Positions 1 through 64,000 of a stretch of DNA of 64,000 nt are shown piece by piece. The stretch is from Aminomonas paucivorans DSM 12260. GTDB lineage: Bacteria > Synergistota > Synergistia > Synergistales > Synergistaceae. The DNA is taken from positions 682,001 to 746,000 of the forward strand of contig NZ_CM001022.1 of assembly GCF_000165795.1 (NCBI RefSeq). The letters are read 5' to 3'. The notes under the pieces were generated by a model, which did not search any database, was not told the DNA's origin, and was given only the letters and a program-made list of their open reading frames with translations. Each line of letters begins with the position of its first letter. The first letter of the stretch is position 1. The translations under genes and the position numbers were made by a program.

Positions 1-3492
<3,492 letters not shown>

Positions 3493-3564
3493 CATCTTTC
3501 TCTTGTGGTCGGTCTCCGGCCTGTCCGGGAGGACAGGATCTTGGAGGAGCGATTGCAGACAAGT

Positions 3565-3682
3565 TTCTGGTGGCCCTAGCGGAGGGGACACACCCGGATC
3601 CATGCCGAACCCGGTCGTTAAGCCCTCCAGCGCCGATGGTACTACGGGGGGTACCCGTGGGAGAGTAGGTCGCCGCCAGAAT
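3565..3682 (+). rRNA. 5S ribosomal RNA
   Basis: A 5S-like sequence of about 118 bases, 72 bases after 23S. The termini (TTCTGGTGGC and GCCGCCAGAA) pair as helix I, and the internal tract CCGAACCCGG at about 3604-3613 is typical of 5S loop B and helix III. No tRNA follows it before the terminator. Confidence 0.93.
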
Positions 3683-3694
3683 TAGTTACCCCAA

Positions 3695-3732
3695 GAGTAG
3701 GGGGGCCGTCCATCCGGACGGCCCCCCTACTC
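3695..3732 (+). terminator. rRNA operon terminator
   Basis: A perfect 17-bp stem (3695-3711 with 3716-3732) and a 4-base ATCC loop, directly after 5S. There is no long T tract, but the stem is very stable. Nothing else recognisable lies between here and the next gene except a weak promoter. Confidence 0.85.
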
Positions 3733-3883
3733 GTTCGTGCGGAGAGCCTGCGTCTGTGCATCCGTGTGCGCCCGGATATCCGAGGGGCTGCCGGACGGTC
3801 TGGTTCGCGATCCTCGGGTTCAGGGGCCTCCGGCCACTTCGGTTCTCCGAGCGGACCGCTTCCTCTCTACGTGGCGCTTGGCA

Positions 3884-3912
3884 TTTCCAAGCGGCCCCGG
3901 GGAGGGTACACT
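3884..3912 (+). promoter_or_regulatory. possible sigma-70 promoter for the NYN gene
   Basis: TTTCCA (3884-3889), a 17-base spacer and TACACT (3907-3912), about 55 bases upstream of the NYN start. The -35 match is poor, so this is a weak call. The rest of 3733-3966 shows no gene. Confidence 0.3.
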
Positions 3913-3966
3913 AGGAGGGGACCTTTCGGGGCCCTCCATCCTTAAAATCGGATCGAGGTTGATCCC

Positions 3967-4836
3967 ATGCCGCGAAGTTCATCCCGACGTTCCAGCAAGC
4001 CCCGACGTAAGGCTCCCGTAGAGGAGCCCGTTCAGTCGGTCCTGACCCCTTCCTTCCACGCAGCCCCCAGCGGCGTGGGGCACGCTTCCGGAGCGGGGGA
4101 GGACATGCAGGCCCAGAACAGCCTGGCGGTGCTCATCGACGCGGACAACGCGAACCCCGCCATCATCGAGGGGCTCCTGGGCGAGGTGGCCAAGTACGGC
4201 GTGGCCAGCGTGAAGCGCATCTACGGGGACTGGACCACCCCCCAGCTGGGGAGCTGGAAGACCGTCCTCCTGGAGTATTCCATCCATCCGGTGCAGCAGT
4301 TCCGCTACACCGTGGGGAAGAACGCCACGGACAGCGCCATGATCATCGACGCCATGGACCTGCTCTACACGGGGCGCTTCGACGGCTTCTGCCTGGTTTC
4401 CAGCGACAGCGACTTCACCCGCCTGGCCTCCCGGATCCGGGAGGAGGGCAAGCGGGTGGTGGGGTTCGGGGAAAAGAAGACCCCCCGAGCCTTCGTTTCC
4501 GCCTGCGACAAGTTCATCTACACGGAGCTGCTGGTGGCGGAGACGGGGCGAGGCGGCACGGCGGTGCGCAAGCGGACCCAGCGGGATCTGCGGGCGGACA
4601 GCCGGCTGCTGAACCTCTTCCGCACCGCCATCGAGGCGGCGTCGGACGACAGCGGCTGGGCCCACCTGGGGGCGGTGGGGACCAGCATCGTCAAGCAGGC
4701 GCCGGAGTTCGACCCCCGCAACTACGGCTTCAAGAAGCTGGGAGAGCTGGCGGCGGCCATCGGCCTTTTCGAGGTGGACCGCAAGTCCCATTACGTCCTC
4801 ATCCGGGACAGCCAGAAGCAGGGCAACGGGGACTGA
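3967..4836 (+). CDS. NYN-domain (LabA/PIN-like) protein with C-terminal OST-HTH/LOTUS-type region
   Basis: A 289-residue protein. After a basic low-complexity start, residues 50-195 form an NYN nuclease-type domain. The acidic motifs LIDADN (56-61) and SSDSDF (145-150) supply the aspartates expected to bind the catalytic metal. The C-terminal 80 residues resemble the OST-HTH/LOTUS winged-helix RNA-binding domain that often follows NYN domains. Families of this type are predicted RNA-processing or RNA-degrading proteins; the substrate is unknown. The chosen ATG has a GAGG 8 bases upstream. An internal ATG at 4105 would give a shorter protein starting just before the domain. It stands alone between the rRNA terminator and its own terminator. 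Confidence 0.88.
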   Translation: MPRSSSRRSSKPRRKAPVEEPVQSVLTPSFHAAPSGVGHASGAGEDMQAQNSLAVLIDADNANPAIIEGLLGEVAKYGVASVKRIYGDWTTPQLGSWKTVLLEYSIHPVQQFRYTVGKNATDSAMIIDAMDLLYTGRFDGFCLVSSDSDFTRLASRIREEGKRVVGFGEKKTPRAFVSACDKFIYTELLVAETGRGGTAVRKRTQRDLRADSRLLNLFRTAIEAASDDSGWAHLGAVGTSIVKQAPEFDPRNYGFKKLGELAAAIGLFEVDRKSHYVLIRDSQKQGNGD

Positions 4837-4854
4837 CGTCCTTGGAGAAGAGCG

Positions 4855-4881
4855 CGGGCGGCCCCTCGGGGCCGCCCGTTT
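4855..4881 (+). terminator. bidirectional terminator after the NYN gene
   Basis: A perfect 10-bp GC stem (4855-4864 with 4869-4878) with a CTCG loop and a short TTT. It lies between two convergent genes and can serve both. Confidence 0.75.
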
Positions 4882-4893
4882 GCTATGCCCGCC

Positions 4894-5697
4894 TCAGCGT
4901 TTTCCCGAGGTGCTCCGGAAGAACCGACCCAGGAGAGCCAGGCGCAGGGAGCGGGGGAGCAGGGACAGGAGGGCGATGCGGGCCCGGCTGCCCCACCCGG
5001 GGACGCAGACCGCCCGGCCCCTTTTGAGGTCCCCCAGGGACGCCCGGACCACCATCTCGGGGGTGAGCCAGCGGATCCACCGGCTTCGGGAGAGCCGAGC
5101 TCCCTCCTCCCCCAGGCGGCCGTGGAAGTCCGTTCGGGTGAGACCGGGGCAGAGGGCCTGTACGGTCACCCCCGAGCCTTCCAGCTCCAGGGCCAGAGAT
5201 TCGGTCCACCGGAGGAGGAACGCCTTGACCCCCGCGTAGACGCCGTTGCGGGGGACCGGGAGGAAGGACGCCTCGGAGGCCACGTTCACCACCCCGCCCC
5301 GCCCCCGGGCCACCATGCCCGGCAGCACCGCCTGGGTCAGCTCCAGGGGACAGCGGACCTGAAGGTCCATCAGGGCTTCCCAGGTCCGGGGAGGGGTCCG
5401 GAGAAAGTCGCACCGCACCCCAAACCCCGCGTTGTTCACCAGCAGGTCCACCTCCAGGGAGCGAAGACGTTCCGCCAGGCGTCGAACCTCCTGGGGACGG
5501 TCCAGTTCCACCCTCAGGGCCTCCACCCGGATGCCGAAGCGTTGCTCCAGGCTACGGGACCGCTCCGCCAGCAGGGTCTCCCGACGGCCCGTGAGCAGCA
5601 GGTCGTACCCTTCCTCCGCCAGGGCCTCCGCGAAGGCCGCCCCGATGCCGCTGGTGGCCCCGGTGACCACCCCCAGGGGGCGAAAAGGCTGGTCCAT
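4894..5697 (-). CDS. short-chain dehydrogenase/reductase (SDR)
   Basis: A 267-residue classical SDR. The Rossmann motif TGATSGIG is at 12-19, NNAG at 88-91, a catalytic serine near 141 and the active pair Y154-xxx-K158. It should catalyse an NAD(P)-linked oxidation or reduction of a carbonyl or hydroxyl; the substrate cannot be told. The C-terminal basic stretch resembles the DltE/YqjQ group of SDRs. The ATG at 5697 was chosen because the nucleotide-binding fold begins right after it; in-frame sequence farther upstream is low-complexity and overlaps the permease. It lies 58 bases behind the APC-type permease and is probably cotranscribed. Confidence 0.88.
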   Translation of the reverse strand: MDQPFRPLGVVTGATSGIGAAFAEALAEEGYDLLLTGRRETLLAERSRSLEQRFGIRVEALRVELDRPQEVRRLAERLRSLEVDLLVNNAGFGVRCDFLRTPPRTWEALMDLQVRCPLELTQAVLPGMVARGRGGVVNVASEASFLPVPRNGVYAGVKAFLLRWTESLALELEGSGVTVQALCPGLTRTDFHGRLGEEGARLSRSRWIRWLTPEMVVRASLGDLKRGRAVCVPGWGSRARIALLSLLPRSLRLALLGRFFRSTSGKR

Positions 5698-5755
5698 CCG
5701 TATCCCCGCCTCTCGTTCCGGTCCGTGCTCCGGGACGTCGCCGGAGCGCTCGTTC

Positions 5756-7954
5756 TCATGCCTCCAGGGAGGCATGGCCCGCGTGGCAGACCAAAAGCAG
5801 GTCTCCGGGAAGGGCCAGGAGGGAGGCCATGCGGGCCAGGAAAGCCTCCTCCTCCTCTTCTTCCTCCGGGGGGGCAAACCCGATCAGCAAAAGGCCGGGG
5901 TTGGCCAGGGTCCGGGAAAGGGTCTCTTCCGGATCCTCCGTGGGGAGGACCTCGATCTCTCCGTCGATGCGGGCCTTTTCCAGGCGTCCCTGCATCCCCG
6001 TCACCAGGCTCTCCCGGTCCGCCTGGGGAGGAGGGGTGAGGAGGATCCTCAGGGGGTGGTCCCGCCAGAGGGGATTCTGGCGCAGGAGGTGGGCGAGGAG
6101 CAGCATGAGGGAGCCGTTCTGGGGGTCCGTCCACCAGACCGACAGGGGACCTTCGGGGACGATGCCCTCTTCTCGGCTCCGGGTCTGGTCGTAGCGCAGC
6201 ACCAGGATGCTTTTCCCCATCCTTCGGGCCAGCCGCAGGGTTTGGAAGAAGGTCTCCCGCCGCTTGGGGTCCTCGCTCCAGCCCAGGAGCACCGTGTTGG
6301 GGCGGACTCCCCCCAGGCCGTGGCACTGGAGCAGGGTCTTCATCCCCCTGCCCAGGTCCTCCTCCGCCACCACCACAGGAAAGGCGCACAGGCCGTTTTC
6401 CCGGATGTGCTTGCGCAGCAGCCGCTCCGCCTCCTCCCGGTGGGTGCCCAGGGTCTCCACGTCCCCCAAGAGCACCTGGGCCAGGGAGACCACTCCCCGC
6501 CCGGAGGCGAGGCAGCAGGCGTACTCCGCCAGGTGGTTGCGGTTCCAGGCGCCGCCGCTCAAGGCCAGGATGGAGGGACGCCAGTTTTTGGGGTGGTACT
6601 TCTCCTTCTCCAGGCGGATCAGGGAGGCTCGGGCCCGCTGGAAGGCCAGCCCGCTGGTCAGGTCTCCCCAGGTGGCCAGGATTTCCGCCCTCCCGATGAG
6701 GACCATGGTCCCCCCCAGGGCCAGGAGGCAGAGCAGGGACCAGAGGGGGGAGAGGAAGGCCATGAGTCCCAGGCATTCCAGGGTGCCCAGGAGGGAAAGG
6801 GACCAGTGGTGCCAGCGGAACCGGGGGCGGAAGCTTGGGTTTCGGGTCACCCCTTCCAGGAAGCAGGCCAGGTTCAAGGTGGCGTAGGTGACCAGGAAGA
6901 AGAGGGTGATCACCGGGGCCACCGCGTCCAGGTCCCCCAGCAGGAGGGCCCCCTGGGCGATGAGGAAGGTGAGAAGGGTGGCCAGGCGGGGTTCCTGGGT
7001 TTTGCCGCTTCCCCGGGCGAAGGGAGCGAGCCGGGGGAGGACCCGGTCTCGCGCGAAGGCCTGGAGGACCCGGGGGGCTCCCATCATGCTGCCCAGGGCG
7101 GAGGAGAGGGTGGCGGCGAAGACCCCCGCGTTCACCAGTCCCGGGACCAGGGCCAGCTCCCGCACCACGAACCCCCGGGAGAGCAGTTCCCCCTGGGGCA
7201 GAACCGCCGAGAGGAGCAGCCCCATGCCGACGTAGACGCTGCCCGTGAAGGCGATGGCGGTGAAGGTGCCCACGGGGATGGAGCGTCCCGGGTCCGCCAG
7301 GTCTCCGGACATGTTGACCCCTGCCATGATGCCCGTGACGGCGGGGAAGAAGAGGGCGAAGAGGGGGAAGAAGCCGCTTCCCTTCCCGTAGGCGGGGTGC
7401 AGGTTCGCCGCCAGGGTGTGCAGGGAGGCGAGGGGGAGAGCCCCCGCGAAGAAGGAGAGCACCGCCAGGACCAGAACCGCCAGGATGCCGTACTGGAGCC
7501 GGATGGTCCATCCCGCCCCGGCGAAGACGCAGAGGAACACCCCCAGGTTGACGCAGGAGGCCACCAGGCGGGAATCCCACCCCAGGGAGGGAAAAGCCCC
7601 CAGGAAGGATTCCGTGAAGCCCAGCACGTAGAGGGCCACGGAGGTGGCCTGGGCCAGGTAGAGGAAGAGGCCGATCCCTCCTCCGAACTCCACCCCCAGG
7701 GTCCGGCTGATGAGGAAGTAGGCTCCCCCTCCCTTCACGGGGGTGTTGGTGGCGATGGCGGAGAGGGAAAAGCTGGTGAGCAGGGTCACCGTCTGGGCTC
7801 CCAGGACGATGGCCATCCCGCGAAGGACTCCCGCCTGCCCCATGATGTCCCCGAAACGCAGGAACAGGATGACCCCCAGGATGGTGAGGGTGGTGGGCGT
7901 GAAGACCCCCGCGAAGGTGCCGAACCTGCGGGGGGCCGGTCCCGTCTCGGCCAT
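5756..7954 (-). CDS. APC-superfamily (SLC12-like) cation-chloride/amino-acid permease
   Basis: A protein of about 732 residues with roughly twelve hydrophobic segments in the first 450 residues, starting with a typical first helix at 14-34. The soluble C-terminal domain of about 280 residues resembles the regulatory tail of SLC12 transporters (Na-K-Cl and K-Cl cotransporters). Bacterial members are annotated as amino-acid permeases or Na-K-Cl cotransporters, and the substrate is not settled. The ATG at 7954 has GGAGGG about 10 bases upstream. Reading frames extending farther upstream cross the divergent RarD gene and are not coding. A sigma-70 promoter lies at 8003-8031, and the SDR gene follows in the same direction. 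Confidence 0.85.
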   Translation of the reverse strand: MAETGPAPRRFGTFAGVFTPTTLTILGVILFLRFGDIMGQAGVLRGMAIVLGAQTVTLLTSFSLSAIATNTPVKGGGAYFLISRTLGVEFGGGIGLFLYLAQATSVALYVLGFTESFLGAFPSLGWDSRLVASCVNLGVFLCVFAGAGWTIRLQYGILAVLVLAVLSFFAGALPLASLHTLAANLHPAYGKGSGFFPLFALFFPAVTGIMAGVNMSGDLADPGRSIPVGTFTAIAFTGSVYVGMGLLLSAVLPQGELLSRGFVVRELALVPGLVNAGVFAATLSSALGSMMGAPRVLQAFARDRVLPRLAPFARGSGKTQEPRLATLLTFLIAQGALLLGDLDAVAPVITLFFLVTYATLNLACFLEGVTRNPSFRPRFRWHHWSLSLLGTLECLGLMAFLSPLWSLLCLLALGGTMVLIGRAEILATWGDLTSGLAFQRARASLIRLEKEKYHPKNWRPSILALSGGAWNRNHLAEYACCLASGRGVVSLAQVLLGDVETLGTHREEAERLLRKHIRENGLCAFPVVVAEEDLGRGMKTLLQCHGLGGVRPNTVLLGWSEDPKRRETFFQTLRLARRMGKSILVLRYDQTRSREEGIVPEGPLSVWWTDPQNGSLMLLLAHLLRQNPLWRDHPLRILLTPPPQADRESLVTGMQGRLEKARIDGEIEVLPTEDPEETLSRTLANPGLLLIGFAPPEEEEEEEAFLARMASLLALPGDLLLVCHAGHASLEA

Positions 7955-8002
7955 GGGCTTTGCTCCCTCCGGGACGCCCCAAGGAGCGGCGTCTGTGGCA
8001 TC

Positions 8003-8031
8003 ATTATCGGGACGAGGAGGTTCCCGCGCAA
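8003..8031 (-). promoter_or_regulatory. sigma-70 promoter for the APC permease
   Basis: On the minus strand, TTGCGC (8031-8026), a 17-base spacer and GATAAT (8008-8003), about 50 bases before the permease start. Both hexamers and the spacing are good. Confidence 0.5.
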
Positions 8032-8095
8032 GGAACGGACGGATGCCCCGCGGGGAATCGTCGGGGGCATCGGCGGAAGGAAGGGGGAACCGCCC

Positions 8096-9001
8096 TTGGA
8101 AGGAGCGGGAAAGGAAGGGCGAAGGGGCCTCCTGGCGGCCTTCGGGGCCTATGTCCTCTGGGGGATCCTGCCGGTATACTGGCGTGCCCTGCACGGGGTG
8201 GGGGCCCCGGAGATCCTGTGCCACCGAATCCTCTGGTCCGTGGTGGTGCTGGCGGGAGTCCTGGGGGCCACCCGTCGAGGGGGGGAAGTCCGGGAGATCT
8301 TCCGTCGCCCACGGGTGGCGGCCCTCCTGGTGTGCAGCGGGGTGACCATCGGGGCGAACTGGCTGCTGTTCATCTGGGCGGTGAACAGCGGGCGCATCCT
8401 GGAGAGCAGTCTGGGGTACTACATCAACCCCCTGGTGAACGTGGTCTTCGGGGTGCTCTTCCTTCGGGAGCGGCTGCGTCCCCTCCAGGCTCTGGCGGTG
8501 GGGTGCGCCTTCCTGGGGGTGGCCCTGGAGGTGGGGCGCTACGGGTCCCTGCCCTGGGTGGCCTTGGGGCTGGCGTCCACCTTCGGTCTCTACGGCCTGC
8601 TGCGCAAGCTGGCCCCCGTGGAGGCCGCCCCGGGGCTCTTCGTGGAGACCCTGTACCTGGCGCCCCTTTCCCTGGGGTATCTGGTCTTCCTGGGGCTGAC
8701 GGGGGGGCAGGCCTTCGGGCCCGCCGATCCGGGGAGATCCCTGCTCCTGGCGGGGGCGGGGCTGGTCACGTCGGTGCCCCTGCTGCTCTTCGGCTTCGGG
8801 GCGCGGCGCATCTCCCTGTGCACCCTGGGGCTGGCGCAGTACGTCTCTCCCACCCTCACCTTCGCCTTGGGGGTCTGGGCCTACGGGGAGACCTTCTCCC
8901 CCGGTCGGGGGCAGACCCTGGCGTTCGTCCTGGGAGCCCTGGTCCTGTACACCGCCGATGCCCTGCGGCAAGCGGGAAGGGAGAGGGCTCTGCAATCCTG
9001 A
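8096..9001 (+). CDS. rarD: EamA-family transporter, RarD-like
   Basis: A 301-residue polytopic protein with about ten hydrophobic helices and two tandem EamA halves, the length of the RarD family. The opening GLLAAFGAYVLWGILPVYW (residues 11-29) is characteristic of RarD; the family name comes from chloramphenicol sensitivity, and the substrate is unknown. No ATG precedes the first helix at a sensible distance. The TTG at 8096 is preceded by AAGGAAGGGGG at an 8-base spacing, so I use it. The gene diverges from the APC permease and runs into the VOC gene 67 bases later. Confidence 0.85.
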   Translation: MEGAGKEGRRGLLAAFGAYVLWGILPVYWRALHGVGAPEILCHRILWSVVVLAGVLGATRRGGEVREIFRRPRVAALLVCSGVTIGANWLLFIWAVNSGRILESSLGYYINPLVNVVFGVLFLRERLRPLQALAVGCAFLGVALEVGRYGSLPWVALGLASTFGLYGLLRKLAPVEAAPGLFVETLYLAPLSLGYLVFLGLTGGQAFGPADPGRSLLLAGAGLVTSVPLLLFGFGARRISLCTLGLAQYVSPTLTFALGVWAYGETFSPGRGQTLAFVLGALVLYTADALRQAGRERALQS

Positions 9002-9074
9002 ACCCTCGGCGCGGGTTCCCGAGGGACGGTGAGCTTCCCTCTTCGAGGGAGGCTGGGGAGAGGAGGCCATGACC

Positions 9075-9440
9075 ATGCAGTTTCGTTTCTGCCACAACAG
9101 CGTGAACGTGCTGGACCTGGAGCGCAGCCTGGAGTTCTACCGAACGGCCCTGGGCCTGGTGCCGGTGAAGCGCAAGGAGTTCCCCGAGTTCACCCTGGTC
9201 TTTCTGGGGGACGGGAAGACGGAGCACCTTCTGGAGCTGACCTGGCTCCACGACCGGAAGGAGCCCTACGACCTGGGAGACAACGAGAGTCACCTGGCCT
9301 TTCGGGTGGACGACCTGGAGGAGGCCCACGGGCTGCACGAAGCCATGGGGTGCATCTGTTTCGAGAACAAGGAGATGGGGCTGTACTTCATCGAGGACCC
9401 CGACGGCTACTGGATCGAGATCCTTCGCCAGAAACAGTAG
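9075..9440 (+). CDS. VOC-superfamily protein, lactoylglutathione lyase-like
   Basis: A 121-residue single VOC module pair with the pattern of glyoxalase I: a metal-ligand histidine in the first strand (CHNSVNVLDLERSLEFY), an ELTWLHDR segment and a terminal glutamate in DPDGYWIEI. It may isomerise or detoxify methylglyoxal adducts, but many VOC proteins do other chemistry. An ATG at 9069 lies only 2 bases from AGGAGG (9061-9066), while the ATG at 9075 lies 8 bases from it, so 9075 is preferred. The gene ends just before a strong terminator. Confidence 0.87.
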   Translation: MQFRFCHNSVNVLDLERSLEFYRTALGLVPVKRKEFPEFTLVFLGDGKTEHLLELTWLHDRKEPYDLGDNESHLAFRVDDLEEAHGLHEAMGCICFENKEMGLYFIEDPDGYWIEILRQKQ

Positions 9441-9442
9441 GT

Positions 9443-9490
9443 GCCGCCCCGGCCCCGCCCCGGCCCCGCCCCGGCGGGGCCGGGGCGGCC
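9443..9490 (+). terminator. bidirectional GC-rich terminator
   Basis: A 17-bp stem (about 9443-9459 with 9473-9489) followed by TTTC. The loop is made of tandem CCCCGGCCCCGC-like repeats, so several alternative pairings are possible. It separates the VOC gene from the convergent radical-SAM operon. Confidence 0.7.
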
Positions 9491-9492
9491 TT

Positions 9493-11289
9493 TCAGGGAT
9501 TCCAGCGCCACCCCCGGCAGGGTTTGGCGAAGGACCGGTTGAGCCCGGAGGGGGAGAACTCCCGGCCGTAGAAACGTTCGTAGAACTCCTGGGCCTCCGA
9601 GGTCAGGTCGAAGGACGCCCGATCCGGGTGCAGGCAGTTGGCCAGGTGCAGGAGCCCCAGGATCCACCGGGGGCTGCCGAAGTCCCATCCCGGGGCGGGA
9701 TGGGGGTGCACCTGGCGCCTTCGGGTGGCCTCCACCCGAACCCCCGCCTCCTGGCAGTCCCGCAGCAGGTCCTCCCGGGAGGAGGAGATGAAGGCGGAGA
9801 CGAACAGGTGCTCCGGGTTCAGGTCGTTCAGGGTCCTGGCCTCCAGGGTGGCCCCGGGCCGTCCGTCGAAGGCCAGCCTCTTGTTGACGCTCTCTCCCCC
9901 CGCCAGCTCCACCAGGTTGTTCTCCAGCCTTTCCCCCTTCAGGGCGAAGAGGGCCTTGCCCATGGCGTAGTAGGCCCGGGGGCGTCTGGGGGCGGAGGCC
10001 ACGGCGAGGCGCACCCGGTCCATCCGGTCTTCCAGGTACGAGGCCAGTTCCCGGGCCTCCCGGGGAGCCCCCACGAGGGCTCCGAACCGGCGCACCAGCC
10101 CCGGGTAGCTCTCCGGGCGCTGGACCTCCCGGTGAAGCCGCATCAGGCCGTCTCCCGTGAGCACCTCCTCCCACGCCCGCACCACCCTGCCCCGGTCCCG
10201 CACCCCCAGGGGGATGAGGAGGGCTTCCACCATTTCCAGGGCCCGGGTGAAGGGGTATCCCCCCAGGAAGTCCCCTTCCCGGAACTCCGCCTCCCGAAAC
10301 GCCTCCCCCTTGGTGAAGGGAAGTTCCGCCCCGCACCCTCCGCAGGCCCGGGCCCCCGAAAGGGAGGGGGCGGCGTCCATCAGCCGGGCTCCCATGGGGC
10401 CGTAGAAGTCCCGGCGGTAGAGGACGCGGCCGCAGACGGGGCAGAGGGTGTGGAGGAGCGGGGTTCCGGGGGAGTTGAACAGGTACACGAAGGGAGAGTC
10501 CCGGCGCAGGGCGGCGCAGAGGGCCTCCGCCTCCCGGATGGAGGGTTCCAGGGAGGCCTCCGCGTCCTCGAAGGGGAGGAAGCGCATCACCTGCAGGGGG
10601 ATGGAGGGAGAGACCCCCCGCAGAAGCCGGGCCACCTCCTCCAGGGTCTTCTCGTCCCCCTTGCGGAAGATGCAGGAGACCTCCACGTGCACCCCTCCGG
10701 CGTGCAGCGCCCGAAGGTTCCGCAGGACCGGGGCGACGGAGCTTCCCCCGCAGGCCCGGTAGACCTCCTGGGAGAGTCCCTTGAGCCCCAGGTTGACGAA
10801 GTCCAGGTGGGGCAGGAGCGTCTCCAGGGCTTCCCGGGTGAAGGTGCCGTTGGTGGCGCAGCCCGCGGCGAGGCCCTGCCTTCGGGCCTCCTTGGCCACT
10901 TCCCGGAAGGTGAAGAAGGAGGCAAGCGGGTCGTTCATCAGGAAGGCCACCCCCGAGCAGCCCCGGTTTCGGGCCTCCCGGACCACCTCCTCCGGGGAAA
11001 GGTGCCGCAGGGCCGGGCTTGCCCCGTCCATCTCCCGGACCAGGGTGGTCGAGATGCACCCGGGGCAGCAGAGGTTGCACCCCGTGGTGCTGATCTGGAG
11101 CACCACGGCCCCGGGGCGGTAGTGCAGCAGGGGGACGGTCTCCACGGAGACCGGCGTGGCCACGAGGTAGCGGTGGGGGTAGCGCTCCTCCATGACCCCG
11201 CCCCGACGCCGATAGAGGCCGCAGGCTCCCTCGCCCCCTTCGGGGACGGCGCAGTTCCGTTCGCAGATCCCGCAGGTCGTCCCGCTCAT
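9493..11289 (-). CDS. radical SAM enzyme fused to the C-terminal lobe of a FecB/BtuF-type binding protein
   Basis: A 598-residue protein with three parts. Residues 1-270 form a PflA/AmmeMemoRadiSam-like radical SAM domain with an N-terminal cysteine motif (CGICERNC, C6-C13) and the cluster motif C71-x3-C75-x2-C78. Two CxxC pairs (C283/C286 and C316/C319) form a probable zinc ribbon. Residues 385-575 align by pattern with the second lobe of the substrate-binding protein encoded at 12469-13530 (YYA-G start, ELAGGE, LNPEHLFVSA, GWDFGSPRWILGLLHLAN, EAQEFYERFYG). No signal peptide is present, so this half-binding-protein should be cytoplasmic. It is the last gene of the chelate-transport operon, and its ATG overlaps the methyltransferase stop (ATGA). 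Function is inferred: acting on an imported metal chelate or cofactor. The fusion is unusual. Confidence 0.85.
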   Translation of the reverse strand: MSGTTCGICERNCAVPEGGEGACGLYRRRGGVMEERYPHRYLVATPVSVETVPLLHYRPGAVVLQISTTGCNLCCPGCISTTLVREMDGASPALRHLSPEEVVREARNRGCSGVAFLMNDPLASFFTFREVAKEARRQGLAAGCATNGTFTREALETLLPHLDFVNLGLKGLSQEVYRACGGSSVAPVLRNLRALHAGGVHVEVSCIFRKGDEKTLEEVARLLRGVSPSIPLQVMRFLPFEDAEASLEPSIREAEALCAALRRDSPFVYLFNSPGTPLLHTLCPVCGRVLYRRDFYGPMGARLMDAAPSLSGARACGGCGAELPFTKGEAFREAEFREGDFLGGYPFTRALEMVEALLIPLGVRDRGRVVRAWEEVLTGDGLMRLHREVQRPESYPGLVRRFGALVGAPREARELASYLEDRMDRVRLAVASAPRRPRAYYAMGKALFALKGERLENNLVELAGGESVNKRLAFDGRPGATLEARTLNDLNPEHLFVSAFISSSREDLLRDCQEAGVRVEATRRRQVHPHPAPGWDFGSPRWILGLLHLANCLHPDRASFDLTSEAQEFYERFYGREFSPSGLNRSFAKPCRGWRWNP

Positions 11290-11912
11290 GCCCCCTCCCC
11301 CTTTCGGAAGCGGATCCAGAACCCCTCGTCGTCGTTCTGGACCTCCCGATGGAGGATGCCCGCCCCGTCCAGGGCACGGAGGAACCGCTCCCGAAGGTCC
11401 TGGCTGGTGTGCTTTTCCACCATGGGGCGCCACTGGGGGTCCCGAAGCCGCATGGCTCCGGCGATCTTCTGCTTCAGCTCTCCGGTGCCGAAGCCGCCGC
11501 CGATCCAGGCGAAGCCCCCCGGGGCCAGGACCCGGAGGATCTCCCCGAAGGCCTTCTCCGGATCGTCCCAGAAGAAGAGGGACCCCCGGCTCACCGCCAG
11601 GTGGAAGGTGTCCTCCGGGAAGGGCAGGGCGTGCACGTCTCCCTCCACCGTGCGGGTGTTTGTCGCCAGGGGGCTGGCGGCCACGTTGCGCCGGGCGAGG
11701 CGCAGCATCTCCGGGTCCCGGTCCAGAAGGCAGACCTCCAGGTCCGTCAGCTGGGCCAGGGCCAGGCCCAGCAGCCCCGGTCCCGTCCCCACGTCCAGGC
11801 AGCGCCCCCGGCGGACCCCGGTGCCGCACAGGATCTGGTGGGCCACCACCGGGTAGAGGGGGGCGAAGACCTCCCGAGCGATGCGGTCGAACCCCTCCGG
11901 ATCGGTCCTCAT
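11286..11912 (-). CDS. class I SAM-dependent methyltransferase
   Basis: A 208-residue methyltransferase of the UbiE/Methyltransf_11 type. The SAM-binding loop LDVGTGPGLLGLAL spans about 39-52, the acidic end of strand 2 is LLDRD and the post-loop motif is EGDVHALPFPEDTFHLAVS. It lies inside the chelate-uptake operon, overlapping the NTPase stop (ATGA at 11909-11912) and the radical-SAM start, which implies strict translational coupling. The substrate is unknown. Given the operon, it may methylate the imported chelator or a corrinoid- or tetrapyrrole-like cofactor; this is inference only. Confidence 0.87.
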   Translation of the reverse strand: MRTDPEGFDRIAREVFAPLYPVVAHQILCGTGVRRGRCLDVGTGPGLLGLALAQLTDLEVCLLDRDPEMLRLARRNVAASPLATNTRTVEGDVHALPFPEDTFHLAVSRGSLFFWDDPEKAFGEILRVLAPGGFAWIGGGFGTGELKQKIAGAMRLRDPQWRPMVEKHTSQDLRERFLRALDGAGILHREVQNDDEGFWIRFRKGEGA

Positions 11913-12460
11913 GCGCTGGCCTCCCGGGAACCCGCCGAGGCCGCCAGGAGGGACCGCGTCGCCTCCAGGACCCGGAGGAACAGATCGTCCCGGTTTTCCC
12001 GGGTCGTCTCGAAGACCCGCACGTCCCCCCGGGCCCGGATGAGGGCGGGGAGGAGGGCCTGGGGTTTCTTCGACAGGACCCCCAGGACGGGGACGGGGGA
12101 ATCGAGGCAGGCCAGGACGCTTGCCCGAAAGGCCGGGGCGTCGTTCTCCAGAAAGCCGATCTCGTCCATCACCAGCAGCGGCGGGGCCGCAGCCAGGGCG
12201 CGGCGGCAGCAGCGCACCCCGTAGTCCTCGAAGGTGTGCAGGCAGGGGCGCGCCCCCCCCTCGGGAGTCCAGCGGGCGATCCAGGGGGTTGCGCCGTCCC
12301 CGGGAAGGGCCTCCATGCAAAACCCCCGCAGGAGCCCTCCTCCCTCGACGGGGCGGGTGCAAAACCCCCGGGGGGCCGCGCCCAGGGCCGCCACCACCCG
12401 GCCCAGGAGGGTGCTCTTGCCCACCTGGACGTCGCCGGTGAGGAACAGGTTCTTTTCCAC
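11909..12460 (-). CDS. nucleoside-triphosphatase, THEP1/NTPase_1 family
   Basis: A 183-residue P-loop protein. The Walker A sequence GDVQVGKST is at 9-17, and the Walker B-like LLVMDEIGFLE sits near the middle. Both match THEP1-type nucleoside-triphosphatases, which are related to adenylate kinase folds and have unknown cellular roles. The GTG at 12460 is preferred because AAGGAAGGAG lies about 11 bases upstream. Another GTG at 12472 would overlap the binding-protein stop but has no spacing for a ribosome site. Genes of this family sometimes lie beside metal or cofactor transport genes, as here. Confidence 0.85.
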   Translation of the reverse strand: MEKNLFLTGDVQVGKSTLLGRVVAALGAAPRGFCTRPVEGGGLLRGFCMEALPGDGATPWIARWTPEGGARPCLHTFEDYGVRCCRRALAAAPPLLVMDEIGFLENDAPAFRASVLACLDSPVPVLGVLSKKPQALLPALIRARGDVRVFETTRENRDDLFLRVLEATRSLLAASAGSREASA

Positions 12461-12468
12461 GGGAAGGC

Positions 12469-13530
12469 TCACTCCTTCCTTACGGAGTGCCGCAGGATGT
12501 CCCGGGCCTCCTCCGCCGTCAGATCGTAGCGCCAGAAGAGGCGGTAGAAGCGCTGGGCTTCCTTCACCAGGTCGTACCGAAAGACCTCCGGGTAGATCAG
12601 CGCCGCCGCCCAGCGCACTCCCAGGAGCCGGTTCACCCCCGGGGGCCGGTCGAACCAGCAGAAGGGGTTGTCGGGCACCGCGTAGACCCTTCGATTCGCC
12701 ACCGCCCGCAGGGTCTTCCAGTTCGGGTCCGAGAGGATCCCGTCGTAGGCCCCTCCCCGGGAGGTTCCCCAGGCCAGGATCAGGTCCGGATCCCACAGGT
12801 GGATCTGTTCCAGGGAGGCTGCGGACATGCCGTTGAGCCCTCCCTGGGGCACCTCCGCCACGTTGGTCGCCCCCACCAGGTCCAGGATCTGGCTGTGCCG
12901 GGAGCCCGAAGGCTCGGTCTGCAGCCCCTTGGGTCCCTCGGCGTAGTAGACCCGGACCCGCTTTTCCCGGGGGATCCCGCGGGCCTTGTCGGCCACGTCC
13001 CGCAGGGTCTCCCGGCAGTAGGCCCCCAGCGCCTCCGCCCGCTTCGTCTCCCCCAGGAGCTTTCCCAGGAAGGCGTAGGTCCGGTCCAGCCGGGTCAGCT
13101 CGTAGTCCAGCACCACCACGGGGATGCCCGCCTGCTCCTGAAGCCGATCCGCCAGGGAGCGGGTGGAGGCGTCCAGGGGGCCCATGTGGAGGAACAGGTC
13201 CGGCCGGTGTTTCAGGATCTCCTCCACGTTGCCCTTCTGGGTGGAGAACCACCCCCCCAGCACGGGAAGCTCCGCGTAGGCCCGGGGAAGGAAGCGCTTC
13301 TCCTCCGGACGCAGGGGGAAGTTCCAGCCCAGCAGCCGGTCCGGGGCCAGGGTGTAGAGAATGGTGGCGGCGATGGGGTTGACGCAGAAGACCCGGGAGA
13401 CCTTCGCGGGCAGGGCGACCGTCCTTCCCGCCATGTCCGTCACGTTCCGTCCTCCCGCCTGAGCCGCCGCAACCCACAAAACCACCGCTCCCAGGGCCAG
13501 TGCCGCCGTCCGCAACCTTCGGTTCCTCAT
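12469..13530 (-). CDS. ABC transporter substrate-binding protein, iron-siderophore/cobalamin type
   Basis: A 353-residue secreted protein with a signal peptide at 1-25 ending AAQA-GG and a TroA-superfamily fold (PF01497 type). The first lobe begins VTDMAGRTVALPAKVSRV, the family's usual start; the second lobe has SAASLEQIHLWDPDLILAW and a tail EAQRFYRLFWRYD. It should deliver a chelated metal (ferric siderophore, corrinoid or similar) to the FecCD-like permease encoded upstream. No lipobox is seen, so it is probably a free periplasmic protein. It lies 30 bases after the ATPase gene. Confidence 0.9.
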   Translation of the reverse strand: MRNRRLRTAALALGAVVLWVAAAQAGGRNVTDMAGRTVALPAKVSRVFCVNPIAATILYTLAPDRLLGWNFPLRPEEKRFLPRAYAELPVLGGWFSTQKGNVEEILKHRPDLFLHMGPLDASTRSLADRLQEQAGIPVVVLDYELTRLDRTYAFLGKLLGETKRAEALGAYCRETLRDVADKARGIPREKRVRVYYAEGPKGLQTEPSGSRHSQILDLVGATNVAEVPQGGLNGMSAASLEQIHLWDPDLILAWGTSRGGAYDGILSDPNWKTLRAVANRRVYAVPDNPFCWFDRPPGVNRLLGVRWAAALIYPEVFRYDLVKEAQRFYRLFWRYDLTAEEARDILRHSVRKE

Positions 13531-13560
13531 GTCCTTCCTCCTTATGCGATCGTCTTGCTC

Positions 13561-14340
13561 TCACCCTTGACGGGGCACGCAGACCCTTCTGTCTCCGTGT
13601 TTCCCTCCGAGGCGGACGATGTCCACCTCCACCCCGTAGAGGGTCTTCAGGTTTCGGGGAGTGAGGACCTCCTCCGGCGGGCCCGGGCTCAGGTGCCCTC
13701 CCCCGTGGAACCCCAGGACCTGATGGGCGCACAGAAAGGCGTGTTCCGGGAAATGGGTGGACACCAGGACCCCCATGCCCCTCCGTCCCATCTGTTCGAT
13801 GCGCCGCAGCACCAGAAGCTGTTTGCCGAAGTCCAGGCTGGTGGTGGGCTCGTCCAGGACGAGGAACCGGGGTTCCTGCGCCAGCGCCCGGGCCAACAGG
13901 ACCAGCTGCCGCTCTCCTCCGCTGAGTTCCGTCACCGGGCGTTCTCCCAGGTGGCGCGCCCCCACCGCCTCCAGTGCCTCCTCCGCCAGCCTCCGGTCCT
14001 TCCCGGAGGGGGACGCGAAGAGCCCCAGCCGACAGGTGCGCCCCATGAGGACCACGTCCCGCGCCCGGAAGGAGAAGAGGGGTTCCCGGGCCTGGGGGAC
14101 GTAACCCAGGGCCTGCGCCCTTCGGGCCGCGGGCCAGGGGAGGAGGTCCTCCCCGTCCAGGAGGATGCTCCCTCCCAGGGAGGGCAGCAGTCCCAGGATC
14201 GTCTTGAAGAAGGTGGTCTTCCCCGCCCCGTTGGGACCCAGAAGGCAGAGGACCCGCCCCTCCTCCAGGGTCAGGGACACGTCCCGGACCACCTCCCTCC
14301 CCCGGTAGCCGCAGGAAAGCCCCCGCACCTCCAGGGCCAT
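13561..14340 (-). CDS. ABC transporter ATP-binding protein, FecE/BtuD type
   Basis: A 259-residue ATPase. Walker A is GPNGAGKTT at about 35-43, the signature is LSGGERQLVLLARAL, and Walker B is FLVLDEPTTSLD followed by the switch histidine in STHFPEH. It should drive the neighbouring FecCD-type permease. Its ATG overlaps the permease stop as TGATG. It is similar to the second ATPase at 22987-23796, including the shared IPQ/VPQ and RTPHLG/RTCRLG segments, so the two transporters look like paralogues. Confidence 0.92.
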   Translation of the reverse strand: MALEVRGLSCGYRGREVVRDVSLTLEEGRVLCLLGPNGAGKTTFFKTILGLLPSLGGSILLDGEDLLPWPAARRAQALGYVPQAREPLFSFRARDVVLMGRTCRLGLFASPSGKDRRLAEEALEAVGARHLGERPVTELSGGERQLVLLARALAQEPRFLVLDEPTTSLDFGKQLLVLRRIEQMGRRGMGVLVSTHFPEHAFLCAHQVLGFHGGGHLSPGPPEEVLTPRNLKTLYGVEVDIVRLGGKHGDRRVCVPRQG

Positions 14341-15473
14341 CAGAAGGCGGCTCCCTTTCGGGTGGCCAGCCACAGGAAGAAGGGGACCCCCACCAGGGCC
14401 GTCAGGATGCCCAGGGGAATTTCCACCGCCGCCAGGATTCGCGCCAGGTCGTCCACCAGCAGGAGGAAGACCCCTCCTCCCAGGACGGAGGCGGGCAGAA
14501 GGGCCTTGAAGTCCGACCCCACCGCCATCCGGCAGAGGTGGGGCACCACCAGACCCACCCAGCCGATCATGCCGCACACGGAGATGGCTGCGGCGGTGGC
14601 CAGGGTGGTGCAGAGGATCACCAGCCACCGGAAGCCCCGGACGTTCAGCCCCAGAGCCCGGGCCTCCTCCTCCCCCAGGGAGAGCACGTTGAGGCGCCAG
14701 CGCACCAGGACCAGGGGAGCGATGCCCAGGACCACGGGAGGGAGAAGGAACAGCAGGTCTCGGGGCGCCACGGAGGACAGGCTGCCCATAAGCCAGAAGG
14801 TGATGGCCGGGAGCTTGTCGGAGGGGTCCGCCACGTACTTCACCAGGGAGGTGGCCGCGGTGAAGAGGGACCCGGTCATCACCCCCGCCAGCACCAGCCC
14901 CAGCAGGGGGTTGTGGCGCATCCGGGCCCCCAGGGCGCAGGCCAGCAGGACCGCCCCCAAACCCCAGAGGAAGGCCAGGGCCTGGATTGCCGGAAAGGGC
15001 AGGGAGAGGCAGATCCCCAGGGCCGCCCCGAACCCCGATCCTGCCACCGCTCCCAGGAGTCCCGGAGAGGCCAGGGGGTTGCGGAAGAGCCCCTGGAGGG
15101 CCGCTCCGGAGGCCCCCAGGGAGGCTCCCACCAGCAGCGCCGCCAGGATCCGGGGCAGACGGATGCGGAAGAGAACCGTATCCAGGGCCGAGGGGACCGA
15201 GGCGTCGCTGGCGTTCAGGGCGGTTTCCAAGGCATGGAGGAGCTGCCCCGGGGAGATGGGGTAGCGTCCCACGGCGAAGGAGAGGAGCAGGGCTCCCAGG
15301 GGCAGGGCCCCCCAGAGGAGAAGAGGGCGCAGGAAGGTCTGTTTCCCGAGGGGAAGGGCATCCGGCGCGGGGAGGGAAGGATCGGCTCCGAGGGGAAAGG
15401 GGAACGGGGCCGCCCCCTCGGGGGGAAGGTCCTGGGGCGTTTTCGTCCTGACGCGGGAAGTTTCCAACCCCAT
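14340..15473 (-). CDS. ABC transporter permease, FecCD/BtuC family
   Basis: A 377-residue membrane protein. An unusually long N-terminal extension of about 55 residues, rich in proline, precedes the first helix. About ten hydrophobic helices follow, with the family motifs LRLPRILAALLVGASLGASG and LSGAALQGLFRNPLASP-like text, the cytoplasmic loop to the ATPase (SLGEEEARALGL) and the end IPLGILTALVGVPFFLWL. It forms the translocation channel for the metal chelate. The ATG at 15473 is preceded by AGGAGG. It is the first gene of the eight-gene minus-strand operon; a hairpin and two operator-like palindromes lie in its leader. Confidence 0.9.
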   Translation of the reverse strand: MGLETSRVRTKTPQDLPPEGAAPFPFPLGADPSLPAPDALPLGKQTFLRPLLLWGALPLGALLLSFAVGRYPISPGQLLHALETALNASDASVPSALDTVLFRIRLPRILAALLVGASLGASGAALQGLFRNPLASPGLLGAVAGSGFGAALGICLSLPFPAIQALAFLWGLGAVLLACALGARMRHNPLLGLVLAGVMTGSLFTAATSLVKYVADPSDKLPAITFWLMGSLSSVAPRDLLFLLPPVVLGIAPLVLVRWRLNVLSLGEEEARALGLNVRGFRWLVILCTTLATAAAISVCGMIGWVGLVVPHLCRMAVGSDFKALLPASVLGGGVFLLLVDDLARILAAVEIPLGILTALVGVPFFLWLATRKGAAF

Positions 15474-15504
15474 CGACCTCCTGAGACCCCGAGCATCCCG
15501 GAGG

Positions 15505-15524
15505 CGGGGGCGTCCGAGCCCCCG
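15505..15524 (-). promoter_or_regulatory. leader hairpin of the chelate-transport operon
   Basis: A 7-bp perfect GC stem (15505-15511 with 15518-15524) about 30 bases before the permease start. The second chelate operon has a hairpin at the comparable place (25901-25926). Its role in attenuation or RNA stability is not known. Confidence 0.35.
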
Positions 15525-15549
15525 GAAGAACCACCGGGCTTTCGTTCTT

Positions 15550-15579
15550 GCAATGCAGTTGCTCTTGCAACCAAGTTGC
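15550..15579. promoter_or_regulatory. tandem operator-like palindromes (shared with the second chelate operon)
   Basis: GCAACCAAGTTGC (15567-15579) is a perfect inverted repeat with 5-base arms. A related copy, GCAATGCAGTTGC (15550-15562), lies exactly 17 bases away. A 12-of-13 match to the first copy, GAAACCAAGTTGC, stands in the leader of the other chelate transporter at 26040-26052. A possible -10 element TATCAT (15588-15583, minus strand) adjoins it. I infer a repressor site for a metal- or chelate-responsive regulator that is not encoded nearby. Confidence 0.5.
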
Positions 15580-15708
15580 CACATGATACCACAGTAGGGG
15601 CTTTCCCGCGGGAAGGTCCGGTGTTTCGGGCGAAGACAGCTGGAATGGTTTTTGATAGAATGCTCCGTGGGTGACGGTGTTCACAAATCACCCCGGAGGA
15701 GGAAGGGC

Positions 15709-16533
15709 ATGGAGCGGTGCGAGGATCGGGCGGGAACGAGACTCCCGTCGGAACGGGTCCCCGGTCCCGGGGGGCTTTCGGGGCTTCTGCTGCCCGGGGT
15801 GATCGGGCTCCTCTGGTGGGGGGCCTCCCGCCTGGGGCTCTGGAACCCCTACCTGCTCCCCTCCCCGGAACAGGTCTTCTCCTCCCTGGGTTCCCTGGCC
15901 GCGTCGGGGGAGCTGGCCCGGCACGTGGGGGCCAGTGCGGGGCGCATCGCCGCGGGGTTCGGCCTCTCCTCCCTGGTGGCCCTGCCCCTGGGGGTGCTCT
16001 TGGGACTGCGCCCCCGCCTGGGTCGCCTGGCCTACCCCACCCTGGAGTTTCTGCGTCACGTCCCGCCCCTGGCGGTGCTTCCCCTGCTGATCCTGTGGTT
16101 CGGCATCGGGGAGGGCTCCAAGATGGCGGTGATCCTCCTGGCCACCTTCTTTCCCGTGTTCCTCAACACCCTGGAGGGGGTGCGGCGCTGCGACCCCGGG
16201 CTCCTGGAGGTGGGGCGCACCCTGGGTCTCTCGGAGGGGGAGGGGGTGCGGCGCATCGTGCTGCCCGCTGCCCTGCCCTCCATCCTCACGGGGCTGCGCC
16301 TGGGGCTGGGCTACAGCTGGCGCTCCCTCATCGGGGCGGAACTCATCGCCGCCGCCTCGGGACTGGGCTACCTGATCCACGACGCGGAGGCCCTTTCCCG
16401 GCCCGACGTGATCGTGGCGGGGGTGCTGGTGCTGGGGGTCATCGGGGCCGCTACGGACCACCTCTTCTTCCGCCTTGCCGCCCGGGTCACCCCCTGGCGC
16501 CCCCGGGGGGATGCTCGGGATGGATGGGATTAG
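15709..16533 (+). CDS. ABC transporter permease, SsuC/TauC (nitrate/sulfonate) type
   Basis: A 274-residue inner-membrane protein with six or so hydrophobic helices. The binding-protein-dependent transport motif (EVGRTLGLSEGEGVRRIVLP, about 168-187) has the EAA-type loop that contacts the ATPase. The family imports sulfonates, nitrate, bicarbonate, thiamine precursors or similar small anions; the substrate here is not determined. The ATG has GGAGGAGGAAGGG just upstream. It diverges from the chelate-transport operon and begins a three-gene operon. Confidence 0.88.
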   Translation: MERCEDRAGTRLPSERVPGPGGLSGLLLPGVIGLLWWGASRLGLWNPYLLPSPEQVFSSLGSLAASGELARHVGASAGRIAAGFGLSSLVALPLGVLLGLRPRLGRLAYPTLEFLRHVPPLAVLPLLILWFGIGEGSKMAVILLATFFPVFLNTLEGVRRCDPGLLEVGRTLGLSEGEGVRRIVLPAALPSILTGLRLGLGYSWRSLIGAELIAAASGLGYLIHDAEALSRPDVIVAGVLVLGVIGAATDHLFFRLAARVTPWRPRGDARDGWD

Positions 16534-17302
16534 GCTGGAGGGGGTGCGCCGGGTCTTCCCCCTGGAGGGGGGAGAGGTCCGGGCCTTGGAGGATCTGTCC
16601 CTGCGGGTCCCCTGGGGGTCCCTCACGGCGGTGGTGGGGCGAAGCGGCTGCGGCAAGACCACCCTGCTGCGCCTGGTGGCGGGGCTGAACGAGCCCACGG
16701 CGGGGCGGGTCCGCTTCCTGCAGGGCAGTGAGGACCTCCCCCGGGAGGCGGTACGGGTGGGGCTGGTGTTCCAGGAACCCCGACTCATGCCCTGGCTTTC
16801 CGTGGAGGAGAACCTGGCTTTCCCTCTGGTGGGGCGCCTGGGAAGGGAGGAGATCCGCCGTCGGGTGGACCCCCTCCTGGAACTGCTGGGACTGGAGGGA
16901 TTCCGCCGGGCCCTGCCGGGGCAGATCTCCGGGGGCATGGCCCAGCGGGTGGCCCTGGGGCGTACCCTGGCCCACGACCCGGACGTGGTGCTTCTGGACG
17001 AGCCCTTCGGCTCCCTGGACTACTTCACCCGCCGGGCCCTGCAGGGGGAGATCGGAGAGCTGCACCGGCGCACCGGGAAGACCTTCCTCCTGGTGACCCA
17101 CGACGTGGACGAGGCCCTGGCCCTGGGGGATTCGGTGGTGGTGCTCCGGCAGGGGCGGTTGGCGGACCGGGTGGAGGTTCCCTTCCCCCGGCCCAGGGAC
17201 GTGGATGACCCGGTCTTCGCCCCCCTGAAGCGCTCCGTTCTCGGAGCCATCGGGGGCACGGCGGAGGACCCGGGAAGGACGAAGGAGGTCGAGGCATCTT
17301 GA
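16520..17302 (+). CDS. ABC transporter ATP-binding protein, SsuB/TauB type
   Basis: A 260-residue ATPase with Walker A GRSGCGKTT (about 41-49), signature ISGGMAQRVALGRTL, Walker B VVLLDEPFGSLD and the switch histidine in VTHDVDEAL. It belongs to the nitrate/sulfonate/taurine family and energises the permease before it. The start at 16520 overlaps the permease end by 14 bases and has a G-run 8 bases upstream; an ATG at 16511 is the alternative. The stop overlaps the next gene's TTG. Confidence 0.9.
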   Translation: MDGIRLEGVRRVFPLEGGEVRALEDLSLRVPWGSLTAVVGRSGCGKTTLLRLVAGLNEPTAGRVRFLQGSEDLPREAVRVGLVFQEPRLMPWLSVEENLAFPLVGRLGREEIRRRVDPLLELLGLEGFRRALPGQISGGMAQRVALGRTLAHDPDVVLLDEPFGSLDYFTRRALQGEIGELHRRTGKTFLLVTHDVDEALALGDSVVVLRQGRLADRVEVPFPRPRDVDDPVFAPLKRSVLGAIGGTAEDPGRTKEVEAS

Positions 17303-18231
17303 AACGGTTTTTGTGGGTCCTGTTGGCGGCGGCGGTCTTGGCGGCGGGGACGGCCTGGGCAGGTCCCCAAGACTTGGCGGTGACCTACGTGAAGGCTCCC
17401 CTGAACGTGCCCTCCATCCTGGAGAAGCGGCTGGGGCTCTTCGACAAGGCCTTCGCCCCCCAAGGGATCGCCGTGACCTACCCGGAGCTTCTGGCGGGAC
17501 CCCAGCAGACCCAGGCCCTGGCGGCGGGGTCCGTGCAGGTGGCCCACTGTCTGGGGGGCACCTCCGCTCTGCTGGCGGCGGCGGGAGGCGTGGATCTGAA
17601 GATCGTGGGGATCTACAGCCGGGCGCCTCGGGCCTTCGTGATCCTGGTGAAGGACCCGGCGATCCGCACCGTGGCGGACCTGAAGGGGCGCAAGGTGGCG
17701 GGCCCCAAGGGGACGGTGCTCCACCAGCTCCTGGTGGCGGCGGTGAAGAAGGCGGGGCTGGCCCCCTCGGACGTGCCCCTTCTGGGCATGGGGCTGCCCG
17801 AAGGGGTGGCGGCGCTCCTCTCCGGCGGCGCGGATGCCGCCCTGGCGGCGGGACCGGCGGTGCCCAAGGCGCTGGAGCAGGGGGCCCGGGTGCTGGTGGA
17901 CGGGAAGGGACTGGTGGACGCCACCACGGTCATCGCTATGGCGGGGTCCTTCCTGGCGGAGCATCCGGAACGGGCGCGGCTCTTCCTCAAGACCCACCGG
18001 GCCGCCCTGGCCCGCATGAAGGCCAAGCCCGAGGAGGCGCTGAACCTCACGGCCCAGGAGACGGGGCTGACGCCGGAGGCGGTGAAGGCCATGCTGCCCC
18101 TCTACGACTTCGACCCCACCCTCCGTCCCTCGGACCTGGCGGAGCTGGAGCGCACCCAGGACTTCCTGATGGAAAACGGCATGATGCAGCGCAAGGTGGA
18201 CCTGAAAGGCCTGGTGCGGACGAGCCTGTAG
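17299..18231 (+). CDS. ABC transporter substrate-binding protein, NMT1/SsuA-like
   Basis: A 310-residue secreted protein beginning with a TTG. AAGGAGGT lies 9 bases upstream and the TTG overlaps the ATPase stop. A signal peptide at 1-22 ends TAWA-GPQ. The mature part follows the SsuA/NMT1 pattern: a YVKAPLNVPSILEKRLG opening, a GSVQVAHCLGG ligand loop and KGRKVAGPKGTVLHQLL. It captures the substrate for the SsuBC-like transporter. The ligand is unknown; the family includes aliphatic sulfonate, taurine, nitrate and pyrimidine-precursor binders. A terminator follows directly. Confidence 0.88.
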   Translation: MKRFLWVLLAAAVLAAGTAWAGPQDLAVTYVKAPLNVPSILEKRLGLFDKAFAPQGIAVTYPELLAGPQQTQALAAGSVQVAHCLGGTSALLAAAGGVDLKIVGIYSRAPRAFVILVKDPAIRTVADLKGRKVAGPKGTVLHQLLVAAVKKAGLAPSDVPLLGMGLPEGVAALLSGGADAALAAGPAVPKALEQGARVLVDGKGLVDATTVIAMAGSFLAEHPERARLFLKTHRAALARMKAKPEEALNLTAQETGLTPEAVKAMLPLYDFDPTLRPSDLAELERTQDFLMENGMMQRKVDLKGLVRTSL

Positions 18232-18251
18232 GTCCGCGAAGCGGCGGCCAC

Positions 18252-18281
18252 CCGTGCCCCGGGGGGTTCCCCGGGGCACGG
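18252..18281 (+). terminator. bidirectional terminator
   Basis: A perfect 13-bp stem (18252-18264 with 18269-18281) with a GGTT loop. It abuts the stop codon of the convergent AraC-type gene and ends the SsuABC-like operon. Confidence 0.75.
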
Positions 18282-19124
18282 TCATGTCCGGACCTGTCGG
18301 GCGTAGGCCCCCGGGGGCATCCCCACGATGCGCCGGAAGGCCCGGGTGAAGTGGCTCTGGTCCGCGAAGCCCAGCTCCGCCGCCGCCCGGGCGGCGGTCC
18401 AGCCCCCCCGCAGCAGCTCCTGCCCCCGGCGCACCCGAAGCTGGAGCTGCCAGGCGTGGGGCGGCATGCCCCAGGTCTCCCGAAAGGCCCGGATCAGCCG
18501 GAAGGGACCGCACCCCGCTGCCCGAGCCAGATCCTCCAGGGACAGGGCCTCGGCGAACCGCTCCTCCAGCAGGGCTCGGGCCCGCAGGGCCGGACCGTCC
18601 AGCGGGGGAACGGAAGCCTCGTCCCAGCGGGCGTGACGGGTCACCAGCCGGGCCAGGATACCCTGGAGGCGTTCCTGGAGATCCAGGGGGGAGGCGTCCC
18701 GGGCCTCCACCTTGCGATGCAGGGTCGCGATGCTCCGGGCCAGTTCCCGGTCCCGAACCACCCCCGCAAGCAGGGGCGGCAGCCCTCGGCGCGACGGGGC
18801 CACCTCCCGGGCCACCGAGGCCAGCAGCTCCGGGGGAACGTAGAACATGCGGTAGCTCCACCCCTCCCGATCCGCCCCCTGCCCCGTGTGGGCCTCCCCG
18901 GGGAAGGCCAGGGAGACGTCCCCGCACCCCGCCATCTCCAGGGTTCCTCGAAGCCGGAAGGCCAGGCCGCCCCTCTCGATGACCCCGAAAGCGAAGGCTT
19001 CGTGGCTGTGTCGGGTGAAGGACTGGGTCCGGTAGGAGGCCCGCAGGACCTCCACGTTCTCCAGCTCCGGACAGGGCACCAGTACCGCCTCCTCCCGGGG
19101 CGGGCGGGGTTCCCGATCCTCCAT
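18282..19124 (-). CDS. AraC-family transcriptional regulator
   Basis: A 280-residue regulator. The N-terminal cupin-like sensing domain has the SFTRHSHEAFAFGVIERG segment (about 35-52), typical of AraC-binding domains. The C-terminal 100 residues hold two helix-turn-helix motifs (LSLEDLARAAGCGPFRLIRAF and the signature AAAELGFADQSHFTRAFRR). It should act as an effector-responsive activator of nearby genes. The targets are unknown; neighbours are the SsuABC-like operon and the divergent B3/B4 gene. The ATG at 19124 has GGGAGGTGAGGAC directly upstream, better than the ATG at 19145. Confidence 0.9.
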   Translation of the reverse strand: MEDREPRPPREEAVLVPCPELENVEVLRASYRTQSFTRHSHEAFAFGVIERGGLAFRLRGTLEMAGCGDVSLAFPGEAHTGQGADREGWSYRMFYVPPELLASVAREVAPSRRGLPPLLAGVVRDRELARSIATLHRKVEARDASPLDLQERLQGILARLVTRHARWDEASVPPLDGPALRARALLEERFAEALSLEDLARAAGCGPFRLIRAFRETWGMPPHAWQLQLRVRRGQELLRGGWTAARAAAELGFADQSHFTRAFRRIVGMPPGAYARQVRT

Positions 19125-19220
19125 GTCCTCACCTCCCACCCCCATGTTCCCCTTTCGGGGCAGGATCGTACAAGCCCCCCTGCTCCGGGACGATTAGGAT
19201 GGGGGCATGCGAAGGAGGGG

Positions 19221-19895
19221 ATGTTCGTGGAGATTCGTTGGGATCCTGCATGGGGAACCCTGGCGGCGGGCTGGATGCTCCTGAACGGGGGGAGCAACCC
19301 TCCCGTCTCGGAGGCTCTGGAAGCGGAGTGCCGCCGGGGGGAGGAGGAACTTCGGGGAAAGCACGGAGGGGCGGACCGGGGAGCCCTGAAGGAGCTGCCG
19401 GTCTACCGGGACTACGAAGCCTATTACCGGCGCTTCGGCAAGTCCTACCACGTGAGGTTGCAGCTGGAGTCGATCCTGAAGGGCAAGAAGGTGCCCCCCG
19501 TGTCGGCCCTGGTGACGCCCCTGTTTCTGGCGGAGCTGGAGACGGGGGTGCTCTCTGCGGGTTACGATCCTCTGCGGCTTGCCTTCCCCCTGGAGGCCCG
19601 CCCGGGAAGGGAAGGGGAGACCTACCAGCTGTTGGGCAAGGGACGGGATCAGACCGTCGTCCCCGGGGACCTGACCCTGGCGGACCAGAGGGGAGTGGTG
19701 GGGACCATCCTCCACGGACCGGACCAGAGAACCTGCCTGGACGGGGAGAGCCGGGCGGCGCTGTACGTGGTCTATCCGGTGCCGGGTCTGCGGGCGGAGA
19801 CGGTGCACCGCCATCTGGACCGGGTGCGGGATCTGGTGCGGCTGGCCCTGCCCGGGGCCGCGGAGGAGGGACGGGAGGTGCTGGAGGGGGCATGA
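19221..19895 (+). CDS. B3/B4 tRNA-binding-domain protein
   Basis: A 224-residue stand-alone protein resembling the B3/B4 editing region of the phenylalanyl-tRNA synthetase beta chain (YRRFGKSYHVRLQLESI, VSALVTPLFLAELETGVL and the later VVYPVPGLRAETVHRHL). Free-standing members are thought to act in trans on mischarged tRNA or amino acids, but this is not proven. Start sites are ATG 19221 or GTG 19227, both within reach of AAGGAGG. It diverges from the AraC gene, which may control it. Confidence 0.8.
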   Translation: MFVEIRWDPAWGTLAAGWMLLNGGSNPPVSEALEAECRRGEEELRGKHGGADRGALKELPVYRDYEAYYRRFGKSYHVRLQLESILKGKKVPPVSALVTPLFLAELETGVLSAGYDPLRLAFPLEARPGREGETYQLLGKGRDQTVVPGDLTLADQRGVVGTILHGPDQRTCLDGESRAALYVVYPVPGLRAETVHRHLDRVRDLVRLALPGAAEEGREVLEGA

Positions 19896-19958
19896 GCCCC
19901 GCCGACGACTGACGCCGTCCTCCCCCGGTGGTACCCTGGGGCGCAGGGAGGCGAAGTC

Positions 19959-20663
19959 ATGGCGGATGGGCGGATCGAAGCGCTTCGGGGGTGGATCCGG
20001 CGGGGTCTGAAGGCCCCCCACGAGTCGGTGAGGTTAGGGGTGCTCCTGGCCCTGGTGGGAGGGTTCCTGGACGCCTACACCTTCCTGGGCTGGGACGGGG
20101 TCTTTGCCAATGCCCAGACGGGGAACCTGGTGCTCATCGGCATCGCCGCCTCCCTGGGGGATTTCCGGCAGATGGGGACCTATCTCCCTCCCATTCTGGC
20201 CTTTGTGGCGGGGGTGTTCGTCGTGGAGGCGGCCAAGTCCTCCTCCCTGTCCGCCCGGCTGGACTGGGGGCGCTTCGCCCTGACTCTGGAGATCCTGACC
20301 CTCACCGTCGTGGGGTTCGCCCCCCGGGGGACCCCACCCCTGTTCGTCAACGCCGCCGTGTCCTTTGTGGCCTCCGTGCAGGTCTGCGCCTTCCGCCGTC
20401 TGGTGGATGCCCCCTACAGCACCACCATGATGACGGGAAACCTGCGGTCCGCCTCTCAGGCCCTCTGGGTCGCCTTGGCCCGAAGGGATCCGGGGGAGCG
20501 GGAGAAGGTGGGGCGCTACCTCACGGTCATCGGCTTCTTCACCCTGGGGGCGCTGATCGGGGGTGTCCTGACCTCCCTGGGGGGAACCCGATCTGTCTGG
20601 GGGGCGGCGGGGCTCCTGGCGGCGGCCCTGAGCCTGTATGTCCGGGAGGGGGCGCCGGACTAG
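19959..20663 (+). CDS. DUF1275 (YoaK-type) membrane protein
   Basis: A 234-residue protein with about six hydrophobic helices. The family hallmark GGFLDAYTFLGWDGVFANAQ (about 34-53) is followed by TGNLVLIGIA, and the second repeat of that pattern appears as STTMMTGNLRSA. The function of DUF1275 is unknown. The gene is 63 bases after the B3/B4 gene. Its stop codon shares CTAG with the stop of the convergent hydE gene, so no terminator separates the two. Confidence 0.87.
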   Translation: MADGRIEALRGWIRRGLKAPHESVRLGVLLALVGGFLDAYTFLGWDGVFANAQTGNLVLIGIAASLGDFRQMGTYLPPILAFVAGVFVVEAAKSSSLSARLDWGRFALTLEILTLTVVGFAPRGTPPLFVNAAVSFVASVQVCAFRRLVDAPYSTTMMTGNLRSASQALWVALARRDPGEREKVGRYLTVIGFFTLGALIGGVLTSLGGTRSVWGAAGLLAAALSLYVREGAPD

Positions 20664-21688
20664 AGGGTCGGTTCGCGGGAGACTTGATCCCGCAGGAAGG
20701 CCAGGGAATCTCCCCGTTCCAGGAGTCCCTTGCGGCCCAGGGAGTGGAGGTGGGCCAGCAGTTCTTCCAGGTCCTCCGCTCCGTCCCGCACCAGGGCCAC
20801 CTTCCCGGGGTAGAGGGTGTAGTGTTCCCGCGCCCCCGGGGGGGTGAGGTTGGGCATGAGCACGTTGGCCCCCGCCGCCAGCATGGCCTCCCGGCCCCCC
20901 GCGTCCCGGGACCCCGCGGCGGTGGTGGCGGGGATGTTGGCCTCGGGAAGGAGCAGTCGCAGCAGTGCCACCAGCCGTACCGTATCTTCCATGGAGCCCG
21001 GCTGGGCCCCCGCCAGGGGGGTGTCCGGATGGGGGAGGAAGGGGCCGATACCCACCATGTGCAGCTTCAGGGAGGCGCAGAGGCGCAGGTTCTCCCGCCT
21101 CGTTTCCTCCGTCTCCCCCGGGAGGCCCACCAGAAAGCCCGACCCCACCTCGAAGCCCCCGTCCCGCAGGTCCTGCAGGGCCTCCAGCCTTCGGGCCAGG
21201 GTCTGCCCGGGCTTGAGGCGGGAGAAGAGTTCCGGGTCGGAGGTCTCGAAGCGCAGCAGATAGCGGTTCGCCCCCGCCTCCGCCAGGCGACGGTAGTCCT
21301 CCCGGCTCTTGATGCCGCAGCTCAGGGTCAGGGCTCCTTGGTCCCCCAGAATGATCCTCAGCCGCTCCGCCAAGCGGCAGAGGCGGTCCGTGGTCCAGTC
21401 CGGGTCCTCGCCCCCCTGAAGGACGAAGGTCCGAAAGCCTCGATCCCAACCCCGCCGCACCGTGGCCTCGATCTGGTCCTCCGTCAGGGAGTAGCGCACC
21501 GCCCGGCCGTTGCCCCCCCGGATGCCGCAGTAGGCGCATCCCTGGGTGCAGCGGTTGGTGAACTCCAGCAGCCCCCTCAGCCACACTCCGTCCCCCACCC
21601 GCCGGCGTCGCACCTCGTCGGCCCGGGCGATCAGCTCCGGCAGGGGCAGGGCCCAGAGGGTCTCCAGGTCAGGCGGAGACGGGTTCAT
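20660..21688 (-). CDS. hydE: [FeFe]-hydrogenase maturation radical SAM protein HydE
   Basis: A 342-residue radical SAM protein of the BioB/ThiH/HydE group. The cluster motif is C47-x3-C51-x2-C54 (CTQGCAYC), and the EFTNRC and LQGGED segments are typical of HydE. It helps build the diiron subcluster of [FeFe]-hydrogenase with HydF and HydG; neither HydG nor a hydrogenase lies in this window. Its start lies 20 bases inside the end of hydF, so the two are co-translated. Confidence 0.93.
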   Translation of the reverse strand: MNPSPPDLETLWALPLPELIARADEVRRRRVGDGVWLRGLLEFTNRCTQGCAYCGIRGGNGRAVRYSLTEDQIEATVRRGWDRGFRTFVLQGGEDPDWTTDRLCRLAERLRIILGDQGALTLSCGIKSREDYRRLAEAGANRYLLRFETSDPELFSRLKPGQTLARRLEALQDLRDGGFEVGSGFLVGLPGETEETRRENLRLCASLKLHMVGIGPFLPHPDTPLAGAQPGSMEDTVRLVALLRLLLPEANIPATTAAGSRDAGGREAMLAAGANVLMPNLTPPGAREHYTLYPGKVALVRDGAEDLEELLAHLHSLGRKGLLERGDSLAFLRDQVSREPTL

Positions 21689-22913
21689 GGCTGCGCCGGA
21701 AGCTGTGGTACAGGGCGTGTTCCACCGGGAAGGGCTCCAGCGCCCGGGGCAGGAGCCCCTTGGCCCAGGCCAGGAAGAGGCCGTAGTTGGTCCCCGGCAC
21801 GTCCGCCTCCCGGAGGAGGGCGATGCGGCGCAGCATGTCGTTGCGGGTGGTCATGCAGCCCGCGCAGTTGATGACGTAGTGGTAGTTTCGCAGCTCCTCC
21901 GGGGAGGGCACGTCCTGGCGCAGCTCGAAGGCGGCCCCGGCCCGCACCAGGCGGCGGAAGAGGTTGGGGATCTTCACCGTGCCGATGTCGTCGTCCATGC
22001 GGTGGTGCTTGCACGATTCCAGCACCAGGACCCGGGGGGATTCGGGCAGCTCCTCCAGCCGCTGGATCCCCTCCACGAAGAAGGCCAGGTCCCCCTTCTT
22101 CCGGGCGAAGAGGATGGAGAAGGACGTGAGAAGCTGGTCCGGCGGCAGGATCTCCCGGACCTCGCTGAAGGCCTGGCTGTCCGTCACCGCCAGGGCGGGG
22201 CGGACCCCCAGGGAGGCGTAGCACGCTCCCAGCTGGTGCTCCTTGGCGATGGCCATGAAGCAGTCCTGGTCCAGGATATCCCGGATCACCTCCACCTGGG
22301 GAAGGATCATCCGGGCCTTGGGGGCGGAGGAGTCGATGGGGGTGATCAGGAGCACCAGGTCGCCCGCCTGCACCAGCCCCTCCAGGGGGGTGATCTCCCG
22401 CTCCACCTGGTCGGAGAACTGGCGCAGGGCGGCGTTCAGGTCCTCGATGCCCCGGCCCGTGAGGTTGTCCACGGCGATCTTGCGGAAACCCGGGGCGAAG
22501 CGCCGCTTGGCCTCGGCGATCTCCCGGTCCGACCGGGTGAGCACCACCAGCACCGGCTTGTCCCGGCGGTGCAGCTCCTCCGTCAGGGCGATCTCGTCGG
22601 AGGTGGGTTCCTCGTCCCCGGGGGTGACGAAGAGCACGATGTCCGCCGTCTCCAGCCTCTTTCGGGACCGCTCCGTCCGCAGGGTTCCCAGCTCGTCCTC
22701 GTCGTCGTCGTACCCCGCCGTGTCCGTCACCGCCACCGGGCCCAGGGCCCCCATCTCCACGCTGCGCACCACCGGGTCCGTGGTGGTGCCGGGGCGGGGC
22801 GAGACGATGGACGCCTCCATGCCCAGCATCCGGTTCACCAGGGAGGATTTCCCCGCGTTGCGCCGCCCGTAGACCACCACGCTGATCTGTTCCGCCAGGG
22901 GAGTTCGGAGCAT
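21669..22913 (-). CDS. hydF: [FeFe]-hydrogenase H-cluster maturation GTPase HydF
   Basis: A 414-residue scaffold GTPase. The G1 loop GRRNAGKS is at 16-23 and G3 DTAG at 64-67. The C-terminal cluster ligands C301-x-H303 and C350-x2-C353 match the HydF pattern CxH(x46)CxxC exactly. It carries the diiron precursor and loads it into the hydrogenase. ATG 22913 has GAGG 7 bases upstream; the in-frame extension to 22967 overlaps the promoter hairpin and is unlikely. It precedes hydE. Confidence 0.94.
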   Translation of the reverse strand: MLRTPLAEQISVVVYGRRNAGKSSLVNRMLGMEASIVSPRPGTTTDPVVRSVEMGALGPVAVTDTAGYDDDEDELGTLRTERSRKRLETADIVLFVTPGDEEPTSDEIALTEELHRRDKPVLVVLTRSDREIAEAKRRFAPGFRKIAVDNLTGRGIEDLNAALRQFSDQVEREITPLEGLVQAGDLVLLITPIDSSAPKARMILPQVEVIRDILDQDCFMAIAKEHQLGACYASLGVRPALAVTDSQAFSEVREILPPDQLLTSFSILFARKKGDLAFFVEGIQRLEELPESPRVLVLESCKHHRMDDDIGTVKIPNLFRRLVRAGAAFELRQDVPSPEELRNYHYVINCAGCMTTRNDMLRRIALLREADVPGTNYGLFLAWAKGLLPRALEPFPVEHALYHSFRRSHEPVSA

Positions 22914-22936
22914 GGATGCGCCTCGTTTCTTTGAAA

Positions 22937-22990
22937 GGGTTTTGGGTTGGATGCCCAAACCCATCATATCGTTTGTTCCTGGGAGGTCAA
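22937..22990 (-). promoter_or_regulatory. hydFE promoter and leader hairpin
   Basis: On the minus strand, TTGACC (22990-22985), a 16-base spacer and TATGAT (22968-22963). The -35 overlaps the stop codon of the upstream ABC ATPase gene. A stem-loop (22937-22946 with 22954-22962, one bulged base) follows immediately. hydFE can therefore be expressed separately from the chelate transporter, and the hairpin may also partly end the upstream transcript. Confidence 0.5.
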
Positions 22991-23796
22991 TGCCGAGGGC
23001 GGGGCTTCGTCAGGGTTTCCTCCGGCAGGGGCACGCAGGTTCGCATGTCCGGGTTTTCCGGTACTTCCAGAACCCGCACCGCCACACCGTAGGCCTCCCG
23101 GATGAGGGATTCGGTGACCACCTCCGAGGGGGTCCCGCAGCGAAGGAAGCGACCGTCCTTGAGGATCGCCGCGGTGCTGGCGGAGGAGAGGGCATGGTCC
23201 GGAACGTGGGAGGTCAGGAGTACCGAAAGACCTTCCCGGGCCAGGGTCCCGAGGGTGCGAAGGAACCGGGTCTGGTTGCCGAAGTCCAGGTGTGCCGTGG
23301 GTTCGTCCAGCAGGAGGAGTTCCGCCTGCTGGGCCAATACCGAAGCCAGCAGCACCAGCTGTCTCTCCCCTCCGCTGATGTCCGTATAGGGGCGGTCCCG
23401 CAGGGGGAGTACCCCCAGGCGGTCCAGGGCTTCCTCCGCCAGGTGTTGGTCCCGCTTTCCGGGGGAGCCGAAGATCCCCAGATGGGGCGTCCTGCCCAGA
23501 AGAGCCACCTCCAGCGCCGTGAAGGGGAAGACGGGGACATGGTTCTGGGGGATGAAGGCCACTCGGCGCGCGATCTCCCGACGTCCCCAGCGGGAGAGGT
23601 CCTGACCGTCCAGGAGGATTTTCCCGGAGGCGAGGGGCAGCAACCCGTCCAGACACTGGAGGAGGGTGGATTTCCCCGTGCCGTTGGGGCCCAAAAGGCA
23701 GAACACTTCGTTGGGTGTCATGTCGAAGCTCAGTCCCCGGAACACCTCCCGCGATCCGGGGTAGGCGAAGGTGGCGTCCCGAACCTGAAGCTTCAT
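22987..23796 (-). CDS. ABC transporter ATP-binding protein, FecE/BtuD type (second locus)
   Basis: A 269-residue ATPase with Walker A GPNGTGKST (about 36-44), signature ISGGERQLVLLASVL, Walker B LLLLDEPTAHLDF and a switch histidine in TSHVPDHAL. It is a paralogue of the ATPase at 13561-14340. It energises the FecCD-like permease whose stop overlaps its start (ATGA). The likely substrate class is an iron-siderophore, haem or corrinoid chelate. Confidence 0.92.
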   Translation of the reverse strand: MKLQVRDATFAYPGSREVFRGLSFDMTPNEVFCLLGPNGTGKSTLLQCLDGLLPLASGKILLDGQDLSRWGRREIARRVAFIPQNHVPVFPFTALEVALLGRTPHLGIFGSPGKRDQHLAEEALDRLGVLPLRDRPYTDISGGERQLVLLASVLAQQAELLLLDEPTAHLDFGNQTRFLRTLGTLAREGLSVLLTSHVPDHALSSASTAAILKDGRFLRCGTPSEVVTESLIREAYGVAVRVLEVPENPDMRTCVPLPEETLTKPRPRH

Positions 23797-24806
23797 CGCC
23801 AGGCCACCCGGTTGCGGCTCAGAAGCCAGGCGAAGAAGGGCGCCCCGATCAGGGCCGTGAGGATTCCCAGGGGGATTTCCGACGCCGAGAGGGTCCGGGA
23901 GAGGGTGTCCACCAGGAGAAGGTAGAAAGAGCCCAGGGAGATGCTTGCGGGGAGGAGGCGGCGGATGTCCGGTCCCACCAGGAGGCGGCCGATGTGGGGG
24001 ATGACCAGCCCCACCCACCCGATCACCCCGGCAAGGCATACGGCGGAAGATGTGAGAAGGGTACAGGCCAGGATGACCAGCCACCTCTCCCGGACCACCT
24101 CCGCCCCCAACGCTTGAGCCTCCTGCTCTCCGAAGGCCAGGAGGTTCAGTCGCCAGCGCAGGGCCAGCAGAACCCCCAGTCCGACCGCCATCATGGGAGC
24201 GACCGCCAGGAGGTTTGTGAGGGAGACCCGGGCGAGGGACCCCATGAGCCAGAACACCATGGCGGGGAGCTTCTCGTAGGGGTCCGCCTGGAACTTCAGC
24301 AGGGAGATCAGGGCGGAGAAGAAGGACCCCACGATGATGCCCCCCAGGACGAGCACCAGGGTGGAGGCTTTGCGGTAGATCCCGCTGAGACCGGTGGCAC
24401 CCAGCACCGCCACCATGCCGAAGAGGGTCGCGGAAAGCTGCACGATCCATCGGGTCTCGGTGAAGAGAATGGCGAGGCAGGCTCCGAACCCCGATCCGGC
24501 GGCGACACCCAAGACGTAGGGAGATACCAGGGGGTTGCGGAACAGTCCCTGGAAAGCGCAGCCCGAAGAGGACAGGGCGGCTCCTACCATCATGGCTCCC
24601 AGGGCCCGAGGCAGACGCAGGTTCCAGAGGACCGTCTCCATGGTGTCGGGCCAATGGGGCGTCAGAGGGAAGAACTTTGCCGCCAGGATCTTCAGCACCG
24701 TCGGCAGAGGGATGGGGTAGCGTCCGAGGGTGAAGGAAAGGAGGAACAGAGTCAGGGGCAGGAGCGGTAGGAGAAGCGCCGCCCTCGCCCCTTGGGGTTT
24801 AATCAT
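23793..24806 (-). CDS. ABC transporter permease, FecCD/BtuC family (second locus)
   Basis: A 337-residue membrane protein with about ten hydrophobic helices and the family landmarks LRLPRALGAMMVGAALSSSG, FQGLFRNPLVSPYVLG and a C-terminal IPLGILTALIGAPFFAWLL. It starts directly with its first helix, unlike the paralogue at 14340-15473, which carries a long N-terminal extension. It overlaps the binding-protein gene by 8 bases, so the three genes form one coupled operon. Confidence 0.92.
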   Translation of the reverse strand: MIKPQGARAALLLPLLPLTLFLLSFTLGRYPIPLPTVLKILAAKFFPLTPHWPDTMETVLWNLRLPRALGAMMVGAALSSSGCAFQGLFRNPLVSPYVLGVAAGSGFGACLAILFTETRWIVQLSATLFGMVAVLGATGLSGIYRKASTLVLVLGGIIVGSFFSALISLLKFQADPYEKLPAMVFWLMGSLARVSLTNLLAVAPMMAVGLGVLLALRWRLNLLAFGEQEAQALGAEVVRERWLVILACTLLTSSAVCLAGVIGWVGLVIPHIGRLLVGPDIRRLLPASISLGSFYLLLVDTLSRTLSASEIPLGILTALIGAPFFAWLLSRNRVAWR

Positions 24807-25875
24807 CCCCCGGATAGGGTATTCCGTAGAAACGGGTGTAGAACTCGTTCACCACGGGTTGGATGTCGATGTCCGCGAAACGGGCGGGATAGAGTTTCTT
24901 CGCCATCCACAGCTCTCCCAGGGCCATGGACTCCGGGCAGGGGTGTCCCCAGGGTTTCACGTACTCCGGGGTGAGGTAGACCCGCCGATCTCGGACCGCC
25001 CGAACCTTGCCCCATGTGGGGTCCTTGCGGATGTGCTCCGCTACCTTGGCGTACCGGTCCTGCACGAAGATCACCTGGGGATTCCAGAGCAGGATCTGCT
25101 CCATGGTGACCTGGGCATAGCCGTTGATGCCCTCCGCCACGTTCATGCCCCCGGCTCGGTCCATGATGACCCCCGTGTACTTGCCTGTGCCGTAGGTGTA
25201 CAGGTCCGGGTTGGCCATGTAGCAGGTGGTGCGGTCGCCTCGGGGGATGCCGGCGGTTCTTGCCCGGGCCAGGTTCCGCCATTTGAAGGTGAAGTCCAGG
25301 AGTGCCTTGGCCCGGGGCTGCACCCCCAGGACCTCTCCCAGAAGAGTGATCCCTTCCCTCATGCCCTCCGTATAGGCCTGGTCGGGGTTCTTCAGTTTCG
25401 GGTTGAGGCGGGAAGCCTCCTCGTACCGGGCCTTGTAGAGCGCCAAGGCCAGCACCGGAACCCCCGCGTCCTCCATCTGCTGGATCATGTCCTTCGGGGC
25501 GTAGTGGGTCACGATGACCAGGTCCGGTTTGAGGCGCAGAAGCTCCTCCATGTTCACCTCGTTGAGACCGCCGGGGGTGGGGAGCTTTTTCAGAGCCGGA
25601 CAGATCTTCGTGATCCCCGCGGGCAGATCCTTCTGCCAGGTTCGGGTGATCCCCACCAGCCGGTCCGCCGCCCCCAGCTCGATCAGGATGTCCACTCCGT
25701 GGTGCATGAGGCACACCACCCGGTCCACCTTCACCGGTACCGCCACCACCCGGCCCAGCTGGTCCACCACCATGCGCTTCTCCGCCCCGAAGGAGGGCAG
25801 GGGCAGGGCGAGACACCCCGCGAGCAGGATTCCCAGAAACCACAGGCCGCTGTGCTTGAGCAGTCGATCCTTCAT
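24799..25875 (-). CDS. ABC transporter substrate-binding protein, iron-siderophore/cobalamin type (second locus)
   Basis: A 358-residue exported protein. The leader has a possible lipobox LLAGC at about 18-22 and also a possible signal-peptidase I site after PSFGA. The mature part is a TroA-superfamily fold starting VVDQLGRVVAVPVKVDRVV and ending EFYTRFYGIPY. The ATG at 25875 lies 8 bases after CGGGGAG; a GTG at 25881 is too close to it. It is the first gene of the second chelate-uptake operon and is preceded by a good promoter, an operator-like site and a leader hairpin. Confidence 0.9.
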   Translation of the reverse strand: MKDRLLKHSGLWFLGILLAGCLALPLPSFGAEKRMVVDQLGRVVAVPVKVDRVVCLMHHGVDILIELGAADRLVGITRTWQKDLPAGITKICPALKKLPTPGGLNEVNMEELLRLKPDLVIVTHYAPKDMIQQMEDAGVPVLALALYKARYEEASRLNPKLKNPDQAYTEGMREGITLLGEVLGVQPRAKALLDFTFKWRNLARARTAGIPRGDRTTCYMANPDLYTYGTGKYTGVIMDRAGGMNVAEGINGYAQVTMEQILLWNPQVIFVQDRYAKVAEHIRKDPTWGKVRAVRDRRVYLTPEYVKPWGHPCPESMALGELWMAKKLYPARFADIDIQPVVNEFYTRFYGIPYPGDD

Positions 25876-25900
25876 ACGCACATCTCCCCGAGAAACGAAA

Positions 25901-25926
25901 TGACCCCTTCCCGCAGGAAGAGGTCA
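25901..25926 (-). promoter_or_regulatory. leader hairpin of the second chelate operon
   Basis: An 11-bp stem with one mismatch (25901-25911 with 25916-25926) and a CGCA loop, 26 bases before the binding-protein start. A second imperfect hairpin lies at about 26001-26023. Neither matches the conserved core of a cobalamin riboswitch as I know it. Confidence 0.4.
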
Positions 25927-26039
25927 GGAGAAACGGCACACCGGAACCCCCTTTCCAAGCGGGAGGCGGTCCCGTTTCCAGGCACGCCCGATGGCCCGAT
26001 TCCTTAGGCGATGCCCTTAGGAAGAGGGGCTCGGAGGTT

Positions 26040-26052
26040 GAAACCAAGTTGC
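26040..26052. promoter_or_regulatory. operator-like site shared with the first chelate operon
   Basis: GAAACCAAGTTGC, one base different from the perfect palindrome at 15567-15579. It lies 8 bases downstream of the -10 element, over the expected transcription start, where a repressor would act. Confidence 0.5.
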
Positions 26053-26060
26053 TTCCGAAG

Positions 26061-26089
26061 ACTTTAATCGGAGCATCCTCGCCTGTCAA
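26061..26089 (-). promoter_or_regulatory. sigma-70 promoter of the second chelate operon
   Basis: On the minus strand, a consensus TTGACA (26089-26084), a 17-base spacer and TAAAGT (26066-26061). This is among the best promoter matches in the window. Confidence 0.65.
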
Positions 26090-26152
26090 GAAAGGGGCCT
26101 GCACTACCAGAGGATCCGTGCCGCGCCCTCTTGGGCGTGCTATGGTGGGGTC

Positions 26153-26737
26153 ATGGGACAGGAGAGGGAAGACAGGGGCAAGAGGCGGTTTCCGACGAAG
26201 CGGGTGGGGGTGTTCGTCCTGGCCCTGGCGGTGGGGGCCTTGGAGCTTTCTCCCGGCCCGGCCCCGTCCCGGGTGGCCCCGCAGGAGTTGGCGGAGCTTT
26301 CGGGGGTGGAGAACCCGTCGGCGGGGACGGGGTTCTACCGTCCTGCCCCCACCCTGTCTCCGAAGGGGCTGATCTCCTTCGACGACGACCGGTTCGAGGG
26401 GATTTACCGGGAACTCTATGACCACCGGACGCGCTACCTGGGGCGGGAGGTGGAGCTTCGGGGCACCGTGCGGCGGGAGGAGGGGCTTCCGGAAAAGGGC
26501 TACCTGGTGGGGCGGAGGCTTCGCTGGTGCTGCGAGAACGACGAGGTCTTCCTGGCCTTCGTGGTCCTGGGGGGCAAGGCTCCTCCGGATGGGACGGGGG
26601 TGCGGGTTCGAGGGCGCCTGGTGGAGGTGTCCACCCGGGACCCGGAGTCGGGGAAGACCTTTCCCGTCCCTGCGGTGCGGGCCCATGCCGTGTCCCCCGA
26701 CGAGGGGTTCTCCCCGGTGGTCTTCCCGGCCCCCTAG
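26153..26737 (+). CDS. membrane-anchored protein related to the DUF1980/YcgQ C-terminal domain
   Basis: A 194-residue protein with one hydrophobic segment (about 17-34) near the N terminus, then a soluble region. Residues 85-190 follow the pattern of the C-terminal domain of YcgQ/TIGR03943 proteins: GREVELRGTVRR, LVGRRLRWCCENDEVFLAF and VRVRGRLVEV. The paired cysteines C121-C122 (approximate) are the conserved feature. Family members sit with permeases and metal-handling genes; their role is not established. Its stop codon overlaps that of the convergent NicO-type gene. Confidence 0.65.
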   Translation: MGQEREDRGKRRFPTKRVGVFVLALAVGALELSPGPAPSRVAPQELAELSGVENPSAGTGFYRPAPTLSPKGLISFDDDRFEGIYRELYDHRTRYLGREVELRGTVRREEGLPEKGYLVGRRLRWCCENDEVFLAFVVLGGKAPPDGTGVRVRGRLVEVSTRDPESGKTFPVPAVRAHAVSPDEGFSPVVFPAP

Positions 26738-27645
26738 AAGGCCAGCAGCACCGCGAAGGCCAGCACCAGCAGCGAGCCCCCCACTTCCAGGACGGTGCGG
26801 ATCCGGTCGCCCCGTCGGGGGTCTCCCTTCCCCAGGGGGATCAGGCCCCGACGGACCCCCATGGCCCCCATCTCCACGGCGAAGAGGGTGACCCCCATCC
26901 CCAGAGAGAGGGCCAGTACCGCCAGAACCCCGAGCCCCAGGTGTCCTGCGGAGATCCCCAGAAGGAGCAGCAGCGCCGCCCCCGGGCAGGGAACGATCCC
27001 CCCCGCCACTACCGCCCCCCAGGGAGAGGCCCCCTTCTCCCGGGCCCGCTCCATCCGGGAGCAGACGGGGCATGTCGAGGCATCGTGTCCCGCTTCCAGG
27101 CGGTGTCTTCTTCGGTGCGCCGCTTCCCGGACCCGCCGGACCAACATCCCCAGGGCCAGGGCCACCAAGGCCAGGGCCGCCCCGCGCTGGATCAGTTCCC
27201 GCCCCCTCTCGAAAGCGGTGAGGGAGGCCCGCTCCAGGGCCAGGGCGGTGCCCCCGATGAGGACGATGGAGGACCCCGCATGGAGCGCGGCAGTCAGGAA
27301 GGCCGCCGTCGCCGCCTGTCCCAGGGTTGCCCCCTGAGACAGGACGAGTCCCGCCAGGAGGGTCTTCTGGTGTCCCGGCCCCAGGGCGTGCACCACCCCG
27401 TAGATTCCTGCCACCAGAGTCAAGGTCCCCACGGCTGCGGAGGTGGAGATGTCCATCAGGGCGGTCATGCGGCTTTGCAGCGCCCTCTGCCAGTGGGTCA
27501 AAACCGATACCCCCGACAGATTTCGGACCACCCGAGGGGCGGGAGCGTTTCCGGGAAGAAAGGGGTTGCTTGCTCCCGCCGCAGTCCCCGGGCACAGCAG
27601 GGCCGCCAGGACCGCCGCGGCCCAGATCCTCCGACGAAGCCTCAT
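26734..27645 (-). CDS. NicO/RcnA-family nickel-cobalt transporter-like protein
   Basis: A 303-residue membrane protein with a signal-like N terminus and about six hydrophobic helices. The family motif HALGPGHQKTLLAG (near residue 86) and the second-half GGIVPCPGAALLLLLG are hallmarks of NicO proteins. The linker between halves holds a metal-ligand-like region with histidines and CPVC. It is probably an exporter or importer of Ni or Co, although some relatives serve other ions. The ATG overlaps the DUF1007 stop (ATGA). Confidence 0.82.
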   Translation of the reverse strand: MRLRRRIWAAAVLAALLCPGTAAGASNPFLPGNAPAPRVVRNLSGVSVLTHWQRALQSRMTALMDISTSAAVGTLTLVAGIYGVVHALGPGHQKTLLAGLVLSQGATLGQAATAAFLTAALHAGSSIVLIGGTALALERASLTAFERGRELIQRGAALALVALALGMLVRRVREAAHRRRHRLEAGHDASTCPVCSRMERAREKGASPWGAVVAGGIVPCPGAALLLLLGISAGHLGLGVLAVLALSLGMGVTLFAVEMGAMGVRRGLIPLGKGDPRRGDRIRTVLEVGGSLLVLAFAVLLAF

Positions 27646-28268
27646 CGCTTGGCCCCCAGGCGGACCCGAATCTGGGGAACCTCGCAGGTCCCCCAGTATT
27701 CCGAAGGGGCCTTCCCCTTGCCCAGGGAGAAGGCCATGGAAAGGCTTCCGTCCCCGGTGGCCTTTCCGGGGTGTCCTTCCTTCCAGAGGGTGTCCACGTA
27801 GTAGGAGGTGTCGTAGAGGGCGACCACCAGAGTGGAACCCTCTGCCCGGGGGGCCAGGTCCACGGGCAGAACGAAGCGGTAGACCAGCTTCCCCGTTTCC
27901 CCGTCCAGGCGGGGAGAGAAGTCCCGGGCCTTCTTCAGGGGGGGCAGGACCTTGCCGTCCAGCTCCAGGCGCAGAAAATAGCCGAAGTGCTTCAGGTTCT
28001 CGAACCCGCCCTTGAACAATGCTTTCGTCTCCTTCTGGTCGAACTTCCCGTCCCCGTTGCGGTCGAAATCCCCCGCCATCCCCTGGCTGAAGGCCTCGTC
28101 GAACTCCCAGATCAGCTCCAGGGCCGTCACTCTTCCCTTGGCGGCCCGGACCCGAAGCTCCCCGTCCAGGAACACGTGGGGGTGTCCCCACGCCTGGGAG
28201 GACAGGAGAACTATCCCCAGGAAGGAAAGGACGAATCGGCGCGGCAGAGCCTGGAAAAAGGGAACCAT
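27642..28268 (-). CDS. DUF1007 periplasmic protein with EF-hand-like loop
   Basis: A 208-residue secreted protein. The signal peptide at about 1-28 ends AWG, and the mature chain starts HPHVFLDGELRV, the typical DUF1007 opening with two histidines. Residues 67-80 (DFDRNGDGKFDQKE) form a canonical calcium-binding EF-hand loop, also common in the family. DUF1007 genes are almost always next to NicO genes and are thought to be the periplasmic partner. It is the first gene of the pair. Confidence 0.83.
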   Translation of the reverse strand: MVPFFQALPRRFVLSFLGIVLLSSQAWGHPHVFLDGELRVRAAKGRVTALELIWEFDEAFSQGMAGDFDRNGDGKFDQKETKALFKGGFENLKHFGYFLRLELDGKVLPPLKKARDFSPRLDGETGKLVYRFVLPVDLAPRAEGSTLVVALYDTSYYVDTLWKEGHPGKATGDGSLSMAFSLGKGKAPSEYWGTCEVPQIRVRLGAKR

Positions 28269-28386
28269 GGAATGCCTCCTCGAAGTTCAAGGGCTAAAAC
28301 TCATGGGTAGGATAGAGGATGCCGGGGGATTGTCAATGGAGCCGGGGCCTTCGGGGCCGGTTCGAGAAAACGCAAAGATCCGGCAA

Positions 28387-28416
28387 TTGCAGGGGTCTTC
28401 TCCTTGCGGGTACAAT
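28387..28416 (+). promoter_or_regulatory. sigma-70 promoter for the RND efflux operon
   Basis: TTGCAG (28387-28392), an 18-base spacer and TACAAT (28411-28416), 37 bases before the adaptor start. No clear operator was seen. Confidence 0.5.
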
Positions 28417-28453
28417 GCTCCCATCCTCAAAAATAAAGGAGACCGAAGAGCCG

Positions 28454-29641
28454 ATGGACGTGGAGATCACGCGGTCGAAAAAACCCTGGGGGTTGTTGGT
28501 GCTCCTCCTGCTGCTGGTGGCGGGAGGAGGCTTTCTGGCCTGGCGACACATGAAGGAGGCGGAGAAGTCCAAGGCCTCGGCGGGGGCGCAGATGCCTCCG
28601 GTGGTGGTCACCGCCGAGACCCTGAAGGTCCAGGATCTGCCCCTGCCCCTGGAGTACGTGGGCCAGACGGCGGGGCTGAAGCAGGTGGAGGTCCGGGCCC
28701 GGGTGGGAGGTATCCTCCTGCGGCGCTGCTACGTGGAGGGCCGCCCGGTGCGGAAGGGGGATCTGCTCTTCGTCATCGACCCCGCCCCCTACAAGGCGGA
28801 GCTGGACCAGGCCCGGGGGACGCTGCAGCAGCAGAAGGTGCAGCTGGATCGGGCGAAGATCGAGTACGACCGGGTGACCGCTCTGTTCGAGAAGAAGGCC
28901 CTGAGCGAGAAGGACCGGGACGACGCGGTGGCCTCGTACAACGGCGCCCGGGCGGCGGTGGAGGCCGCCTCCGCAGCGGTGCGGCAGGCCCAGATCAACC
29001 TGGGGTACACCCAGGTCCGGGCTCCCGAGTCGGGCATCACCAGCAAGGAGACCCGCTCCGAGGGGAACCTCATCACCCTGGACGCCCAGGGAAGCCTCCT
29101 CACCACCATCGTGCAGGTGAACCCCCTGTACGTGGACTTCGCCATCCCCGCCGACGAGGCCCGACGCAACGACCTGCTGGCCTCGGAAGGCAAACTGAAG
29201 CTCCCGCCCCAGGGGCTGGAGGTGCGCATCGCCCTGGGGGACGGTTCCGTCTTCCCCCGGGTAGGCAAGGTGAACTTCCAGGACCGGCAGGTGGACCCCG
29301 CCACGGGCTCCATCAAGGCCCGAGCCGAGTTCCCCAACCCCGACGGGCAGATGCTGCCGGGGCAGTTCGTCCGGGTGCAGCTCCAGGGGGGGGCCCTCAA
29401 GAACGTGATCCTGGTGCCCCAGAGGTCGGTGCTCCAGACCCAGCAGGGGAACCTGGTCTATGTTCTGGACGGGAAGAACGTGCCCCACACCCGCCCCGTG
29501 GTGCTCTCCGCTCCCATCGGGGACGTGCAGGTGGTGGAGAAGGGGCTTGCGGCGGGGGAACGCATCGTCCTGGACGGGGTGGTGAAGGTCCAGCCCGACG
29601 TCCCGGTCCTGGTGACCAGCGGCGACGCGCCGCAGTCCTGA
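28454..29641 (+). CDS. RND efflux periplasmic adaptor (AcrA/MexA type)
   Basis: A 395-residue adaptor. One N-terminal membrane helix (about 12-29) anchors it; then come the lipoyl half (EVRARVGGILLRRCYVEGRPVRKG), an alpha-hairpin coiled coil (about 115-180) and the second lipoyl and beta-barrel parts. It links the RND pump to the outer-membrane channel encoded downstream. There is no lipobox, unlike E. coli AcrA, so the uncleaved helix is the likely anchor. The ATG at 28454 matches the start of the anchor; AAGGAG lies about 12 bases upstream, GAAGAG nearer. Confidence 0.92.
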   Translation: MDVEITRSKKPWGLLVLLLLLVAGGGFLAWRHMKEAEKSKASAGAQMPPVVVTAETLKVQDLPLPLEYVGQTAGLKQVEVRARVGGILLRRCYVEGRPVRKGDLLFVIDPAPYKAELDQARGTLQQQKVQLDRAKIEYDRVTALFEKKALSEKDRDDAVASYNGARAAVEAASAAVRQAQINLGYTQVRAPESGITSKETRSEGNLITLDAQGSLLTTIVQVNPLYVDFAIPADEARRNDLLASEGKLKLPPQGLEVRIALGDGSVFPRVGKVNFQDRQVDPATGSIKARAEFPNPDGQMLPGQFVRVQLQGGALKNVILVPQRSVLQTQQGNLVYVLDGKNVPHTRPVVLSAPIGDVQVVEKGLAAGERIVLDGVVKVQPDVPVLVTSGDAPQS

Positions 29642-29651
29642 GGAGGCCCCG

Positions 29652-32600
29652 ATGTTCTCAGCCCTCTTCATCCGGCGCCCCATCCTCGCCTCGGTGCTCT
29701 CCATCGTCATCCTTCTGGCGGGGGGCATCGCCATGGTCACCCTTCCGGTGGCCCAGTTTCCGGACATCGTCCCCCCCCAGGTCCAGGTCTCCGCGGTCTA
29801 CCCCGGGGCGGACCCGGAGGTGATCGCCCAGACCGTGGCGTCCCCCCTGGAGAACCGCATCAACGGGGTGGACGACATGATCTACATGAACTCCGTCAGC
29901 TCCGGCAGCGGCGCCATGACCCTGAACGTCACCTTCGCCATCGGCACGGACCCGGACCAGGCCACCATCAACGTGAACAACCGGGTGCAGATGGCCCTGT
30001 CCTCTCTGCCCGACGACGTGCGCCGCTACGGGGTGACGGTGCAGAAGGTCTCCCCCAACATGCTGCTCATGATCTCCCTGAACTCTCCCGACGGGCGGTA
30101 CGACACCATCTACCTGAACAACTACGCCCTGGTGAACCTGGTGGACGACATGAAGCGGATCCCCGGGGTGGGGGACGCGGTGATCTACGGTTCCAAGGAC
30201 TACGCCATGCGCGTCTGGCTGCGCCCCGACCGGCTGGCCCAGCTGAAGCTCACCCCCAGCGACGTGATCCAGGTGATCCAGGAGCAGAACTCCCAGTTCG
30301 CCGTGGGCCGCCTGGGGCAGAAACCCACGGAGGCCAACCTGGACCGGAACTTCCTCATGACCACCCGGGGACGCCTCTCCACCCCGGAGGAGTTCGAGAA
30401 CATCATCCTGCGGGCCAACCCGGACGGCACGGTGCTGTACCTGAGGGACGTGGCCCGGGTGGAGCTGGGGGCCAAGGAGTACAACTTCGACGGCACCATG
30501 AACGGCAAGCCCACCATCCCCATCGGGATCATGCTGGCCCCCGGGGCCAACGCCCTGAAGGTGGCGGACCTGGTGAAGGAGAAGCTGGCGGAGCTGTCCC
30601 AGCGCTTCCCCCAGGGCGTGGTGGCCTCCATCCCCTACGACACCACGGAGTTCGTGCGCATCTCCATCGAGGAAGTGGTGAAGACCCTCATGGAGGCCAT
30701 GGTGCTGGTGTTCCTGGTGGTCTTCCTGTTCCTCCAGAACTGGCGGGCCACCCTCATCCCCTGCCTGGCGGTCCCCGTCTCCATCGTGGGAACCTTCGCG
30801 GGGATGAAGCTCTTCGGGTTCTCCATCAACACCTTGACCCTCTTCGGCATGGTGCTGGCCATCGGGATCGTGGTGGACGACGCCATCGTGGTGCTGGAGA
30901 ACGTGGACCGGCACATGGAGGAGGACCGACTTGCCCCCAAGGAGGCGGCCCTGAAGGCCATGGAGGAGGTGACGGGTCCCGTCATCGCCATCGTGCTGGT
31001 CCTGGCGTCGGTGTTCGTCCCCGTGGCCTTCATGGGAGGCATGACGGGGCAGATGTACAAGCAGTTCGCCATCACCCTGTCCGTGTCCGTGGTCATCTCG
31101 GGCTTCGTGGCCCTGACCCTCACCCCCGCCCTGTGCGGGATCCTCCTGAAGCCTCGGCATGGGGACGAGAAGTTCGTGCTCTTCCGCAAGTTCAACGAGG
31201 CCTTCGAGTCCCTGACCCGAAGCTACTCCGACGGGGTGCGGTTCCTCCTGCGGCACGTGGTCCTGGCCCTGGGGATCGTCCTGGCCCTGGGGGCCGCCAC
31301 GGCGGGGGTCTTCCGCATGGTCCCCTCAGCCCTGGTGCCCGACGAGGACCAAGGGTACGCCATGGCCATGGTGCGCCTGGGGGACGGCATCTCCCTGAAC
31401 CACACGGAGAAGGTGGTCCGGAAGTTCGACGCGGTGCTGGCCAAGGATCCCCTGGTGAAGGACACCATGACCTTCGCGGGGTACAACATGCTCTCCGGCA
31501 CCCTCCAGTCCAACTACGGCACCTCCTTCATCATGCTCAAGGATTGGAAGGAGCGCCCCCGCCCGGACCAGAGTTCCTTCGCCTTCGTGAAGAACCTCCT
31601 GGCCAAGACCTGGGGCATCCCGGAGGGACAGGTGTGGGTCTTCAACCCGCCCCCCATCTCGGGGCTGAGCAACACCGGGGGCTTCGAGGGGTACCTGCAG
31701 GACCGCAGCGGCGGGGACGCTCTGGACCTGGGCAAGGCCACCAAGGCCTTCCTGGAGGCGGCCGCCAAGAGGCCGGAGGTCACGGGGCTGCGCACCACCT
31801 TCGCCCCCACCATCCCCCAGATGTTCGCCAACCTGGACCGCAACCGGGCCCGGGCCCTGGGGGTGCCCATCAACCAGGTCTTCGCCACCATGGCCAGCAC
31901 CTTCGGGTCCTACTACGTCAACGACTTCGACAAGCTGGGACGGACCTTCCAGGTGCTGGTGCAGTCCGACGCCCCCTTCCGGGATCGGCCGGACGACCTG
32001 CGCTACGTCTACGTGCGCTCCAACAAGGGGGACATGATCCCCCTCCTCTCCCTGCTGGACCTCAAGCCTCGGCTGGGGCCGGAGGTGATGGAGCGGTTCA
32101 ACGCCTTCCCCGCCGCCAGCGTCACCGGGGACCCGGCGCCGGGCTACACCTCCGGTCAGGCCATCCAGGCCATGGAGGAGGTCGCCCGGGAGGTGCTGCC
32201 CAAGGACTACACCCTGGCCTGGACCGGTTCGGCCTACCAGGAACAGGAAACGGGAAGCGCCACCGTAGTGGCCTTCGGCCTGGGGATCATCATGGTGTTC
32301 CTCATCCTGGCGGCGCAGTACGAGAAGTGGAGCCTCCCCCTGGCGGTGGTGCTGGCGGTGCCCTTCGCCCTCTTCGGAGCCATCCTGGCAGTCTGGCTCC
32401 GGGGTCTGGCCAACGACATCTACTTCCAGATCGCCCTGGTGACCCTCATCGGCTTGGCCTCCAAGAACGCCATCCTCATCGTGGAGTTCGCCCTGATGCG
32501 GCACCAGCAGGGCTTGAGCCTCTTCGAGGCGGCGGCGGAGGCGGCGCACCTGCGCTTCCGGCCCATCATCATGACCTCCCTGGCCTTCATCCTGGGGTGT

Positions 32601-32807
32601 CTGCCCCTGATGCTCTCCACGGGAGCGGGGTCCGCCAGCCGGCACTCCATCGGCACGGCGGTGGTGGGGGGGATGCTGGCGGCCACGGGGATCGCCATCT
32701 TCTTCATCCCCTCCTTCTTCGAGCTCATCATGAAGGCGACCCACGGGATCCACGGGGAACACGACCCGGCCGCTCCGGCGGACGGCAGCGGGGAGGCGAA
32801 GGCATGA
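29652..32807 (+). CDS. RND multidrug efflux pump, HAE1 family (AcrB type)
   Basis: A 1051-residue inner-membrane pump of the usual length, with twelve membrane helices and two large periplasmic loops. The proton-relay residues are present: the aspartate pair in GIVVDDAIVVLENV (helix 4) and the lysine in LASKNAILIVEFA (helix 10). The opening FIRRPILASVLSIVILLAGG is typical. It exports hydrophobic compounds using the proton gradient. The gene follows the adaptor after 10 bases and overlaps the channel gene (ATGA). Confidence 0.96.
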   Translation: MFSALFIRRPILASVLSIVILLAGGIAMVTLPVAQFPDIVPPQVQVSAVYPGADPEVIAQTVASPLENRINGVDDMIYMNSVSSGSGAMTLNVTFAIGTDPDQATINVNNRVQMALSSLPDDVRRYGVTVQKVSPNMLLMISLNSPDGRYDTIYLNNYALVNLVDDMKRIPGVGDAVIYGSKDYAMRVWLRPDRLAQLKLTPSDVIQVIQEQNSQFAVGRLGQKPTEANLDRNFLMTTRGRLSTPEEFENIILRANPDGTVLYLRDVARVELGAKEYNFDGTMNGKPTIPIGIMLAPGANALKVADLVKEKLAELSQRFPQGVVASIPYDTTEFVRISIEEVVKTLMEAMVLVFLVVFLFLQNWRATLIPCLAVPVSIVGTFAGMKLFGFSINTLTLFGMVLAIGIVVDDAIVVLENVDRHMEEDRLAPKEAALKAMEEVTGPVIAIVLVLASVFVPVAFMGGMTGQMYKQFAITLSVSVVISGFVALTLTPALCGILLKPRHGDEKFVLFRKFNEAFESLTRSYSDGVRFLLRHVVLALGIVLALGAATAGVFRMVPSALVPDEDQGYAMAMVRLGDGISLNHTEKVVRKFDAVLAKDPLVKDTMTFAGYNMLSGTLQSNYGTSFIMLKDWKERPRPDQSSFAFVKNLLAKTWGIPEGQVWVFNPPPISGLSNTGGFEGYLQDRSGGDALDLGKATKAFLEAAAKRPEVTGLRTTFAPTIPQMFANLDRNRARALGVPINQVFATMASTFGSYYVNDFDKLGRTFQVLVQSDAPFRDRPDDLRYVYVRSNKGDMIPLLSLLDLKPRLGPEVMERFNAFPAASVTGDPAPGYTSGQAIQAMEEVAREVLPKDYTLAWTGSAYQEQETGSATVVAFGLGIIMVFLILAAQYEKWSLPLAVVLAVPFALFGAILAVWLRGLANDIYFQIALVTLIGLASKNAILIVEFALMRHQQGLSLFEAAAEAAHLRFRPIIMTSLAFILGCLPLMLSTGAGSASRHSIGTAVVGGMLAATGIAIFFIPSFFELIMKATHGIHGEHDPAAPADGSGEAKA

Positions 32808-34237
32808 CCACCAGCGGACTCTTGGCGGCCCTGATCCTGGGGTCCTTCTTCCACCTGGACATGGGACCGGCCATGACCAAGCCGGTCACCGACGTGCCTG
32901 TCTCCTGGTCGGGCCCGGTCTCCGGGGACCTGATCACCCCCCGGACGGCCTGGTGGACCCTGTTCCGCGAGCCCGTCCTGGACCGGTGCGTGGAGGAGGC
33001 CTTCCGCAACAACCGGAACCTGGAACAGGCCCTGGCCCGGGTGGAACAGGCTCGGGCGGTGCTGGGAGAGACCCGGTCCCAGCAGTCTCCGGAGGTCAAC
33101 CTCCAGGTGGAGGCGGCCCGGGCCCGGGTGATCGAGGGGGCCAACGGTTCCTCCAACCCCACCAACACCAACGACGTGCTGGGGGCGGTGTCCTACGAGG
33201 CGGACCTGTGGAGCAAGCTCCGCAAGGCCACCACGGCGGCCAAGCTGCAGCTCCTCTCCAGCGAGGCGGCTCGGGACACGGTGCGCCTTTCCCTGGCGGG
33301 GCAGGTGGCCAAGGCCTACTTCTCCCTCCGGGGGCAGGACCAGCAGCTTCAGATCGCCCAGGAAACCCTCCAGACCCGCAAGGAGGCCCTGGCCCTGCGG
33401 AAGCTCCTGTACGAAAAGGGCCGGACCAGCGAGTTGGACTACCGGCAGGACCAGTCGGAGACCGCCGTGGCGGCGGTGAAGGTGCGGCAGATGGAGAACG
33501 CCGTGGCCCGATCGGAGCACGCCCTGCTGGTGCTCATGGGGCGCAACCCCCAGGAGCAGGTGGCGAACCAGGTGACCCGGGGGGTCAGCCTGGACGCCCT
33601 GCCCCAGCCCCCGGAGATCCCCCCCGGGTTGCCCTCCCAGCTTCTGGAGCGGCGTCCGGACATCCGGCAGTCGGAACAGGACTACCTGGCAGCCCTGGCG
33701 AAGATCGGGGAGGCCAAGGCGGCGCAGTTTCCCACCCTGTCCCTCACGGGGCTCTTCGGCAGCGCCTCCCCGGAGCTGGAGGACCTCTTCACCGGGCCCA
33801 CGGCCTGGGAGCTGGCGGGGAAGCTCCTCGCTCCCCTGGTGGACGGAGGCAAGCGCAAGTCCCGGGTGAAGAAGGCCGAAGCGGCGGCCCGGGAGTCCCT
33901 GGGGATCTACGACCAGACGGTTCGCACGGCCTTCCAGGAGACCCTGGATGCCCTGGTGGGCAACACCAAGGCCCAAGAGATCCTGACCCTCCAAACGGAG
34001 CAGGAGAAGGCCCAGAGCCGGGCCTACGAGCTGGCCAAGGCCAAGTACGAGGGGGGCTACGCCAGCCACCTGGACCTGCTGGACGCCCAGAGGCAGCTTT
34101 TTCAGGTGCAGCTGGACCTGGAGGGCTCCCGCACCGACCGCCTGAACGCGGTGGTGGACCTGTGCCTGGCCCTGGGGGGCGGCTGGGACACCGCCTCGGC
34201 GGACCAGACCCCGAAGGCCCAGGCCCCCAAGCCGTAG
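32804..34237 (+). CDS. outer-membrane efflux channel (TolC/NodT family)
   Basis: A 477-residue channel with two homologous coiled-coil halves (for example NNRNLEQALARVEQAR and the later LPSQLLERRPDIRQSEQDYL, a strong OMF signature). It completes the tripartite pump. NodT-type channels are normally lipoproteins, but this N terminus has a hydrophobic leader without a lipobox cysteine, so it should not be acylated. The ATG overlaps the pump stop, with GGGAGG upstream. A terminator follows. Confidence 0.9.
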   Translation: MTTSGLLAALILGSFFHLDMGPAMTKPVTDVPVSWSGPVSGDLITPRTAWWTLFREPVLDRCVEEAFRNNRNLEQALARVEQARAVLGETRSQQSPEVNLQVEAARARVIEGANGSSNPTNTNDVLGAVSYEADLWSKLRKATTAAKLQLLSSEAARDTVRLSLAGQVAKAYFSLRGQDQQLQIAQETLQTRKEALALRKLLYEKGRTSELDYRQDQSETAVAAVKVRQMENAVARSEHALLVLMGRNPQEQVANQVTRGVSLDALPQPPEIPPGLPSQLLERRPDIRQSEQDYLAALAKIGEAKAAQFPTLSLTGLFGSASPELEDLFTGPTAWELAGKLLAPLVDGGKRKSRVKKAEAAARESLGIYDQTVRTAFQETLDALVGNTKAQEILTLQTEQEKAQSRAYELAKAKYEGGYASHLDLLDAQRQLFQVQLDLEGSRTDRLNAVVDLCLALGGGWDTASADQTPKAQAPKP

Positions 34238-34267
34238 GGCCCTCGGCAGAAGAGGAAGACGCAAACG

Positions 34268-34303
34268 GCGGGGCGGGATCCGGATTCGGATCCCGCCCCG
34301 CTT
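34268..34303 (+). terminator. bidirectional terminator
   Basis: A perfect 14-bp stem (34268-34281 with 34288-34301) with a GGATTC loop and TT after it. It separates the RND operon from the convergent MerR-methyltransferase gene. Confidence 0.8.
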
Positions 34304-34319
34304 GTCCTGTTCCCCCGTC

Positions 34320-35588
34320 CTAGACCTGTCCCGTCACGAAGACGTAGCCGTAGGTCTCGGGCCACCGGCGGCGCAGGTCGATCTCCTCCTGGATTCCCGC
34401 CAGCACCCCCAGGGCCTCCGGCTCCTCCTGGTACTTCTCCCGCAGGGCAGGAAGGCGTTTCCCCAGGGGGGTGTAGTAGGGTTCCCACCAATCCCCGTCG
34501 GGCTGGACGAAATGCCCCACGTTGCGGTAGCCCGCCGCCCGGAACAGGGCCGCGTTCTCCTCCGCGGAGAGTGCCTGGGGGTAGACCCGCTCCCAGAAGG
34601 TCCGCACTTCCTCCGGCAGGGGGCCTTCCGCCAGGAAGGCCTCGCTCAGGGCGAGCCACCCCCCCGGGCGCAGAAGTCTGCGCCATTCCGCCAGGGCGCG
34701 TTCCATCCCCAAGACGAAGACGATCCCCTCTCCCCAGACCAGATCGAAGCTGTGGTCCGGAAAGGGCAGGGCCGCCACGTCCCCCTGCACGGGGCGGATC
34801 CGGTCCTCCAGTCCCCGGGCGCGGGCCCGCTCCGTCAGGGTATCCAGGTAGTGCTGGTGCAGGTCCAGGGCCGTCACGGTCCCTCCGGTGGCCTCCGCCA
34901 GGAGCATCGCCACCGTGCCCTCCCCGCAGCCCAGTTCCAGGATCTCCGGGGCCTGGGGCAGGGAGCCCGCCAGAGCGAGGCCCCGAAGGGTGGTCTCCCG
35001 GGACCCCGGATTGAGCCGGGGCAGGTTCCGGAAGGCCTCGAAAAACACGTGCGTCGCAAGCGGCGTCGCGTCCATGGGAATGCCTCCTTTTCGTCGCAGA
35101 ATGATGTCCGATTCCGAATAGCCCAGGGCCGCCAGGATCTGGTGGTGCAGCTCCGGGAAGGAGCGTTCCAGCTCCCGGTGCCAGAGGACCGCGTCCTCTC
35201 GGGAAAGCCCCGCCCGGGCGAACAGATCCACCCAGTCCTTCGGGGAGGGGGCCTCGCCCCCCGCCTCCCGGGACAGGAGGGAGCAGACTCGGGCCTGGCG
35301 GCGCCTCACCCGGCGCTGCTCCTCGTTGAGCGCCCGGAGCTGTTCCTCCAGCGCCCGGTCCAGCCCCTCCGGGTCGGGGCGGTCCAGCAGCTCCCGGATG
35401 GTCTGGAGAGGAAGGCCCGCCTCCCGGAAGGTGCGGATCCGCTCCAGACGCCGCAGGTCCGCCTCTCCGTAGAGCCGGTAGCCTCCCTCGGTGCGCCCGG
35501 AGGGAGAGAGGAGTCCCAGCCGTTCGTAGTGCATCAGGGTGCTCCGCCCCAGCCCCAGCCGCTTCGCCAGACTCCCGATGGTCTCCAT
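34320..35588 (-). CDS. MerR-type regulator fused to a class I SAM-dependent methyltransferase
   Basis: A 422-residue fusion. Residues 1-70 form a MerR helix-turn-helix (IGSLAKRLGLGRSTLMHYER, then LLSPSGRTEGGYRLY), followed by a dimerising coiled coil to about 115. Residues 170-422 form a methyltransferase with the SAM motif ILELGCGEGTVAMLL and later GDVAALPFPDHSFDLVWGEG. A perfect ribosome site inside the frame (35083-35090) before ATG 35075 suggests that a free 251-residue methyltransferase is also made. The promoter at 35641-35671 has the 19-bp spacer typical of MerR-controlled promoters and drives this gene, implying autoregulation. The gene diverges from an aldo/keto reductase. The effector is unknown. 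Confidence 0.87.
   Translation of the reverse strand: METIGSLAKRLGLGRSTLMHYERLGLLSPSGRTEGGYRLYGEADLRRLERIRTFREAGLPLQTIRELLDRPDPEGLDRALEEQLRALNEEQRRVRRRQARVCSLLSREAGGEAPSPKDWVDLFARAGLSREDAVLWHRELERSFPELHHQILAALGYSESDIILRRKGGIPMDATPLATHVFFEAFRNLPRLNPGSRETTLRGLALAGSLPQAPEILELGCGEGTVAMLLAEATGGTVTALDLHQHYLDTLTERARARGLEDRIRPVQGDVAALPFPDHSFDLVWGEGIVFVLGMERALAEWRRLLRPGGWLALSEAFLAEGPLPEEVRTFWERVYPQALSAEENAALFRAAGYRNVGHFVQPDGDWWEPYYTPLGKRLPALREKYQEEPEALGVLAGIQEEIDLRRRWPETYGYVFVTGQV
35073..35090 (-). promoter_or_regulatory. internal ribosome-binding site and start for the methyltransferase domain
   Basis: AAAGGAGG (35090-35083), a 7-base spacer and ATG (35075-35073), in frame within the MerR fusion and exactly at the boundary of the methyltransferase domain. 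It would yield a 251-residue free enzyme. Confidence 0.5.
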
Positions 35589-35640
35589 GGGCATCCCCTC
35601 TTCCCGCGGGTGTGTCGGCCGACGGTTCCCCGCAAGGAAG

Positions 35641-35671
35641 AGCCTACAGGTTGTACCCGTGGACAGGTCAA
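35641..35671 (-). promoter_or_regulatory. MerR-type promoter with 19-bp spacer
   Basis: On the minus strand, TTGACC (35671-35666), a 19-base spacer and TAGGCT (35646-35641), 53 bases before the MerR-methyltransferase start. The spacer holds an imperfect dyad (TGTACC and TGGACA) and a direct repeat of ACCTGT. Over-long 19-bp spacers are the mark of promoters that MerR proteins activate by DNA distortion. Confidence 0.65.
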
Positions 35672-35721
35672 GGGGTGTGCTAGCATGGCTTTGCGAAGGA
35701 AACGGAAGGGAGAAACGATCC

Positions 35722-36924
35722 ATGCAGTATCGGACGCTCGGCAAAACGGGGCTTTCCGTGTCCGTCCTGGGGTTCGGCCTCATGAGGCTTCCCGTCCTGG
35801 ACGGGGACCCGACCCGCATCGACAGGGACACGACGGAGCGCATGCTCCTTCGGGGCCTGGAGGGGGGGATCAACTACCTGGACACCGCCTACCCCTACCA
35901 TTCCCGGAGCCTGGGGGAGGGGGGGCGCAGCGAGCCCTTCCTGGGGGACTTCCTCCACGCCCACGGCCTGCGGGACCGGGTGCATCTGGTCACCAAGCTG
36001 CCCCCGTGGATGGTGCGCACCCGGGAGGACATGGAGCGGCTCTTCGACCACCAGCTCCGGCGGCTGCGCACGGACCACCTGGACCTGTACCTGCTCCACG
36101 CCATGACCCTGGACCTGTGGCGGCACCTGGAGTCCCTGGGGGTGATCCCCTTCCTGGAGCAGCGCCTCGGGGACGGGCGCATCCGCCATGCGGGGTTCTC
36201 CTTCCACAGCTCCCCCGCGGAACTGTCCCTGCTCCTGGACGCCTGGGACCGATGGGAGGCGGTGCAGGTGCAGTACAACTACCTGGACCGGAACTTCCAG
36301 GGGGCGGAGAGGGCCCTGAGCCTGAGGGAGCGGTACGGCTTCGGCGTGGCGGTGATGGAGCCCCTCAAGGGGGGCAATCTGGGGGACCGCATGCCCGACC
36401 CCATCCGGGAGATCTTCCGGGATGCGGGGCTTTCCGGCAGCCCCGCCCGGGCCGCCCTGCGCTGGCTCTGGGACCAGGAGGGGGTGGCCGTGGTCTTGAG
36501 CGGCATGTCCACCCCGGAGCAGGTGGAAGAGAACCTGGTGGCGGCGACGGAGGCCCGGAGCAACTGCCTTTCCCCGAAGGAGAGGGGGGCCTACGAGGCG
36601 GTTCGGGAGGCCCTGAGCACCCGGATTCTGGCGGGGTGTACCTCCTGCGGCTACTGCCTGCCCTTCTGTCCTGTGGGAGTGCAGATCCCCATGAACCTGG
36701 CCCTGCTGAACGACCTGTACCTGGTGGCCGGGCACAAGGTTCCGACCATGGATCGAAGCCTCATGAAGGCCTACTACGGTCCCTTCATCCGTTACGATCG
36801 TCTGCTTCCTTCGGAGAGGGCGGAGGCCTGCGTGGGCTGCGGGGCCTGTGCCGCCCACTGTCCCCAGGGCCTGGACCTCCCGGGTCTGCTGGCCCGGGCG
36901 GCGGAGGCCCTGCGGGAGAGGTGA
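35722..36924 (+). CDS. aldo/keto reductase with C-terminal 4Fe-4S ferredoxin domain
   Basis: A 400-residue protein. The N-terminal 300 residues form an AKR barrel with the catalytic aspartate and tyrosine in NYLDTAYPY, the lysine in VTKLP and the histidine in LLHAM. The C-terminal part carries two cysteine motifs, CTSCGYCLPFCPVGV and CVGCGACAAHCPQGL, enough for two 4Fe-4S clusters. Fusions of this type (COG1453 group) are common in anaerobes and may use ferredoxin-like electron transfer; the substrate is unknown. It diverges from the MerR fusion, which may control it. Confidence 0.9.
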   Translation: MQYRTLGKTGLSVSVLGFGLMRLPVLDGDPTRIDRDTTERMLLRGLEGGINYLDTAYPYHSRSLGEGGRSEPFLGDFLHAHGLRDRVHLVTKLPPWMVRTREDMERLFDHQLRRLRTDHLDLYLLHAMTLDLWRHLESLGVIPFLEQRLGDGRIRHAGFSFHSSPAELSLLLDAWDRWEAVQVQYNYLDRNFQGAERALSLRERYGFGVAVMEPLKGGNLGDRMPDPIREIFRDAGLSGSPARAALRWLWDQEGVAVVLSGMSTPEQVEENLVAATEARSNCLSPKERGAYEAVREALSTRILAGCTSCGYCLPFCPVGVQIPMNLALLNDLYLVAGHKVPTMDRSLMKAYYGPFIRYDRLLPSERAEACVGCGACAAHCPQGLDLPGLLARAAEALRER

Positions 36925-37111
36925 CCCGCCTCTCGTTGGGGGATCCCACAAGCCGGACCCCCGGCGGCGGGAGACGATACGGTCGCATGGTGCCGGATGC
37001 GGAAGCTCAGGGGCGCGTTTTTCGAAGGGGGGAGCATCCCTTTATCGTACCTTCGGCGGAGGCTGTCCCCGTCGACTCCCAGGTCCGGTTCCTTGCCTCA
37101 AGGAGGAAGCC

Positions 37112-37567
37112 ATGGCGAAAACGGAGCGGTCCCCCTACCGTCCTCAGGTCCACTATTACTCTCCCCGGCTGCAGGCCCGACTGCTGTACATCCGCAGTTT
37201 CTGCACCACCTTCGTGGAGGCCCCGTCGGGAGCGGGGTTCCTCCCGGGAACCGTGACGGGGGAGCTGGTCCTCGATGGGACAAGCCCCGAAGGGGGGGGC
37301 TATCGTTACCTGTTGCGGGTGACGGGGCGGGTGGCCCAAGGGGGACTGGAGACCTCCGCCCTCACCTCCCTCCGCTACCGGCTCTCGGAGGACGCGGCGG
37401 AACGGGACGTTCCCCTGCCCGAAGGGGGGCTGCTGGTGAAGGACATGCGGGTCTCCGAGGCCAGCCCCACACCCCTTCGGGGCGGTTCCGGAGGCGGCTG
37501 TAACGGAGGTTTCGGGCCCCTGTGCCTGCTCCTCCTTCCGGCCTTGGGGGTCCTGCGCCGCCGGTAA
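37112..37567 (+). CDS. small protein with Synergist-CTERM-like C-terminal sorting signal
   Basis: A 151-residue protein of unknown function. The last 30 residues are a glycine-rich linker, CNGG, a hydrophobic helix (FGPLCLLLLPALGVL) and the basic tail RRR, the layout of the Synergist-CTERM surface-sorting signal. The body (residues 25-120) is beta-rich without a recognised domain. The ATG at 37112 has AAGGAGG 6 bases upstream. The N terminus (MAKTERSPYRPQ) shows no signal peptide, which is odd for a protein with a surface-sorting tail. Export may use another route, or the start may be wrong. Confidence 0.7.
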   Translation: MAKTERSPYRPQVHYYSPRLQARLLYIRSFCTTFVEAPSGAGFLPGTVTGELVLDGTSPEGGGYRYLLRVTGRVAQGGLETSALTSLRYRLSEDAAERDVPLPEGGLLVKDMRVSEASPTPLRGGSGGGCNGGFGPLCLLLLPALGVLRRR

Positions 37568-37573
37568 GAAAGA

Positions 37574-37607
37574 GAAGGAGGGCCTCCCTTGCGGGGGGCC
37601 CTCCTTC
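37574..37607 (+). terminator. bidirectional terminator
   Basis: A 15-bp stem (37574-37588 with 37593-37607, one G-T pair) with a TTGC loop, between convergent genes. Confidence 0.8.
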
Positions 37608-37617
37608 GTCGGGGCGT

Positions 37618-38775
37618 CTAGTATTCCGTCTGGGGTTTGAAGGTCTCCAGGTAGCGGATCTGCCCGTTCTTGAACTGAAGCATGGCGGCGGGCTTGTTCA
37701 GGGGGTTGTTGTTGGTGGGGTCCAGGGTGAGGGTGAAGTGGAGAAGCTTCAGGTTCTTGGTGCTGGCCAGGGCGTCCCGCACCGCCGGCCCTTCGGGCTT
37801 TTTCGCCCGTTTGATGGCGTCGGCGATCCAGTAGAGGATGTCGTACCCCGCCACGGTGTTCACCACCTCCGTGGGGGCCTGGCCGAAACGCTTGGTGTAC
37901 TTCTCGATGAGGGGGCGGATCTTCGGGTCGTCGAAGCTCAGGTGGTACACCCAGTAGCTGCCCTCCATGGCGGGGCCGGCGATCTCGTGCATGTTGTTGC
38001 TGTAGCCGTCCCCTCCGATGAAGTAGGGTTTCCAGTCCAGCTCGTGGGCCTGCTTCATCATCAGGGCCATTTCCTTGTACAGGTCCGGCATCACCAGGGC
38101 GGTGGCGCCGCTCTGCTTGGCGTTGGTGAGCTGGGCCCGGAAGTCCACGTCCCCGCTGCGGTACTTGAAGCTCTCCACGGTGCCCCCCAGGCCCTTGAAG
38201 GTCTTGATGAAGTATTCTGTCATCCCCTCGGAGTAGTCGCTGCCCACGTCGGAGAGGATGGCGGCCTTGCGGACCCCCAACTTCTTGTACAGGTACTCCG
38301 CCATGACCTTCCCCTGGTAGGGGTCGGTGAAGCAGATGCGGAAGGAGTAGGGGCGGGCCTTTTTGGTCTTCGGGTCCACCGTCACGAAGGGGTTGGTGGC
38401 GAAGGAGCCGATCTGGGGCACCTTCCCCTGGGCGGCGATGGGGGCGGTGGCGATGTTGATGCCGCTGTAGTTGGCCCCGCCGATGGCCACTACCTTGTCC
38501 ACGGTGATCATCCGGCGCACCGCGTTGATGGCGTCCTCCGGGCGCCCCTTGGCGTCGTAGACCACCAGGGCGAGGGGACGGCCCAGGACGCCGCCCTTCT
38601 TGTTGATTTCCTCCACCGCCAGGATGGCTCCGTTCTGCTCGTGCTGCCCCCAGGAGGCGCCCTCTCCGGTCAGGTTCGCCAGATACCCCACCTTGATGGG
38701 ATCGGCGGCACAAGCCGCCGAGGCTGCGAGGACCAGAAGACCGAGGACCAGTGCTGCGAGGAAACTCTTCTTCAT
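37618..38775 (-). CDS. branched-chain amino-acid-type ABC substrate-binding protein (LivJ-like)
   Basis: A 385-residue secreted protein with a signal peptide at 1-23 (ACAA-DP) and a type I periplasmic-binding fold (Peripla_BP_6). The opening IKVGYLANLTGEGASWGQH and the first-lobe GGVLGRPLALVVYDAKG are typical. It should bind an amino acid or related metabolite. No permease or ATPase is adjacent, so it is an orphan that must use a transporter encoded elsewhere. It has its own strong promoter. Confidence 0.9.
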   Translation of the reverse strand: MKKSFLAALVLGLLVLAASAACAADPIKVGYLANLTGEGASWGQHEQNGAILAVEEINKKGGVLGRPLALVVYDAKGRPEDAINAVRRMITVDKVVAIGGANYSGINIATAPIAAQGKVPQIGSFATNPFVTVDPKTKKARPYSFRICFTDPYQGKVMAEYLYKKLGVRKAAILSDVGSDYSEGMTEYFIKTFKGLGGTVESFKYRSGDVDFRAQLTNAKQSGATALVMPDLYKEMALMMKQAHELDWKPYFIGGDGYSNNMHEIAGPAMEGSYWVYHLSFDDPKIRPLIEKYTKRFGQAPTEVVNTVAGYDILYWIADAIKRAKKPEGPAVRDALASTKNLKLLHFTLTLDPTNNNPLNKPAAMLQFKNGQIRYLETFKPQTEY

Positions 38776-38815
38776 GCGTACGACCTCCCCTGAACGGAAT
38801 GTGGATATGGCGCAA

Positions 38816-38845
38816 AGTATAGTGGGAATCGTCCGAATGGGTCAA
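38816..38845 (-). promoter_or_regulatory. sigma-70 promoter for the LivJ-like gene
   Basis: On the minus strand, TTGACC (38845-38840), an 18-base spacer and TATACT (38821-38816), about 40 bases before the start codon. Confidence 0.6.
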
Positions 38846-38943
38846 CGTCGTCACCTCATGAGTGAGGGGTGAGTCTTCGCGTCCCCCTTCGGTTGTGCCC
38901 CCTGGTTTTCGATGGGAGAATGAGGGCCGGAGGTGAGGTTTCG

Positions 38944-40515
38944 ATGCAAGAACGTCCGGTGTGGCTTTGCGGGGCAAAGGTATGGACCGGTTCGGGTGCT
39001 CCGGAGGGGAGAGATCTGCCCTCTTCCCTGCTGTTCGATGCGGGACGGGTGGCGGCGGTGGGGACGGAAGAGCAGGTGGGGACCCACCCTGCGGCGGCCC
39101 GGGCGGAGCGCCTGGACCTGAAGGGTGCCACGGTGCTCCCCGGGCTGACGGACGGTCATGCCCACCTGACCTCCTTCGCCAAACAGCGGGAGGCCCTGGA
39201 CCTGGGGGAGTGCGCCTCCCTGGGGGAGGTTCTGGGGCTCCTTCGGGCCAAGGCCCGGGAGCTGGAGGCGGGGGCCTGGATCCACGGGGTGCGGTTCTGC
39301 GATCCCCGCTGGACGGAAAACCGCCTGCCCACCCGCCAGGATCTGGATTCCCTGGACATTCCCAACCCGGTGTTCCTCACCCGGGTGTGCACCCACGTGC
39401 AGGTGGCCAACACCGCGGCGCTGCGGGCCGCGGGGATGGACCCGGCGGACGCCCCCGACGGCATCCTCCACGAGACCGCCGCTTACCCGGTGATCCAGGC
39501 CTTCGACGCTTGGCAGACCGGCGCGGGGGTGGGGGGGCTGGTGGAGGCGGCCTGTCGGGACTACCTGCGCTTCGGGGTGACGGAGGTGCACACCTGCAGC
39601 GCCCTGGAGTACGGCATGGGGGAGAGCCTGGGGCTCTTCCAGTCCCTCCGCAGGCAGGGACGGCTCCCCCTTCGGGTGCTGCTGTACGCGGACACCCCCC
39701 CCTCCTGGGAGATGCAGAGCGGTTTCGGGGACGACTGGGTGCGCTACGGGGGCTTCAAGTTTTTCCTGGACGGCTCCCTGGGGGGACGCACCGCTTGGCT
39801 TTCGACGCCCTATGCCGACGATCCCTCCACCTGCGGCGTGCCGAACCACGACCCGGACGAGATGGTGGAGAAGGCCGTGGCGCTGCACCGGGGGGGCGTC
39901 CAGATGCTCATCCACGCCATCGGGGACGCCGCCCTGGACCTGGCGATCCGGGCGGTGCGGGAGGCCAACGCCCAGGGACCCAACCCTTGCGGCCTGCCTC
40001 ATCGGCTGAACCACGTGATGATCTGTCGGGACGACCAGCTGGAGGCCCTGCGGGGCATGGACCTGGCCCTGGACGTGCAGCCCTCCTTCCTGCCCAGCGA
40101 CCTGGCCATGGCCAAGACCCGGCTGGGAGAGGAGCGGGCGCGTTGGGGGTACCGCTGGCGGGACTTCGTGGACCTGGGGGTTCCGGTGAGCGCCTCCAGC
40201 GACAGCCCCGTGGAACCCATCAGTCCCTTCCGGGGCATGTGGAGCGCCCTGTGCCGCACGGAGGCCGACGGAACCCCGGCGGGCGGCTGGTGTCCCCGGC
40301 AGAGCCTCTCCCTGGACCAGGCCCTGCGGCTCTTCACGGTGAACCCCGCCCGGGCGGCGGGGGAGGAGGGTAGGCGAGGGGTGCTGCACCCCGGGGCTTG
40401 GGCGGACCTGAGCATCCTGGACGCGGATCTCTTCTCCCTGCCTCCGGAGGCTCTGAGGGATCTGGAGGTCCGACGGACCTACGTGGGTGGAGAACTGCGC
40501 CACTCCCGGGGCTAG
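38944..40515 (+). CDS. amidohydrolase, YtcJ-like (metal-dependent)
   Basis: A 523-residue amidohydrolase-superfamily enzyme. The metal motif HxH occurs in LPGLTDGHAHL (about 90-100), a later histidine in MLIHAIGDAALDLAIRA and the catalytic aspartate in VSASSDSPVEP. The architecture matches YtcJ/NfdA-type hydrolases that cleave amide bonds such as formamides; the actual substrate is unknown. The ATG at 38944 was chosen because GGAGGTGAGG lies just upstream and the family N-terminal beta-sandwich starts right after it. A terminator follows. Confidence 0.88.
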   Translation: MQERPVWLCGAKVWTGSGAPEGRDLPSSLLFDAGRVAAVGTEEQVGTHPAAARAERLDLKGATVLPGLTDGHAHLTSFAKQREALDLGECASLGEVLGLLRAKARELEAGAWIHGVRFCDPRWTENRLPTRQDLDSLDIPNPVFLTRVCTHVQVANTAALRAAGMDPADAPDGILHETAAYPVIQAFDAWQTGAGVGGLVEAACRDYLRFGVTEVHTCSALEYGMGESLGLFQSLRRQGRLPLRVLLYADTPPSWEMQSGFGDDWVRYGGFKFFLDGSLGGRTAWLSTPYADDPSTCGVPNHDPDEMVEKAVALHRGGVQMLIHAIGDAALDLAIRAVREANAQGPNPCGLPHRLNHVMICRDDQLEALRGMDLALDVQPSFLPSDLAMAKTRLGEERARWGYRWRDFVDLGVPVSASSDSPVEPISPFRGMWSALCRTEADGTPAGGWCPRQSLSLDQALRLFTVNPARAAGEEGRRGVLHPGAWADLSILDADLFSLPPEALRDLEVRRTYVGGELRHSRG

Positions 40516-40536
40516 AACCTCCCGGAGGGGGTGGGC

Positions 40537-40574
40537 GAGCGGGGCGGCCCCATGGGGCCGCCCCGCTCCTTTTG
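40537..40574 (+). terminator. intrinsic terminator
   Basis: A perfect 14-bp stem (40537-40550 with 40555-40568) followed by CTTTT. It ends the amidohydrolase transcript. Confidence 0.85.
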
Positions 40575-40628
40575 TGCCGGGAGGCGAAGCCCCGGGGGTT
40601 CTTTGATCGTTTGATGGTCAGACAGGGG

Positions 40629-40674
40629 GTAAACCCCGTGAAAACCCGTCGAATGACCGGGCATGGGGGTTTAC
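40629..40674 (+). promoter_or_regulatory. long inverted repeat upstream of the TetR operon
   Basis: GTAAACCCC (40629-40637) and GGGGTTTAC (40666-40674) are perfect inverted arms 28 bases apart, with an inner CCCG/CGGG pair. The right arm overlaps the -35 element of the TetR operon promoter. It may be a second protein-binding site. Confidence 0.4.
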
Positions 40675-40717
40675 AAGGCCGGAGGAGGGGGTAGAATTAG
40701 ATCAATCGAGTGATTGA
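40670..40717 (+). promoter_or_regulatory. promoter and TetR operator of the efflux ABC operon
   Basis: TTTACA (40670-40675), a 16-base spacer and TAGAAT (40692-40697). Four bases later comes a palindrome with 6-base arms, TCAATCGAGTGATTGA (40702-40717), covering the expected transcription start, followed by the ribosome site. The layout is typical of an autorepressed TetR operon. Confidence 0.65.
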
Positions 40718-40733
40718 AACGAGGAGGTGCGTC

Positions 40734-41402
40734 ATGAGCGAGACGTTGTGGGATTGGGGGCCCGAGGACGGCGTCCTCTTCTCCCGGTCTCGGGAGGGGG
40801 ATTCGCAGAAGGAGCGGCTTCTGGAGGCGGGGGTGACCCTGTTTGCCCGGCAGGGCTTCGAGGGGACGTCCATCCGGGACCTGGCCAGGGAGGCGGGGTG
40901 CAACAGCTCTCTCGTGTCCTACCACTTCGGGAGCAAGGAGGGGCTCTATCGGGCGGTGCTCCAGGGACACTTCGACGTCCTCATGGAGAACCTGGAGGTC
41001 CTCAAGGGGCGAGACGAGCCCCCCATCCGCCGGCTGGTCTCGGTGTGCCGACTCGTCATGGGGATGCACCGGCGCTACCCCCATCTCTGGCCTCTGGTCC
41101 TGCGGGAGATGCAGCGCCCCACGGATGCTCTGACGGAGATGTTCCAGCGTGCGGTGGCCTGTCTGGCGGGGTACGTGATGGAGACCCTGCGGGAGGGGAT
41201 CCGTCAGGGGCTCTTCCGGGAGGATCTGGTGCCGGAACACGGGACCCTGGCCCTGGCGGGGATGCTCAACTTCTATTTCCTCTCGGAGCCCGTTTCGGGG
41301 TTTCTCATCCCTCGCGGTCCCGAGACGGACGAGATCTACGCCCAGCAGGTGCTGGCCCTGTTTCTGGACGGGGTGCGGCTCCCGGAGGAGGACGGACGAT
41401 GA
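40734..41402 (+). CDS. TetR-family transcriptional repressor (CecR-like)
   Basis: A 222-residue regulator with a TetR helix-turn-helix near residues 35-80 (LFARQGFEGTSIRDLAREAG, then NSSLVSYHFGSKEGLYR) and a helical ligand-binding C-terminal domain. Its place in front of HlyD and ABC exporter genes mirrors E. coli cecR (ybiH) before ybhGFSR. It probably represses its own operon through the palindrome at 40702-40717. GAGGAGGTG precedes the ATG. Its stop overlaps the next start (ATGA). Confidence 0.9.
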   Translation: MSETLWDWGPEDGVLFSRSREGDSQKERLLEAGVTLFARQGFEGTSIRDLAREAGCNSSLVSYHFGSKEGLYRAVLQGHFDVLMENLEVLKGRDEPPIRRLVSVCRLVMGMHRRYPHLWPLVLREMQRPTDALTEMFQRAVACLAGYVMETLREGIRQGLFREDLVPEHGTLALAGMLNFYFLSEPVSGFLIPRGPETDEIYAQQVLALFLDGVRLPEEDGR

Positions 41403-42385
41403 AACGGCGAGCCCTGGCGCTGGGGGTGCTGGTCCTTCTGCTGGGCGGAGGCGCCTGGTGGTGGCACCGGAGGGAGACGCAACGGGCGGAAGAGGAGCGG
41501 GTCGTCCGAGCGACGGGCACCGTGGAGGTGACCCACGGGGACGTGACCTGCCGCGTCGCCGGGACCCTGAAGTGGCAGAAGCTGGCCGAGGGAAGCCGCG
41601 TTGCCGCAGGGTCCCCGGTGGCCTTCGTGGAGGTGCCCCAGATGGAGGCCCAGACCCGTCGGGACCGGGCGGCCCTGGAGAGGAACCGGGCGGTGCTGGC
41701 GGACCTGGAGGCCGGGGCCCGGGGACAGGAGCTTCGGGAGGCCCGGGCGAACGTGCGGGCTCAGGAGGCCCGGGCGGCCCATGCCCTGGCGGACTGGAAG
41801 CGCATGCGGACCCTCTTTGACGAGGGGGTGGTGGCCCAGGCCGACCTGGACCGGGTTCGGGAGGTTCGGGACGTGACGGCGGGGAACCTGGAGGCGGCGA
41901 GGCAGCGGCTGGCTCTCCTGGAAGCGGGGACCCGGGAACAGACCCTCCAGGCTCAGCGCCTGGAGGTGAAGCGAGCGGAGGCGGTGGTGGAGATCGACGA
42001 GGCTCTGCAAGGAGACCAGACGGTCCGGGCTCCTCTCTCCGGGGTGGTGCTCTCCCGGAACCGGGAGCCCGGGGAATACGTGGTCCCCGGTTCGGTGCTG
42101 GCCACGGTGGGGGATCTGGAGGACTGCTGGGTGCGGATCTACGTGGCTTCCACCCAACTGGGGCGGGTGCGTCTGGGGCAGACGGCTCGGCTGAAAGTGG
42201 ACTCCTATCCCGACCGGACCTTCCGGGGGAAGGTGACGGAGATCGCCCAGGAAGCGGAGTTCACCCCCCGGCAGACCCTTACCCAGGAGGAGCGGGCGAA
42301 CCTGGTGTTCTTCGTGAAGGTGAAGATCGAAAACCCCCAGGGCATCCTCAAGCCCGGTCTGCCCGTGGACGTGGAGCTGCCGTGA
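41399..42385 (+). CDS. HlyD-family membrane-fusion protein (YbhG-like)
   Basis: A 328-residue adaptor with one N-terminal membrane helix (about 5-22), a split lipoyl domain (CRVAGTLKWQKLAEGSRVAAG and VRAPLSGVVLSRNREPGEYV) and a long coiled-coil hairpin between them (about 75-185). It should couple the ABC exporter to the periplasm or an outer-membrane channel. It overlaps both neighbours by 4 bases (ATGA and GTGA). Confidence 0.9.
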   Translation: MKRRALALGVLVLLLGGGAWWWHRRETQRAEEERVVRATGTVEVTHGDVTCRVAGTLKWQKLAEGSRVAAGSPVAFVEVPQMEAQTRRDRAALERNRAVLADLEAGARGQELREARANVRAQEARAAHALADWKRMRTLFDEGVVAQADLDRVREVRDVTAGNLEAARQRLALLEAGTREQTLQAQRLEVKRAEAVVEIDEALQGDQTVRAPLSGVVLSRNREPGEYVVPGSVLATVGDLEDCWVRIYVASTQLGRVRLGQTARLKVDSYPDRTFRGKVTEIAQEAEFTPRQTLTQEERANLVFFVKVKIENPQGILKPGLPVDVELP

Positions 42386-43278
42386 GCGACGCCCCGGTGC
42401 TGGCGTTTCGAGGGGTGGTCAAGCGTTTCGGGAGCCGGGAGGCCCTTCGGGGGGTGGACCTGGAGGTGCGGCGCGGGGAGATCTTCGGCCTTCTGGGGCC
42501 CGACGGGGCGGGAAAGACCACCCTCCTTCGGGTGGGGCTGGGGCTTCTGGAGGCGGAGGAGGGGGAGACGGTCCTCCTGGGAGGGGCGACCCGAGGGCGG
42601 GACCGGGTGGGCTATGTGCCCCAGCGGTTCAGCCTCTATCGGGACCTCTCGGTGAGGGAAAACCTGTGCCTTTTCGGGGCCCTGTACGGTGCGAAGCGGA
42701 AAATCGTCGAGGAAAAGGGGAAGGAGATCCTGATCAAGACCGACCTTTGGCCCTTCCGGGATCGCCTGGCGGATCGGCTCTCCGGGGGGATGAAGCAGAA
42801 GCTGGCCCTGGCGGCGGGGCTGATGCACCGGCCAGAGCTTCTGGTGCTGGACGAGCCCACCACGGGGGTGGACCCGGTGTCCCGGAGGGAGTTCTGGGAA
42901 CTCCTCTACGCCCTCCACGAAGAGGGGCTGACGGTGCTGGTCTGCACCCCCTACATGGACGAGGCGGAGCTGTGCACCCGCCTGGGTTTCCTCCACCAGG
43001 GGGCCCTGCTGCGGGCGGGTACGGGAGAGGAGCTTCTGTCGGGCTATCCCTGGCGCATCCTGGAGGTGGAGATGGGGGGGCGGGACGGGGAGGTCCTGCG
43101 GGTCCCGGGGGTCCGGGAGGTGAACGCCTTCGGGGAACGGTACCACCTGGTGACGGGGGACCCGGAGGAGGTCCGGCGACGCCTGGAGGCTTCCGAAAAC
43201 GGGAAGATCCGGGGGGTGCGGGAGATCCCCCCGACCCTGGAGGACCTCTTCGTCCACCTGGCGGAGGAAGCCTCGTGA
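42382..43278 (+). CDS. ABC exporter ATP-binding protein, first of a pair (YbhF N-half-like)
   Basis: A 298-residue ABC-2-type ATPase beginning with GTG. Walker A is GPDGAGKTT (about 36-44), the signature LSGGMKQKLALAAGL and Walker B LLVLDEPTTGVDP. A Q-loop VPQRFSLYRDLSV resembles that of YbhF. In E. coli YbhF two such modules are fused; here they are separate genes joined by a GTGA overlap. Confidence 0.9.
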   Translation: MSDAPVLAFRGVVKRFGSREALRGVDLEVRRGEIFGLLGPDGAGKTTLLRVGLGLLEAEEGETVLLGGATRGRDRVGYVPQRFSLYRDLSVRENLCLFGALYGAKRKIVEEKGKEILIKTDLWPFRDRLADRLSGGMKQKLALAAGLMHRPELLVLDEPTTGVDPVSRREFWELLYALHEEGLTVLVCTPYMDEAELCTRLGFLHQGALLRAGTGEELLSGYPWRILEVEMGGRDGEVLRVPGVREVNAFGERYHLVTGDPEEVRRRLEASENGKIRGVREIPPTLEDLFVHLAEEAS

Positions 43279-44219
43279 ACGCCGTAGAGACCCGGGGCCT
43301 GACGAAGCGCTTCGGTTCCTTCGTCGCCGTGGACCGCCTCACCCTGGAGGTCCCGGAGGGCGGGGTCTTCGGCTTTCTCGGTCCCAACGGATCGGGGAAG
43401 TCCACCACCATCCGGATGCTCTGCGGTCTGTTGGAACCCACCTCCGGGGAGGGGCGGGTGCTGGGGTTCGACGTGGGGCGCAGCCCCCGGGAGATTCGGG
43501 AACGCATCGGCTACATGTCCCAGAAGTTCAGCCTCTACGAAGACCTGACGGTGGAGGAGAACCTGGCCTTCTACGCGGGGCTCTACGGCCTTGCGGGGGA
43601 CGAGAAGTCCCGGAGGATGGGGGAGATGATCGCCCTGGCGGGGCTGGAGGAGCGTCGCTCCGACAGGGTGGCCCACCTGTCCGGGGGGTGGCGGCAGCGA
43701 CTGGCCCTGGGAAGCGCCATCCTGCACCGCCCCCGGATGCTCTTCCTGGACGAGCCCACGGGAGGGGTGGATCCCCGGGCCCGGCGGCTGTTCTGGGACA
43801 TCATCTACGACCTGGCTCGGGAGGGCACCACGGTTCTGGTGACCACCCACTTCATGGACGAAGCGGAGCACTGCGACCGGGTGGGCTTCCTCTACGAGGG
43901 GGAGCTGGTGGCCTGCGGGACCCCCAAGGGGCTGAAGGAGGCGTTTCCCGGGCGGTTGCTGGAGGGGGTCTGCCCCTCTCCTCTGGAAGAGGTCCGGCGG
44001 CTGCGCCGGGAAGGGGGGCCCCTGGTGCGGGACGCTTACGTCTTCGGAAGGCGTTTTCGGGTGGTGCTGCCCCCGGATGCCCCGTCGGACGCGGCCCGGT
44101 CCCTGGGGTGCGGGGTCTCTCTGGCGGAGGTGTCTCCCTCCCTGGAGGACCTGTTCGTGCGCACCGTGGTGCGCCGTCGGGAGGAGAGAAAGGAAGGGGT
44201 GGAGCCATGGGGCGCCTGA
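43275..44219 (+). CDS. ABC exporter ATP-binding protein, second of a pair (YbhF C-half-like)
   Basis: A 314-residue ATPase starting at GTG 43275. Walker A is GPNGSGKST (about 35-43), the signature LSGGWRQRLALGSAI, Walker B MLFLDEPTGGVDP and the switch histidine in TTHFMDEAEH. The C terminus ends in a basic tail. It overlaps the permease gene by 13 bases. The first ATPase of the pair has a cysteine (VCTPYMDEAE) where the switch histidine is usual, so this second module may be the more active one. Confidence 0.9.
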   Translation: MNAVETRGLTKRFGSFVAVDRLTLEVPEGGVFGFLGPNGSGKSTTIRMLCGLLEPTSGEGRVLGFDVGRSPREIRERIGYMSQKFSLYEDLTVEENLAFYAGLYGLAGDEKSRRMGEMIALAGLEERRSDRVAHLSGGWRQRLALGSAILHRPRMLFLDEPTGGVDPRARRLFWDIIYDLAREGTTVLVTTHFMDEAEHCDRVGFLYEGELVACGTPKGLKEAFPGRLLEGVCPSPLEEVRRLRREGGPLVRDAYVFGRRFRVVLPPDAPSDAARSLGCGVSLAEVSPSLEDLFVRTVVRRREERKEGVEPWGA

Positions 44220-45331
44220 AGGCCCTGCTGGTGAAGGAGTTCATCCAGATGCGCCGGGACCGGCTGACCTTCGCCATGATCATCGGCATCCCGGTGATCC
44301 AGCTGCTGATCTTCGGGTTCGCCATCAACACGGAGGTGAAGCACCTGCCCACGGCGGTGTTCGACCAGTCCCTGAGCCGGGAGGGACGGGAACTGCTGGA
44401 CGCCTTCGTGGCCAGCGGCTATTTCGACGTCCAGGAGGTGGCGAAGAGCTACGGGGAGATGAACGAGGCGGTGGAAAGCGGGCGCTGCAAGGTGGGCATC
44501 GCCTTGCCCCCGGATTTCGCCTCCCGTCTGGGGCGGGGGGAGCCCGGGGAGGTTCAGGTGGTGGTGGACGCCTCGGACTCCATGTCCGCCTCCTCCGCCA
44601 TCGCGGCGGCCCAGATGCTGGGGATGGTGCGTTCCCAGCGGGTGCAGGCCCGGACCCTCCAGTCCCTGGGGATCCGGGGGGCGCGGGGGACCTACGACGT
44701 ACGGGTCCGGTCCTGGTACAACCCGGATTTCGTCTCCTCCTGGTACATGGTGCCGGGGATCCTGGGGGTGATCCTCATCATGACCCTGGTGATGGTCACC
44801 TCCATGGCCATCGTCCGGGAGCGGGAGCTGGGGACCCTGGAACAGCTTCTGGTGACCCCCGTCCACCCCTGGGAGCTGCTGGTGTCCAAGATCGTGCCCT
44901 ACATCTTCATGGGCTACGCCCAGACCACCCTGGCCCTCGCGGTGGGGGTGCTGGTGTTTCGTCTGCCCGTCCGGGGGAGCCTGGGGCTGTTCTACGCCCT
45001 CATGTCCTTCTACATCGTGGCCTCCCTGGCTCTGGGCATCCTCATCTCCAGCGCCGTGAAGACCCAGATGCAGGCCATGCAGCTGTCCTTCTTCATTTTC
45101 CTCCCCAGCGTGCTGCTGTCGGGGTTCATGTTTCCCCGGGAGGCCATGCCGCCGTTCTTTCGCGCCCTGGGGGCCCTGCTCCCCATCACCCACTTTTTGG
45201 TGATCGCCCGGGGAATCATCCTCAAGGGGCTGGGGATCTCCTTCCTCTGGGCTCCCGTGGGGGTCCTCCTGGCCTTCATCGTCGTGGTCTTCACCCTGAG
45301 CGTGCTGCGCTTCCACACCAAGTTGGAATGA
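44207..45331 (+). CDS. ABC-2-type exporter permease (YbhS/YbhR-like)
   Basis: A 374-residue permease. The first helix (about 19-41) follows VKEFIQMRRDRLTFAMII, then a large periplasmic domain and five more helices. The conserved VPGILGVILIMTLVMVTSMA and RERELGTLEQLLVTP segments are typical of this family. E. coli has two such permeases (YbhS and YbhR); only one is found here, so the exporter may use a homodimer. It is the last gene of the TetR operon. Confidence 0.9.
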   Translation: MGRLKALLVKEFIQMRRDRLTFAMIIGIPVIQLLIFGFAINTEVKHLPTAVFDQSLSREGRELLDAFVASGYFDVQEVAKSYGEMNEAVESGRCKVGIALPPDFASRLGRGEPGEVQVVVDASDSMSASSAIAAAQMLGMVRSQRVQARTLQSLGIRGARGTYDVRVRSWYNPDFVSSWYMVPGILGVILIMTLVMVTSMAIVRERELGTLEQLLVTPVHPWELLVSKIVPYIFMGYAQTTLALAVGVLVFRLPVRGSLGLFYALMSFYIVASLALGILISSAVKTQMQAMQLSFFIFLPSVLLSGFMFPREAMPPFFRALGALLPITHFLVIARGIILKGLGISFLWAPVGVLLAFIVVVFTLSVLRFHTKLE

Positions 45332-45394
45332 GGATGCGTCCTCCCCCTGCCTCGGTGTATCCTTGCGGGAGAACGGCCAAACGGGGGGATGTTC

Positions 45395-46060
45395 ATGAGG
45401 GCATGGAGAGGTCTGATCCTGGCGGCCCTGGCGATCCTTGGCGGAAGCCTCCGCGCGGAGGCGGTGGATTGGGGCGGGCTTCATTGGAGCTGGAACGCCC
45501 CGGAGGGGGGGCGCTACGAGGTCCTTCCCGGGGCCAAGCTGAGCCTCAAGGCCCCCTTCGGCTCCCGGCTGGCCCCCTTTCGCCGGGAGAGCGCCCTGCT
45601 CTTCACCCGGACCGTTCCGGACAACGATTTCAACCTGCGGACCCGGGTGCGCATCGCCGGGGAGGATCGGGTCTCCGGCAGCGCCTACGGCCTGATCCTG
45701 TGGAACGGGGCGGTGGATCGGGGGAAGGCTCAGTGGATCGCCTTCGGCCCTGAGAACCGGGGAGAGGGGACCCTCTCCGTCCGGGGGTGCTGGAAGGGCG
45801 GGGCGGACGGCAAGAAGGTCCTGCTGAAGCTGCCCTACTCCCGACCGGGGGTCTCCCTCCAGGTGCTGCGTCGCGACCGGAACACCTACGTCTTCTCCTT
45901 CGCTCCGGAGGCGGGGGACGGCTGGGTGGAGGCGGGGCGGCTCTCCTGCCCGGTGGTCTTCGACCGGGTGGGGTTCTTCGTGGAGTCCGATCAGGACGAG
46001 GCGACGCTGGTCTTCTCGGAGTTCGACTGGCGCATCGCCGTGGGCAGTCAGGGCGAATAG
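45395..46060 (+). CDS. secreted protein of unknown function, possibly lectin-like beta-sandwich
   Basis: A 221-residue protein with a clear signal peptide (about 1-22, LRAEA-VDW). The mature chain is beta-rich and reads like a DUF1349/concanavalin-type sandwich (VPDNDFNLRTRVRI, SAYGLILWNG, DRVGFFVESDQDEATLVFSEF). No catalytic motif is recognised. ATG 45395 has a G-run 6 bases upstream; an ATG at 45389 abuts that run. It lies 63 bases after the ABC exporter and may be cotranscribed or separate. Confidence 0.75.
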   Translation: MRAWRGLILAALAILGGSLRAEAVDWGGLHWSWNAPEGGRYEVLPGAKLSLKAPFGSRLAPFRRESALLFTRTVPDNDFNLRTRVRIAGEDRVSGSAYGLILWNGAVDRGKAQWIAFGPENRGEGTLSVRGCWKGGADGKKVLLKLPYSRPGVSLQVLRRDRNTYVFSFAPEAGDGWVEAGRLSCPVVFDRVGFFVESDQDEATLVFSEFDWRIAVGSQGE

Positions 46061-46108
46061 GGCTGCCCGCCGGGGCGGGCTTGCCAGGTTCGGGGGTTTT
46101 TTGGTAAG

Positions 46109-46244
46109 GTTCCGTCATCACAAAAGAGTTGGGCCTCCGAGCCCGGGCAGCCTAAAGGGGAAACCCCATGGCGCCGGGACGTTAGGGTGCAGGGGGAAAC
46201 CGCTGTGCCTCCCTTTCGGAAAGGAGGAACCGGAACGATGCGTC
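46109..46244 (+). promoter_or_regulatory. structured leader RNA, proposed Moco/Tuco-type riboswitch
   Basis: A folded leader before a putative Mo/W operon. Its parts are a core CTCCGAGCC (46135-46143), a stem of GGTGCAG (46186-46192) with CTGTGCC (46203-46209) closing a GGGAAAC loop (46194-46200), an adjoining hairpin (46208-46227) and 3' CGGAAC (46231-46236) able to pair with GTTCCG (46109-46114). The second leader at 48330-48470 has the same parts in the same order. Known Moco riboswitches precede molybdate-transport and cofactor genes, which fits this locus; the class assignment is inferred from context and general resemblance. Confidence 0.6.
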
Positions 46245-46278
46245 GGGCCGGCTCCTTGCCATGGGGGCCGGCCCTTTT
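46245..46278 (+). terminator. terminator in the expression platform of leader RNA 1
   Basis: GGGCCGGC (46245-46252) pairs with GCCGGCCC (46267-46274), extended inward by TCC/GGG, and is followed by TTTT. It comes directly after the aptamer, where a riboswitch would control transcription termination. Confidence 0.65.
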
Positions 46279-46297
46279 GTGAGCGTACCCTCTCATT

Positions 46298-46350
46298 GGA
46301 GGGGGAAGGTCCCCCAACCTTCCCCCTCCCCCCTTGTTGGACGCATCGTT
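46298..46350 (+). promoter_or_regulatory. second hairpin and long-range pairing strand of leader RNA 1
   Basis: A perfect 13-bp hairpin (46298-46310 with 46317-46329) follows the terminator. GACGCATCGTT (46340-46350) is exactly complementary to AACGATGCGTC (46234-46244) at the 3' edge of the aptamer. That 11-bp helix would compete with closing of the aptamer and would enclose the two hairpins, ending about 30 bases before the start codon. Confidence 0.5.
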
Positions 46351-46379
46351 TCCTCCATGGCCAAGGGAGGGGACTGTTG

Positions 46380-47117
46380 GTGCGATACTTTATCGGCTTC
46401 GACGACACGGACATCCTGGAGGCGGACCGGGGTACCGGCAAGTTGGCTCGTTGGTTTGCCTGCTCCCTCCCCGAAGGGTTCCGTTCCCTGGGGGTGCTGC
46501 GCCAGCAGCTCCTGGTAGACCCCCGCATTCCCTACACGTCCCACAACAGCGCCGCCTGCGTTGTGGCGGAGTCGGAGGACCCCGAGAGCGTCCCTCTTCT
46601 GGTGGAGGCTGCCGTCGGGCATCTGGCGACGCACTTTCTGGAAGGGAGCGACCCGGGGCTTTGCGTGGCCTCCGAGGTGGCGGACTGGGCGTGCCTGGAG
46701 GATTTCGGGCGACGGGCCGCCGGGGAGGTGCTTTCCCAAAAGGCGGCCCGGGAGGCGGCCCGGGGGGTGCATCTGTCCGCCCACGGGGGTACCGGGGACG
46801 GGATCATCGGGGCCCTGGCGGCGGTGGGGCTCACCCATCGGGGCTGGACCGGGCGGTACGTGGAGTTCGGCGGGCTGAGGGAGATCCCGCAGGAGGTCTC
46901 GGTGGGGGAACTTGCCGCCCGGGGCATCCGGGTGGCGCCGCTGGATCGGGACGCCACGGTCCCTCGGGAGGCGGACCGGGTGCTCCACGAGGGGTGGCTT
47001 CGCCCTCGCCTGCTGGGGGGGGTGCCGGTGCTCCCCGTGACCCCGGAAGGGCCGGGATGCTGGCGTTTTGCCGATCCCCGGAGGCGGGCTCCCGATGGGG
47101 GTAAGGCGCAGGGATGA
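46380..47117 (+). CDS. TiaS-like protein with N-terminal FDDTD motif, function unknown
   Basis: A 245-residue protein. The start RYFIGFDDTDILEADRGTG (residues 2-20) matches the first motif of archaeal TiaS (agmatinyl-cytidine tRNA synthetase), and VHLSAHGGTGDGIIGALAAVG matches its second conserved block. Only this kinase-like N-terminal module is present; the RNA-binding parts of TiaS are missing. The gene follows a Mo/W-type leader RNA and precedes Mo/W storage and transport genes, so it may act in molybdo- or tungsto-pterin metabolism. GTG 46380 is chosen: GGGAGGGG lies 7 bases upstream. Confidence 0.7.
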   Translation: MRYFIGFDDTDILEADRGTGKLARWFACSLPEGFRSLGVLRQQLLVDPRIPYTSHNSAACVVAESEDPESVPLLVEAAVGHLATHFLEGSDPGLCVASEVADWACLEDFGRRAAGEVLSQKAAREAARGVHLSAHGGTGDGIIGALAAVGLTHRGWTGRYVEFGGLREIPQEVSVGELAARGIRVAPLDRDATVPREADRVLHEGWLRPRLLGGVPVLPVTPEGPGCWRFADPRRRAPDGGKAQG

Positions 47118-47197
47118 GGCGAGAGCGCCTTGGGTTTGACGTGTCGGTGGTGTATTCTGGTAGAGCGACGCAATCCTAGAAAAGAGGGGGTCGTCTC

Positions 47198-47437
47198 ATG
47201 AAAGGGACCATTTTCTACCGGGAACGGCGGAAGATCGAGGAAGGGGAGCGCAAGCCCCGCTTCCGGGTGGTGGCGGTGTCGGGGGCGGACCTGAAGGTCT
47301 TCGCCACCCACCTCCGCATGGAGGAACTCCGGGCCCTGGCGGCGGCGGTGGGGGCGGAACTGATGCCCCTGGAGGCCGGAGGCGGGGAGGAAGGGCACGA
47401 GCACCGGCGCAAGAAGAACGGCTGCTGCGAGCAGTAG
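47198..47437 (+). CDS. 79-residue hypothetical protein of the Mo/W locus
   Basis: A small basic protein (MKGTIFYRERRKIEEGERKP start). The middle segment VVAVSGADLKVFATHLRMEELRALAAAVGAEL looks like a compact alpha-beta unit. The tail is metal-ligand-rich: GHEHRRKKNGCCEQ, with two histidines and two cysteines. No family is recognised. AGAGGGGG lies about 7-10 bases before the ATG. It sits between the TiaS-like gene and the storage-protein homologue in one direction. Confidence 0.65.
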   Translation: MKGTIFYRERRKIEEGERKPRFRVVAVSGADLKVFATHLRMEELRALAAAVGAELMPLEAGGGEEGHEHRRKKNGCCEQ

Positions 47438-47498
47438 TCGCGAGGGGGAGGGGGCCGGAGTCCCCTCCCCCGGGAACGCTTCGGAGGGAGGATCGGCC

Positions 47499-48326
47499 AT
47501 GTCCCTGGTTCGGGACCGAGACGGCAAACGACTGCACATCAAGAGCGTTCTCATGGGGGAAAGTCTGGTCTCCCGAGATCTTCCGGACAAGCTCCACCTG
47601 GCGCCCCAGGCCCGCCTCTTTCCGGACGTGAACGTCCTCAAGATCGGCGGCCAGTCCATCTGTGACCGGGGGGCCAAGGCGCTCCCGGGGATCATCCGGG
47701 AGCTGGTGGCGGCCAAGTCCCGGCACCGGATGCTCCTGACCACCGGGGGCGGCACCCGGAGCCGCCACATCTACACCATCGGCCTGGAGCTGGGGATGCC
47801 CACGGGGATCATCGCCAAGTTCGGCAGCTCCATCTCAGAACAGAACGCCCTGCTGGTGGCCATGCTCCTTTCTCCCTGGGGGGGCATCAAGATCGGCCAC
47901 GACGAGCTGGTGAAGCTCTCCAGCTATTTCGCCCAGGGGTGTCTCCCCGTGATCCACGGGATGCCTCCCTACGACTACTTCGCCCTGCCCGCCCCGGGGC
48001 GCATCCCCCTGCACCGCACCGACGTGGGGACGGTGCTCCTGGCGGACCTCATCGGGGCGAAGAGCTGCATCTTCGTGAAGGACGAACGGGGGCTCTTCAC
48101 CGACGACCCGAAGAAGGATCCCGCGGCGGAGTTCATCCCCGAAATCGGGGCGGGGGAGCTGATGGAACGGGACCTCCCGGACCTGGCGGTGGAGCGGCCC
48201 TGTCTGGAGATCCTCCGGCAGAGCGAGGTGCTGGAGCGCATCCAGATCGTGAACGGCATGGAAGAGGGCCAGATCACCCGAGCCTTGGAGGGAGAACCCG
48301 TGGGCACGGTGATCCGCAAGGAATAG
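47499..48326 (+). CDS. molybdenum storage protein (MosA/MosB)-like amino-acid-kinase-fold protein
   Basis: A 275-residue protein of the amino-acid kinase superfamily, close in length and pattern to the Azotobacter Mo/W storage protein subunits: VNVLKIGGQSICDRG (about 45-59), LLTTGGGTRSRHIYTIG and HRTDVGTVLLADLIGAKSCIFVKDERGLFTDDP. UMP kinases share the fold but lack several of these segments. Azotobacter uses an alpha-beta heterohexamer; only one gene is present here, so a homo-oligomer is expected. The role would be storing polyoxomolybdate or tungstate with ATP. It ends just before the second leader RNA. Confidence 0.8.
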   Translation: MSLVRDRDGKRLHIKSVLMGESLVSRDLPDKLHLAPQARLFPDVNVLKIGGQSICDRGAKALPGIIRELVAAKSRHRMLLTTGGGTRSRHIYTIGLELGMPTGIIAKFGSSISEQNALLVAMLLSPWGGIKIGHDELVKLSSYFAQGCLPVIHGMPPYDYFALPAPGRIPLHRTDVGTVLLADLIGAKSCIFVKDERGLFTDDPKKDPAAEFIPEIGAGELMERDLPDLAVERPCLEILRQSEVLERIQIVNGMEEGQITRALEGEPVGTVIRKE

Positions 48327-48329
48327 AAG

Positions 48330-48470
48330 AGCAAGGCGTTTCCACCCCCGGGGATCCCCGGGTTGTTCGACCCCGAGCCGCAGGCCCTACCGGGAATCAA
48401 CCCCACGGGTCGCGGCCGACAGGGTGGCGCGGGAAACGGCGCCGCCTTCCAGCGAGAAGGGGTTGCTTCG
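48330..48470 (+). promoter_or_regulatory. second structured leader RNA, same class as 46109-46244
   Basis: The leader of the tungstate-uptake genes. It holds CCCCGAGCC (48371-48379), a stem GGTGGCGC (48423-48430) with GCGCCGCC (48439-48446) closing GGGAAAC (48431-48437), and an adjoining hairpin CCTTC/GAAGG (48445-48449 with 48456-48460). Flanking GAGCAA and TTGCTT strands can close it. Three further hairpins follow before the ribosome site (around 48473-48490, 48509-48528 and 48531-48546). It is proposed to be a Moco/Tuco-type riboswitch. Confidence 0.6.
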
Positions 48471-48588
48471 TACCGGTTCTTGTCGAACCGAAGGGTTGCC
48501 TTCCCTTCCTCCGCTGGCGTACGGAGGCTTCCCCGGAGCACCGGGGTGCGTCTCATACACCATTCCACACAAGGAGGAGTCCTTCATC

Positions 48589-49428
48589 ATGCGCAAACAC
48601 AAACGATTGACCTTCGTCCTGGCCCTGGCGGCCCTGTTGGCGGTCACGGCGGGAGCGGCGGTTGCCGCCAAGGCCCCGGTCCTGCGGATGGCCACCACCA
48701 CCAGCACGGACAACACGGGGCTGCTGGACTACCTGGCCCCCCTGTTCCAGAAGGACACGGGCATCGAGATCCAGTGGGTCTCCGTGGGCACGGGCAAGGC
48801 CCTGGAGTACGGACGCAACGGGGATGTGGACGTGGTGCTGGTGCACGACCCCGACGCGGAGAAGAAGTTCGTGGCCGACGGGGCGGGGGTGAACCGTCGC
48901 CAGGTCATGTACAACGACTTCGTGATCCTGGGTCCCAAGAGCGATCCTGCGGGGATCAAGGGGATGAAGGTCGAGGACGCCATGAAGAAGATCGGGGAGA
49001 AGCAGGCCCCCTTCGCCAGCCGGGCGGACAAGTCGGGGACCCACATGGCGGAGCTGAAGCTCTGGAAGGCCGCGGGCATGGGCGTCCCGGACAAGCAGAA
49101 CTGGTACATCCAGACCGGTCAGGGCATGTTGGAGACCATCAACGTGGCGGGGGAACGGAAGGGCTACGTCCTGGCGGACCGGGGCACCTTCATCAAGTAC
49201 GAGGCCAACTTCAAGGGCAACCCGCCCCTGGTGATCCAGGTGGAGGGAGACCCGAACCTGCGGAACCAGTACAGCGTCATCGCCGTAAACCCCTCCAAGT
49301 GGCCCGGGGTGAAGTACGACCTGGCCCTGAAGTACATCAACTGGCTGGGAAGCCCCAAGACCCAGAAGGCCATCGGGGACTACAAGCTCATGAACAAGCA
49401 GCTTTTCTTCCCCAACGCCAAGCAGTAG
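48589..49428 (+). CDS. tupA: tungstate ABC transporter substrate-binding protein TupA
   Basis: A 279-residue exported protein; signal peptide at about 1-25 (AAVAA-KAP). The mature chain starts LRMATTTSTDNTGLLDYLAP, the TupA hallmark whose TTTS motif binds the oxyanion, followed by GTGKALEYGRNGDVDVVLVHD. It captures tungstate (possibly molybdate) for TupB and TupC. AAGGAGGAGT lies 8 bases before the ATG. The gene is headed by the second leader RNA. Confidence 0.92.
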   Translation: MRKHKRLTFVLALAALLAVTAGAAVAAKAPVLRMATTTSTDNTGLLDYLAPLFQKDTGIEIQWVSVGTGKALEYGRNGDVDVVLVHDPDAEKKFVADGAGVNRRQVMYNDFVILGPKSDPAGIKGMKVEDAMKKIGEKQAPFASRADKSGTHMAELKLWKAAGMGVPDKQNWYIQTGQGMLETINVAGERKGYVLADRGTFIKYEANFKGNPPLVIQVEGDPNLRNQYSVIAVNPSKWPGVKYDLALKYINWLGSPKTQKAIGDYKLMNKQLFFPNAKQ

Positions 49429-49491
49429 GGACGGGATCGCCTGCCCCGGGGCCTCCTGCGGGGCCTCGGGGCTTCGAGGAGAGGACGGGAC

Positions 49492-50187
49492 ATGGACTTT
49501 CTGTCGGAGGGATTCTTCCAGGCCTTCGGGCTGATCTTCTCGGGGAACGAGGAGACCTGGACCACCGTGCTGATCACCCTGAAGCTCACGGCCCTGTCCA
49601 TGGCGGCCACCCTGGTCCTGGGGCTGCCTCTGGGGTTTCTCCTGGGGTACTTCGACTTTCCCGGCAAGAGGTGGGTGCGCATGACCGTGGACACCCTGCT
49701 GGCCCTGCCCACGGTGGTGGTGGGGCTCCTGGTGTACGCCTTCATCTCCAATCGAGGGCCCTTCGGGGAGTGGCAGCTTCTGTTCACCATCCGGGGCATG
49801 GCCATCGGCCAGACCCTGTTGGCCCTGCCCATCGTGGTGGCCCTCACCGCCTCGGCCATCGAGGGGTTGGACCGGCGGCTGCGCCTCACCCTGCTCACCC
49901 TGGGGGCGGACGGGCGAAGGCTCGCCCTCTCCAGCCTTTGGGAGAGCCGCTACCAGGTGCTCCTGGCGGCGGTGACCGCCTACGGCCGCATCATCGCCGA
50001 GGTGGGGGTCTCCATGATGCTGGGGGGCAACATCAAGTGGCACACCCGGACGATCACCACCGCCATCACCCTGGAGACGGGAAAGGGGGACTTCGCACTG
50101 GGCATCGCCCTGGGGCTCCTTCTCCTCTCCCTGTCCTTCGTCCTCAACGCCAGCCTTTCCCTGCTCCGCCGCCGGGCGGAGTCCTGA
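49492..50187 (+). CDS. tupB: tungstate ABC transporter permease TupB
   Basis: A 231-residue membrane protein with five or so helices. The oxyanion-transporter permease pattern is clear: LALPTVVVGLLVYAFISNRGP, and the EAA-like loop LTLGADGRRLALSSLWESRY followed by AEVGVSMMLGGNIKWHTR. It forms the channel for TupA. A GC-rich inverted sequence in the 63 bases after tupA may dampen read-through. Confidence 0.92.
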   Translation: MDFLSEGFFQAFGLIFSGNEETWTTVLITLKLTALSMAATLVLGLPLGFLLGYFDFPGKRWVRMTVDTLLALPTVVVGLLVYAFISNRGPFGEWQLLFTIRGMAIGQTLLALPIVVALTASAIEGLDRRLRLTLLTLGADGRRLALSSLWESRYQVLLAAVTAYGRIIAEVGVSMMLGGNIKWHTRTITTAITLETGKGDFALGIALGLLLLSLSFVLNASLSLLRRRAES

Positions 50188-50221
50188 CGGATCATCGGTA
50201 CGCCAAGGAGGTCGTTCGCTC

Positions 50222-51076
50222 ATGAAAACGAAGATCTGCAAGCGTTTTGCCCTGCCCTTCCTGGGAATCGCAGTCCTCTCCCTACTGGCTGCCTTCCCTG
50301 CCCTGGCGGGGGAGGTGAAGATGTCCAGCACCATCGGCCCCATCGACGCGGGCATCGTCCCGGCGCTGGTTCAGGCCTACGAGAAGAAGACCGGGGACCG
50401 GGTGGTCTTCGAGGGCGCCGGGACCGGCGCCACCCTGGAGAAGGCCAAGACGGGGAACTTCGACCTGGTGATGGTGCACGCCCGGAAGCTGGAGGACCAG
50501 TTCGTGAAGGAAGGTTTCGGGGTGGATCGGCGAGACGTGATGTTCAACGACTTCGTCATCCTGGGCCCCGCCGAGGACCCCGCGGGGATCAAGGGGATGA
50601 AGGACGCCGCCGGGGCCTTCAAGAAGCTTGCCACCTCCGGGGTGGTCTTCTTCACCCGGGGGGACAACTCCGGGACCCACGTGAAGGAGATGGAGGTCTG
50701 GGCCAAGTCCGGGGTGAACCCCCAGTGGGAGAACTACACCACCTTCTCCCTGGGCAAGCTGGGCAACAAGGCCACCACTGCCTTCGCCAACAAACGGAAG
50801 GCCTATCTCCTCATGGACCGGGCCACGGTGCTCACCATGGGCAAGGAGAACAAACTGGCGATCCTGGTGGAGGGTGACCCGATCCTGCGCAACGAGATCG
50901 CCGTCATCGCCGTGAATCCCTCCCGGTTCCCCAAGGTGAACGCCGCCGGGGCCAAGGCCTTCATGGATTGGCTGGTGTCCGACGAGGCCCAGACCCTCAT
51001 CAAGGACTTCGGGGTGGAGAAGTACAAGCAGCCCCTCTTCTTCCCCAACTCCGACTCCTGGAAGAAGAGCCACTAG
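50222..51076 (+). CDS. second, divergent TupA-like substrate-binding protein
   Basis: A 284-residue exported protein (signal peptide about 1-29, PALA-GEV). It is clearly related to TupA, sharing NDFVILGP, DPAGIKGMKDA, NSGTHVKEMEVW and the end GVEKYKQPLFFPN. The oxyanion-binding opening is different: MSSTIGPIDAG replaces TTTSTDNTG. It may bind the same ion with other affinity, or another oxyanion such as molybdate. It lies between tupB and the ATPase gene, 34 bases after tupB. Confidence 0.88.
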   Translation: MKTKICKRFALPFLGIAVLSLLAAFPALAGEVKMSSTIGPIDAGIVPALVQAYEKKTGDRVVFEGAGTGATLEKAKTGNFDLVMVHARKLEDQFVKEGFGVDRRDVMFNDFVILGPAEDPAGIKGMKDAAGAFKKLATSGVVFFTRGDNSGTHVKEMEVWAKSGVNPQWENYTTFSLGKLGNKATTAFANKRKAYLLMDRATVLTMGKENKLAILVEGDPILRNEIAVIAVNPSRFPKVNAAGAKAFMDWLVSDEAQTLIKDFGVEKYKQPLFFPNSDSWKKSH

Positions 51077-51116
51077 ACCGAGGGTCGAACCGGGAGACGT
51101 GCCGACGAGTCCGCTT

Positions 51117-51154
51117 CGGGAAGCGCCCCGGTCTGTCCGCCGGGGCGCTTCCCG
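51117..51154 (+). terminator. strong hairpin between the second tupA-like gene and tupC
   Basis: A perfect 15-bp stem (51117-51131 with 51140-51154) with an 8-base loop. No T run follows. It may end or attenuate the tup transcript before tupC. Confidence 0.6.
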
Positions 51155-51232
51155 TGGAGGCAGGCGGGTCTTTGGGGATGGTAGACTGCACGAGGAACCC
51201 TGCGCCTTGAAGGGTGCGGAGGAGGTCGGAAC

Positions 51233-52303
51233 ATGGAGACGCGAGCGGCGATCCGGGAGGAAGGCATCCCTGCGGCGCCCCCCCTCTTCGAACTGCGGGA
51301 CGTGGAGTTCGCCTACGGAGGCCGGACGGTCCTGTCCCTCCGGCACCTGGCCTTTCCCCAGGGTGCGGTGGTGGGGCTGGTGGGGCCCAACGGCAGCGGG
51401 AAGAGCACCCTCCTCAAACTGCTGGCCCTGCTCCTGGCCCCGACCCGGGGGCAGCTTCTCTACGGGGGACAGGTCGCTGCGGGACGGGAGGGGGAGCTGC
51501 GCCGGGAGGTGACCCTGCTCCTCCAGGAGCCCTTCCTGCTGAAGCGGACGGTGTTCGAGAACGTGGCCTACGGCCTGCGGACCCGAGGGCTGGTGGAGGG
51601 TGTTTCGGAGCGGGTGGAGGAGGCCCTTTCCCTGGTGGGGCTGTCGCCGAAGCGCTTCGCCTCCCGACAGTGGTACCAGCTTTCGGGAGGCGAGGCCCAG
51701 CGGGTGAGCCTGGCCTCCCGCCTGGCCCTGCGCCCCCGGGCGCTGCTGCTGGACGAGCCCACCGCCAGCGTGGACGAGTCCAGCGCTCTGCTCATCAAGG
51801 AAGCGGTGGTGGCGGCCTCCTCGGAATGGGGCACCACCCTGGTGGTGGCCACCCACGACCTGGTGTGGCTCCACGAGGTGGCCACCGACGTGGTGAGCCT
51901 CTACCGGGGGCGGGTGGCGGGACACGGGGCGGAGAACCTCATCCAGGGGTCCTGGGTCCTGGACCCCGCGGGGGGGCTGCGCCGCCCCCTGGCGGACGGT
52001 CAGTGGATCCGTGCCCTGGGACCCGAGGGGAGCGACGAGCCTCCCTCCGTGGGGATCCTGGGTCCCTCCGACGTGACCCTGGCCACGGAGAAACCCTCCC
52101 ACCTCTCCGCCCAGAACCTGCTGCAGGGGCAGGTGACCCACATGGCCCTGGAGAACGGTTCCGGACGGGTCCTGGTCTCGGTGAACGTGGGAGGGCTGCT
52201 CCTCAAGGCGAGGGTGACTCCCGAGGCGGTCCTCTCCCTGGGGCTGCACCCGGGGCTGGAGGTCTGGGCGATCTTCAAGGCCACGGCCCTGCGCTGGCTT
52301 TAG
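51233..52303 (+). CDS. tupC: tungstate/molybdate ABC transporter ATP-binding protein with C-terminal TOBE/Mop domain
   Basis: A 356-residue ATPase with Walker A GPNGSGKST (about 54-62), signature LSGGEAQRVSLASRL and Walker B ALLLDEPTASVDE. Residues 290-355 (SAQNLLQGQVTHMALENGSG and onward) form a TOBE/Mop-type module that can bind the oxyanion and feed back on transport. It should energise TupB. It comes 156 bases after the second binding protein, with a hairpin between them. Confidence 0.88.
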   Translation: METRAAIREEGIPAAPPLFELRDVEFAYGGRTVLSLRHLAFPQGAVVGLVGPNGSGKSTLLKLLALLLAPTRGQLLYGGQVAAGREGELRREVTLLLQEPFLLKRTVFENVAYGLRTRGLVEGVSERVEEALSLVGLSPKRFASRQWYQLSGGEAQRVSLASRLALRPRALLLDEPTASVDESSALLIKEAVVAASSEWGTTLVVATHDLVWLHEVATDVVSLYRGRVAGHGAENLIQGSWVLDPAGGLRRPLADGQWIRALGPEGSDEPPSVGILGPSDVTLATEKPSHLSAQNLLQGQVTHMALENGSGRVLVSVNVGGLLLKARVTPEAVLSLGLHPGLEVWAIFKATALRWL

Positions 52304-52388
52304 GGGGCCGGGGAAGCCGGAAGGGGAAACGGGTATACTGACAGTCGGGGAATCCCCAAAGCGGCCCCTGGGCCCTCGGAGGTGTTCC

Positions 52389-54893
52389 ATGGATCTATAC
52401 GTGCGACTGCTCGGCCTGCCCCGCATCGTCCTGGACGGAGAGCCGGTGCATTTTCCCTTCCGCAAGCTGGAGGCCCTGGCCCTGACGGTCTTCGACCAGG
52501 GGGACGTCACCCGGGATCGGCTCTGCTCCCTCCTCTGGGGGGACAAGGGAGACCCGGGGGCCCGGAAGAACCTGCGCAACGGGCTGTACGTCCTCCGGCG
52601 CCTTCTCCCGGAGGAGGTCGTCCAGATGGACCGGACCCGGGTCTGGGTCTCCCGGGAGGCCCCCTTGCGTCTGGATCGGACCCTGCTCGGGCGCTTCGAG
52701 AGCCTTTCGGACGAACAAAGGGAGGTCCTGGGACGTCCCTTCCTGGAGGAGTTCGACCTGGAGGACGCCCCGGTCTTTCGGGATTGGGTCCAGGGGCGAC
52801 GGGAGGAATACCGTCGGGACTACCTGGAACGGGTGAAACGCTACGCCCAGACCCTCCTGGATCGGCAGGACCCCGCGGGGGCCACCCGCTGGTTCGAGCG
52901 CATCCTGGCCCTGGACCCCCTGGACGAGGAGGCGGTGCGACAGCTCATGCGCCTGTACCACGCCTCGGGGTGGGCTGCTGGTCCCCTGGGGGTCTACGAG
53001 GCGTTGAGCGAGCGCCTGACCCGGGAATACCAGACCGGACCGGCCCCGGAGACCCGGGATCTCTACCGGGAGATCCTGGCGACGGGGCGTTCCCCGGAGA
53101 CGGACTTCCACGGCATCGCCGTCCCTCCGGAGAGGAGCGTTCGGCGCGACGGGGCTCCCTCCCAAGAGCTGCCCCCCTCCTGGCGGGATCGGGAGGGGCT
53201 CCGGTGTCTGGAGTCTTGGGAGCGTTCCCCCCGGCCCCGACTGGTGCTTCGGGGGGAGGAGGGATCGGGGAAGCGGTTTTGGGCGGACCGGCTGGTTCGG
53301 CTTCTGGGGCTGGAGAAAGCTCCCGTGGCCCGTCTGGTGGGGCGACCGGGACCGGGGGCCGATCCCGGCGAGGCCCTGACGTCCCTGTGGCCTCCCCGGG
53401 AAGCCCTGTTCGGAGGTGCCCTGGAGGAGGGGACCCTCCGGCCGGGGGCGCTGGCGGCCCGGGCGAGGGCCCGGCTGGAGGAACAGGGTGTTCGAGTCTT
53501 GGTGGTGGAGCGGTTCGACCTGCTGGATCCCCTGTCTCGGGACGCCCTGCTGGATTTGGAGGCCTCGTCCTGGGACGGAGGCTGGATCGTCACGGAAGGG
53601 ACGGGGGGCCCCGCCTTCCCCCGGGGGACCCGAATCGACCTGGACCCCCTGGACCGGGGGCAGATCGAGGGGATCGGGGCGGCCATGAAGGTTTCCCTTT
53701 CCCCGGAGGATTCGGAGCGGCTCTGGACCGCCACAGGAGGCAACCCCCTGCGGGTCCGTCAGGGCCTCGACCTGCTGCGCCAGGGGGCGTCCCTTCCCGG
53801 GGGCGGCCCCTTCTCCTGGGCCCCTCCCCTCCCCCGGCGGAAGGGAAGGGGCTTCCTGGAGCGTCTTGCCCTGACCCCTCGGGGAGAGCTTCTGGAAAAC
53901 CTGGGGGCGGAGGCTCGGGCCCTCGGTCTGGCCGGCCTCCTGCGGGACGGCTGGCTCCGGGAGGACCGAGACGCCCGGGGGCGGTGCTGGGTGGCCGTCG
54001 CCCGGGAGAGGGATCGCCTGGACCTTCTCGCCTCCCTGGGACGGCCTGCCCTGATCCTGGAGCATCGCGCCGCATGGAAGGACTGGGCCCGACAGGCCCG
54101 GCGAAACCCCCTGGACGGGGGGTTGTGGGAGCGGGCGGCTTTCCACGCCCGGGAGGGGGAGGAACCCGACGGGCTCCTGGAGGCTCGTGTCCGGGGGCTC
54201 TGGGCTCGGGCGCTCCTCTGGAGCCTCCCCTGGCCTCCCCTGGAGGACCCGACCCTGCGGGGGGGCATCCCTGCGGTCGAAGGGCCCGGGCGGGAAGAGG
54301 CGGAGGAGCTGCTGCGCCGGGCGGAGGAGCACATCCTGGGGTTGGGATCCACGGGGCGACGGCGGGGATGGGAGCCCCTTCTCCTGGGAGTTCGGGGATT
54401 CGCGGTCCCCGGGCCGGAGGGGCGGGAATCCCTGGAACGGGGGTGGGCCCTGGCCCTGCGCCTGGAAGATGGGGAGACCGCGGGCTGCCTTGCCCTGGGG
54501 GCGGCGGAACGGGCTTGGGAGGAGGACGAGGCCCCGGCTCTCCGGGGGATTCTGGATCGGTTCTTCCGGTCTCCTGCGGCGAGGTGCGCCCCGTCGGCCA
54601 CGGGGCACTTCCTGCGCCTTGCGGGGATGCAGGCGGAGCGGGAGGGGCGTCGGGGAGCCGCAGAGGCCTACCGGAGGGGTGCCTGGGGCTGGTTCTGCCG
54701 ACGGGAGCGCTTCGGTGCGGGGCAGACCCTGGGAAGGTTGGCGGCGGGGCTGGACCTGGCAGAGGCCCTGGCCCGAGGGGGAAGGGCCGAGGAGGCCCGG
54801 TCCCTGGCGGAGGAGCTGGCGACCTTGGCCCGAGAGAGGGGCGTCCGGCGGGGAGCGGACCGGCTGGCGGCCCTTCTGGAAGGGACGGACTGA
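52389..54893 (+). CDS. BTAD/SARP-like protein with degenerate P-loop region
   Basis: An 834-residue, probably cytoplasmic protein. Residues 1-85 look like an OmpR/SARP winged helix (YVRLLGLPRIVLDGEPVHFP, then RLCSLLWGD and ARKNLRNGLYVLRRLL). Residues 95-235 are a bacterial transcriptional activation domain with TPR-like helices (ATRWFERILALDPLDEEAVRQLMRLYH). After that come an ATPase-like stretch with a weak Walker A (EEGSGKRFW, about 292-300) and an alpha-helical repeat region. Large regulators of this design are mainly known from Actinobacteria and Chloroflexota. Targets are unknown. A promoter was not clear. Confidence 0.75.
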   Translation: MDLYVRLLGLPRIVLDGEPVHFPFRKLEALALTVFDQGDVTRDRLCSLLWGDKGDPGARKNLRNGLYVLRRLLPEEVVQMDRTRVWVSREAPLRLDRTLLGRFESLSDEQREVLGRPFLEEFDLEDAPVFRDWVQGRREEYRRDYLERVKRYAQTLLDRQDPAGATRWFERILALDPLDEEAVRQLMRLYHASGWAAGPLGVYEALSERLTREYQTGPAPETRDLYREILATGRSPETDFHGIAVPPERSVRRDGAPSQELPPSWRDREGLRCLESWERSPRPRLVLRGEEGSGKRFWADRLVRLLGLEKAPVARLVGRPGPGADPGEALTSLWPPREALFGGALEEGTLRPGALAARARARLEEQGVRVLVVERFDLLDPLSRDALLDLEASSWDGGWIVTEGTGGPAFPRGTRIDLDPLDRGQIEGIGAAMKVSLSPEDSERLWTATGGNPLRVRQGLDLLRQGASLPGGGPFSWAPPLPRRKGRGFLERLALTPRGELLENLGAEARALGLAGLLRDGWLREDRDARGRCWVAVARERDRLDLLASLGRPALILEHRAAWKDWARQARRNPLDGGLWERAAFHAREGEEPDGLLEARVRGLWARALLWSLPWPPLEDPTLRGGIPAVEGPGREEAEELLRRAEEHILGLGSTGRRRGWEPLLLGVRGFAVPGPEGRESLERGWALALRLEDGETAGCLALGAAERAWEEDEAPALRGILDRFFRSPAARCAPSATGHFLRLAGMQAEREGRRGAAEAYRRGAWGWFCRRERFGAGQTLGRLAAGLDLAEALARGGRAEEARSLAEELATLARERGVRRGADRLAALLEGTD

Positions 54894-54922
54894 CGGGGCG
54901 GGCGCTCCCGCCCCGTCAGTCC
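54887..54922. terminator. bidirectional terminator overlapping both stop codons
   Basis: A perfect 16-bp stem (54887-54902 with 54907-54922) with a CGCT loop. It contains the stop codon of the BTAD gene on one arm and that of the convergent cupin gene on the other. Confidence 0.75.
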
Positions 54923-55245
54923 ACGATCACCGCCAGAAACGAAAGGGGACCCTTGCCCACGTTGCGGATGGCGTGCTGGTGGGTCCGCTGAAGGATCAGC
55001 ATGTCCCCCGGTCCCACCTCGGTGACCGTTCCGTCCTCCTCGTAGAGCCCCTGTCCCTCCAGGATCACGAACAGTTCCTCGTTGGTCAGGTGGGTGTGCA
55101 GCCCCACCTCCGCCCCCGGGTCCAGGCGGATGGTGCCGATCATCCGGAAGTGGCTGCCCTCCAGCTCCGTCCCCGGGGGGAGGGCGTAGGTGTTCCAGCT
55201 ACCCCCCGCTCCCGCCTGGAGATGCTCTCGGCGCACGGGCTTCAT
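54916..55245 (-). CDS. small cupin-domain protein
   Basis: A 109-residue single cupin. The first motif is GLHTHLTNEELFVILEGQG (with the HxH and glutamate ligands), and the second is GDMLILQRTHQHAIRNVG with a histidine. It could be a metal-dependent sugar-phosphate, dioxygenase or small-ligand-binding protein; the function is not known. ATG 55245 has only a weak ribosome site. A possible 53-codon gene ends 17 bases upstream. Confidence 0.82.
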   Translation of the reverse strand: MKPVRREHLQAGAGGSWNTYALPPGTELEGSHFRMIGTIRLDPGAEVGLHTHLTNEELFVILEGQGLYEEDGTVTEVGPGDMLILQRTHQHAIRNVGKGPLSFLAVIVD

Positions 55246-55262
55246 GCCCTGGGCCCGGCAGA

Positions 55263-55424
55263 TCACCGGGGGGACCTCCCGTCGGATTCCGGACCCTTCC
55301 GGGGGTCTTTGCCCCTCGGGGTCTCCCCGGCTTCTTCGGTTCCCCAAAGCATACAGTTCCAGCCGCAACGGGCCCGGTTCTCGCAGGAGCCCAGAAGCAG
55401 GATGCAGTGACGTTCCTTGTCCAT
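55263..55424 (-). CDS. possible 53-residue cysteine-rich small protein
   Basis: A short open frame with a very good ribosome site (GGAGG, 8-base spacer, ATG at 55424). The start MDKERHCILLLGSCENR is followed by ARCGWNCMLWG, giving four cysteines in the first 24 residues; the rest is polar and charged. Its stop is 17 bases before the cupin gene in another frame, so the two could be co-translated. It matches no family that I recognise. The start signal supports it, but a frameshifted or decayed longer gene is possible. Confidence 0.45.
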   Translation of the reverse strand: MDKERHCILLLGSCENRARCGWNCMLWGTEEAGETPRGKDPRKGPESDGRSPR

Positions 55425-55500
55425 GGTGCCTTCCTCCCTGTCTTGAACGGTCTCTGTTTTCCATCATACGCCGCCTTGACGTCCGGGGCCACTCGGCGGA

Positions 55501-55519
55501 TGATTACTATTGGTTATCA
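55501..55519. promoter_or_regulatory. dyad operator before the flavodoxin-fold gene
   Basis: TGATTAC (55501-55507) and GTTATCA (55513-55519) are inverted arms with one mismatch and a 5-base centre. The dyad resembles Fur-family sites in composition, but the spacing is longer. It is 26 bases before the GTG start at 55545. Confidence 0.4.
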
Positions 55520-55544
55520 TTCGAATCGATCAGGAGGGGATGTC

Positions 55545-56123
55545 GTGAAGGCTTTGATCGTGTACGCCCACCCGAAGGAGGGCAGCTTCTGCGAGGCGGT
55601 GCGCCTCGCGGTGGAGGAGGAGCTAAGGCGGCGGGGGGCGTCCTGCGAGGTGGAGGACCTATACGCTCAGGGGTTCGATCCCCTGCTTACGGCGGAGGAG
55701 CAGGCCGGGGCTTTCAACGGGGTGTTTCCGGAGGACGTGCGAAGGGCTCAGGCACGGGTTGCCGAGGCGGACCTCCTGGTCTTGGTCCACCCCCTGTGGT
55801 GGTCCTCCGTCCCGGCGATCCTCAAGGGATGGATCGATCGGGTCCTTGCCTACGGGTTCGCCTACGACTTCGGCGACGGGATGCGGGGACTCCTGAAGGG
55901 GAAGAGAGTGGCCCTGTTCACGTCCACCGGAGCCTCCGAAGAGGTCCTTCGGCAGGGAGGCACCCTGGATGCCCTGAAGGTGTTCCTGGACGAAGGGGTG
56001 TTCGGCTCCTGCGGCATGGAGGTGGTCCTGCACCGGTATCTCTTCGGGCCTTGCGGCGCCTCCGACGAAGAGCGTCGGGTCATGCTGGAGACGGTGCGAC
56101 GGGACGCACAAACCCTGGCCTGA
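55545..56123 (+). CDS. NAD(P)H dehydrogenase (quinone)-like flavodoxin-fold protein
   Basis: A 192-residue protein of the NQO1/MdaB group: ALIVYAHPKEGSFCEA at the N terminus, LVLVHPLWWSSVPAILKGWIDR as the conserved flavin and active-site segment, and GKRVALFTSTGAS later. It probably reduces quinones or other compounds with FMN or FAD. GTG 55545 has AGGAGG 8 bases upstream. A dyad operator precedes it, and a strong bidirectional terminator follows. Confidence 0.87.
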   Translation: MKALIVYAHPKEGSFCEAVRLAVEEELRRRGASCEVEDLYAQGFDPLLTAEEQAGAFNGVFPEDVRRAQARVAEADLLVLVHPLWWSSVPAILKGWIDRVLAYGFAYDFGDGMRGLLKGKRVALFTSTGASEEVLRQGGTLDALKVFLDEGVFGSCGMEVVLHRYLFGPCGASDEERRVMLETVRRDAQTLA

Positions 56124-56143
56124 TCCCATACCGGGGGAAGAGA

Positions 56144-56186
56144 GACGAGGGGGGAGGGGGACGGTGCGTCCCCCTCCCCCCTCGTC
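56144..56186. terminator. bidirectional terminator
   Basis: A perfect 19-bp stem (56144-56162 with 56168-56186) with a GGTGC loop between convergent genes. Confidence 0.85.
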
Positions 56187-56211
56187 TGTGGAGCCACCTC
56201 GGCGGAGCCCC

Positions 56212-59184
56212 CTACTTGCGCAGGCGTGACCGGAACAGCAAGAGCAGGGCCAGAACCCCCAAGGGGGTCGCCCCGGTTCCCGCCGAGCAGCCGCCCCCTC
56301 CGGAGGTCGGGGTTTCCCCTTCCCCCTCGTGGGCGTACCCCAGGGGCGGGACGGTGAGCACTTTCCCGTCGTCGAAACGCACCTGGAGCGTTGTGGTCCC
56401 GGGGTTGTGGGCCGTGTAGATCCGGTTGCCCGAAGCGTCCCGGAAGCTGGAGGCGCAGGTGTGGCTGGCTCCGTTGTCCCCGTGGTCCGCCGCCCCGTGG
56501 GAGAGGAGGGAGTCGATCCACCAGTAGATGGCCCCCCGGGAGGTGTCCTGAAGGATCAGGTTGTCGTAGGTGGGAGCAGGGACCTCCCACTGCATCTTCC
56601 AGCCGTCCAGGGGCGGGGCGTCGCCGCTTGCGGCGGCGATCAGGGCCTGGGGGTCCGCCCGGTATGCCGAGGTGAGGGCCTCGGCCATCAGCAGCTTGTC
56701 CTTGTTGCTCGGAGAGGCGGGGTTTCGCCCGCCTCCCAGCAGGGGCAGGTCGTTTTCCAGGTACCCCCGGACGTTCTCCTCGATTCCCGCCGCGTCGGTA
56801 CCCAGGTAGAGGGACGTCCCCGTCAGGGGAAGCCACTGGATGCCGTGCTTCAGGAGGGGCGGGTTGCCGAAGTCCGTCTGGAAGGTCATCTCGTTCTGGT
56901 TCACCTGAGAGACCATGGAGGGAACGTAGCGCTGGGGCACCAGGGTGGAGCTGGCGGCGTACTGCCGGAAGCTCAGGTAGGGGCGGAAGGCGGCGTCGGA
57001 GGTGTGCCCGAACCAGTACAGCTCCGCCGCCTTCGCCTCGGAGGCGAACTGGTAGGCCGCCCAGCGCTCCAGGTCCATGTTGTCCGGATGTTCCGGGTAG
57101 TTCAGCTGGGCCCAGAGGAGGAGGGCTCCCCAGGCCTGGATGGCCTCGGGGGTGGATTCCTGCTGCCCCCCCTGGTTGCCCCGGGAGGATCCGCTGGCCC
57201 AGGAGTGCCCCGCGTAGGGGCTGAAGTGCCGCAGGAAGGGAAAGTCCGGGTCCGCCCCGGAACCGGCCCGGCTCGTGTTGGCGATGTCCCGGATCAGGAG
57301 GCGGATCATGGGGGCGTAATCCTCCGCCCAGTGCTGGTTGTCCGGATCGTCGGGATGGGCCTTCTCCCAGCGGGCGATCTCCGTGGCGATCTTGATGTAG
57401 TAGCCGTAGTGGTAGTGGTGGTCGTTGAGCAGGCTGTCCGCGGCGAACCCGTCCTCGTTGGAGGGGATGAGGGTGCCCCACCGGGGATCGTAGTAGAGGG
57501 CGTGCTCCGCCGCGTTCTTCAGGGTCGAGCCGTCGCTTTTCACCGCCTGGAGACGGTAGGCCAAGGTCTCCGCGGCCCGCTTGTAGAGGGCCCTCGTCAC
57601 CCGGTCCACCGCGGCGGGATCCGAGGCCTTGGATCGGACCATCTCGGCGATGGGCAGGAGCATGGCCAGCCGATGGATCTCCTGGGCTCCGAAGTAGCTG
57701 CCCTGGGAGAGGAAGTTGGGGTCCTGGGTGTCCAGGGCCTGCTGGAGGTAGCCCGCCATGCGGTCCGCCTTGGCCGTGTCGGGGTCGTCGATCAGGGCGG
57801 GCAGACAGGGAGGCACGTCCAGGGTGTTGAGGAAGGAGCTGCCGCTTCCCAGCATCATCGGTCCCTTCAGGGAAGGCCAGTAGCACCCCTGGGCCCAGGA
57901 AGAGGCGGGGACGGGGCTCATGGAGGAGTTCAGGAGGGAGACCTGCTCCTGTCCCAGGTACTGGTGCGGGTACAGGGCGTGGAGGGTGCCGTCGGTGGCC
58001 GGGGATTCCCCCGCCACCGGGGTGGTCTGGTAGGTGTAGACCGCGGTCACGGAGTTCTCGGACAGCCGGGGTTCCACCCGGGTGTCCGTGACCTCCGCGA
58101 AGGCGTATCGGGCGAAGGTGGCCAGGGCTGTGCGGATGGCCGCTTCGTCGGGCTGATCGAAGAGGGTCTTGCCCATGGGGAGGGGGAGCACCGCCACGGC
58201 GTAGTGGGAGCCCCCGGAACAGACCGCGGTGTTCAGCACCCGGCCGTCGTCCTTCTGGGTCTTGACCAGGGTCCAGGTGGATCCCGCGGGTCCGAAGACC
58301 CCGTAGACCGTGTAGGCCGAATAGCCCTGGGCGCCTGAGGGAGAGGCGGGGGCCCCGAAGGGAACCTGGTTCACCACGGCGAAGGCGGAGCAGGGGATGG
58401 CCTGCCCGTCCGCCATCCCGGCGTTGACCCCGAAGGCGTCGCCGCTTTCGGGGATGACGGTGCCGATGTTCCAGGTCCGGAAGGTCACCTGGGGGGCCCC
58501 GGAAGAGAGCTTCAGAAGGACGAAGGGGGAACCGTTCCCCGCCGTGACGGCCAGCTTCTCCGTGGGAGACTCCATGGTGAAGTTCACGAACCAGTCGCTC
58601 CATCCCGTGACCTTCAGGGACGAGAAGGAGGCCTCGTTCCAGCCGGAGGCGGTGGAGCCCAGGTAGAGGTCCTGGTCAAAGAAGGCGTTGAAGTAGGGGG
58701 AGATCCCCGCGTTGTCCCCCGTCCCCACGACCTCCTGCATGAACCCCGCTCCCCCCGTGAGCACCCCGTCCCGCATCCCCGCCCGCTGGGTGTCCGGCAC
58801 GTTCAGGGAGAGGGCCAGTCCCCCCTTTTGGGGCTGGAAGACCAGGGGTTCGCTGAAGATCTGCCAGGAGAGGGCAGCCATGGGAGGCTTCGGGGCCGGG
58901 TCCGGTAGATCTCCCGGATCCAGCCAGACCAAGGGGGTCCACCAGTCGCTGGTGGGAGCCTTGCGGTCTCCCGCGGAGGCGTCCACGTTGGGGCCCACGG
59001 CGGGAAGGGTCATCCGGACGGGGCCGCCGTCGGGCTTGGTCCCGTCGGCGGGCTTGACCAGGGCGTAACTTCCCTTGCCTCCCGGAGAGGCCCAGTTGTC
59101 TCCGGTGGCCTGAATCGCCAGCAGAAGCACCGCCGTGGCGCATAGGATCAGGAAAAGCGTGCAGAACCGGGTACTCTGTCTCAT
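56212..59184 (-). CDS. GH81-type endo-beta-1,3-glucanase-like surface protein with Synergist-CTERM tail
   Basis: A 990-residue exported protein. The signal peptide is at about 1-30. The GH81 catalytic region holds LNDHHYHYGYYIKIA near residues 585-600, then DFPFLRHFSPYAGHSWASGS and GGQQESTPEAIQAWGALLLW near 650-690, whose glutamates are the expected catalytic acids. The C terminus (TSGGGGCSAGTGATP, then a hydrophobic helix and RSRLRK) is a Synergist-CTERM sorting signal. It should hydrolyse beta-1,3-glucan (fungal or algal wall, curdlan) at the cell surface. ATG 59184 is preferred over 59187. It is preceded by A/T-rich DNA shared with a divergent TetR operon. Confidence 0.88.
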   Translation of the reverse strand: MRQSTRFCTLFLILCATAVLLLAIQATGDNWASPGGKGSYALVKPADGTKPDGGPVRMTLPAVGPNVDASAGDRKAPTSDWWTPLVWLDPGDLPDPAPKPPMAALSWQIFSEPLVFQPQKGGLALSLNVPDTQRAGMRDGVLTGGAGFMQEVVGTGDNAGISPYFNAFFDQDLYLGSTASGWNEASFSSLKVTGWSDWFVNFTMESPTEKLAVTAGNGSPFVLLKLSSGAPQVTFRTWNIGTVIPESGDAFGVNAGMADGQAIPCSAFAVVNQVPFGAPASPSGAQGYSAYTVYGVFGPAGSTWTLVKTQKDDGRVLNTAVCSGGSHYAVAVLPLPMGKTLFDQPDEAAIRTALATFARYAFAEVTDTRVEPRLSENSVTAVYTYQTTPVAGESPATDGTLHALYPHQYLGQEQVSLLNSSMSPVPASSWAQGCYWPSLKGPMMLGSGSSFLNTLDVPPCLPALIDDPDTAKADRMAGYLQQALDTQDPNFLSQGSYFGAQEIHRLAMLLPIAEMVRSKASDPAAVDRVTRALYKRAAETLAYRLQAVKSDGSTLKNAAEHALYYDPRWGTLIPSNEDGFAADSLLNDHHYHYGYYIKIATEIARWEKAHPDDPDNQHWAEDYAPMIRLLIRDIANTSRAGSGADPDFPFLRHFSPYAGHSWASGSSRGNQGGQQESTPEAIQAWGALLLWAQLNYPEHPDNMDLERWAAYQFASEAKAAELYWFGHTSDAAFRPYLSFRQYAASSTLVPQRYVPSMVSQVNQNEMTFQTDFGNPPLLKHGIQWLPLTGTSLYLGTDAAGIEENVRGYLENDLPLLGGGRNPASPSNKDKLLMAEALTSAYRADPQALIAAASGDAPPLDGWKMQWEVPAPTYDNLILQDTSRGAIYWWIDSLLSHGAADHGDNGASHTCASSFRDASGNRIYTAHNPGTTTLQVRFDDGKVLTVPPLGYAHEGEGETPTSGGGGCSAGTGATPLGVLALLLLFRSRLRK

Positions 59185-59300
59185 CATAGCCCCCCTTTGG
59201 GAAACAATAAGAAACATGAAGTGTGGCGGAAGAACCGGAATTCACGATAGTTCTACAGACAAAAGCCGTCAAGCGTTAGCGAGGCGAAACGGAGCGAGGG

Positions 59301-59352
59301 TTGACGAGACGCGAGGCTTCTGGTAATAACAAGTGTTAGATAACATATGTTA
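59301..59352 (+). promoter_or_regulatory. promoter and double operator of the TetR-flavoprotein operon
   Basis: TTGACG (59301-59306), a 17-base spacer and TAATAA (59324-59329). Two perfect palindromes follow, TAACAAGTGTTA (59327-59338) and TAACATATGTTA (59341-59352), 14 bases apart, over the -10 element and the start of transcription. This is the typical layout for autorepression by a TetR protein bound as two dimers. Confidence 0.7.
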
Positions 59353-59368
59353 CCAAGGAGGTCGAGCC

Positions 59369-59956
59369 ATGCCCCCCCCGGTTTCCCTGACCCGTGAGAC
59401 CATCCTGGCGGAAGCCCTGGCGCTGGTGCGGGCGGAGGGGCTGGAGTCCCTCACCGCCCGGCGGCTTGCCGCTCGCCTGGGCTGTTCCGTGGCCCCCCTC
59501 TACCGGACCTGGGGGTCCATGGACGAGCTGGTCCGGGGAACGCTTCGCCGGATTCGGGAGCTGCTGGAAGGACGGACCGCCCGCTGTTCCACGGGCATGG
59601 CGTTTCGAGACGTGGGGCTGGGCCGGGTCCTCTTCGCCCGGGACGAACCGCGTCTCTATCGGGCCCTCTTTCAGGAGTCCCCCCTTTCCCGGGAGGCGAG
59701 GAGGGGGTTTTTCGAGCAGGTGGAGGAATCCATGGGGAGGGAACCGCCCCTGGATCGCCTGTCCCCCCTCCGGCGTCGGGCCCTCCTGGAGGAACTGACC
59801 GCCTACACCCACGGCCTGGCGCTGCTGTGCATGGAGGGGGAGGTGGCGGACGTGCGCGACGAGGCCCTGAACGGGCGCATCGGCCGGGTGGGACGGGCGG
59901 TGATTCGGTCTTTCCTGGAGGAACCGGGGCCGGAGAGGGAAGGAGGAGGGGCATGA
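59369..59956 (+). CDS. TetR-family transcriptional repressor
   Basis: A 195-residue regulator with a helix-turn-helix at about 9-54 (TRETILAEALALVRAEGLES, LTARRLAARLGCSVAPLYRT) and a helical C-terminal domain. It is expected to bind the two palindromes upstream and to repress itself and the two following flavodoxin-fold genes. AAGGAGG lies 8 bases before ATG 59369. Its stop overlaps the next start (ATGA). Confidence 0.9.
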   Translation: MPPPVSLTRETILAEALALVRAEGLESLTARRLAARLGCSVAPLYRTWGSMDELVRGTLRRIRELLEGRTARCSTGMAFRDVGLGRVLFARDEPRLYRALFQESPLSREARRGFFEQVEESMGREPPLDRLSPLRRRALLEELTAYTHGLALLCMEGEVADVRDEALNGRIGRVGRAVIRSFLEEPGPEREGGGA

Positions 59957-60522
59957 AAATCTTGCTGTTGGACGGGGAGTCCCGGGAGGGGCAGACCCCC
60001 ACCTTCCGGGGGAGGAGGGAGGCCCTGGCGCGGGCGCTGGAGAGGAGAGGGCACGAGGTGCGGGTCCTTGTGCTGCGGGAGAAGACGATCCGCCCCTGTG
60101 TGGGGTGCTTCCGCTGCTGGATCGCCACGCCGGGGACGTGCGTCCACTCCGACGACGGGCCGGAGCTGCTGAGGGCGATCCTGGAGACGGACGTCCTGGT
60201 CCTGGTCTCGCCCCTGGCCATGGGGTTCTTCACCGCCACCCTGAAGGGGGCCATGGATCGGTGCATCCCCCTGGCCCTTCCCTATCTGGAGAGGCGGGGC
60301 GGGGAGCTGCACCATCCCCCGCGGTACGGCGAGAGACCGGTGCCCGCCCTGCTGGCCTACGAGCCCGAGGCGGACACGGAGGAAGAGGACCATCGGATCC
60401 TGGCGGCCTACATGGAGAGGCTTTCCCGGAACCGGAACGCCCCCGACGGGGGCGCCTGGTCCCTGGAACGGGGAGAGGAGGCCATCGCCGATGCGGTTGA
60501 CGCTCTGCAACGGATCCCCTAG
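59953..60522 (+). CDS. NADPH-dependent FMN reductase/flavodoxin-fold protein with Cys motif
   Basis: A 189-residue flavoprotein of the FMN_red/iron-sulfur-flavoprotein group. The motif CVGCFRCWIATPGTC (about 46-60) followed by DDGPELLRAILETDVLVLVS is the family signature. Four cysteines might hold an iron-sulfur cluster or serve in thiol redox. It begins at ATG 59953 inside the TetR stop and overlaps the next gene by 32 bases. Confidence 0.87.
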   Translation: MKILLLDGESREGQTPTFRGRREALARALERRGHEVRVLVLREKTIRPCVGCFRCWIATPGTCVHSDDGPELLRAILETDVLVLVSPLAMGFFTATLKGAMDRCIPLALPYLERRGGELHHPPRYGERPVPALLAYEPEADTEEEDHRILAAYMERLSRNRNAPDGGAWSLERGEEAIADAVDALQRIP

Positions 60523-61138
60523 GGGGCGCTCGGGGAACACCCCCATCCTGGAGGAGCACTTCGCCCGGGGGGTTCGGTCCGTCTCCCCGGAGCACCGGAT
60601 CCGGACCTGCACGCTGGGGGAGCCCGAGGGGTTTCGGGAGGCCCTGGAGGCCTTCGGGGAGGACGACGCGGTGCTCCTGGGGTTTCCCCTCTACGTGGAT
60701 GCCATGCCCAGCGGGGTGAAGGCTTTCCTGGAGGTCCTGGGAGAGAGGCGGGGGGAGCATCGCCCCGTCCTGCTCTTCCTGGTGCATTCGGGCTTTCCCG
60801 AGGGGGTTCATACCCGCCTCGTGGGGGAGTACCTGGAGAGGGCGGCCCGGAGGCTCGCCTGTCCCTGCGGGGGAGTGATGCGCTTCGGAGGAAGCGAGGG
60901 GATCCGCCAGGGGGGCAACGGAAAGGTGCTGCGGAGCATGGAGGCCCTGGGCCGGGAGTTCGGGATCAGGGGGCACCTGGACCCCCAGTCCCTGGAGGCC
61001 CTTGCGGGGGTGGAGCGGCTGTCCTCCTGGATTCTGGGGCTGGTGGGCTGGGCCTCCCGGGTGTTTTACTGGGACCGGATCCTGAAGAAGAACGGGGCCT
61101 TCGATCGGCGTTACGATCGTCCCCTGGAGCCGAGGTAA
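60491..61138 (+). CDS. flavodoxin-fold NAD(P)H-dependent oxidoreductase-like protein
   Basis: A 215-residue protein with the opening LTLCNGSPRGRSGNTPIL (FMN-phosphate loop) and VLLGFPLYVDAMPSGVKAFLE as the conserved flavin segment. The C-terminal 60 residues contain a hydrophobic helix (SSWILGLVGWASRVFYW) that could attach it to the membrane. It is the third gene of the TetR operon, overlapping the second. The electron partner is unknown. Confidence 0.82.
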   Translation: MRLTLCNGSPRGRSGNTPILEEHFARGVRSVSPEHRIRTCTLGEPEGFREALEAFGEDDAVLLGFPLYVDAMPSGVKAFLEVLGERRGEHRPVLLFLVHSGFPEGVHTRLVGEYLERAARRLACPCGGVMRFGGSEGIRQGGNGKVLRSMEALGREFGIRGHLDPQSLEALAGVERLSSWILGLVGWASRVFYWDRILKKNGAFDRRYDRPLEPR

Positions 61139-61233
61139 CCTTCCCCGCGTTGCGGGGGGGCTGGGGGAGGAGGTAGAGTCCGAGGCAAGCGGGGCGCATC
61201 GGGGTTTCCCGCATTTCCTCGGGAGGTGGCGGC

Positions 61234-62433
61234 ATGAGTGTGGAGTGGGGGGTTGCCCGACGGGCGGATCTTCCTTTGGACGTGGCGGTCCTGTCTCTTT
61301 CCGGGGTCATGATGCTGGCGGTGGGGGGGATCCTCGTCCCCGTGTCGCGGGGGTTGTTGCCGGTCTACGAGAACGGGCTGCAGGGGCTTCTGCTCTTCCT
61401 GGTGGCGCTGCACATGATGTTGCTGGGCAAGACCCCCTTCGGGGACCCGGGGCGCTCCCGGGGGCTTCTCCTCCTGGGCGGAGGGGTGGCCGCCTCGGGC
61501 ATCGTCACCTGTTTCGTTCCGGACCTCCTCGGGGCTTTTCCCCGAGTGCTCCTCTTCCTGTGTTTCACCGCCGGGGGGGCGGCGCTCTTCCTGCAGATGC
61601 TCCTTCGCCGGGACCGTCTGCCCCATTGGAAGGGCCTGGGGAGAGTCGGGAGGCACCTCGTCCGGGGGTGCTCCCTCGTCTATCTGTCCTCCATCCCCTT
61701 GGGGATCCGGATCCTCCAGAACCGCCTGACCGGAGATCCCTGGATCGCCGTCGTCGCCCTGGTCTACGGGGGAGGGGTGGTCTACCTGTCCTGGGTGCTC
61801 CTCCTGGTACGCCGGACCTACCCGAACGGCGGGGAGGCAGGGCCGGGACCTCTTCAGGAGGACAGGATCCTCCTCCTCCTGGTGGGGCTGTTCATGCTGC
61901 TTCTGGGGGGACTGCTCACTCCGGTGCACCTGGGGCTCCTGCCCTTCTCCGGGAGCGCCCAGCTGGGGCTCCTGATGGTGCTCTTCGCCGTGCAGATGCT
62001 GGCCTTCGGGAGCACCCCCCTGGGGGCCTATACCCGCTCCTGGCCCATGATCCTGCTGGGGATGCTCTTCGCCCTCCTGGGCACTTTCTCCTGTCTGGTT
62101 CCGGAGACCCTGGTGCCCTTCCTGACGCTGCTGGTGGGATGGCTCAACATCGGGGGAGGGGTGCTGGGATTGAGGCGACTGTGGTTGCCCCTGCTGCGAG
62201 GTCCCAAGATCCCGAGGCCCGTGCCCCCGATCCTGCTGCATCTCTACGCGACCCAGACGACTCTGGACCTGCTCTCCCTGCTGTTCGGGACCTCCATGCT
62301 GGTGGCCCGGTTCCTCCCCGGCCTGGCGGTGGGGGGGATCCTGGCGGCCAACGGAGGCGTCCTGCTCTACCTGGTGCACGTGTTGGTCCGGTTGGACCGG
62401 GTCTTCCCCCCGGAAGGGGCGGCTTCGACTTAG
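61234..62433 (+). CDS. membrane protein of unknown function with internal duplication
   Basis: A 399-residue protein with about ten hydrophobic helices and no family that I recognise. Residues about 22-98 and 217-293 are clearly repeats: both read GG-L-PV--GLLP, then a GLL-LF helix, M--G-TP-G---RS, and end C-VP--L. So the protein arose by duplication of a unit of three to four helices. A linker of polar residues lies between the halves. It follows the flavodoxin operon by 95 bases and ends before a strong terminator. Confidence 0.75.
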   Translation: MSVEWGVARRADLPLDVAVLSLSGVMMLAVGGILVPVSRGLLPVYENGLQGLLLFLVALHMMLLGKTPFGDPGRSRGLLLLGGGVAASGIVTCFVPDLLGAFPRVLLFLCFTAGGAALFLQMLLRRDRLPHWKGLGRVGRHLVRGCSLVYLSSIPLGIRILQNRLTGDPWIAVVALVYGGGVVYLSWVLLLVRRTYPNGGEAGPGPLQEDRILLLLVGLFMLLLGGLLTPVHLGLLPFSGSAQLGLLMVLFAVQMLAFGSTPLGAYTRSWPMILLGMLFALLGTFSCLVPETLVPFLTLLVGWLNIGGGVLGLRRLWLPLLRGPKIPRPVPPILLHLYATQTTLDLLSLLFGTSMLVARFLPGLAVGGILAANGGVLLYLVHVLVRLDRVFPPEGAAST

Positions 62434-62448
62434 AACTCCCTGAGAGAA

Positions 62449-62485
62449 ACAGGAGGCGGGGCCCGGTGCGGGCCCCGCCTCCTGT
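62449..62485. terminator. bidirectional terminator
   Basis: A perfect 17-bp stem (62449-62465 with 62469-62485) with a GTG loop, between convergent genes. Confidence 0.85.
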
Positions 62486-62517
62486 CCGAGAGGGATGGCA
62501 GCTCGTGCAGGGAGGGA

Positions 62518-63414
62518 TCAGATGGCCTGGGCCTCCTGGGGCTTCGGGATGGGGTACCCCTCGGTGCGCACCAGGCGGTGGAAGGCTTCCCGGAGGCGGC
62601 GGGTCATGGGGCCCTGGACGCCGTTGCCGATGGTGCGGGCGTCCACGTTCGTCACGGGGACCAGCTCCGCGGCGGTCCCGGTGACGAAGATCTCGTCGGC
62701 GGAGTACACGTCCCAACGGTTGAGGAAGGTCTCTTCCGTGGGGATCTCCAGCTCCGCGGCGATCTCCAGCACCGCCTTGCGGGTGATGCCCCGGAGGATC
62801 CCCACCCCGTGGTGGGGGGTCTTGAGCACCCCGTCCTTGACGAGGAAGATGTTGTCCCCGGTGCACTCCGCCAGGTAGCCTTCCCGGCTCATGCAGATGG
62901 CCTCGTGGGCCCCGGCGTTGCGGGCCTCCAGGCAGGCCATGATGTTGGGCAGGTAGTTGCAGCTCTTCACCTGGGGCGCCAGGACCTCCCCGTAGTTCCG
63001 CCTCGTGGCGGCGGTGACGAGGCGCAGTCCCTTCTCGATGAACTCCTCCGGGTACATCTGGATCTGCGAGGCGATGCACACCACGTTGGGTTCCTTCGCC
63101 AGGTTCGGATCCAACCCCAGGTTCCCTTCCCCCCGGGAGACCACCAGGCGGATGTAGCCGTCGTCGATGCCGTTACGGGCGCAGGTCTGGGCGCACACCT
63201 CCGCCATCTCCGGTTTGGTCATGGGCACGTTCAGGCAGATGGCCTGGGCGGAGTCGTAGAGCCGGTCGATGTGCTCCTCCAGCCGGAAGATGCGTCCCGC
63301 ATAGGCCCGGATTCCCTCGAAAACTCCGTCTCCGTACAGGTACCCATGGTCGAACACCGAAACCTTCGCCTGATCCTTGGGAACGAACGAACCGTTCAGG
63401 TACACCGTGCTCAT
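62518..63414 (-). CDS. ilvE: branched-chain-amino-acid aminotransferase
   Basis: A 298-residue fold-type IV PLP enzyme. The lysine that binds PLP is K150 in APQVKSCNYLPN. The N-terminal GYLYGDGVFEGIRAYAGRIF and the late EIFVTGTAAELVPV are family signatures. It interconverts branched-chain amino acids and 2-oxo acids (last step of Val, Leu and Ile synthesis, or first step of their fermentation). D-amino-acid or 4-amino-4-deoxychorismate enzymes are related, but the length and the ilvD neighbour favour IlvE. ATG 63414 has AAAGGAG upstream; it begins 5 bases after the ilvD stop. Confidence 0.92.
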   Translation of the reverse strand: MSTVYLNGSFVPKDQAKVSVFDHGYLYGDGVFEGIRAYAGRIFRLEEHIDRLYDSAQAICLNVPMTKPEMAEVCAQTCARNGIDDGYIRLVVSRGEGNLGLDPNLAKEPNVVCIASQIQMYPEEFIEKGLRLVTAATRRNYGEVLAPQVKSCNYLPNIMACLEARNAGAHEAICMSREGYLAECTGDNIFLVKDGVLKTPHHGVGILRGITRKAVLEIAAELEIPTEETFLNRWDVYSADEIFVTGTAAELVPVTNVDARTIGNGVQGPMTRRLREAFHRLVRTEGYPIPKPQEAQAI

Positions 63415-63419
63415 GGCGA

Positions 63420-64000
63420 TCACTCCTTTCCCCCGAAGGGGGTCTTCCGGCAAACGTCCTCGCGGGGCGTTTCGTCCAGCACCGCTCCCTCCACTCCCGA
63501 CCGGACGAAGCGCCGGTACCGGTTGAGGAAGGGGCTTTCCACCGCCTGTTCCTTGGGGATCCGCTTGGCCTCTCTGGCCTGCCACTCTTCCGGGGAGATC
63601 CCCAGATCCAGCCGCCTTCCCGGGATGTCCACGGTGATGGAATCGCCCTCCTGCACCAGGGCGATGGGACCTCCCGAGGCGGCCTCCGGGGAGACGTGCC
63701 CCACCGCAGCTCCCCGGGTGGCCCCGGAGAAGCGCCCGTCCGTGAGGAGCGCCACCGTGCGGTCCTTTCCCTGTCCCGCCAAGGCGGCGGTGGGGGTGAG
63801 CATCTCCCGCATCCCCGGGCCTCCCTTGGGGCCCTCGTAGCGGATCACCACCACGTCCCCGTCCCGGATGCGTCCCGCCAGGATGGCCTCCGTGGCCGCC
63901 TCCTCCCCGTCGAAGACCCGGGCCGGACCGGTGTGGCAGAGCATCTCTTCCGCCACGGCGGACTGTTTCACCACCGATCCCAGGGGGGCCAGGTTGCCCT
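63420..64000 (-). CDS. ilvD: dihydroxy-acid dehydratase, C-terminal part (cut by the window edge)
   Basis: The last 193 codons of IlvD/Edd-family dehydratase; the start lies beyond base 64000. Conserved text includes GNLAP followed by SVVKQSAV at the truncated end, [27 protein letters not shown] and [16 protein letters not shown]. The enzyme dehydrates dihydroxy acids in branched-chain amino-acid synthesis, using an iron-sulfur cluster. It is followed at once by ilvE, so the two form one operon. Confidence 0.95.

Follow-up and report, generated by a model that had tools for sequence, protein, structure and literature searches.

The open reading frame at positions 9493-11289 on the reverse strand of the window (by which is meant the whole 64,000-nucleotide stretch of Aminomonas paucivorans DNA that was analysed) encodes a protein that the combined evidence supports as a cytoplasmic radical SAM enzyme whose C-terminal end is built like a binding protein of the FecB/BtuF type, with the second lobe and the linker helix present. 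The frame is unbroken over its 598 codons, and coordinates, strand and frame are exact. Such a composition had been proposed in a first-pass annotation made from the letters of the DNA alone, and it is borne out by sequence, profile and structure comparisons. The parts of the chimera are known, and it is their order that appears to be new: family databases hold no such unit, and no description of a fusion with this domain order was found in the open-access literature, in keeping with the annotation's remark that no described enzyme of this design was known to it. The features of the gene are as follows, with the basis of each assignment in brackets.

9493-11289, reverse strand: whole gene of the radical SAM / half binding-protein chimera, 598 residues, ATG start
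11221-11274, reverse strand: N-terminal Cys motif, residues 6, 9, 13 and 23, common to AmmeMemoRadiSam enzymes (alignment)
10480-11190, reverse strand: radical SAM barrel, residues 34-270, PFL-AE-like (Pfam, 2.9e-18; VIA, Z 17.6 to 3c8f)
11056-11079, reverse strand: CX3CX2C [4Fe-4S]/SAM motif, C71/C75/C78, intact (alignment)
10333-10443, reverse strand: zinc-ribbon-like segment, C283/C286 and C316/C319, part of the AmmeMemoRadiSam-like enzyme (alignment)
10075-10257, reverse strand: helical stub replacing the first lobe, residues 345-405 (AF2; VIA alignments from residue 350)
10000-10065, reverse strand: backbone (linker) helix, residues 409-430 (hhalign, AF2)
9535-9987, reverse strand: lobe 2, of class III binding-protein type, residues 435-585 (Pfam, phmmer, BLASTP, hhalign, VIA, Foldseek)
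9496-9534, reverse strand: C-terminal tail, residues 586-598, reading NRSFAKPxRxWxW in both fused copies and absent from binding proteins

As regards the catalytic half, the Pfam Radical_SAM match covers residues 67-222 (E 2.9e-18), and the barrel (residues 34-270) superposes on the PFL activating enzyme 3c8f over 222 aligned residues with a VIA Z score of 17.6 and an rmsd of 3.0; the barrel type is thus that of the glycyl radical enzyme activases, and neither the operon nor the genes that follow directly on it include one for a glycyl radical enzyme. The nearest NCBIfam model is TIGR04337 (AmmeMemoRadiSam system radical SAM enzyme), against which the chimera scores 114.1 bits, short of the NCBI cut-off of 220 bits; judged by its sequence, this half is a relative of that family and not a member. 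No HemN-type match was found in Pfam or NCBIfam, the matches being to AmmeMemoRadiSam and activase families. In an alignment with 20 AmmeMemoRadiSam enzymes (AmrS) of the phylum, the N-terminal CX2CX3C...C, the CX3CX2C and the C-terminal ribbon of the latter are present in the chimera, which shares the PFL-AE-like barrel with them too, whereas two barrel motifs differ, reading GCIS (directly behind the cluster motif) and MNDP in both fused copies (see below) as against FCQN and YNEP in AmmeMemoRadiSam enzymes. The chimera further differs from them in its extra C-terminal part of about 260 residues, and neither an AMMECR1 nor a Memo gene is found among the other five products of the operon. The annotation had taken the pair of CxxC motifs to join the two parts of the protein, but the same CxxC...CxxC ribbon is common to AmmeMemoRadiSam enzymes, so that C283/C286 and C316/C319 belong to the radical SAM part and came with the enzyme; the idea of a zinc ribbon as a special linker between the halves can therefore be set aside.

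The C-terminal half is matched by the Pfam family Peripla_BP_2 at residues 395-511 with an E-value of 9.6e-4, below the curated cut-off, for which reason a routine annotation would recognise the radical SAM half alone. The resemblance is nevertheless well outside what chance would produce. Using phmmer against the PDB, this half matches 4hn9 (E 2.5e-10) and 4pag (E 4.8e-8), and BLASTP against the operon's own binding protein gives E 6e-9. Comparison with PF01497-type proteins, as the annotation had proposed, is equally clear, since hhalign of the two fused copies against 34 Synergistota binding proteins gives 99.7% over residues 375-589. AF2 models the whole protein with a mean pLDDT of 85.7 and a pTM of 0.87 (45-row alignment), and residues 330-598 alone with a pLDDT of 85.0 and a pTM of 0.86, so that the prediction is a confident one for either half. 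The binding-protein rows of the alignment do, however, help to steer AF2 to that fold, and model and sequence match are therefore not independent lines of evidence. The C-part so predicted superposes on 4hn9 with a VIA Z score of 20.9 (rmsd 2.8, 217 residues), and scores of 18.8, 18.6, 18.0 and 15.4 are obtained with YiuA, CeuE, MolA (3psa) and BtuF respectively; Foldseek E-values against class III binding proteins lie near 1e-10, and HutB too is among the structural matches. An unrelated fold for residues 385-575, which the annotation had named as the outcome that would tell against it, is not what is predicted: the modelled C-part has the class III fold (VIA Z 19-21). What is shared with the class III proteins (cluster A-II, PF01497) 4hn9, 4pag, YiuA, CeuE, MolA (HI1472) and BtuF is the backbone helix and the second lobe, at Z scores of 15-21. 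Where the chimera departs from them is in having no signal peptide, a first lobe reduced to helices, and a radical SAM enzyme fused in front. The first of these differences, also claimed beforehand, holds on inspection by eye: the N-terminus of the chimera, MSGTTCGICERNC, has no apparent signal peptide, whereas that of the operon's binding protein, MRNRRLRTAALALGAVVLWVAAAQA, is recognisable as one.

The first lobe needs more careful wording. The annotation had called it unrecognisable, and by sequence that stands: although phmmer matches to 4pag and to the binding protein of the related operon in genome G024 extend to residues 327-330, 149 of 400 shuffled sequences score as high, so that a remnant of lobe 1 cannot be claimed on this basis. 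By predicted structure it stands only in part, as AF2 places four helices at residues 345-405, with no lobe-1 sheet or strands, and in the VIA alignments, which begin at residue 350, these helices coincide with part of lobe 1 of the binding proteins. Taken together, these results imply that the second lobe and backbone helix have been kept, while the first alpha/beta lobe is either absent or reduced to a helical stub.

Among 188 Synergistota genomes a full-length relative occurs in only one other, G024 (MAG contig JAHDQY010000019), where it is 56% identical and lies in the same operon; this was the outcome of the search, suggested by the annotation, for further proteins with the same domain order. 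No fused relative was found among plasmids and viral contigs, and a scan of genome contigs with two short peptide patterns found the G024 MAG alone, but the search outside the phylum was shallow and rarity is accordingly stated for Synergistota only. In two sister genomes of the same genus, G021 and G022, the importer, NTPase and methyltransferase genes of the operon (listed below) are kept, while the gene for the chimera has suffered an internal deletion of more than 1 kb, the remaining copies (L038:10216-10665 in G021; L039:9886-10335 in G022) being left with some 110 codons of the N-terminal end and, with a stop, some 70 of the C-terminal end. A suggestion by the gene caller that the NTPase had also decayed in G021 and G022 did not hold up, PF03266 finding an open frame there. 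The deleted copies are the one point that might lend colour to the idea that the chimera is an artefact, in which faulty sequencing or assembly has run two genes together, or else a decaying fusion. This is, in our view, so improbable as to be negligible: a second, independent genome has the same continuous fusion (56% identity), in which barrel and lobe are conserved to an equal degree (57% and 59% identity), and the existence of this second intact copy excludes an artefact for practical purposes.

Comparison of the two copies is informative also at the level of individual residues. Segments 441-470 and 525-550, which to judge from the general fold would be the loops that face the ligand in binding proteins, are 73% and 69% identical respectively, making these predicted ligand-side loops the best-conserved part of the C-terminal half. 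Of the columns invariant in 29 binding-protein rows, G464, P492, A521 and P531 are kept in the fused copies, N467 is replaced by Ser in both, and E485, likewise invariant in the binding proteins, is Arg in the window's copy and Glu in that of G024. The position of E485 is one that we take to be, in BtuF, the site where binding proteins contact their permease; if so, an Arg there would suit a cytoplasmic protein, although the G024 copy keeps the Glu. In a tree of lobes a long stem leads to the fused pair, which is most simply read as one old fusion; since no sister group of the pair has support, neither the operon's own binding protein nor the DUF364-linked one (see below) can be named as that parent. 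The N467S and E485R changes imply that the lobe may have lost binding of the importer's ligand, and one could go further and suppose that, its first-lobe sheet gone, these two invariant columns altered and its branch in the tree long, it binds no ligand at all and acts as a scaffold, through which the protein would dimerise or attach to the transporter, the methyltransferase or the NTPase. This we think unlikely, as it sits poorly with the predicted ligand-side loops being precisely what is most conserved between the two copies.

The genes with which the chimera is encoded are the following, in order of transcription and as identified using Pfam; the chimera comes last.

14340-15473, reverse strand: FecCD-type permease, start codon uncertain
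13561-14340, reverse strand: ABC ATPase (FecE type)
12469-13530, reverse strand: class III binding protein of the FecB type, signal peptide present; stop overlaps NTPase start
11909-12472, reverse strand: THEP1-like NTPase (PF03266); stop overlaps methyltransferase start
11286-11912, reverse strand: SAM-dependent methyltransferase; stop overlaps radical SAM gene start (ATGA)

From the binding protein through to the radical SAM gene, each stop overlaps the next start, the overlaps being GTGA, ATGA and ATGA. The binding protein, placed four genes upstream of the chimera in the annotation, is in fact three upstream, with the methyltransferase and NTPase between. In G024 the NTPase and methyltransferase are themselves fused into one protein of 403 residues (L040:5591-6802). 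Divergent from the operon, on the forward strand at 15709-18231, lie NMT1-like ABC transporter genes, and a relative of their binding protein (38% identity) occurs about 6 kb from the FecBCD-NTPase operon of genome G125; a frame of 206 residues at 19275-19895 (forward strand) has no Pfam or NCBIfam match. The window also holds a second FecBCD-type importer, at 20660-25875 on the reverse strand if the genes that follow it are counted (binding protein 24799-25875, permease 23793-24806, ATPase 22987-23796), with HydF (21669-22913) and HydE (20660-21688) directly downstream on the same strand, which suggests a metal importer tied to [FeFe]-hydrogenase maturation.

The nature of the compound that is imported has to be approached through related operons. 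No molybdenum gene adjoins the operon in the window, and a tungstate-type importer lies 33 kb off. The genes that border the G024 operon (L040) encode DUF364, MoeA and another binding protein, and DUF364 is next door in G024, G021 and G022 alike. NTPase loci were inspected in other genera as well, all of them being without the methyltransferase/radical SAM pair. In G125 (L088:9550-10629) the last gene of a FecBCD operon joins a THEP1-like NTPase to a MobA-like nucleotidyltransferase, and an XDH-type molybdenum hydroxylase is encoded next to it; in G036 (L087) a MobA-like protein adjoins; in G045 (L090:7955-8975) a THEP1-like NTPase adjoins a ModE molybdate-regulator domain, with no importer in the stretch seen; in G155 (L085) YqeB, YedF and SelD follow within 6 kb of the NTPase locus; and in G042 (L091) a tungstate-type importer, DUF364, a molybdopterin aldehyde oxidoreductase and TrsS lie around it. 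Beside one related operon (L084; G110) no molybdenum-related genes were seen. The closest relatives of the importer on Rhizobium plasmids (42% identity) have genes for Glp/MoeA and a molybdopterin-binding protein in their vicinity, and relatives in Azospirillum lie beside MsrPQ, MsrP being a molybdenum enzyme. An observation of a different kind is a frame of 875 residues in G021 (L038:15988-18615) that combines a HisC-like aminotransferase, a GNAT-like part, half of an XDH molybdenum subunit and a [2Fe-2S] part, and looks like the product of deletions. Elsewhere in the window's own genome (at about 494-499 kb; L100:8404-13230) there is another FecBCD operon, with an O-methyltransferase and DUF364; of all proteins of this genome, it is the binding protein of that operon that the fused lobe matches best.

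In the paper describing the DUF364 structure, the context of this family is given as tungstate, molybdate and vanadium (PMC2954201). The DUF364-FecBCD loci considered there (Dhaf4260, PMC2954201) resemble the window's operon in combining heavy-metal ABC importers with accessory enzymes, although DUF364 itself is not a radical SAM enzyme and lies outside the window's operon. MolABC shows that molybdate and tungstate are within the ligand range of class III proteins (PMC4031551); MolA (3psa) matches the C-half of the chimera at Z 18.0, but many other class III proteins do likewise. Overall, the link between the related importer-NTPase operons and molybdenum/tungsten cofactor metabolism is suggestive, and the molybdenum genes near these operons favour a Mo/W-related chelate over an iron siderophore or B12. 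It might nevertheless be that importer and enzyme handle a corrinoid, a heme or a siderophore and have no connection with molybdenum, which would differ from the explanation preferred here in the ligand only. Ligands of this kind are indeed the usual ones for class III proteins, the structural matches include YiuA, CeuE, BtuF and HutB, and the second importer of the window stands beside HydF and HydE; with so many molybdenum genes around the related operons, we consider this rather doubtful.

The arrangement as a whole suggests an importer-coupled enzyme working on an imported metal compound. In the explanation that we prefer, which we would put a little short of an even chance, a degraded class III module recognises an imported Mo- or W-related compound and the radical SAM part acts on it. 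The FecBCD-type ABC importer would bring in the metal compound, most likely a Mo- or W-related oxyanion or chelate; the retained second lobe would then bind it in the cytoplasm and expose it to attack by the 5'-deoxyadenosyl radical; and the enzyme half, together with the methyltransferase and NTPase, might alter the ligand such that the metal is freed or passed to cofactor assembly. That the lobe may recognise a chelate on behalf of the radical SAM part, much as the annotation had supposed, fits both the overlapping operon and the conserved ligand-side loops. A more specific version, in which the radical SAM barrel takes the place of the first lobe, the imported compound is lodged between the barrel opening and lobe 2, and one half of a transporter's binding cleft thus now makes up one half of an active site, strikes us as improbable. 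Besides the changes at N467 and E485 and the lack of molybdenum genes beside the window's operon and beside L084, two further findings count against the preferred explanation: class III proteins bind their ligands between two lobes, of which the chimera retains one, and the radical SAM gene is evidently dispensable, having been deleted in two sister genomes that keep the importer, NTPase and methyltransferase.

There is also the case to consider in which the lobe binds a metal or chelate for the sake of sensing or delivery, and the radical SAM part, instead of acting on the chelate, serves to mature or activate another protein, for instance by inserting a metal cofactor into a molybdenum hydroxylase. 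Here one can point to PFL-AE and NifB as the closest radical SAM folds, to the links of related operons with molybdenum enzymes, and to a weak match (E 4.5e-5) to the tungsten cofactor oxidoreductase maturase model TIGR04317, which however falls far under the 380-bit cut-off of that model. Since moreover no gene for a glycyl-radical or molybdenum enzyme lies next to the chimera in the window, this seems to us rather unlikely.

For direct action on an imported chelate, as in the preferred explanation, the nearest precedent is HmuW. The gene for this radical SAM enzyme accompanies that of a heme importer, and the enzyme opens heme anaerobically, fed by a cytosolic heme carrier (PMC10404700). Like the chimera, the HmuW/ChuW/HutW anaerobilin synthases are encoded with a class III-type importer, and they act on the imported chelate without oxygen (PMC10404700). 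They belong, however, to another radical SAM family (HemN-type class C radical SAM methyltransferases) and have no binding-protein lobe, heme being delivered by separate proteins such as HmuF; where HmuW uses a separate cytosolic carrier, the chimera would have the ligand-carrier function built into the enzyme. In Btr (YbbB) of Bacillus subtilis, an AraC regulator, an imported chelate is recognised inside the cell by a class III binding domain. Btr has this domain in common with the chimera, but is a transcription regulator and not an enzyme.

How anaerobes free or process metals that are imported as chelates, and how imported molybdenum or tungsten reaches the cofactor machinery, are both poorly known. 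The NTPase-MobA fusion of G125 may, for its part, help to give a role to the little-understood THEP1-like NTPase family. If the preferred explanation is true, the compound that the importer binds should also be the one on which the enzyme acts, and the chimera would represent an unusual course of enzyme evolution, in which a binding protein, minus one of its lobes, became the substrate-recognition domain of an unrelated catalyst.

Follow-up and report, generated by a model that had tools for sequence, protein, structure and literature searches.

Radical SAM and methyltransferase genes coupled to a FecCD-type importer in Aminomonas paucivorans and their probable link to molybdenum and tungsten

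Gene content of the operon

The window is the whole stretch of DNA that was analyzed, i.e., 64,000 nucleotides of Aminomonas paucivorans DSM 12260 (contig NZ_CM001022.1, positions 682,001 to 746,000). Six genes were located on its minus strand from 15473 to 9493, and, read in that direction, they encode a permease, an ATPase, a binding protein, a THEP1-type NTPase, a methyltransferase (MT), and a radical SAM protein (RS). The genes, together with one domain of RS, were as follows.

14340..15473, minus strand: FecCD-type (BtuC-like) permease; PF01032, 279.8 bits, above the Pfam cut-off
13561..14340, minus strand: ABC ATPase; PF00005 (ABC_tran), 110.8 bits, above the Pfam cut-off
12469..13530, minus strand: TroA-type substrate-binding protein (SBP); PF01497 (Peripla_BP_2), 61.6 bits, above the Pfam cut-off; hydrophobic N-terminus
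11909..12472, minus strand: THEP1-type P-loop NTPase with a GTG start; PF03266 (NTPase_1), 90.3 bits, cut-off 23.9
11286..11912, minus strand: MT, a class I SAM methyltransferase; PF08241 (Methyltransf_11), 74.4 bits, above the Pfam cut-off
9493..11289, minus strand: RS, a radical SAM protein of 598 aa; PF04055 (Radical_SAM), 67.0 bits, cut-off 29.5
9532..10248, minus strand: TroA/SBP-like domain of RS, about residues 348-586; placed by the C-domain model and by fold and sequence matches

The permease and ATPase genes overlap at TGATG, the binding protein and THEP1 genes overlap at GTGA, and the THEP1/MT and MT/RS junctions are each an ATGA overlap. The 30-nt gap from the ATPase to the binding protein is the only gap in the six-gene run. 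The coordinates, the overlaps, and the Pfam families confirmed the original prediction of six coupled genes on one strand. The count of eight genes given in its title was not supported, as six were found and no further small gene was detected. No promoter-like site was found on the strand of the operon, and the leader (15440-15760) gave no match to RF01055, the Moco/Tuco riboswitch, or to any other riboswitch.

The permease, the ATPase, and the TroA-type binding protein encoded together constitute a FecCD/BtuCD-type (type II) ABC importer. None of the six operon proteins reached the NCBIfam equivalog cut-offs for B12, haem, iron, or siderophore systems. The permease scored 213.8 bits with the BtuC equivalog, the cut-off of which is 461, and missed all NCBIfam equivalog cut-offs. 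For the importer, the best scores were 183.6 bits with the haem ATPase equivalog (cut-off 261) and 15.6 bits with the BtuF equivalog (cut-off 234). Similarly, MT reached no NCBIfam equivalog cut-off, and THEP1 scored 67.4 bits with the NCBIfam NTPase model (cut-off 156). In the case of the binding protein, the closest solved structures were 4PAG (178 bits) and 4OVK (92 bits), and MolA (3PSA) was matched with 53.8 bits. In the tree, this protein was grouped with the binding proteins of the orthologous operons, in a clade spanning three phyla.

Radical SAM fusion protein

RS is a member of the radical SAM superfamily, and no family name beyond that superfamily was found for it in Pfam or NCBIfam. 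Its sequence was examined in two alignments, one of 4 and one of 18 sequences. The core covers about residues 36-270 and carries the CX3CX2C motif at C71-C75-C78, the cysteines of which are invariant in the 18 aligned sequences. Four further invariant cysteines (C6, C9, C13, and C23) lie at the N-terminus, and the middle part is also rich in cysteine (C283, C286, and C319). The N-terminal part resembles the AmmeMemoRadiSam radical SAM enzyme TIGR04337 over residues 5-306. However, the score of 114.1 bits was half the curated cut-off (220), and RS differs further in carrying the SBP-like domain and in being encoded in an importer operon. On this score, RS was rejected as a member of TIGR04337.

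The C-terminal third of RS, a fusion partner that had been left unnamed in the original prediction, is a shortened TroA/periplasmic-binding-protein-like domain. It matched Peripla_BP_2 weakly, with 19.1 bits, below the cut-off, and its sequence matched three binding proteins encoded in the same genome and the solved TroA proteins 4HN9, 4PAG, and 4OVK. The AF2 model of full-length RS was poor (pLDDT 60.6); within it, residues 37-270 matched PFL-activating enzyme (Z 18.6, rmsd 3.1, 219 aligned) and residues 348-586 matched TroA proteins. NifB, like PFL-activating enzyme, was among the fold relatives of the radical SAM part. When the C-domain was folded alone, a pLDDT of 76 and a pTM of 0.79 were obtained, and this model matched TroA SBPs with Z 16-18 over 216-228 residues, including MolA (3PSA) with Z 16.2. 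Haem, B12, and siderophores are also among the ligands of TroA folds. The domain has ~240 residues compared with ~320 in TroA SBPs; the N-terminal part of the model was mostly helical, and the N-terminal lobe was shortened. As the radical SAM core precedes the domain and RS has no signal peptide, the C-domain should be cytosolic. In the tree, the RS domains formed one clade separate from all binding proteins, and the fusion therefore looks old and single.

Distribution and conservation of MT and RS

A single-sequence contig scan had given two relatives, and the phylum-wide searches were performed with an alignment (A1). These searches gave full-length RS in 2 of the 185 genomes of the window's phylum, 6 of the 398 genomes of the phylum of Desulfocucumis palustris, and 8 of the 395 genomes of the phylum of Solidesulfovibrio, i.e., in about 2% of the sampled genomes from three phyla. 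Two order-level searches added three genomes with RS, one of which was frame-broken.

The gene layout was compared across 20 loci in 19 genomes, the window included. MT adjoined RS or shared its run at 16 of the 20 loci, and a FecCD permease and/or a TroA binding protein of this type was present in the RS run at 14. For the loci at which the MT stop and the RS start could both be located, the two overlapped or were at most about 30 nt apart in most cases. The arrangement is not due to chance, as MT followed by RS, with ends that overlap or nearly touch, was seen in three phyla. At one locus (L055), a TrmO-like protein took the place of MT, and a CobW/HypB-like GTPase was present at two others (L045 and L050). 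TonB-dependent receptors were confirmed at four Desulfobacterota loci (L047, L050, L053, and L072).

THEP1 was found at 2 of the 20 loci only, namely, the window and locus L040 of genome G024, in which THEP1 and MT are joined in one 403-aa frame (L008:3276-4487). On this count, THEP1 was rejected as a core part; in its two genomes, it is regarded as an added NTPase to which no role was assigned. Consequently, the proposal that the accessory genes and the importer form a conserved unit held across three phyla for MT, RS, and the importer genes and failed for THEP1. The opposite case, in which the accessory genes never lie beside such transporters in other genomes, was excluded for MT and RS.

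Moco riboswitches and molybdenum/tungsten markers

According to Regulski 2008 (PMC2408646), RF01055 controls molybdenum/tungsten (Mo/W) transport and cofactor genes. This element was found in the leaders of four orthologous MT-RS operons (L041-L044), and the remaining loci were without it. Some of the carriers' operons belong to Moco-riboswitch regulons. The genes named in the passages of PMC2408646 that were consulted are ModABC-type transport and cofactor genes and not the present operon. At L041, L042, and L044, RF01055 was located 93-160 nt upstream of the first operon gene, which is DUF364 at L041 and L042 and the permease at L044. At L043, where MT and RS stand as a pair and no transporter is present, it was located about 219 nt upstream of the pair. 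At all four loci, a stable hairpin and a T-run, read as an intrinsic terminator, lie between RF01055 and the first gene, a layout expected of a transcription-terminating switch. The probability that RF01055 would fall within 400 nt by chance in three or more of the 8 genomes was about 8e-9, and the figure was 7e-4 after two close relatives were merged and a tenfold intergenic correction was applied; L041, L042, and L043 come from near relatives, with RS 93-96% identical. The operon leader at L045 held no Moco or other riboswitch, and RF01055 was absent genome-wide from all nine Desulfobacterota carriers, whose link to Mo/W rests on the neighboring genes. Riboswitch control itself does not reveal what is transported.

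Mo/W markers were also found among the neighboring genes. MoeA lies within the L045 operon and beside L040, ModA scored above its cut-off beside L042, L050, L055, and L073, and two AOR (tungsten) genes lie beside L041. FmdE was found in the neighborhood of L042, and an HTH-TOBE regulator was found beside L046. About half of the 20 loci had no Mo/W marker nearby. AOR homologues were present in 16 of the 18 carrier genomes, a count made in carriers only.

The genome of the window contains six RF01055 matches, five of which lie between 707.9 and 760.1 kb, starting ~10 kb off the operon. One of the matches precedes a second FecCD importer, the features of which were as follows.

25932..26048, minus strand: Moco/W-cofactor riboswitch; RF01055, 61.8 bits; upstream of the second FecCD importer and 10.4 kb from the operon
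24799..25881, minus strand: paralogous binding protein under this riboswitch; PF01497, 116 bits
23793..24806, minus strand: paralogous FecCD permease, 51% identical to the operon's permease

A TupA-like tungstate gene (341 bits, cut-off 400; window 48359-49428) has another match at its start. As the leader of the window's operon has no riboswitch, the Mo/W reading of this operon rests on its orthologues and its location.

Interpretation as a probable molybdenum/tungsten system

The system very probably concerns Mo/W, and this identity of the metal is considered fairly secure. The window's own operon presumably handles the same metal as its orthologues. Molybdenum and tungsten limit many anaerobic pathways, and, to our knowledge, the known Mo/W uptake routes carry free oxyanions. 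The TonB-dependent receptors at the four Desulfobacterota loci suggest that the substrate is either bulkier or less abundant than a free oxyanion, and the importer may carry a chelate instead.

The chemistry can be proposed as follows. The FecCD-type importer, assisted in several Desulfobacterota relatives by a TonB-dependent receptor, would import the metal bound to a ligand. The SBP-like domain of RS would bind this complex or its ligand within the cytosol, radical SAM chemistry and the methyltransferase would alter the complex or the ligand, and the metal would then enter the molybdopterin pathway. MT and RS would act on the imported substrate, and the direction would be processing rather than synthesis. 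The whole chain, in which a Mo/W complex is imported and its ligand is then processed by RS and MT, was judged to have an even chance of being correct. Salvage of the intact cofactor owing to lost biosynthesis was not supported. MoaC is kept in all 18 carriers tested, and replacement of lost cofactor synthesis is therefore not needed, though salvage may still take place.

MolBC-A of Haemophilus influenzae is a FecCD-type (type II) molybdate/tungstate ABC importer (PMC4031551). The present operon resembles it in the FecCD-type permease, the TroA-type binding protein, and the linkage to Mo/W. Moreover, MolA (3PSA) is matched by the RS C-domain in fold and by the operon's binding protein in sequence, Mo/W binding by the latter being putative. 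The two systems differ in that several relatives of the present operon have TonB-dependent receptors. We also know of no MT, RS, or DUF364 partner of MolBC-A.

Ligand synthesis is the main rival to processing. MT and RS may make a Mo/W chelator, i.e., a metallophore that is perhaps pterin- or catechol-like, which would be exported, loaded, and re-imported through the FecCD importer, with the SBP-like domain binding the product. This explanation, which was considered rather unlikely, agrees with the Moco riboswitch before the transporter-less MT-RS pair at L043, with the proposal that DUF364 helps to make flavin- or pterin-like chelators (PMC2954201), and with the methyltransferase that also lies beside a DUF364-linked importer elsewhere in the window's genome (L068). 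However, an exporter and backbone-building enzymes were not recognized in the 20 loci, and a cytosolic metal-carrier-like domain suits the capture of an incoming complex at least as well.

RS and MT could instead mature a Mo/W enzyme or cofactor and be linked to the importer through co-regulation alone, but this is quite improbable. The relationship of the RS fold to NifB and PFL-activating enzyme and the frequency of AOR homologues in the carriers would suit such a role, but no one Mo/W enzyme was repeatedly found next to MT-RS, whereas the importer was found there at 14 of the 20 loci. The original proposal, in which a corrinoid, haem, or iron siderophore is taken up and remodeled, found no support and is very improbable. 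FecCD/TroA importers usually carry such substrates, and a cobalamin riboswitch (L052) and corrinoid methyltransferase and RACo genes (L054) lie beside RS. However, the operon leaders hold Moco and not cobalamin riboswitches, MoeA, ModA, and AOR recur nearby, the permease, ATPase, and SBP score below every equivalog cut-off for B12, haem, or siderophore uptake, and the riboswitches and neighbors point to molybdenum or tungsten.

With processing of an imported Mo/W complex as the preferred reading, a broader proposal can be made, and it is a tentative one. Anaerobes may import an organic Mo/W complex, either a metallophore or a molybdopterin-like cofactor, through TonB/FecCD-type machinery, and a radical SAM enzyme with a cytosolic metal-carrier domain and a methyltransferase may chemically dismantle or rebuild this complex. 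The occurrence of a Moco-regulated importer together with MT and RS suggests that organic Mo/W complexes may also be used by anaerobes. If so, salvage as known for siderophores or B12 would have an anaerobic equivalent for the group 6 metals. The analysis gives a defined set of genes with which this question can be tested, and it allows the substrate class of a radical SAM family without a name to be guessed. No description of the operon was found in the literature searched, largely from outside subscription journals, which concerned the function of AmmeMemoRadiSam, molybdate in relation to TonB, tungstate in relation to FecCD, and DUF364 in relation to Mo/W.

Genome context has independently led others to link DUF364 to the transport of iron, tungstate, vanadium, and molybdate, and a role in rare-metal chelation has been proposed for DUF364/DUF4213 (3L5O; PMC2954201). 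DUF364 adjoins the operon at six loci, whereas the window's operon is without it. Copies occur elsewhere in the genome of the window, one of which adjoins a third importer at 494-499 kb, where an O-methyltransferase-like gene is also present.

Riboswitches and importers

Six matches to RF01055, the Moco/tungsten-cofactor riboswitch, were found in the genome, five of them inside approximately 52 kb. At window 23793–26048, a Moco riboswitch was located upstream of a second FecCD importer, the permease of which was 51% identical to that of the operon studied. Two further Moco riboswitches were located at 46123–46242 and in 48359–50187, the latter positioned where TupA/TupB-like genes for tungstate transport begin. 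A third importer (own-genome locus L068, 6904–11730; 494–499 kb) was accompanied by a substrate-binding protein, an O-methyltransferase-like gene, and DUF364. In genome G423 (L042/L043), two methyltransferase–radical SAM pairs were separated by 17 kb, and each was preceded by a Moco riboswitch of its own.

Neighboring and satellite genes

Between the two importers in the window (20660–22967), HydE-like and HydF genes encoding FeFe-hydrogenase maturases were observed, and the HydE-like gene scored over the TIGR03956 cut-off. An SsuCBA-like transporter operon (15652–18231) was divergent from the operon studied and shared its intergenic region; a similar transporter stood before the methyltransferase–radical SAM genes in L046, from another genome. 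The end of an rRNA operon (16S 3′ part, 23S, and 5S) occupied 1–3681.

A satellite gene set was located at three loci of other genomes:
L050, 5967–9032
L044, 207–1757
L045, 4638–6895

The set included an additional methyltransferase and an SBP_bac_6 protein apparently lacking a signal peptide, together with a CobW/HypB-like GTPase (L045 and L050) and a soluble ABC-type ATPase (L050). In L052 (8722–11430), the radical SAM protein was split over two frames, adjoined by a cobalamin riboswitch (8722–8908) and a tetrapyrrole methylase gene.

Follow-up and report, generated by a model that had tools for sequence, protein, structure and literature searches.

Gene content of the locus

The DNA that we analysed, hereafter the window, is a stretch of 64,000 nucleotides from the genome of Aminomonas paucivorans DSM 12260 (2.63 Mb, one contig; NZ_CM001022.1, positions 682,001 to 746,000). 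It contains an operon of three genes, encoding a TiaS-like protein (TiaSL), a 79-residue orphan protein (p79) and a homologue of the molybdenum storage protein MoSto, and behind it a set of tungstate transporter genes, with a structured RNA leader in front of each. A third such RNA precedes a FecBCD-type importer on the opposite strand (Table 1). The TupA- and TupB-like proteins both score below the NCBIfam equivalog cut-offs, with Tup still the best family for both. Homologues of the importer's binding protein stand under the same RNA in the related genomes G117 and G082. The window begins (1-3681) with the end of a 16S rRNA gene, followed by 23S and 5S rRNA genes. Adjoining the Mo/W locus, at 40710-45331, the translated open reading frames correspond to a TetR-type regulator, an HlyD-like protein, two ABC ATPases and an ABC-2 permease, likely an efflux operon.

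Table 1. Features of the Mo/W locus and of the importer locus, in window coordinates.
Feature	Position	Strand	Evidence
Importer ABC ATPase	22987..23796	-	Pfam ABC_tran
FecCD permease	23793..24806	-	Pfam FecCD
FecB-type periplasmic binding protein (MolA-like by position and class)	24799..25875	-	Pfam Peripla_BP_2
Intrinsic terminator after third aptamer	25901..25926	-	
Third Moco/Tuco riboswitch aptamer, P3-less	25932..26048	-	RF01055 61.8 bits
Sigma-70-like promoter TTGACA-17-TAAAGT, just upstream of third aptamer	26061..26089	-	0.0 expected in shuffles
P3-less Moco/Tuco riboswitch aptamer upstream of the tiaS-like/p79/mosto operon	46123..46242	+	RF01055 58.6 bits; P3 positions deleted
Predicted antiterminator, AAGGAG(GAA)CCGG (P1 3′ side) with CCGGCUCCUU (terminator 5′ arm)	46221..46257	+	Minimum-energy fold
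Intrinsic terminator, GGGCCGGCUCCUUGCCAUGGGGGCCGGCCC then UUUUGUG	46245..46274	+	Same-place terminators in G117, G023, L201
TiaSL, 245 aa, similar to the catalytic (TCKD) domain of TiaS alone	46380..47117	+	NCBIfam, Foldseek, motifs
p79, 79-aa orphan protein	47198..47437	+	58 homologues beside TiaSL/MoSto
MoSto homologue, single gene, MosB-like	47499..48326	+	PDB MoSto beta E 3.9e-62, alpha 2.3e-46
P3-less Moco/Tuco riboswitch aptamer upstream of tupA	48359..48478	+	RF01055 53.6 bits
TupA-like tungstate-binding protein	48589..49428	+	NCBIfam TupA 342 bits, cut-off 400
TupB-like permease	49492..50187	+	NCBIfam TupB 280 bits, cut-off 320
Second TupA-like binding protein	50222..51076	+	NCBIfam TupA 175.5 bits
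TupC-like ATPase with TOBE domain	51233..52303	+	Pfam ABC_tran, TOBE

The leaders belong to a known riboswitch family

The leaders of the tiaSL operon (leader 1) and of tupA both match RF01055, the covariance model of the Molybdenum/Tungsten riboswitch (Moco RNA; gathering cut-off 36 bits), over its full length, with E-values of 1.8e-11 and 4.9e-10, respectively. An earlier, sequence-only reading of this DNA had proposed two homologous leaders of this class, and the Rfam search bears it out. The CCGAGC core and the G(G)GAAAC loop stem that it described are also correct, and the same leaders stand ahead of the orthologous operons in related genomes. Its 5′ borders, however, lay 14 and 29 bases too early, and the third copy in the window was overlooked. 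What it took for an adjoining CCTxC/GxAGG hairpin was mis-assigned: GGAGG is the 3′ strand of P1, and its partner is the 5′ CCUCC ahead of the core (columns 12-16 with 111-115 in an alignment of 20 RNAs). Within that alignment, 12 of the 24 predicted pairs show double changes with pairing retained.

The whole genome holds six copies, which precede genes for an XDH-type enzyme and a cupin, a response regulator, the FecBCD-type importer, the tiaS-like operon, tupA and a MoeA-like/FDH operon. The P3 positions of the model are deleted in all six, and we rejected the P3-bearing subtype for every one of them. To the extent that the paper of Regulski et al. 2008 (PMC2408646) is covered here, its RF01055 RNAs have in common with ours the sequence, the P1/P2/P4-P5 architecture, transporter or enzyme genes downstream, terminators behind the RNA, a P3-less subtype and several copies per genome. 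It is well supported that the window RNAs are ordinary, P3-less members of a known riboswitch family. Synergistota is absent from the phyla named in the abstract of that paper, and the parts of it covered here do not name a tiaS-like/p79/MoSto operon, a FecBCD-type importer or a response regulator as targets.

P3 status and the tungsten link across Synergistota

RF01055 is present in 57 of a sample of 120 Synergistota genomes. We assigned P3 status by length and fold for the 111 RNAs that were retrieved, and by match length for the remainder. A P3 hairpin was observed in 11 of the 111: five before modABC-moeA, all in one genus, five before XDH and cupin genes, and one cut off. P3 is missing from the remaining 100, which stand before tupA/tupB (40), XDH (19), response regulator (11), wtp (7), FDH (6), AOR (3), molA (3) and tiaSL (3) genes and a few others. 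None of the 11 P3-bearing RNAs in this sample is followed by a tup gene, and five of the genomes with RNAs retrieved carry both types, on different genes. Of the 52 genomes with P3-less RNAs, 51 have AOR genes (PF01314), compared with 6 of 63 without RF01055 and none of the five with P3-bearing RNAs only, a contrast that reflects few independent events because these five all share one genus. The A. paucivorans genome itself contains, besides its tup genes, three AOR genes. We stress that P3 does not sort every gene, because XDH-type genes stand under both RNA types; for this reason, and because the modABC cases come from a single genus, the strength of the link between P3 and tungsten is limited.

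Three further observations concern individual RNAs. G021 and G023 have 139-nt RNAs that were considered as candidates for P3; inspection by eye showed P2 to be longer and P3 to be absent. At one locus (L007, 941-1767; genome C1:755440) a P3-less RNA overlaps the start of a response-regulator gene encoding receiver and HTH domains, and an XDH gene is often next in the 11 cases of RNAs before such regulators. At L049, L051, L053 and L054 (genomes G072, G025, G010 and G064), tupA is preceded by P3-less RNAs in tandem, spaced by about 200-250 bases, an arrangement already described for Moco/Tuco RNAs in the literature.

Terminators behind the aptamers

The terminator of leader 1 is a 12-bp helix that starts three bases past the aptamer match. 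When positions 46123-46262 were folded, the antiterminator of Table 1 was part of the free minimum, at −64.5 kcal/mol compared with −59.9 kcal/mol with P1 forced (a gap of 4.6). Across the phylum, terminators follow 65 of the 111 aptamers, as against 72 of 1110 shuffles (6.5%), and in these 65 leaders the P1 3′ strand pairs more strongly with the terminator 5′ half than with shuffled halves (p = 2e-11). Since leader 1 and the importer leader have intrinsic terminators, and the P1 3′ strand can pair with the terminator 5′ arm, an OFF-switch acting by termination is likely. A terminator with a U-tract was looked for in the tupA leader of the window and not found; the orthologous tupA leaders of G117, G023 and G082 do carry one, and the window copy may be controlled in another mode, perhaps at translation. 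Behind the terminator of leader 1 lies a second GC-rich hairpin (46280-46330; GGGGGAGG...CCUCCCCC, then a run of C); such hairpins occur in tiaSL leaders of three genomes (L044 and L045 among them) and at L177 (3384-3620).

TiaSL, p79 and a single-gene MoSto

TiaS is the archaeal tRNA-Ile2 agmatidine synthetase. Against the NCBIfam TiaS model, TiaSL scores 31.7 bits (cut-off 600) over positions 1-158 of 422, well short of an equivalog and of the full-length architecture, and a Pfam search returned nothing even at E 10. Its predicted fold (mean pLDDT 74.8) nevertheless has nine significant Foldseek matches in the PDB, all to TiaS (5xob, E 8e-9); 3amt and 5xob are structures of archaeal TiaS, and 3u02 is a standalone one. 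The motifs DDTD and GTG are invariant in 74 homologues, and IP-x-TS-x-NS, GSDPG and GGxxxGxIGA are invariant or nearly so. TiaSL and archaeal TiaS share the fold of the N-terminal catalytic domain, the DDTD motif and a GxIGAxAAVG segment; they differ in that TiaSL has the first domain only, at about 30% identity, is bacterial and tied to W/Mo genes, and occurs in a genome that also has TilS. The TiaS-like and Mo-storage calls of the sequence-only reading were therefore sound (by Foldseek and NCBIfam, and by the PDB MoSto match, respectively), although the former protein lies well under the TiaS family cut-off. In the part of the literature covered, we found no work linking TiaS with molybdenum storage.

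For p79 we found no Pfam or NCBIfam match (in Pfam, none even at E 10) and no PDB fold match below E 0.7. It resembles the small tungstate-binding proteins Tub and Mop (PMC11980592) in size and in its tungsten storage context, but is without a TOBE domain or a detectable fold match. MoSto is represented by one gene in the genome, in place of the two genes of an alpha-beta heterohexamer. Its product is similar in sequence to both subunits of Azotobacter vinelandii MoSto (PDB 2ogx; PMC6448029), beta being nearest; unlike mosA and mosB, the gene is single, accompanied by those of TiaSL and p79, and found in anaerobes.

The order tiaSL-p79-mosto is kept in G117, G023 and G082. A riboswitch stands in front in G117 and G023, and was not found before tiaSL in G082 even at E 0.1. 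At L201 the riboswitch directly precedes tiaSL, with MoSto next and p79 upstream of the riboswitch, so that riboswitch control of a tiaSL/MoSto operon is found in four Synergistota lineages. In a Coriobacteriaceae locus (L139) tiaSL and tupA have a riboswitch between them; outside Synergistota, RF01055 is missing from 29 of the 40 TiaSL genomes searched. A scan of genome contigs yielded more than 500 relatives, and of the 80 loci taken further, mostly from Desulfobacterota, 57 have p79 nearby and 53 have MoSto, with tup genes frequent and FDH, ModA and a PBP-type regulator as further W/Mo-linked neighbours. TiaSL and MoSto occur in the same 5 of 120 Synergistota genomes (uncorrected for relatedness). 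Among 198 Desulfobacterota genomes, 16 have MoSto, including 13 of the 14 with TiaSL (p = 1e-16, again uncorrected for relatedness); the three with MoSto and no TiaSL (G170, G215 and G243) each have two MoSto genes, which are mosAB-like. From these observations, we regard it as well supported that TiaSL and p79 are members of a W/Mo system.

Two variant arrangements were also observed. Further W/Mo-linked neighbours, in MoSto-free loci, are a TonB receptor and an ECF-like ABC system; at six loci, mostly without MoSto (L124, L137, L148, L153, L168 and L193), the ECF-like transporter consists of a double ATPase, a permease and a small membrane protein, and uptake of a W/Mo compound is a possible role. 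At 23 Desulfobacterota loci (L125, L126, L127, L142 and L187 among them) tiaSL and p79 are separated by an oppositely oriented gene for a PadR/PhaQ-like regulator, and MoSto, of only about 50% identity, is on the regulator strand.

Ligand, mode of control and function of the operon

We propose, with a probability of roughly 0.85, that the two leaders and the third RNA are P3-less RF01055 riboswitches that most likely work as OFF-switches with the tungsten cofactor as ligand. With sufficient cofactor, P1 would close and the intrinsic terminator would form, stopping transcription; with cofactor lacking, the P1 3′ strand would pair with the terminator 5′ arm, and the genes for tungstate uptake and W/Mo storage would be read. 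P3-less RNAs were proposed to sense this cofactor by Regulski et al. 2008 (PMC2408646), in the parts covered here. The sequence-only reading had likewise preferred the Tuco variant, a choice strengthened by the six P3-less copies, the genes that they control and the AOR link within the phylum; on these same three grounds the ligand is most likely the tungsten cofactor. XDH-type enzymes are as a rule of the molybdenum class, and XDH-type genes follow P3-less RNAs in 16 genomes; P3-less RNAs might thus respond to the molybdenum cofactor, or to either of the two, with P3 loss a mere drift of lineages, and the sub-cut-off scores of TupA and TupB in this genome would suit such a reading. We consider it rather unlikely given the AOR contrast, the lack of any tup gene under P3-bearing RNAs, the five genomes that retain both types on different genes and, in the parts of the 2008 paper covered here (PMC2408646), the same pattern in other phyla. 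As to the mode of control, the fold of full-length leader 1 favours a predicted 17-bp helix between the P1 3′ side (about 46225-46244) and 46341-46358, whose downstream strand, UUUCCUCC, precedes the ribosome site GGGAGGGG. Leader 1 could then act at translation, by freeing or hiding that site, with the terminator secondary; but the strong terminator is reached earlier, and relatives have kept it, which makes translational control improbable. A ligand-induced terminator, and hence an OFF-switch, is the likely layout of leader 1, its ligand and direction of action being inferred.

The TiaS fold and the DDTD motif would also be expected if TiaSL were a tRNA-modifying enzyme standing here by chance. 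TilS does the tRNA-Ile2 job in bacteria, however, and the genome encodes TilS (177 bits, cut-off 93.6), so that tRNA-Ile2 has no need for TiaSL. The C-terminal TiaS domains are moreover gone (245 compared with about 420 residues) and the co-occurrence of TiaSL with MoSto is near complete, so a tRNA-modifying role has very little chance of being right. Within the storage operon, TiaSL and p79 would most likely aid the loading, release or use of the oxometallate held by the single-gene MoSto. More tentatively, and at somewhat less than even odds, we hypothesize that the three proteins make up a single storage system for tungsten (or W/Mo). Its TiaS-kinase-domain relative would carry out a new ATP-dependent reaction, acting on the stored oxometallate or on a cofactor that contains pterin or cytidine, and in Synergistota the tungsten cofactor would turn the system off via the riboswitch.

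The RNA class is a known one. What is more unexpected is the target: a protein with a TiaS domain and a small orphan, tied to a single-gene MoSto. The Synergistota survey provides a phylum-wide, independent check of the proposal that RNAs without P3 sense the tungsten cofactor, and it covers genomes with both types. Whereas a 2019 paper stated that Azotobacter MoSto has no known homologues in protein databases (PMC6448029), we find single-gene MoSto homologues in many anaerobes, repeatedly with the same partners, and the operon anchors two uncharacterised protein families firmly in W/Mo metabolism.
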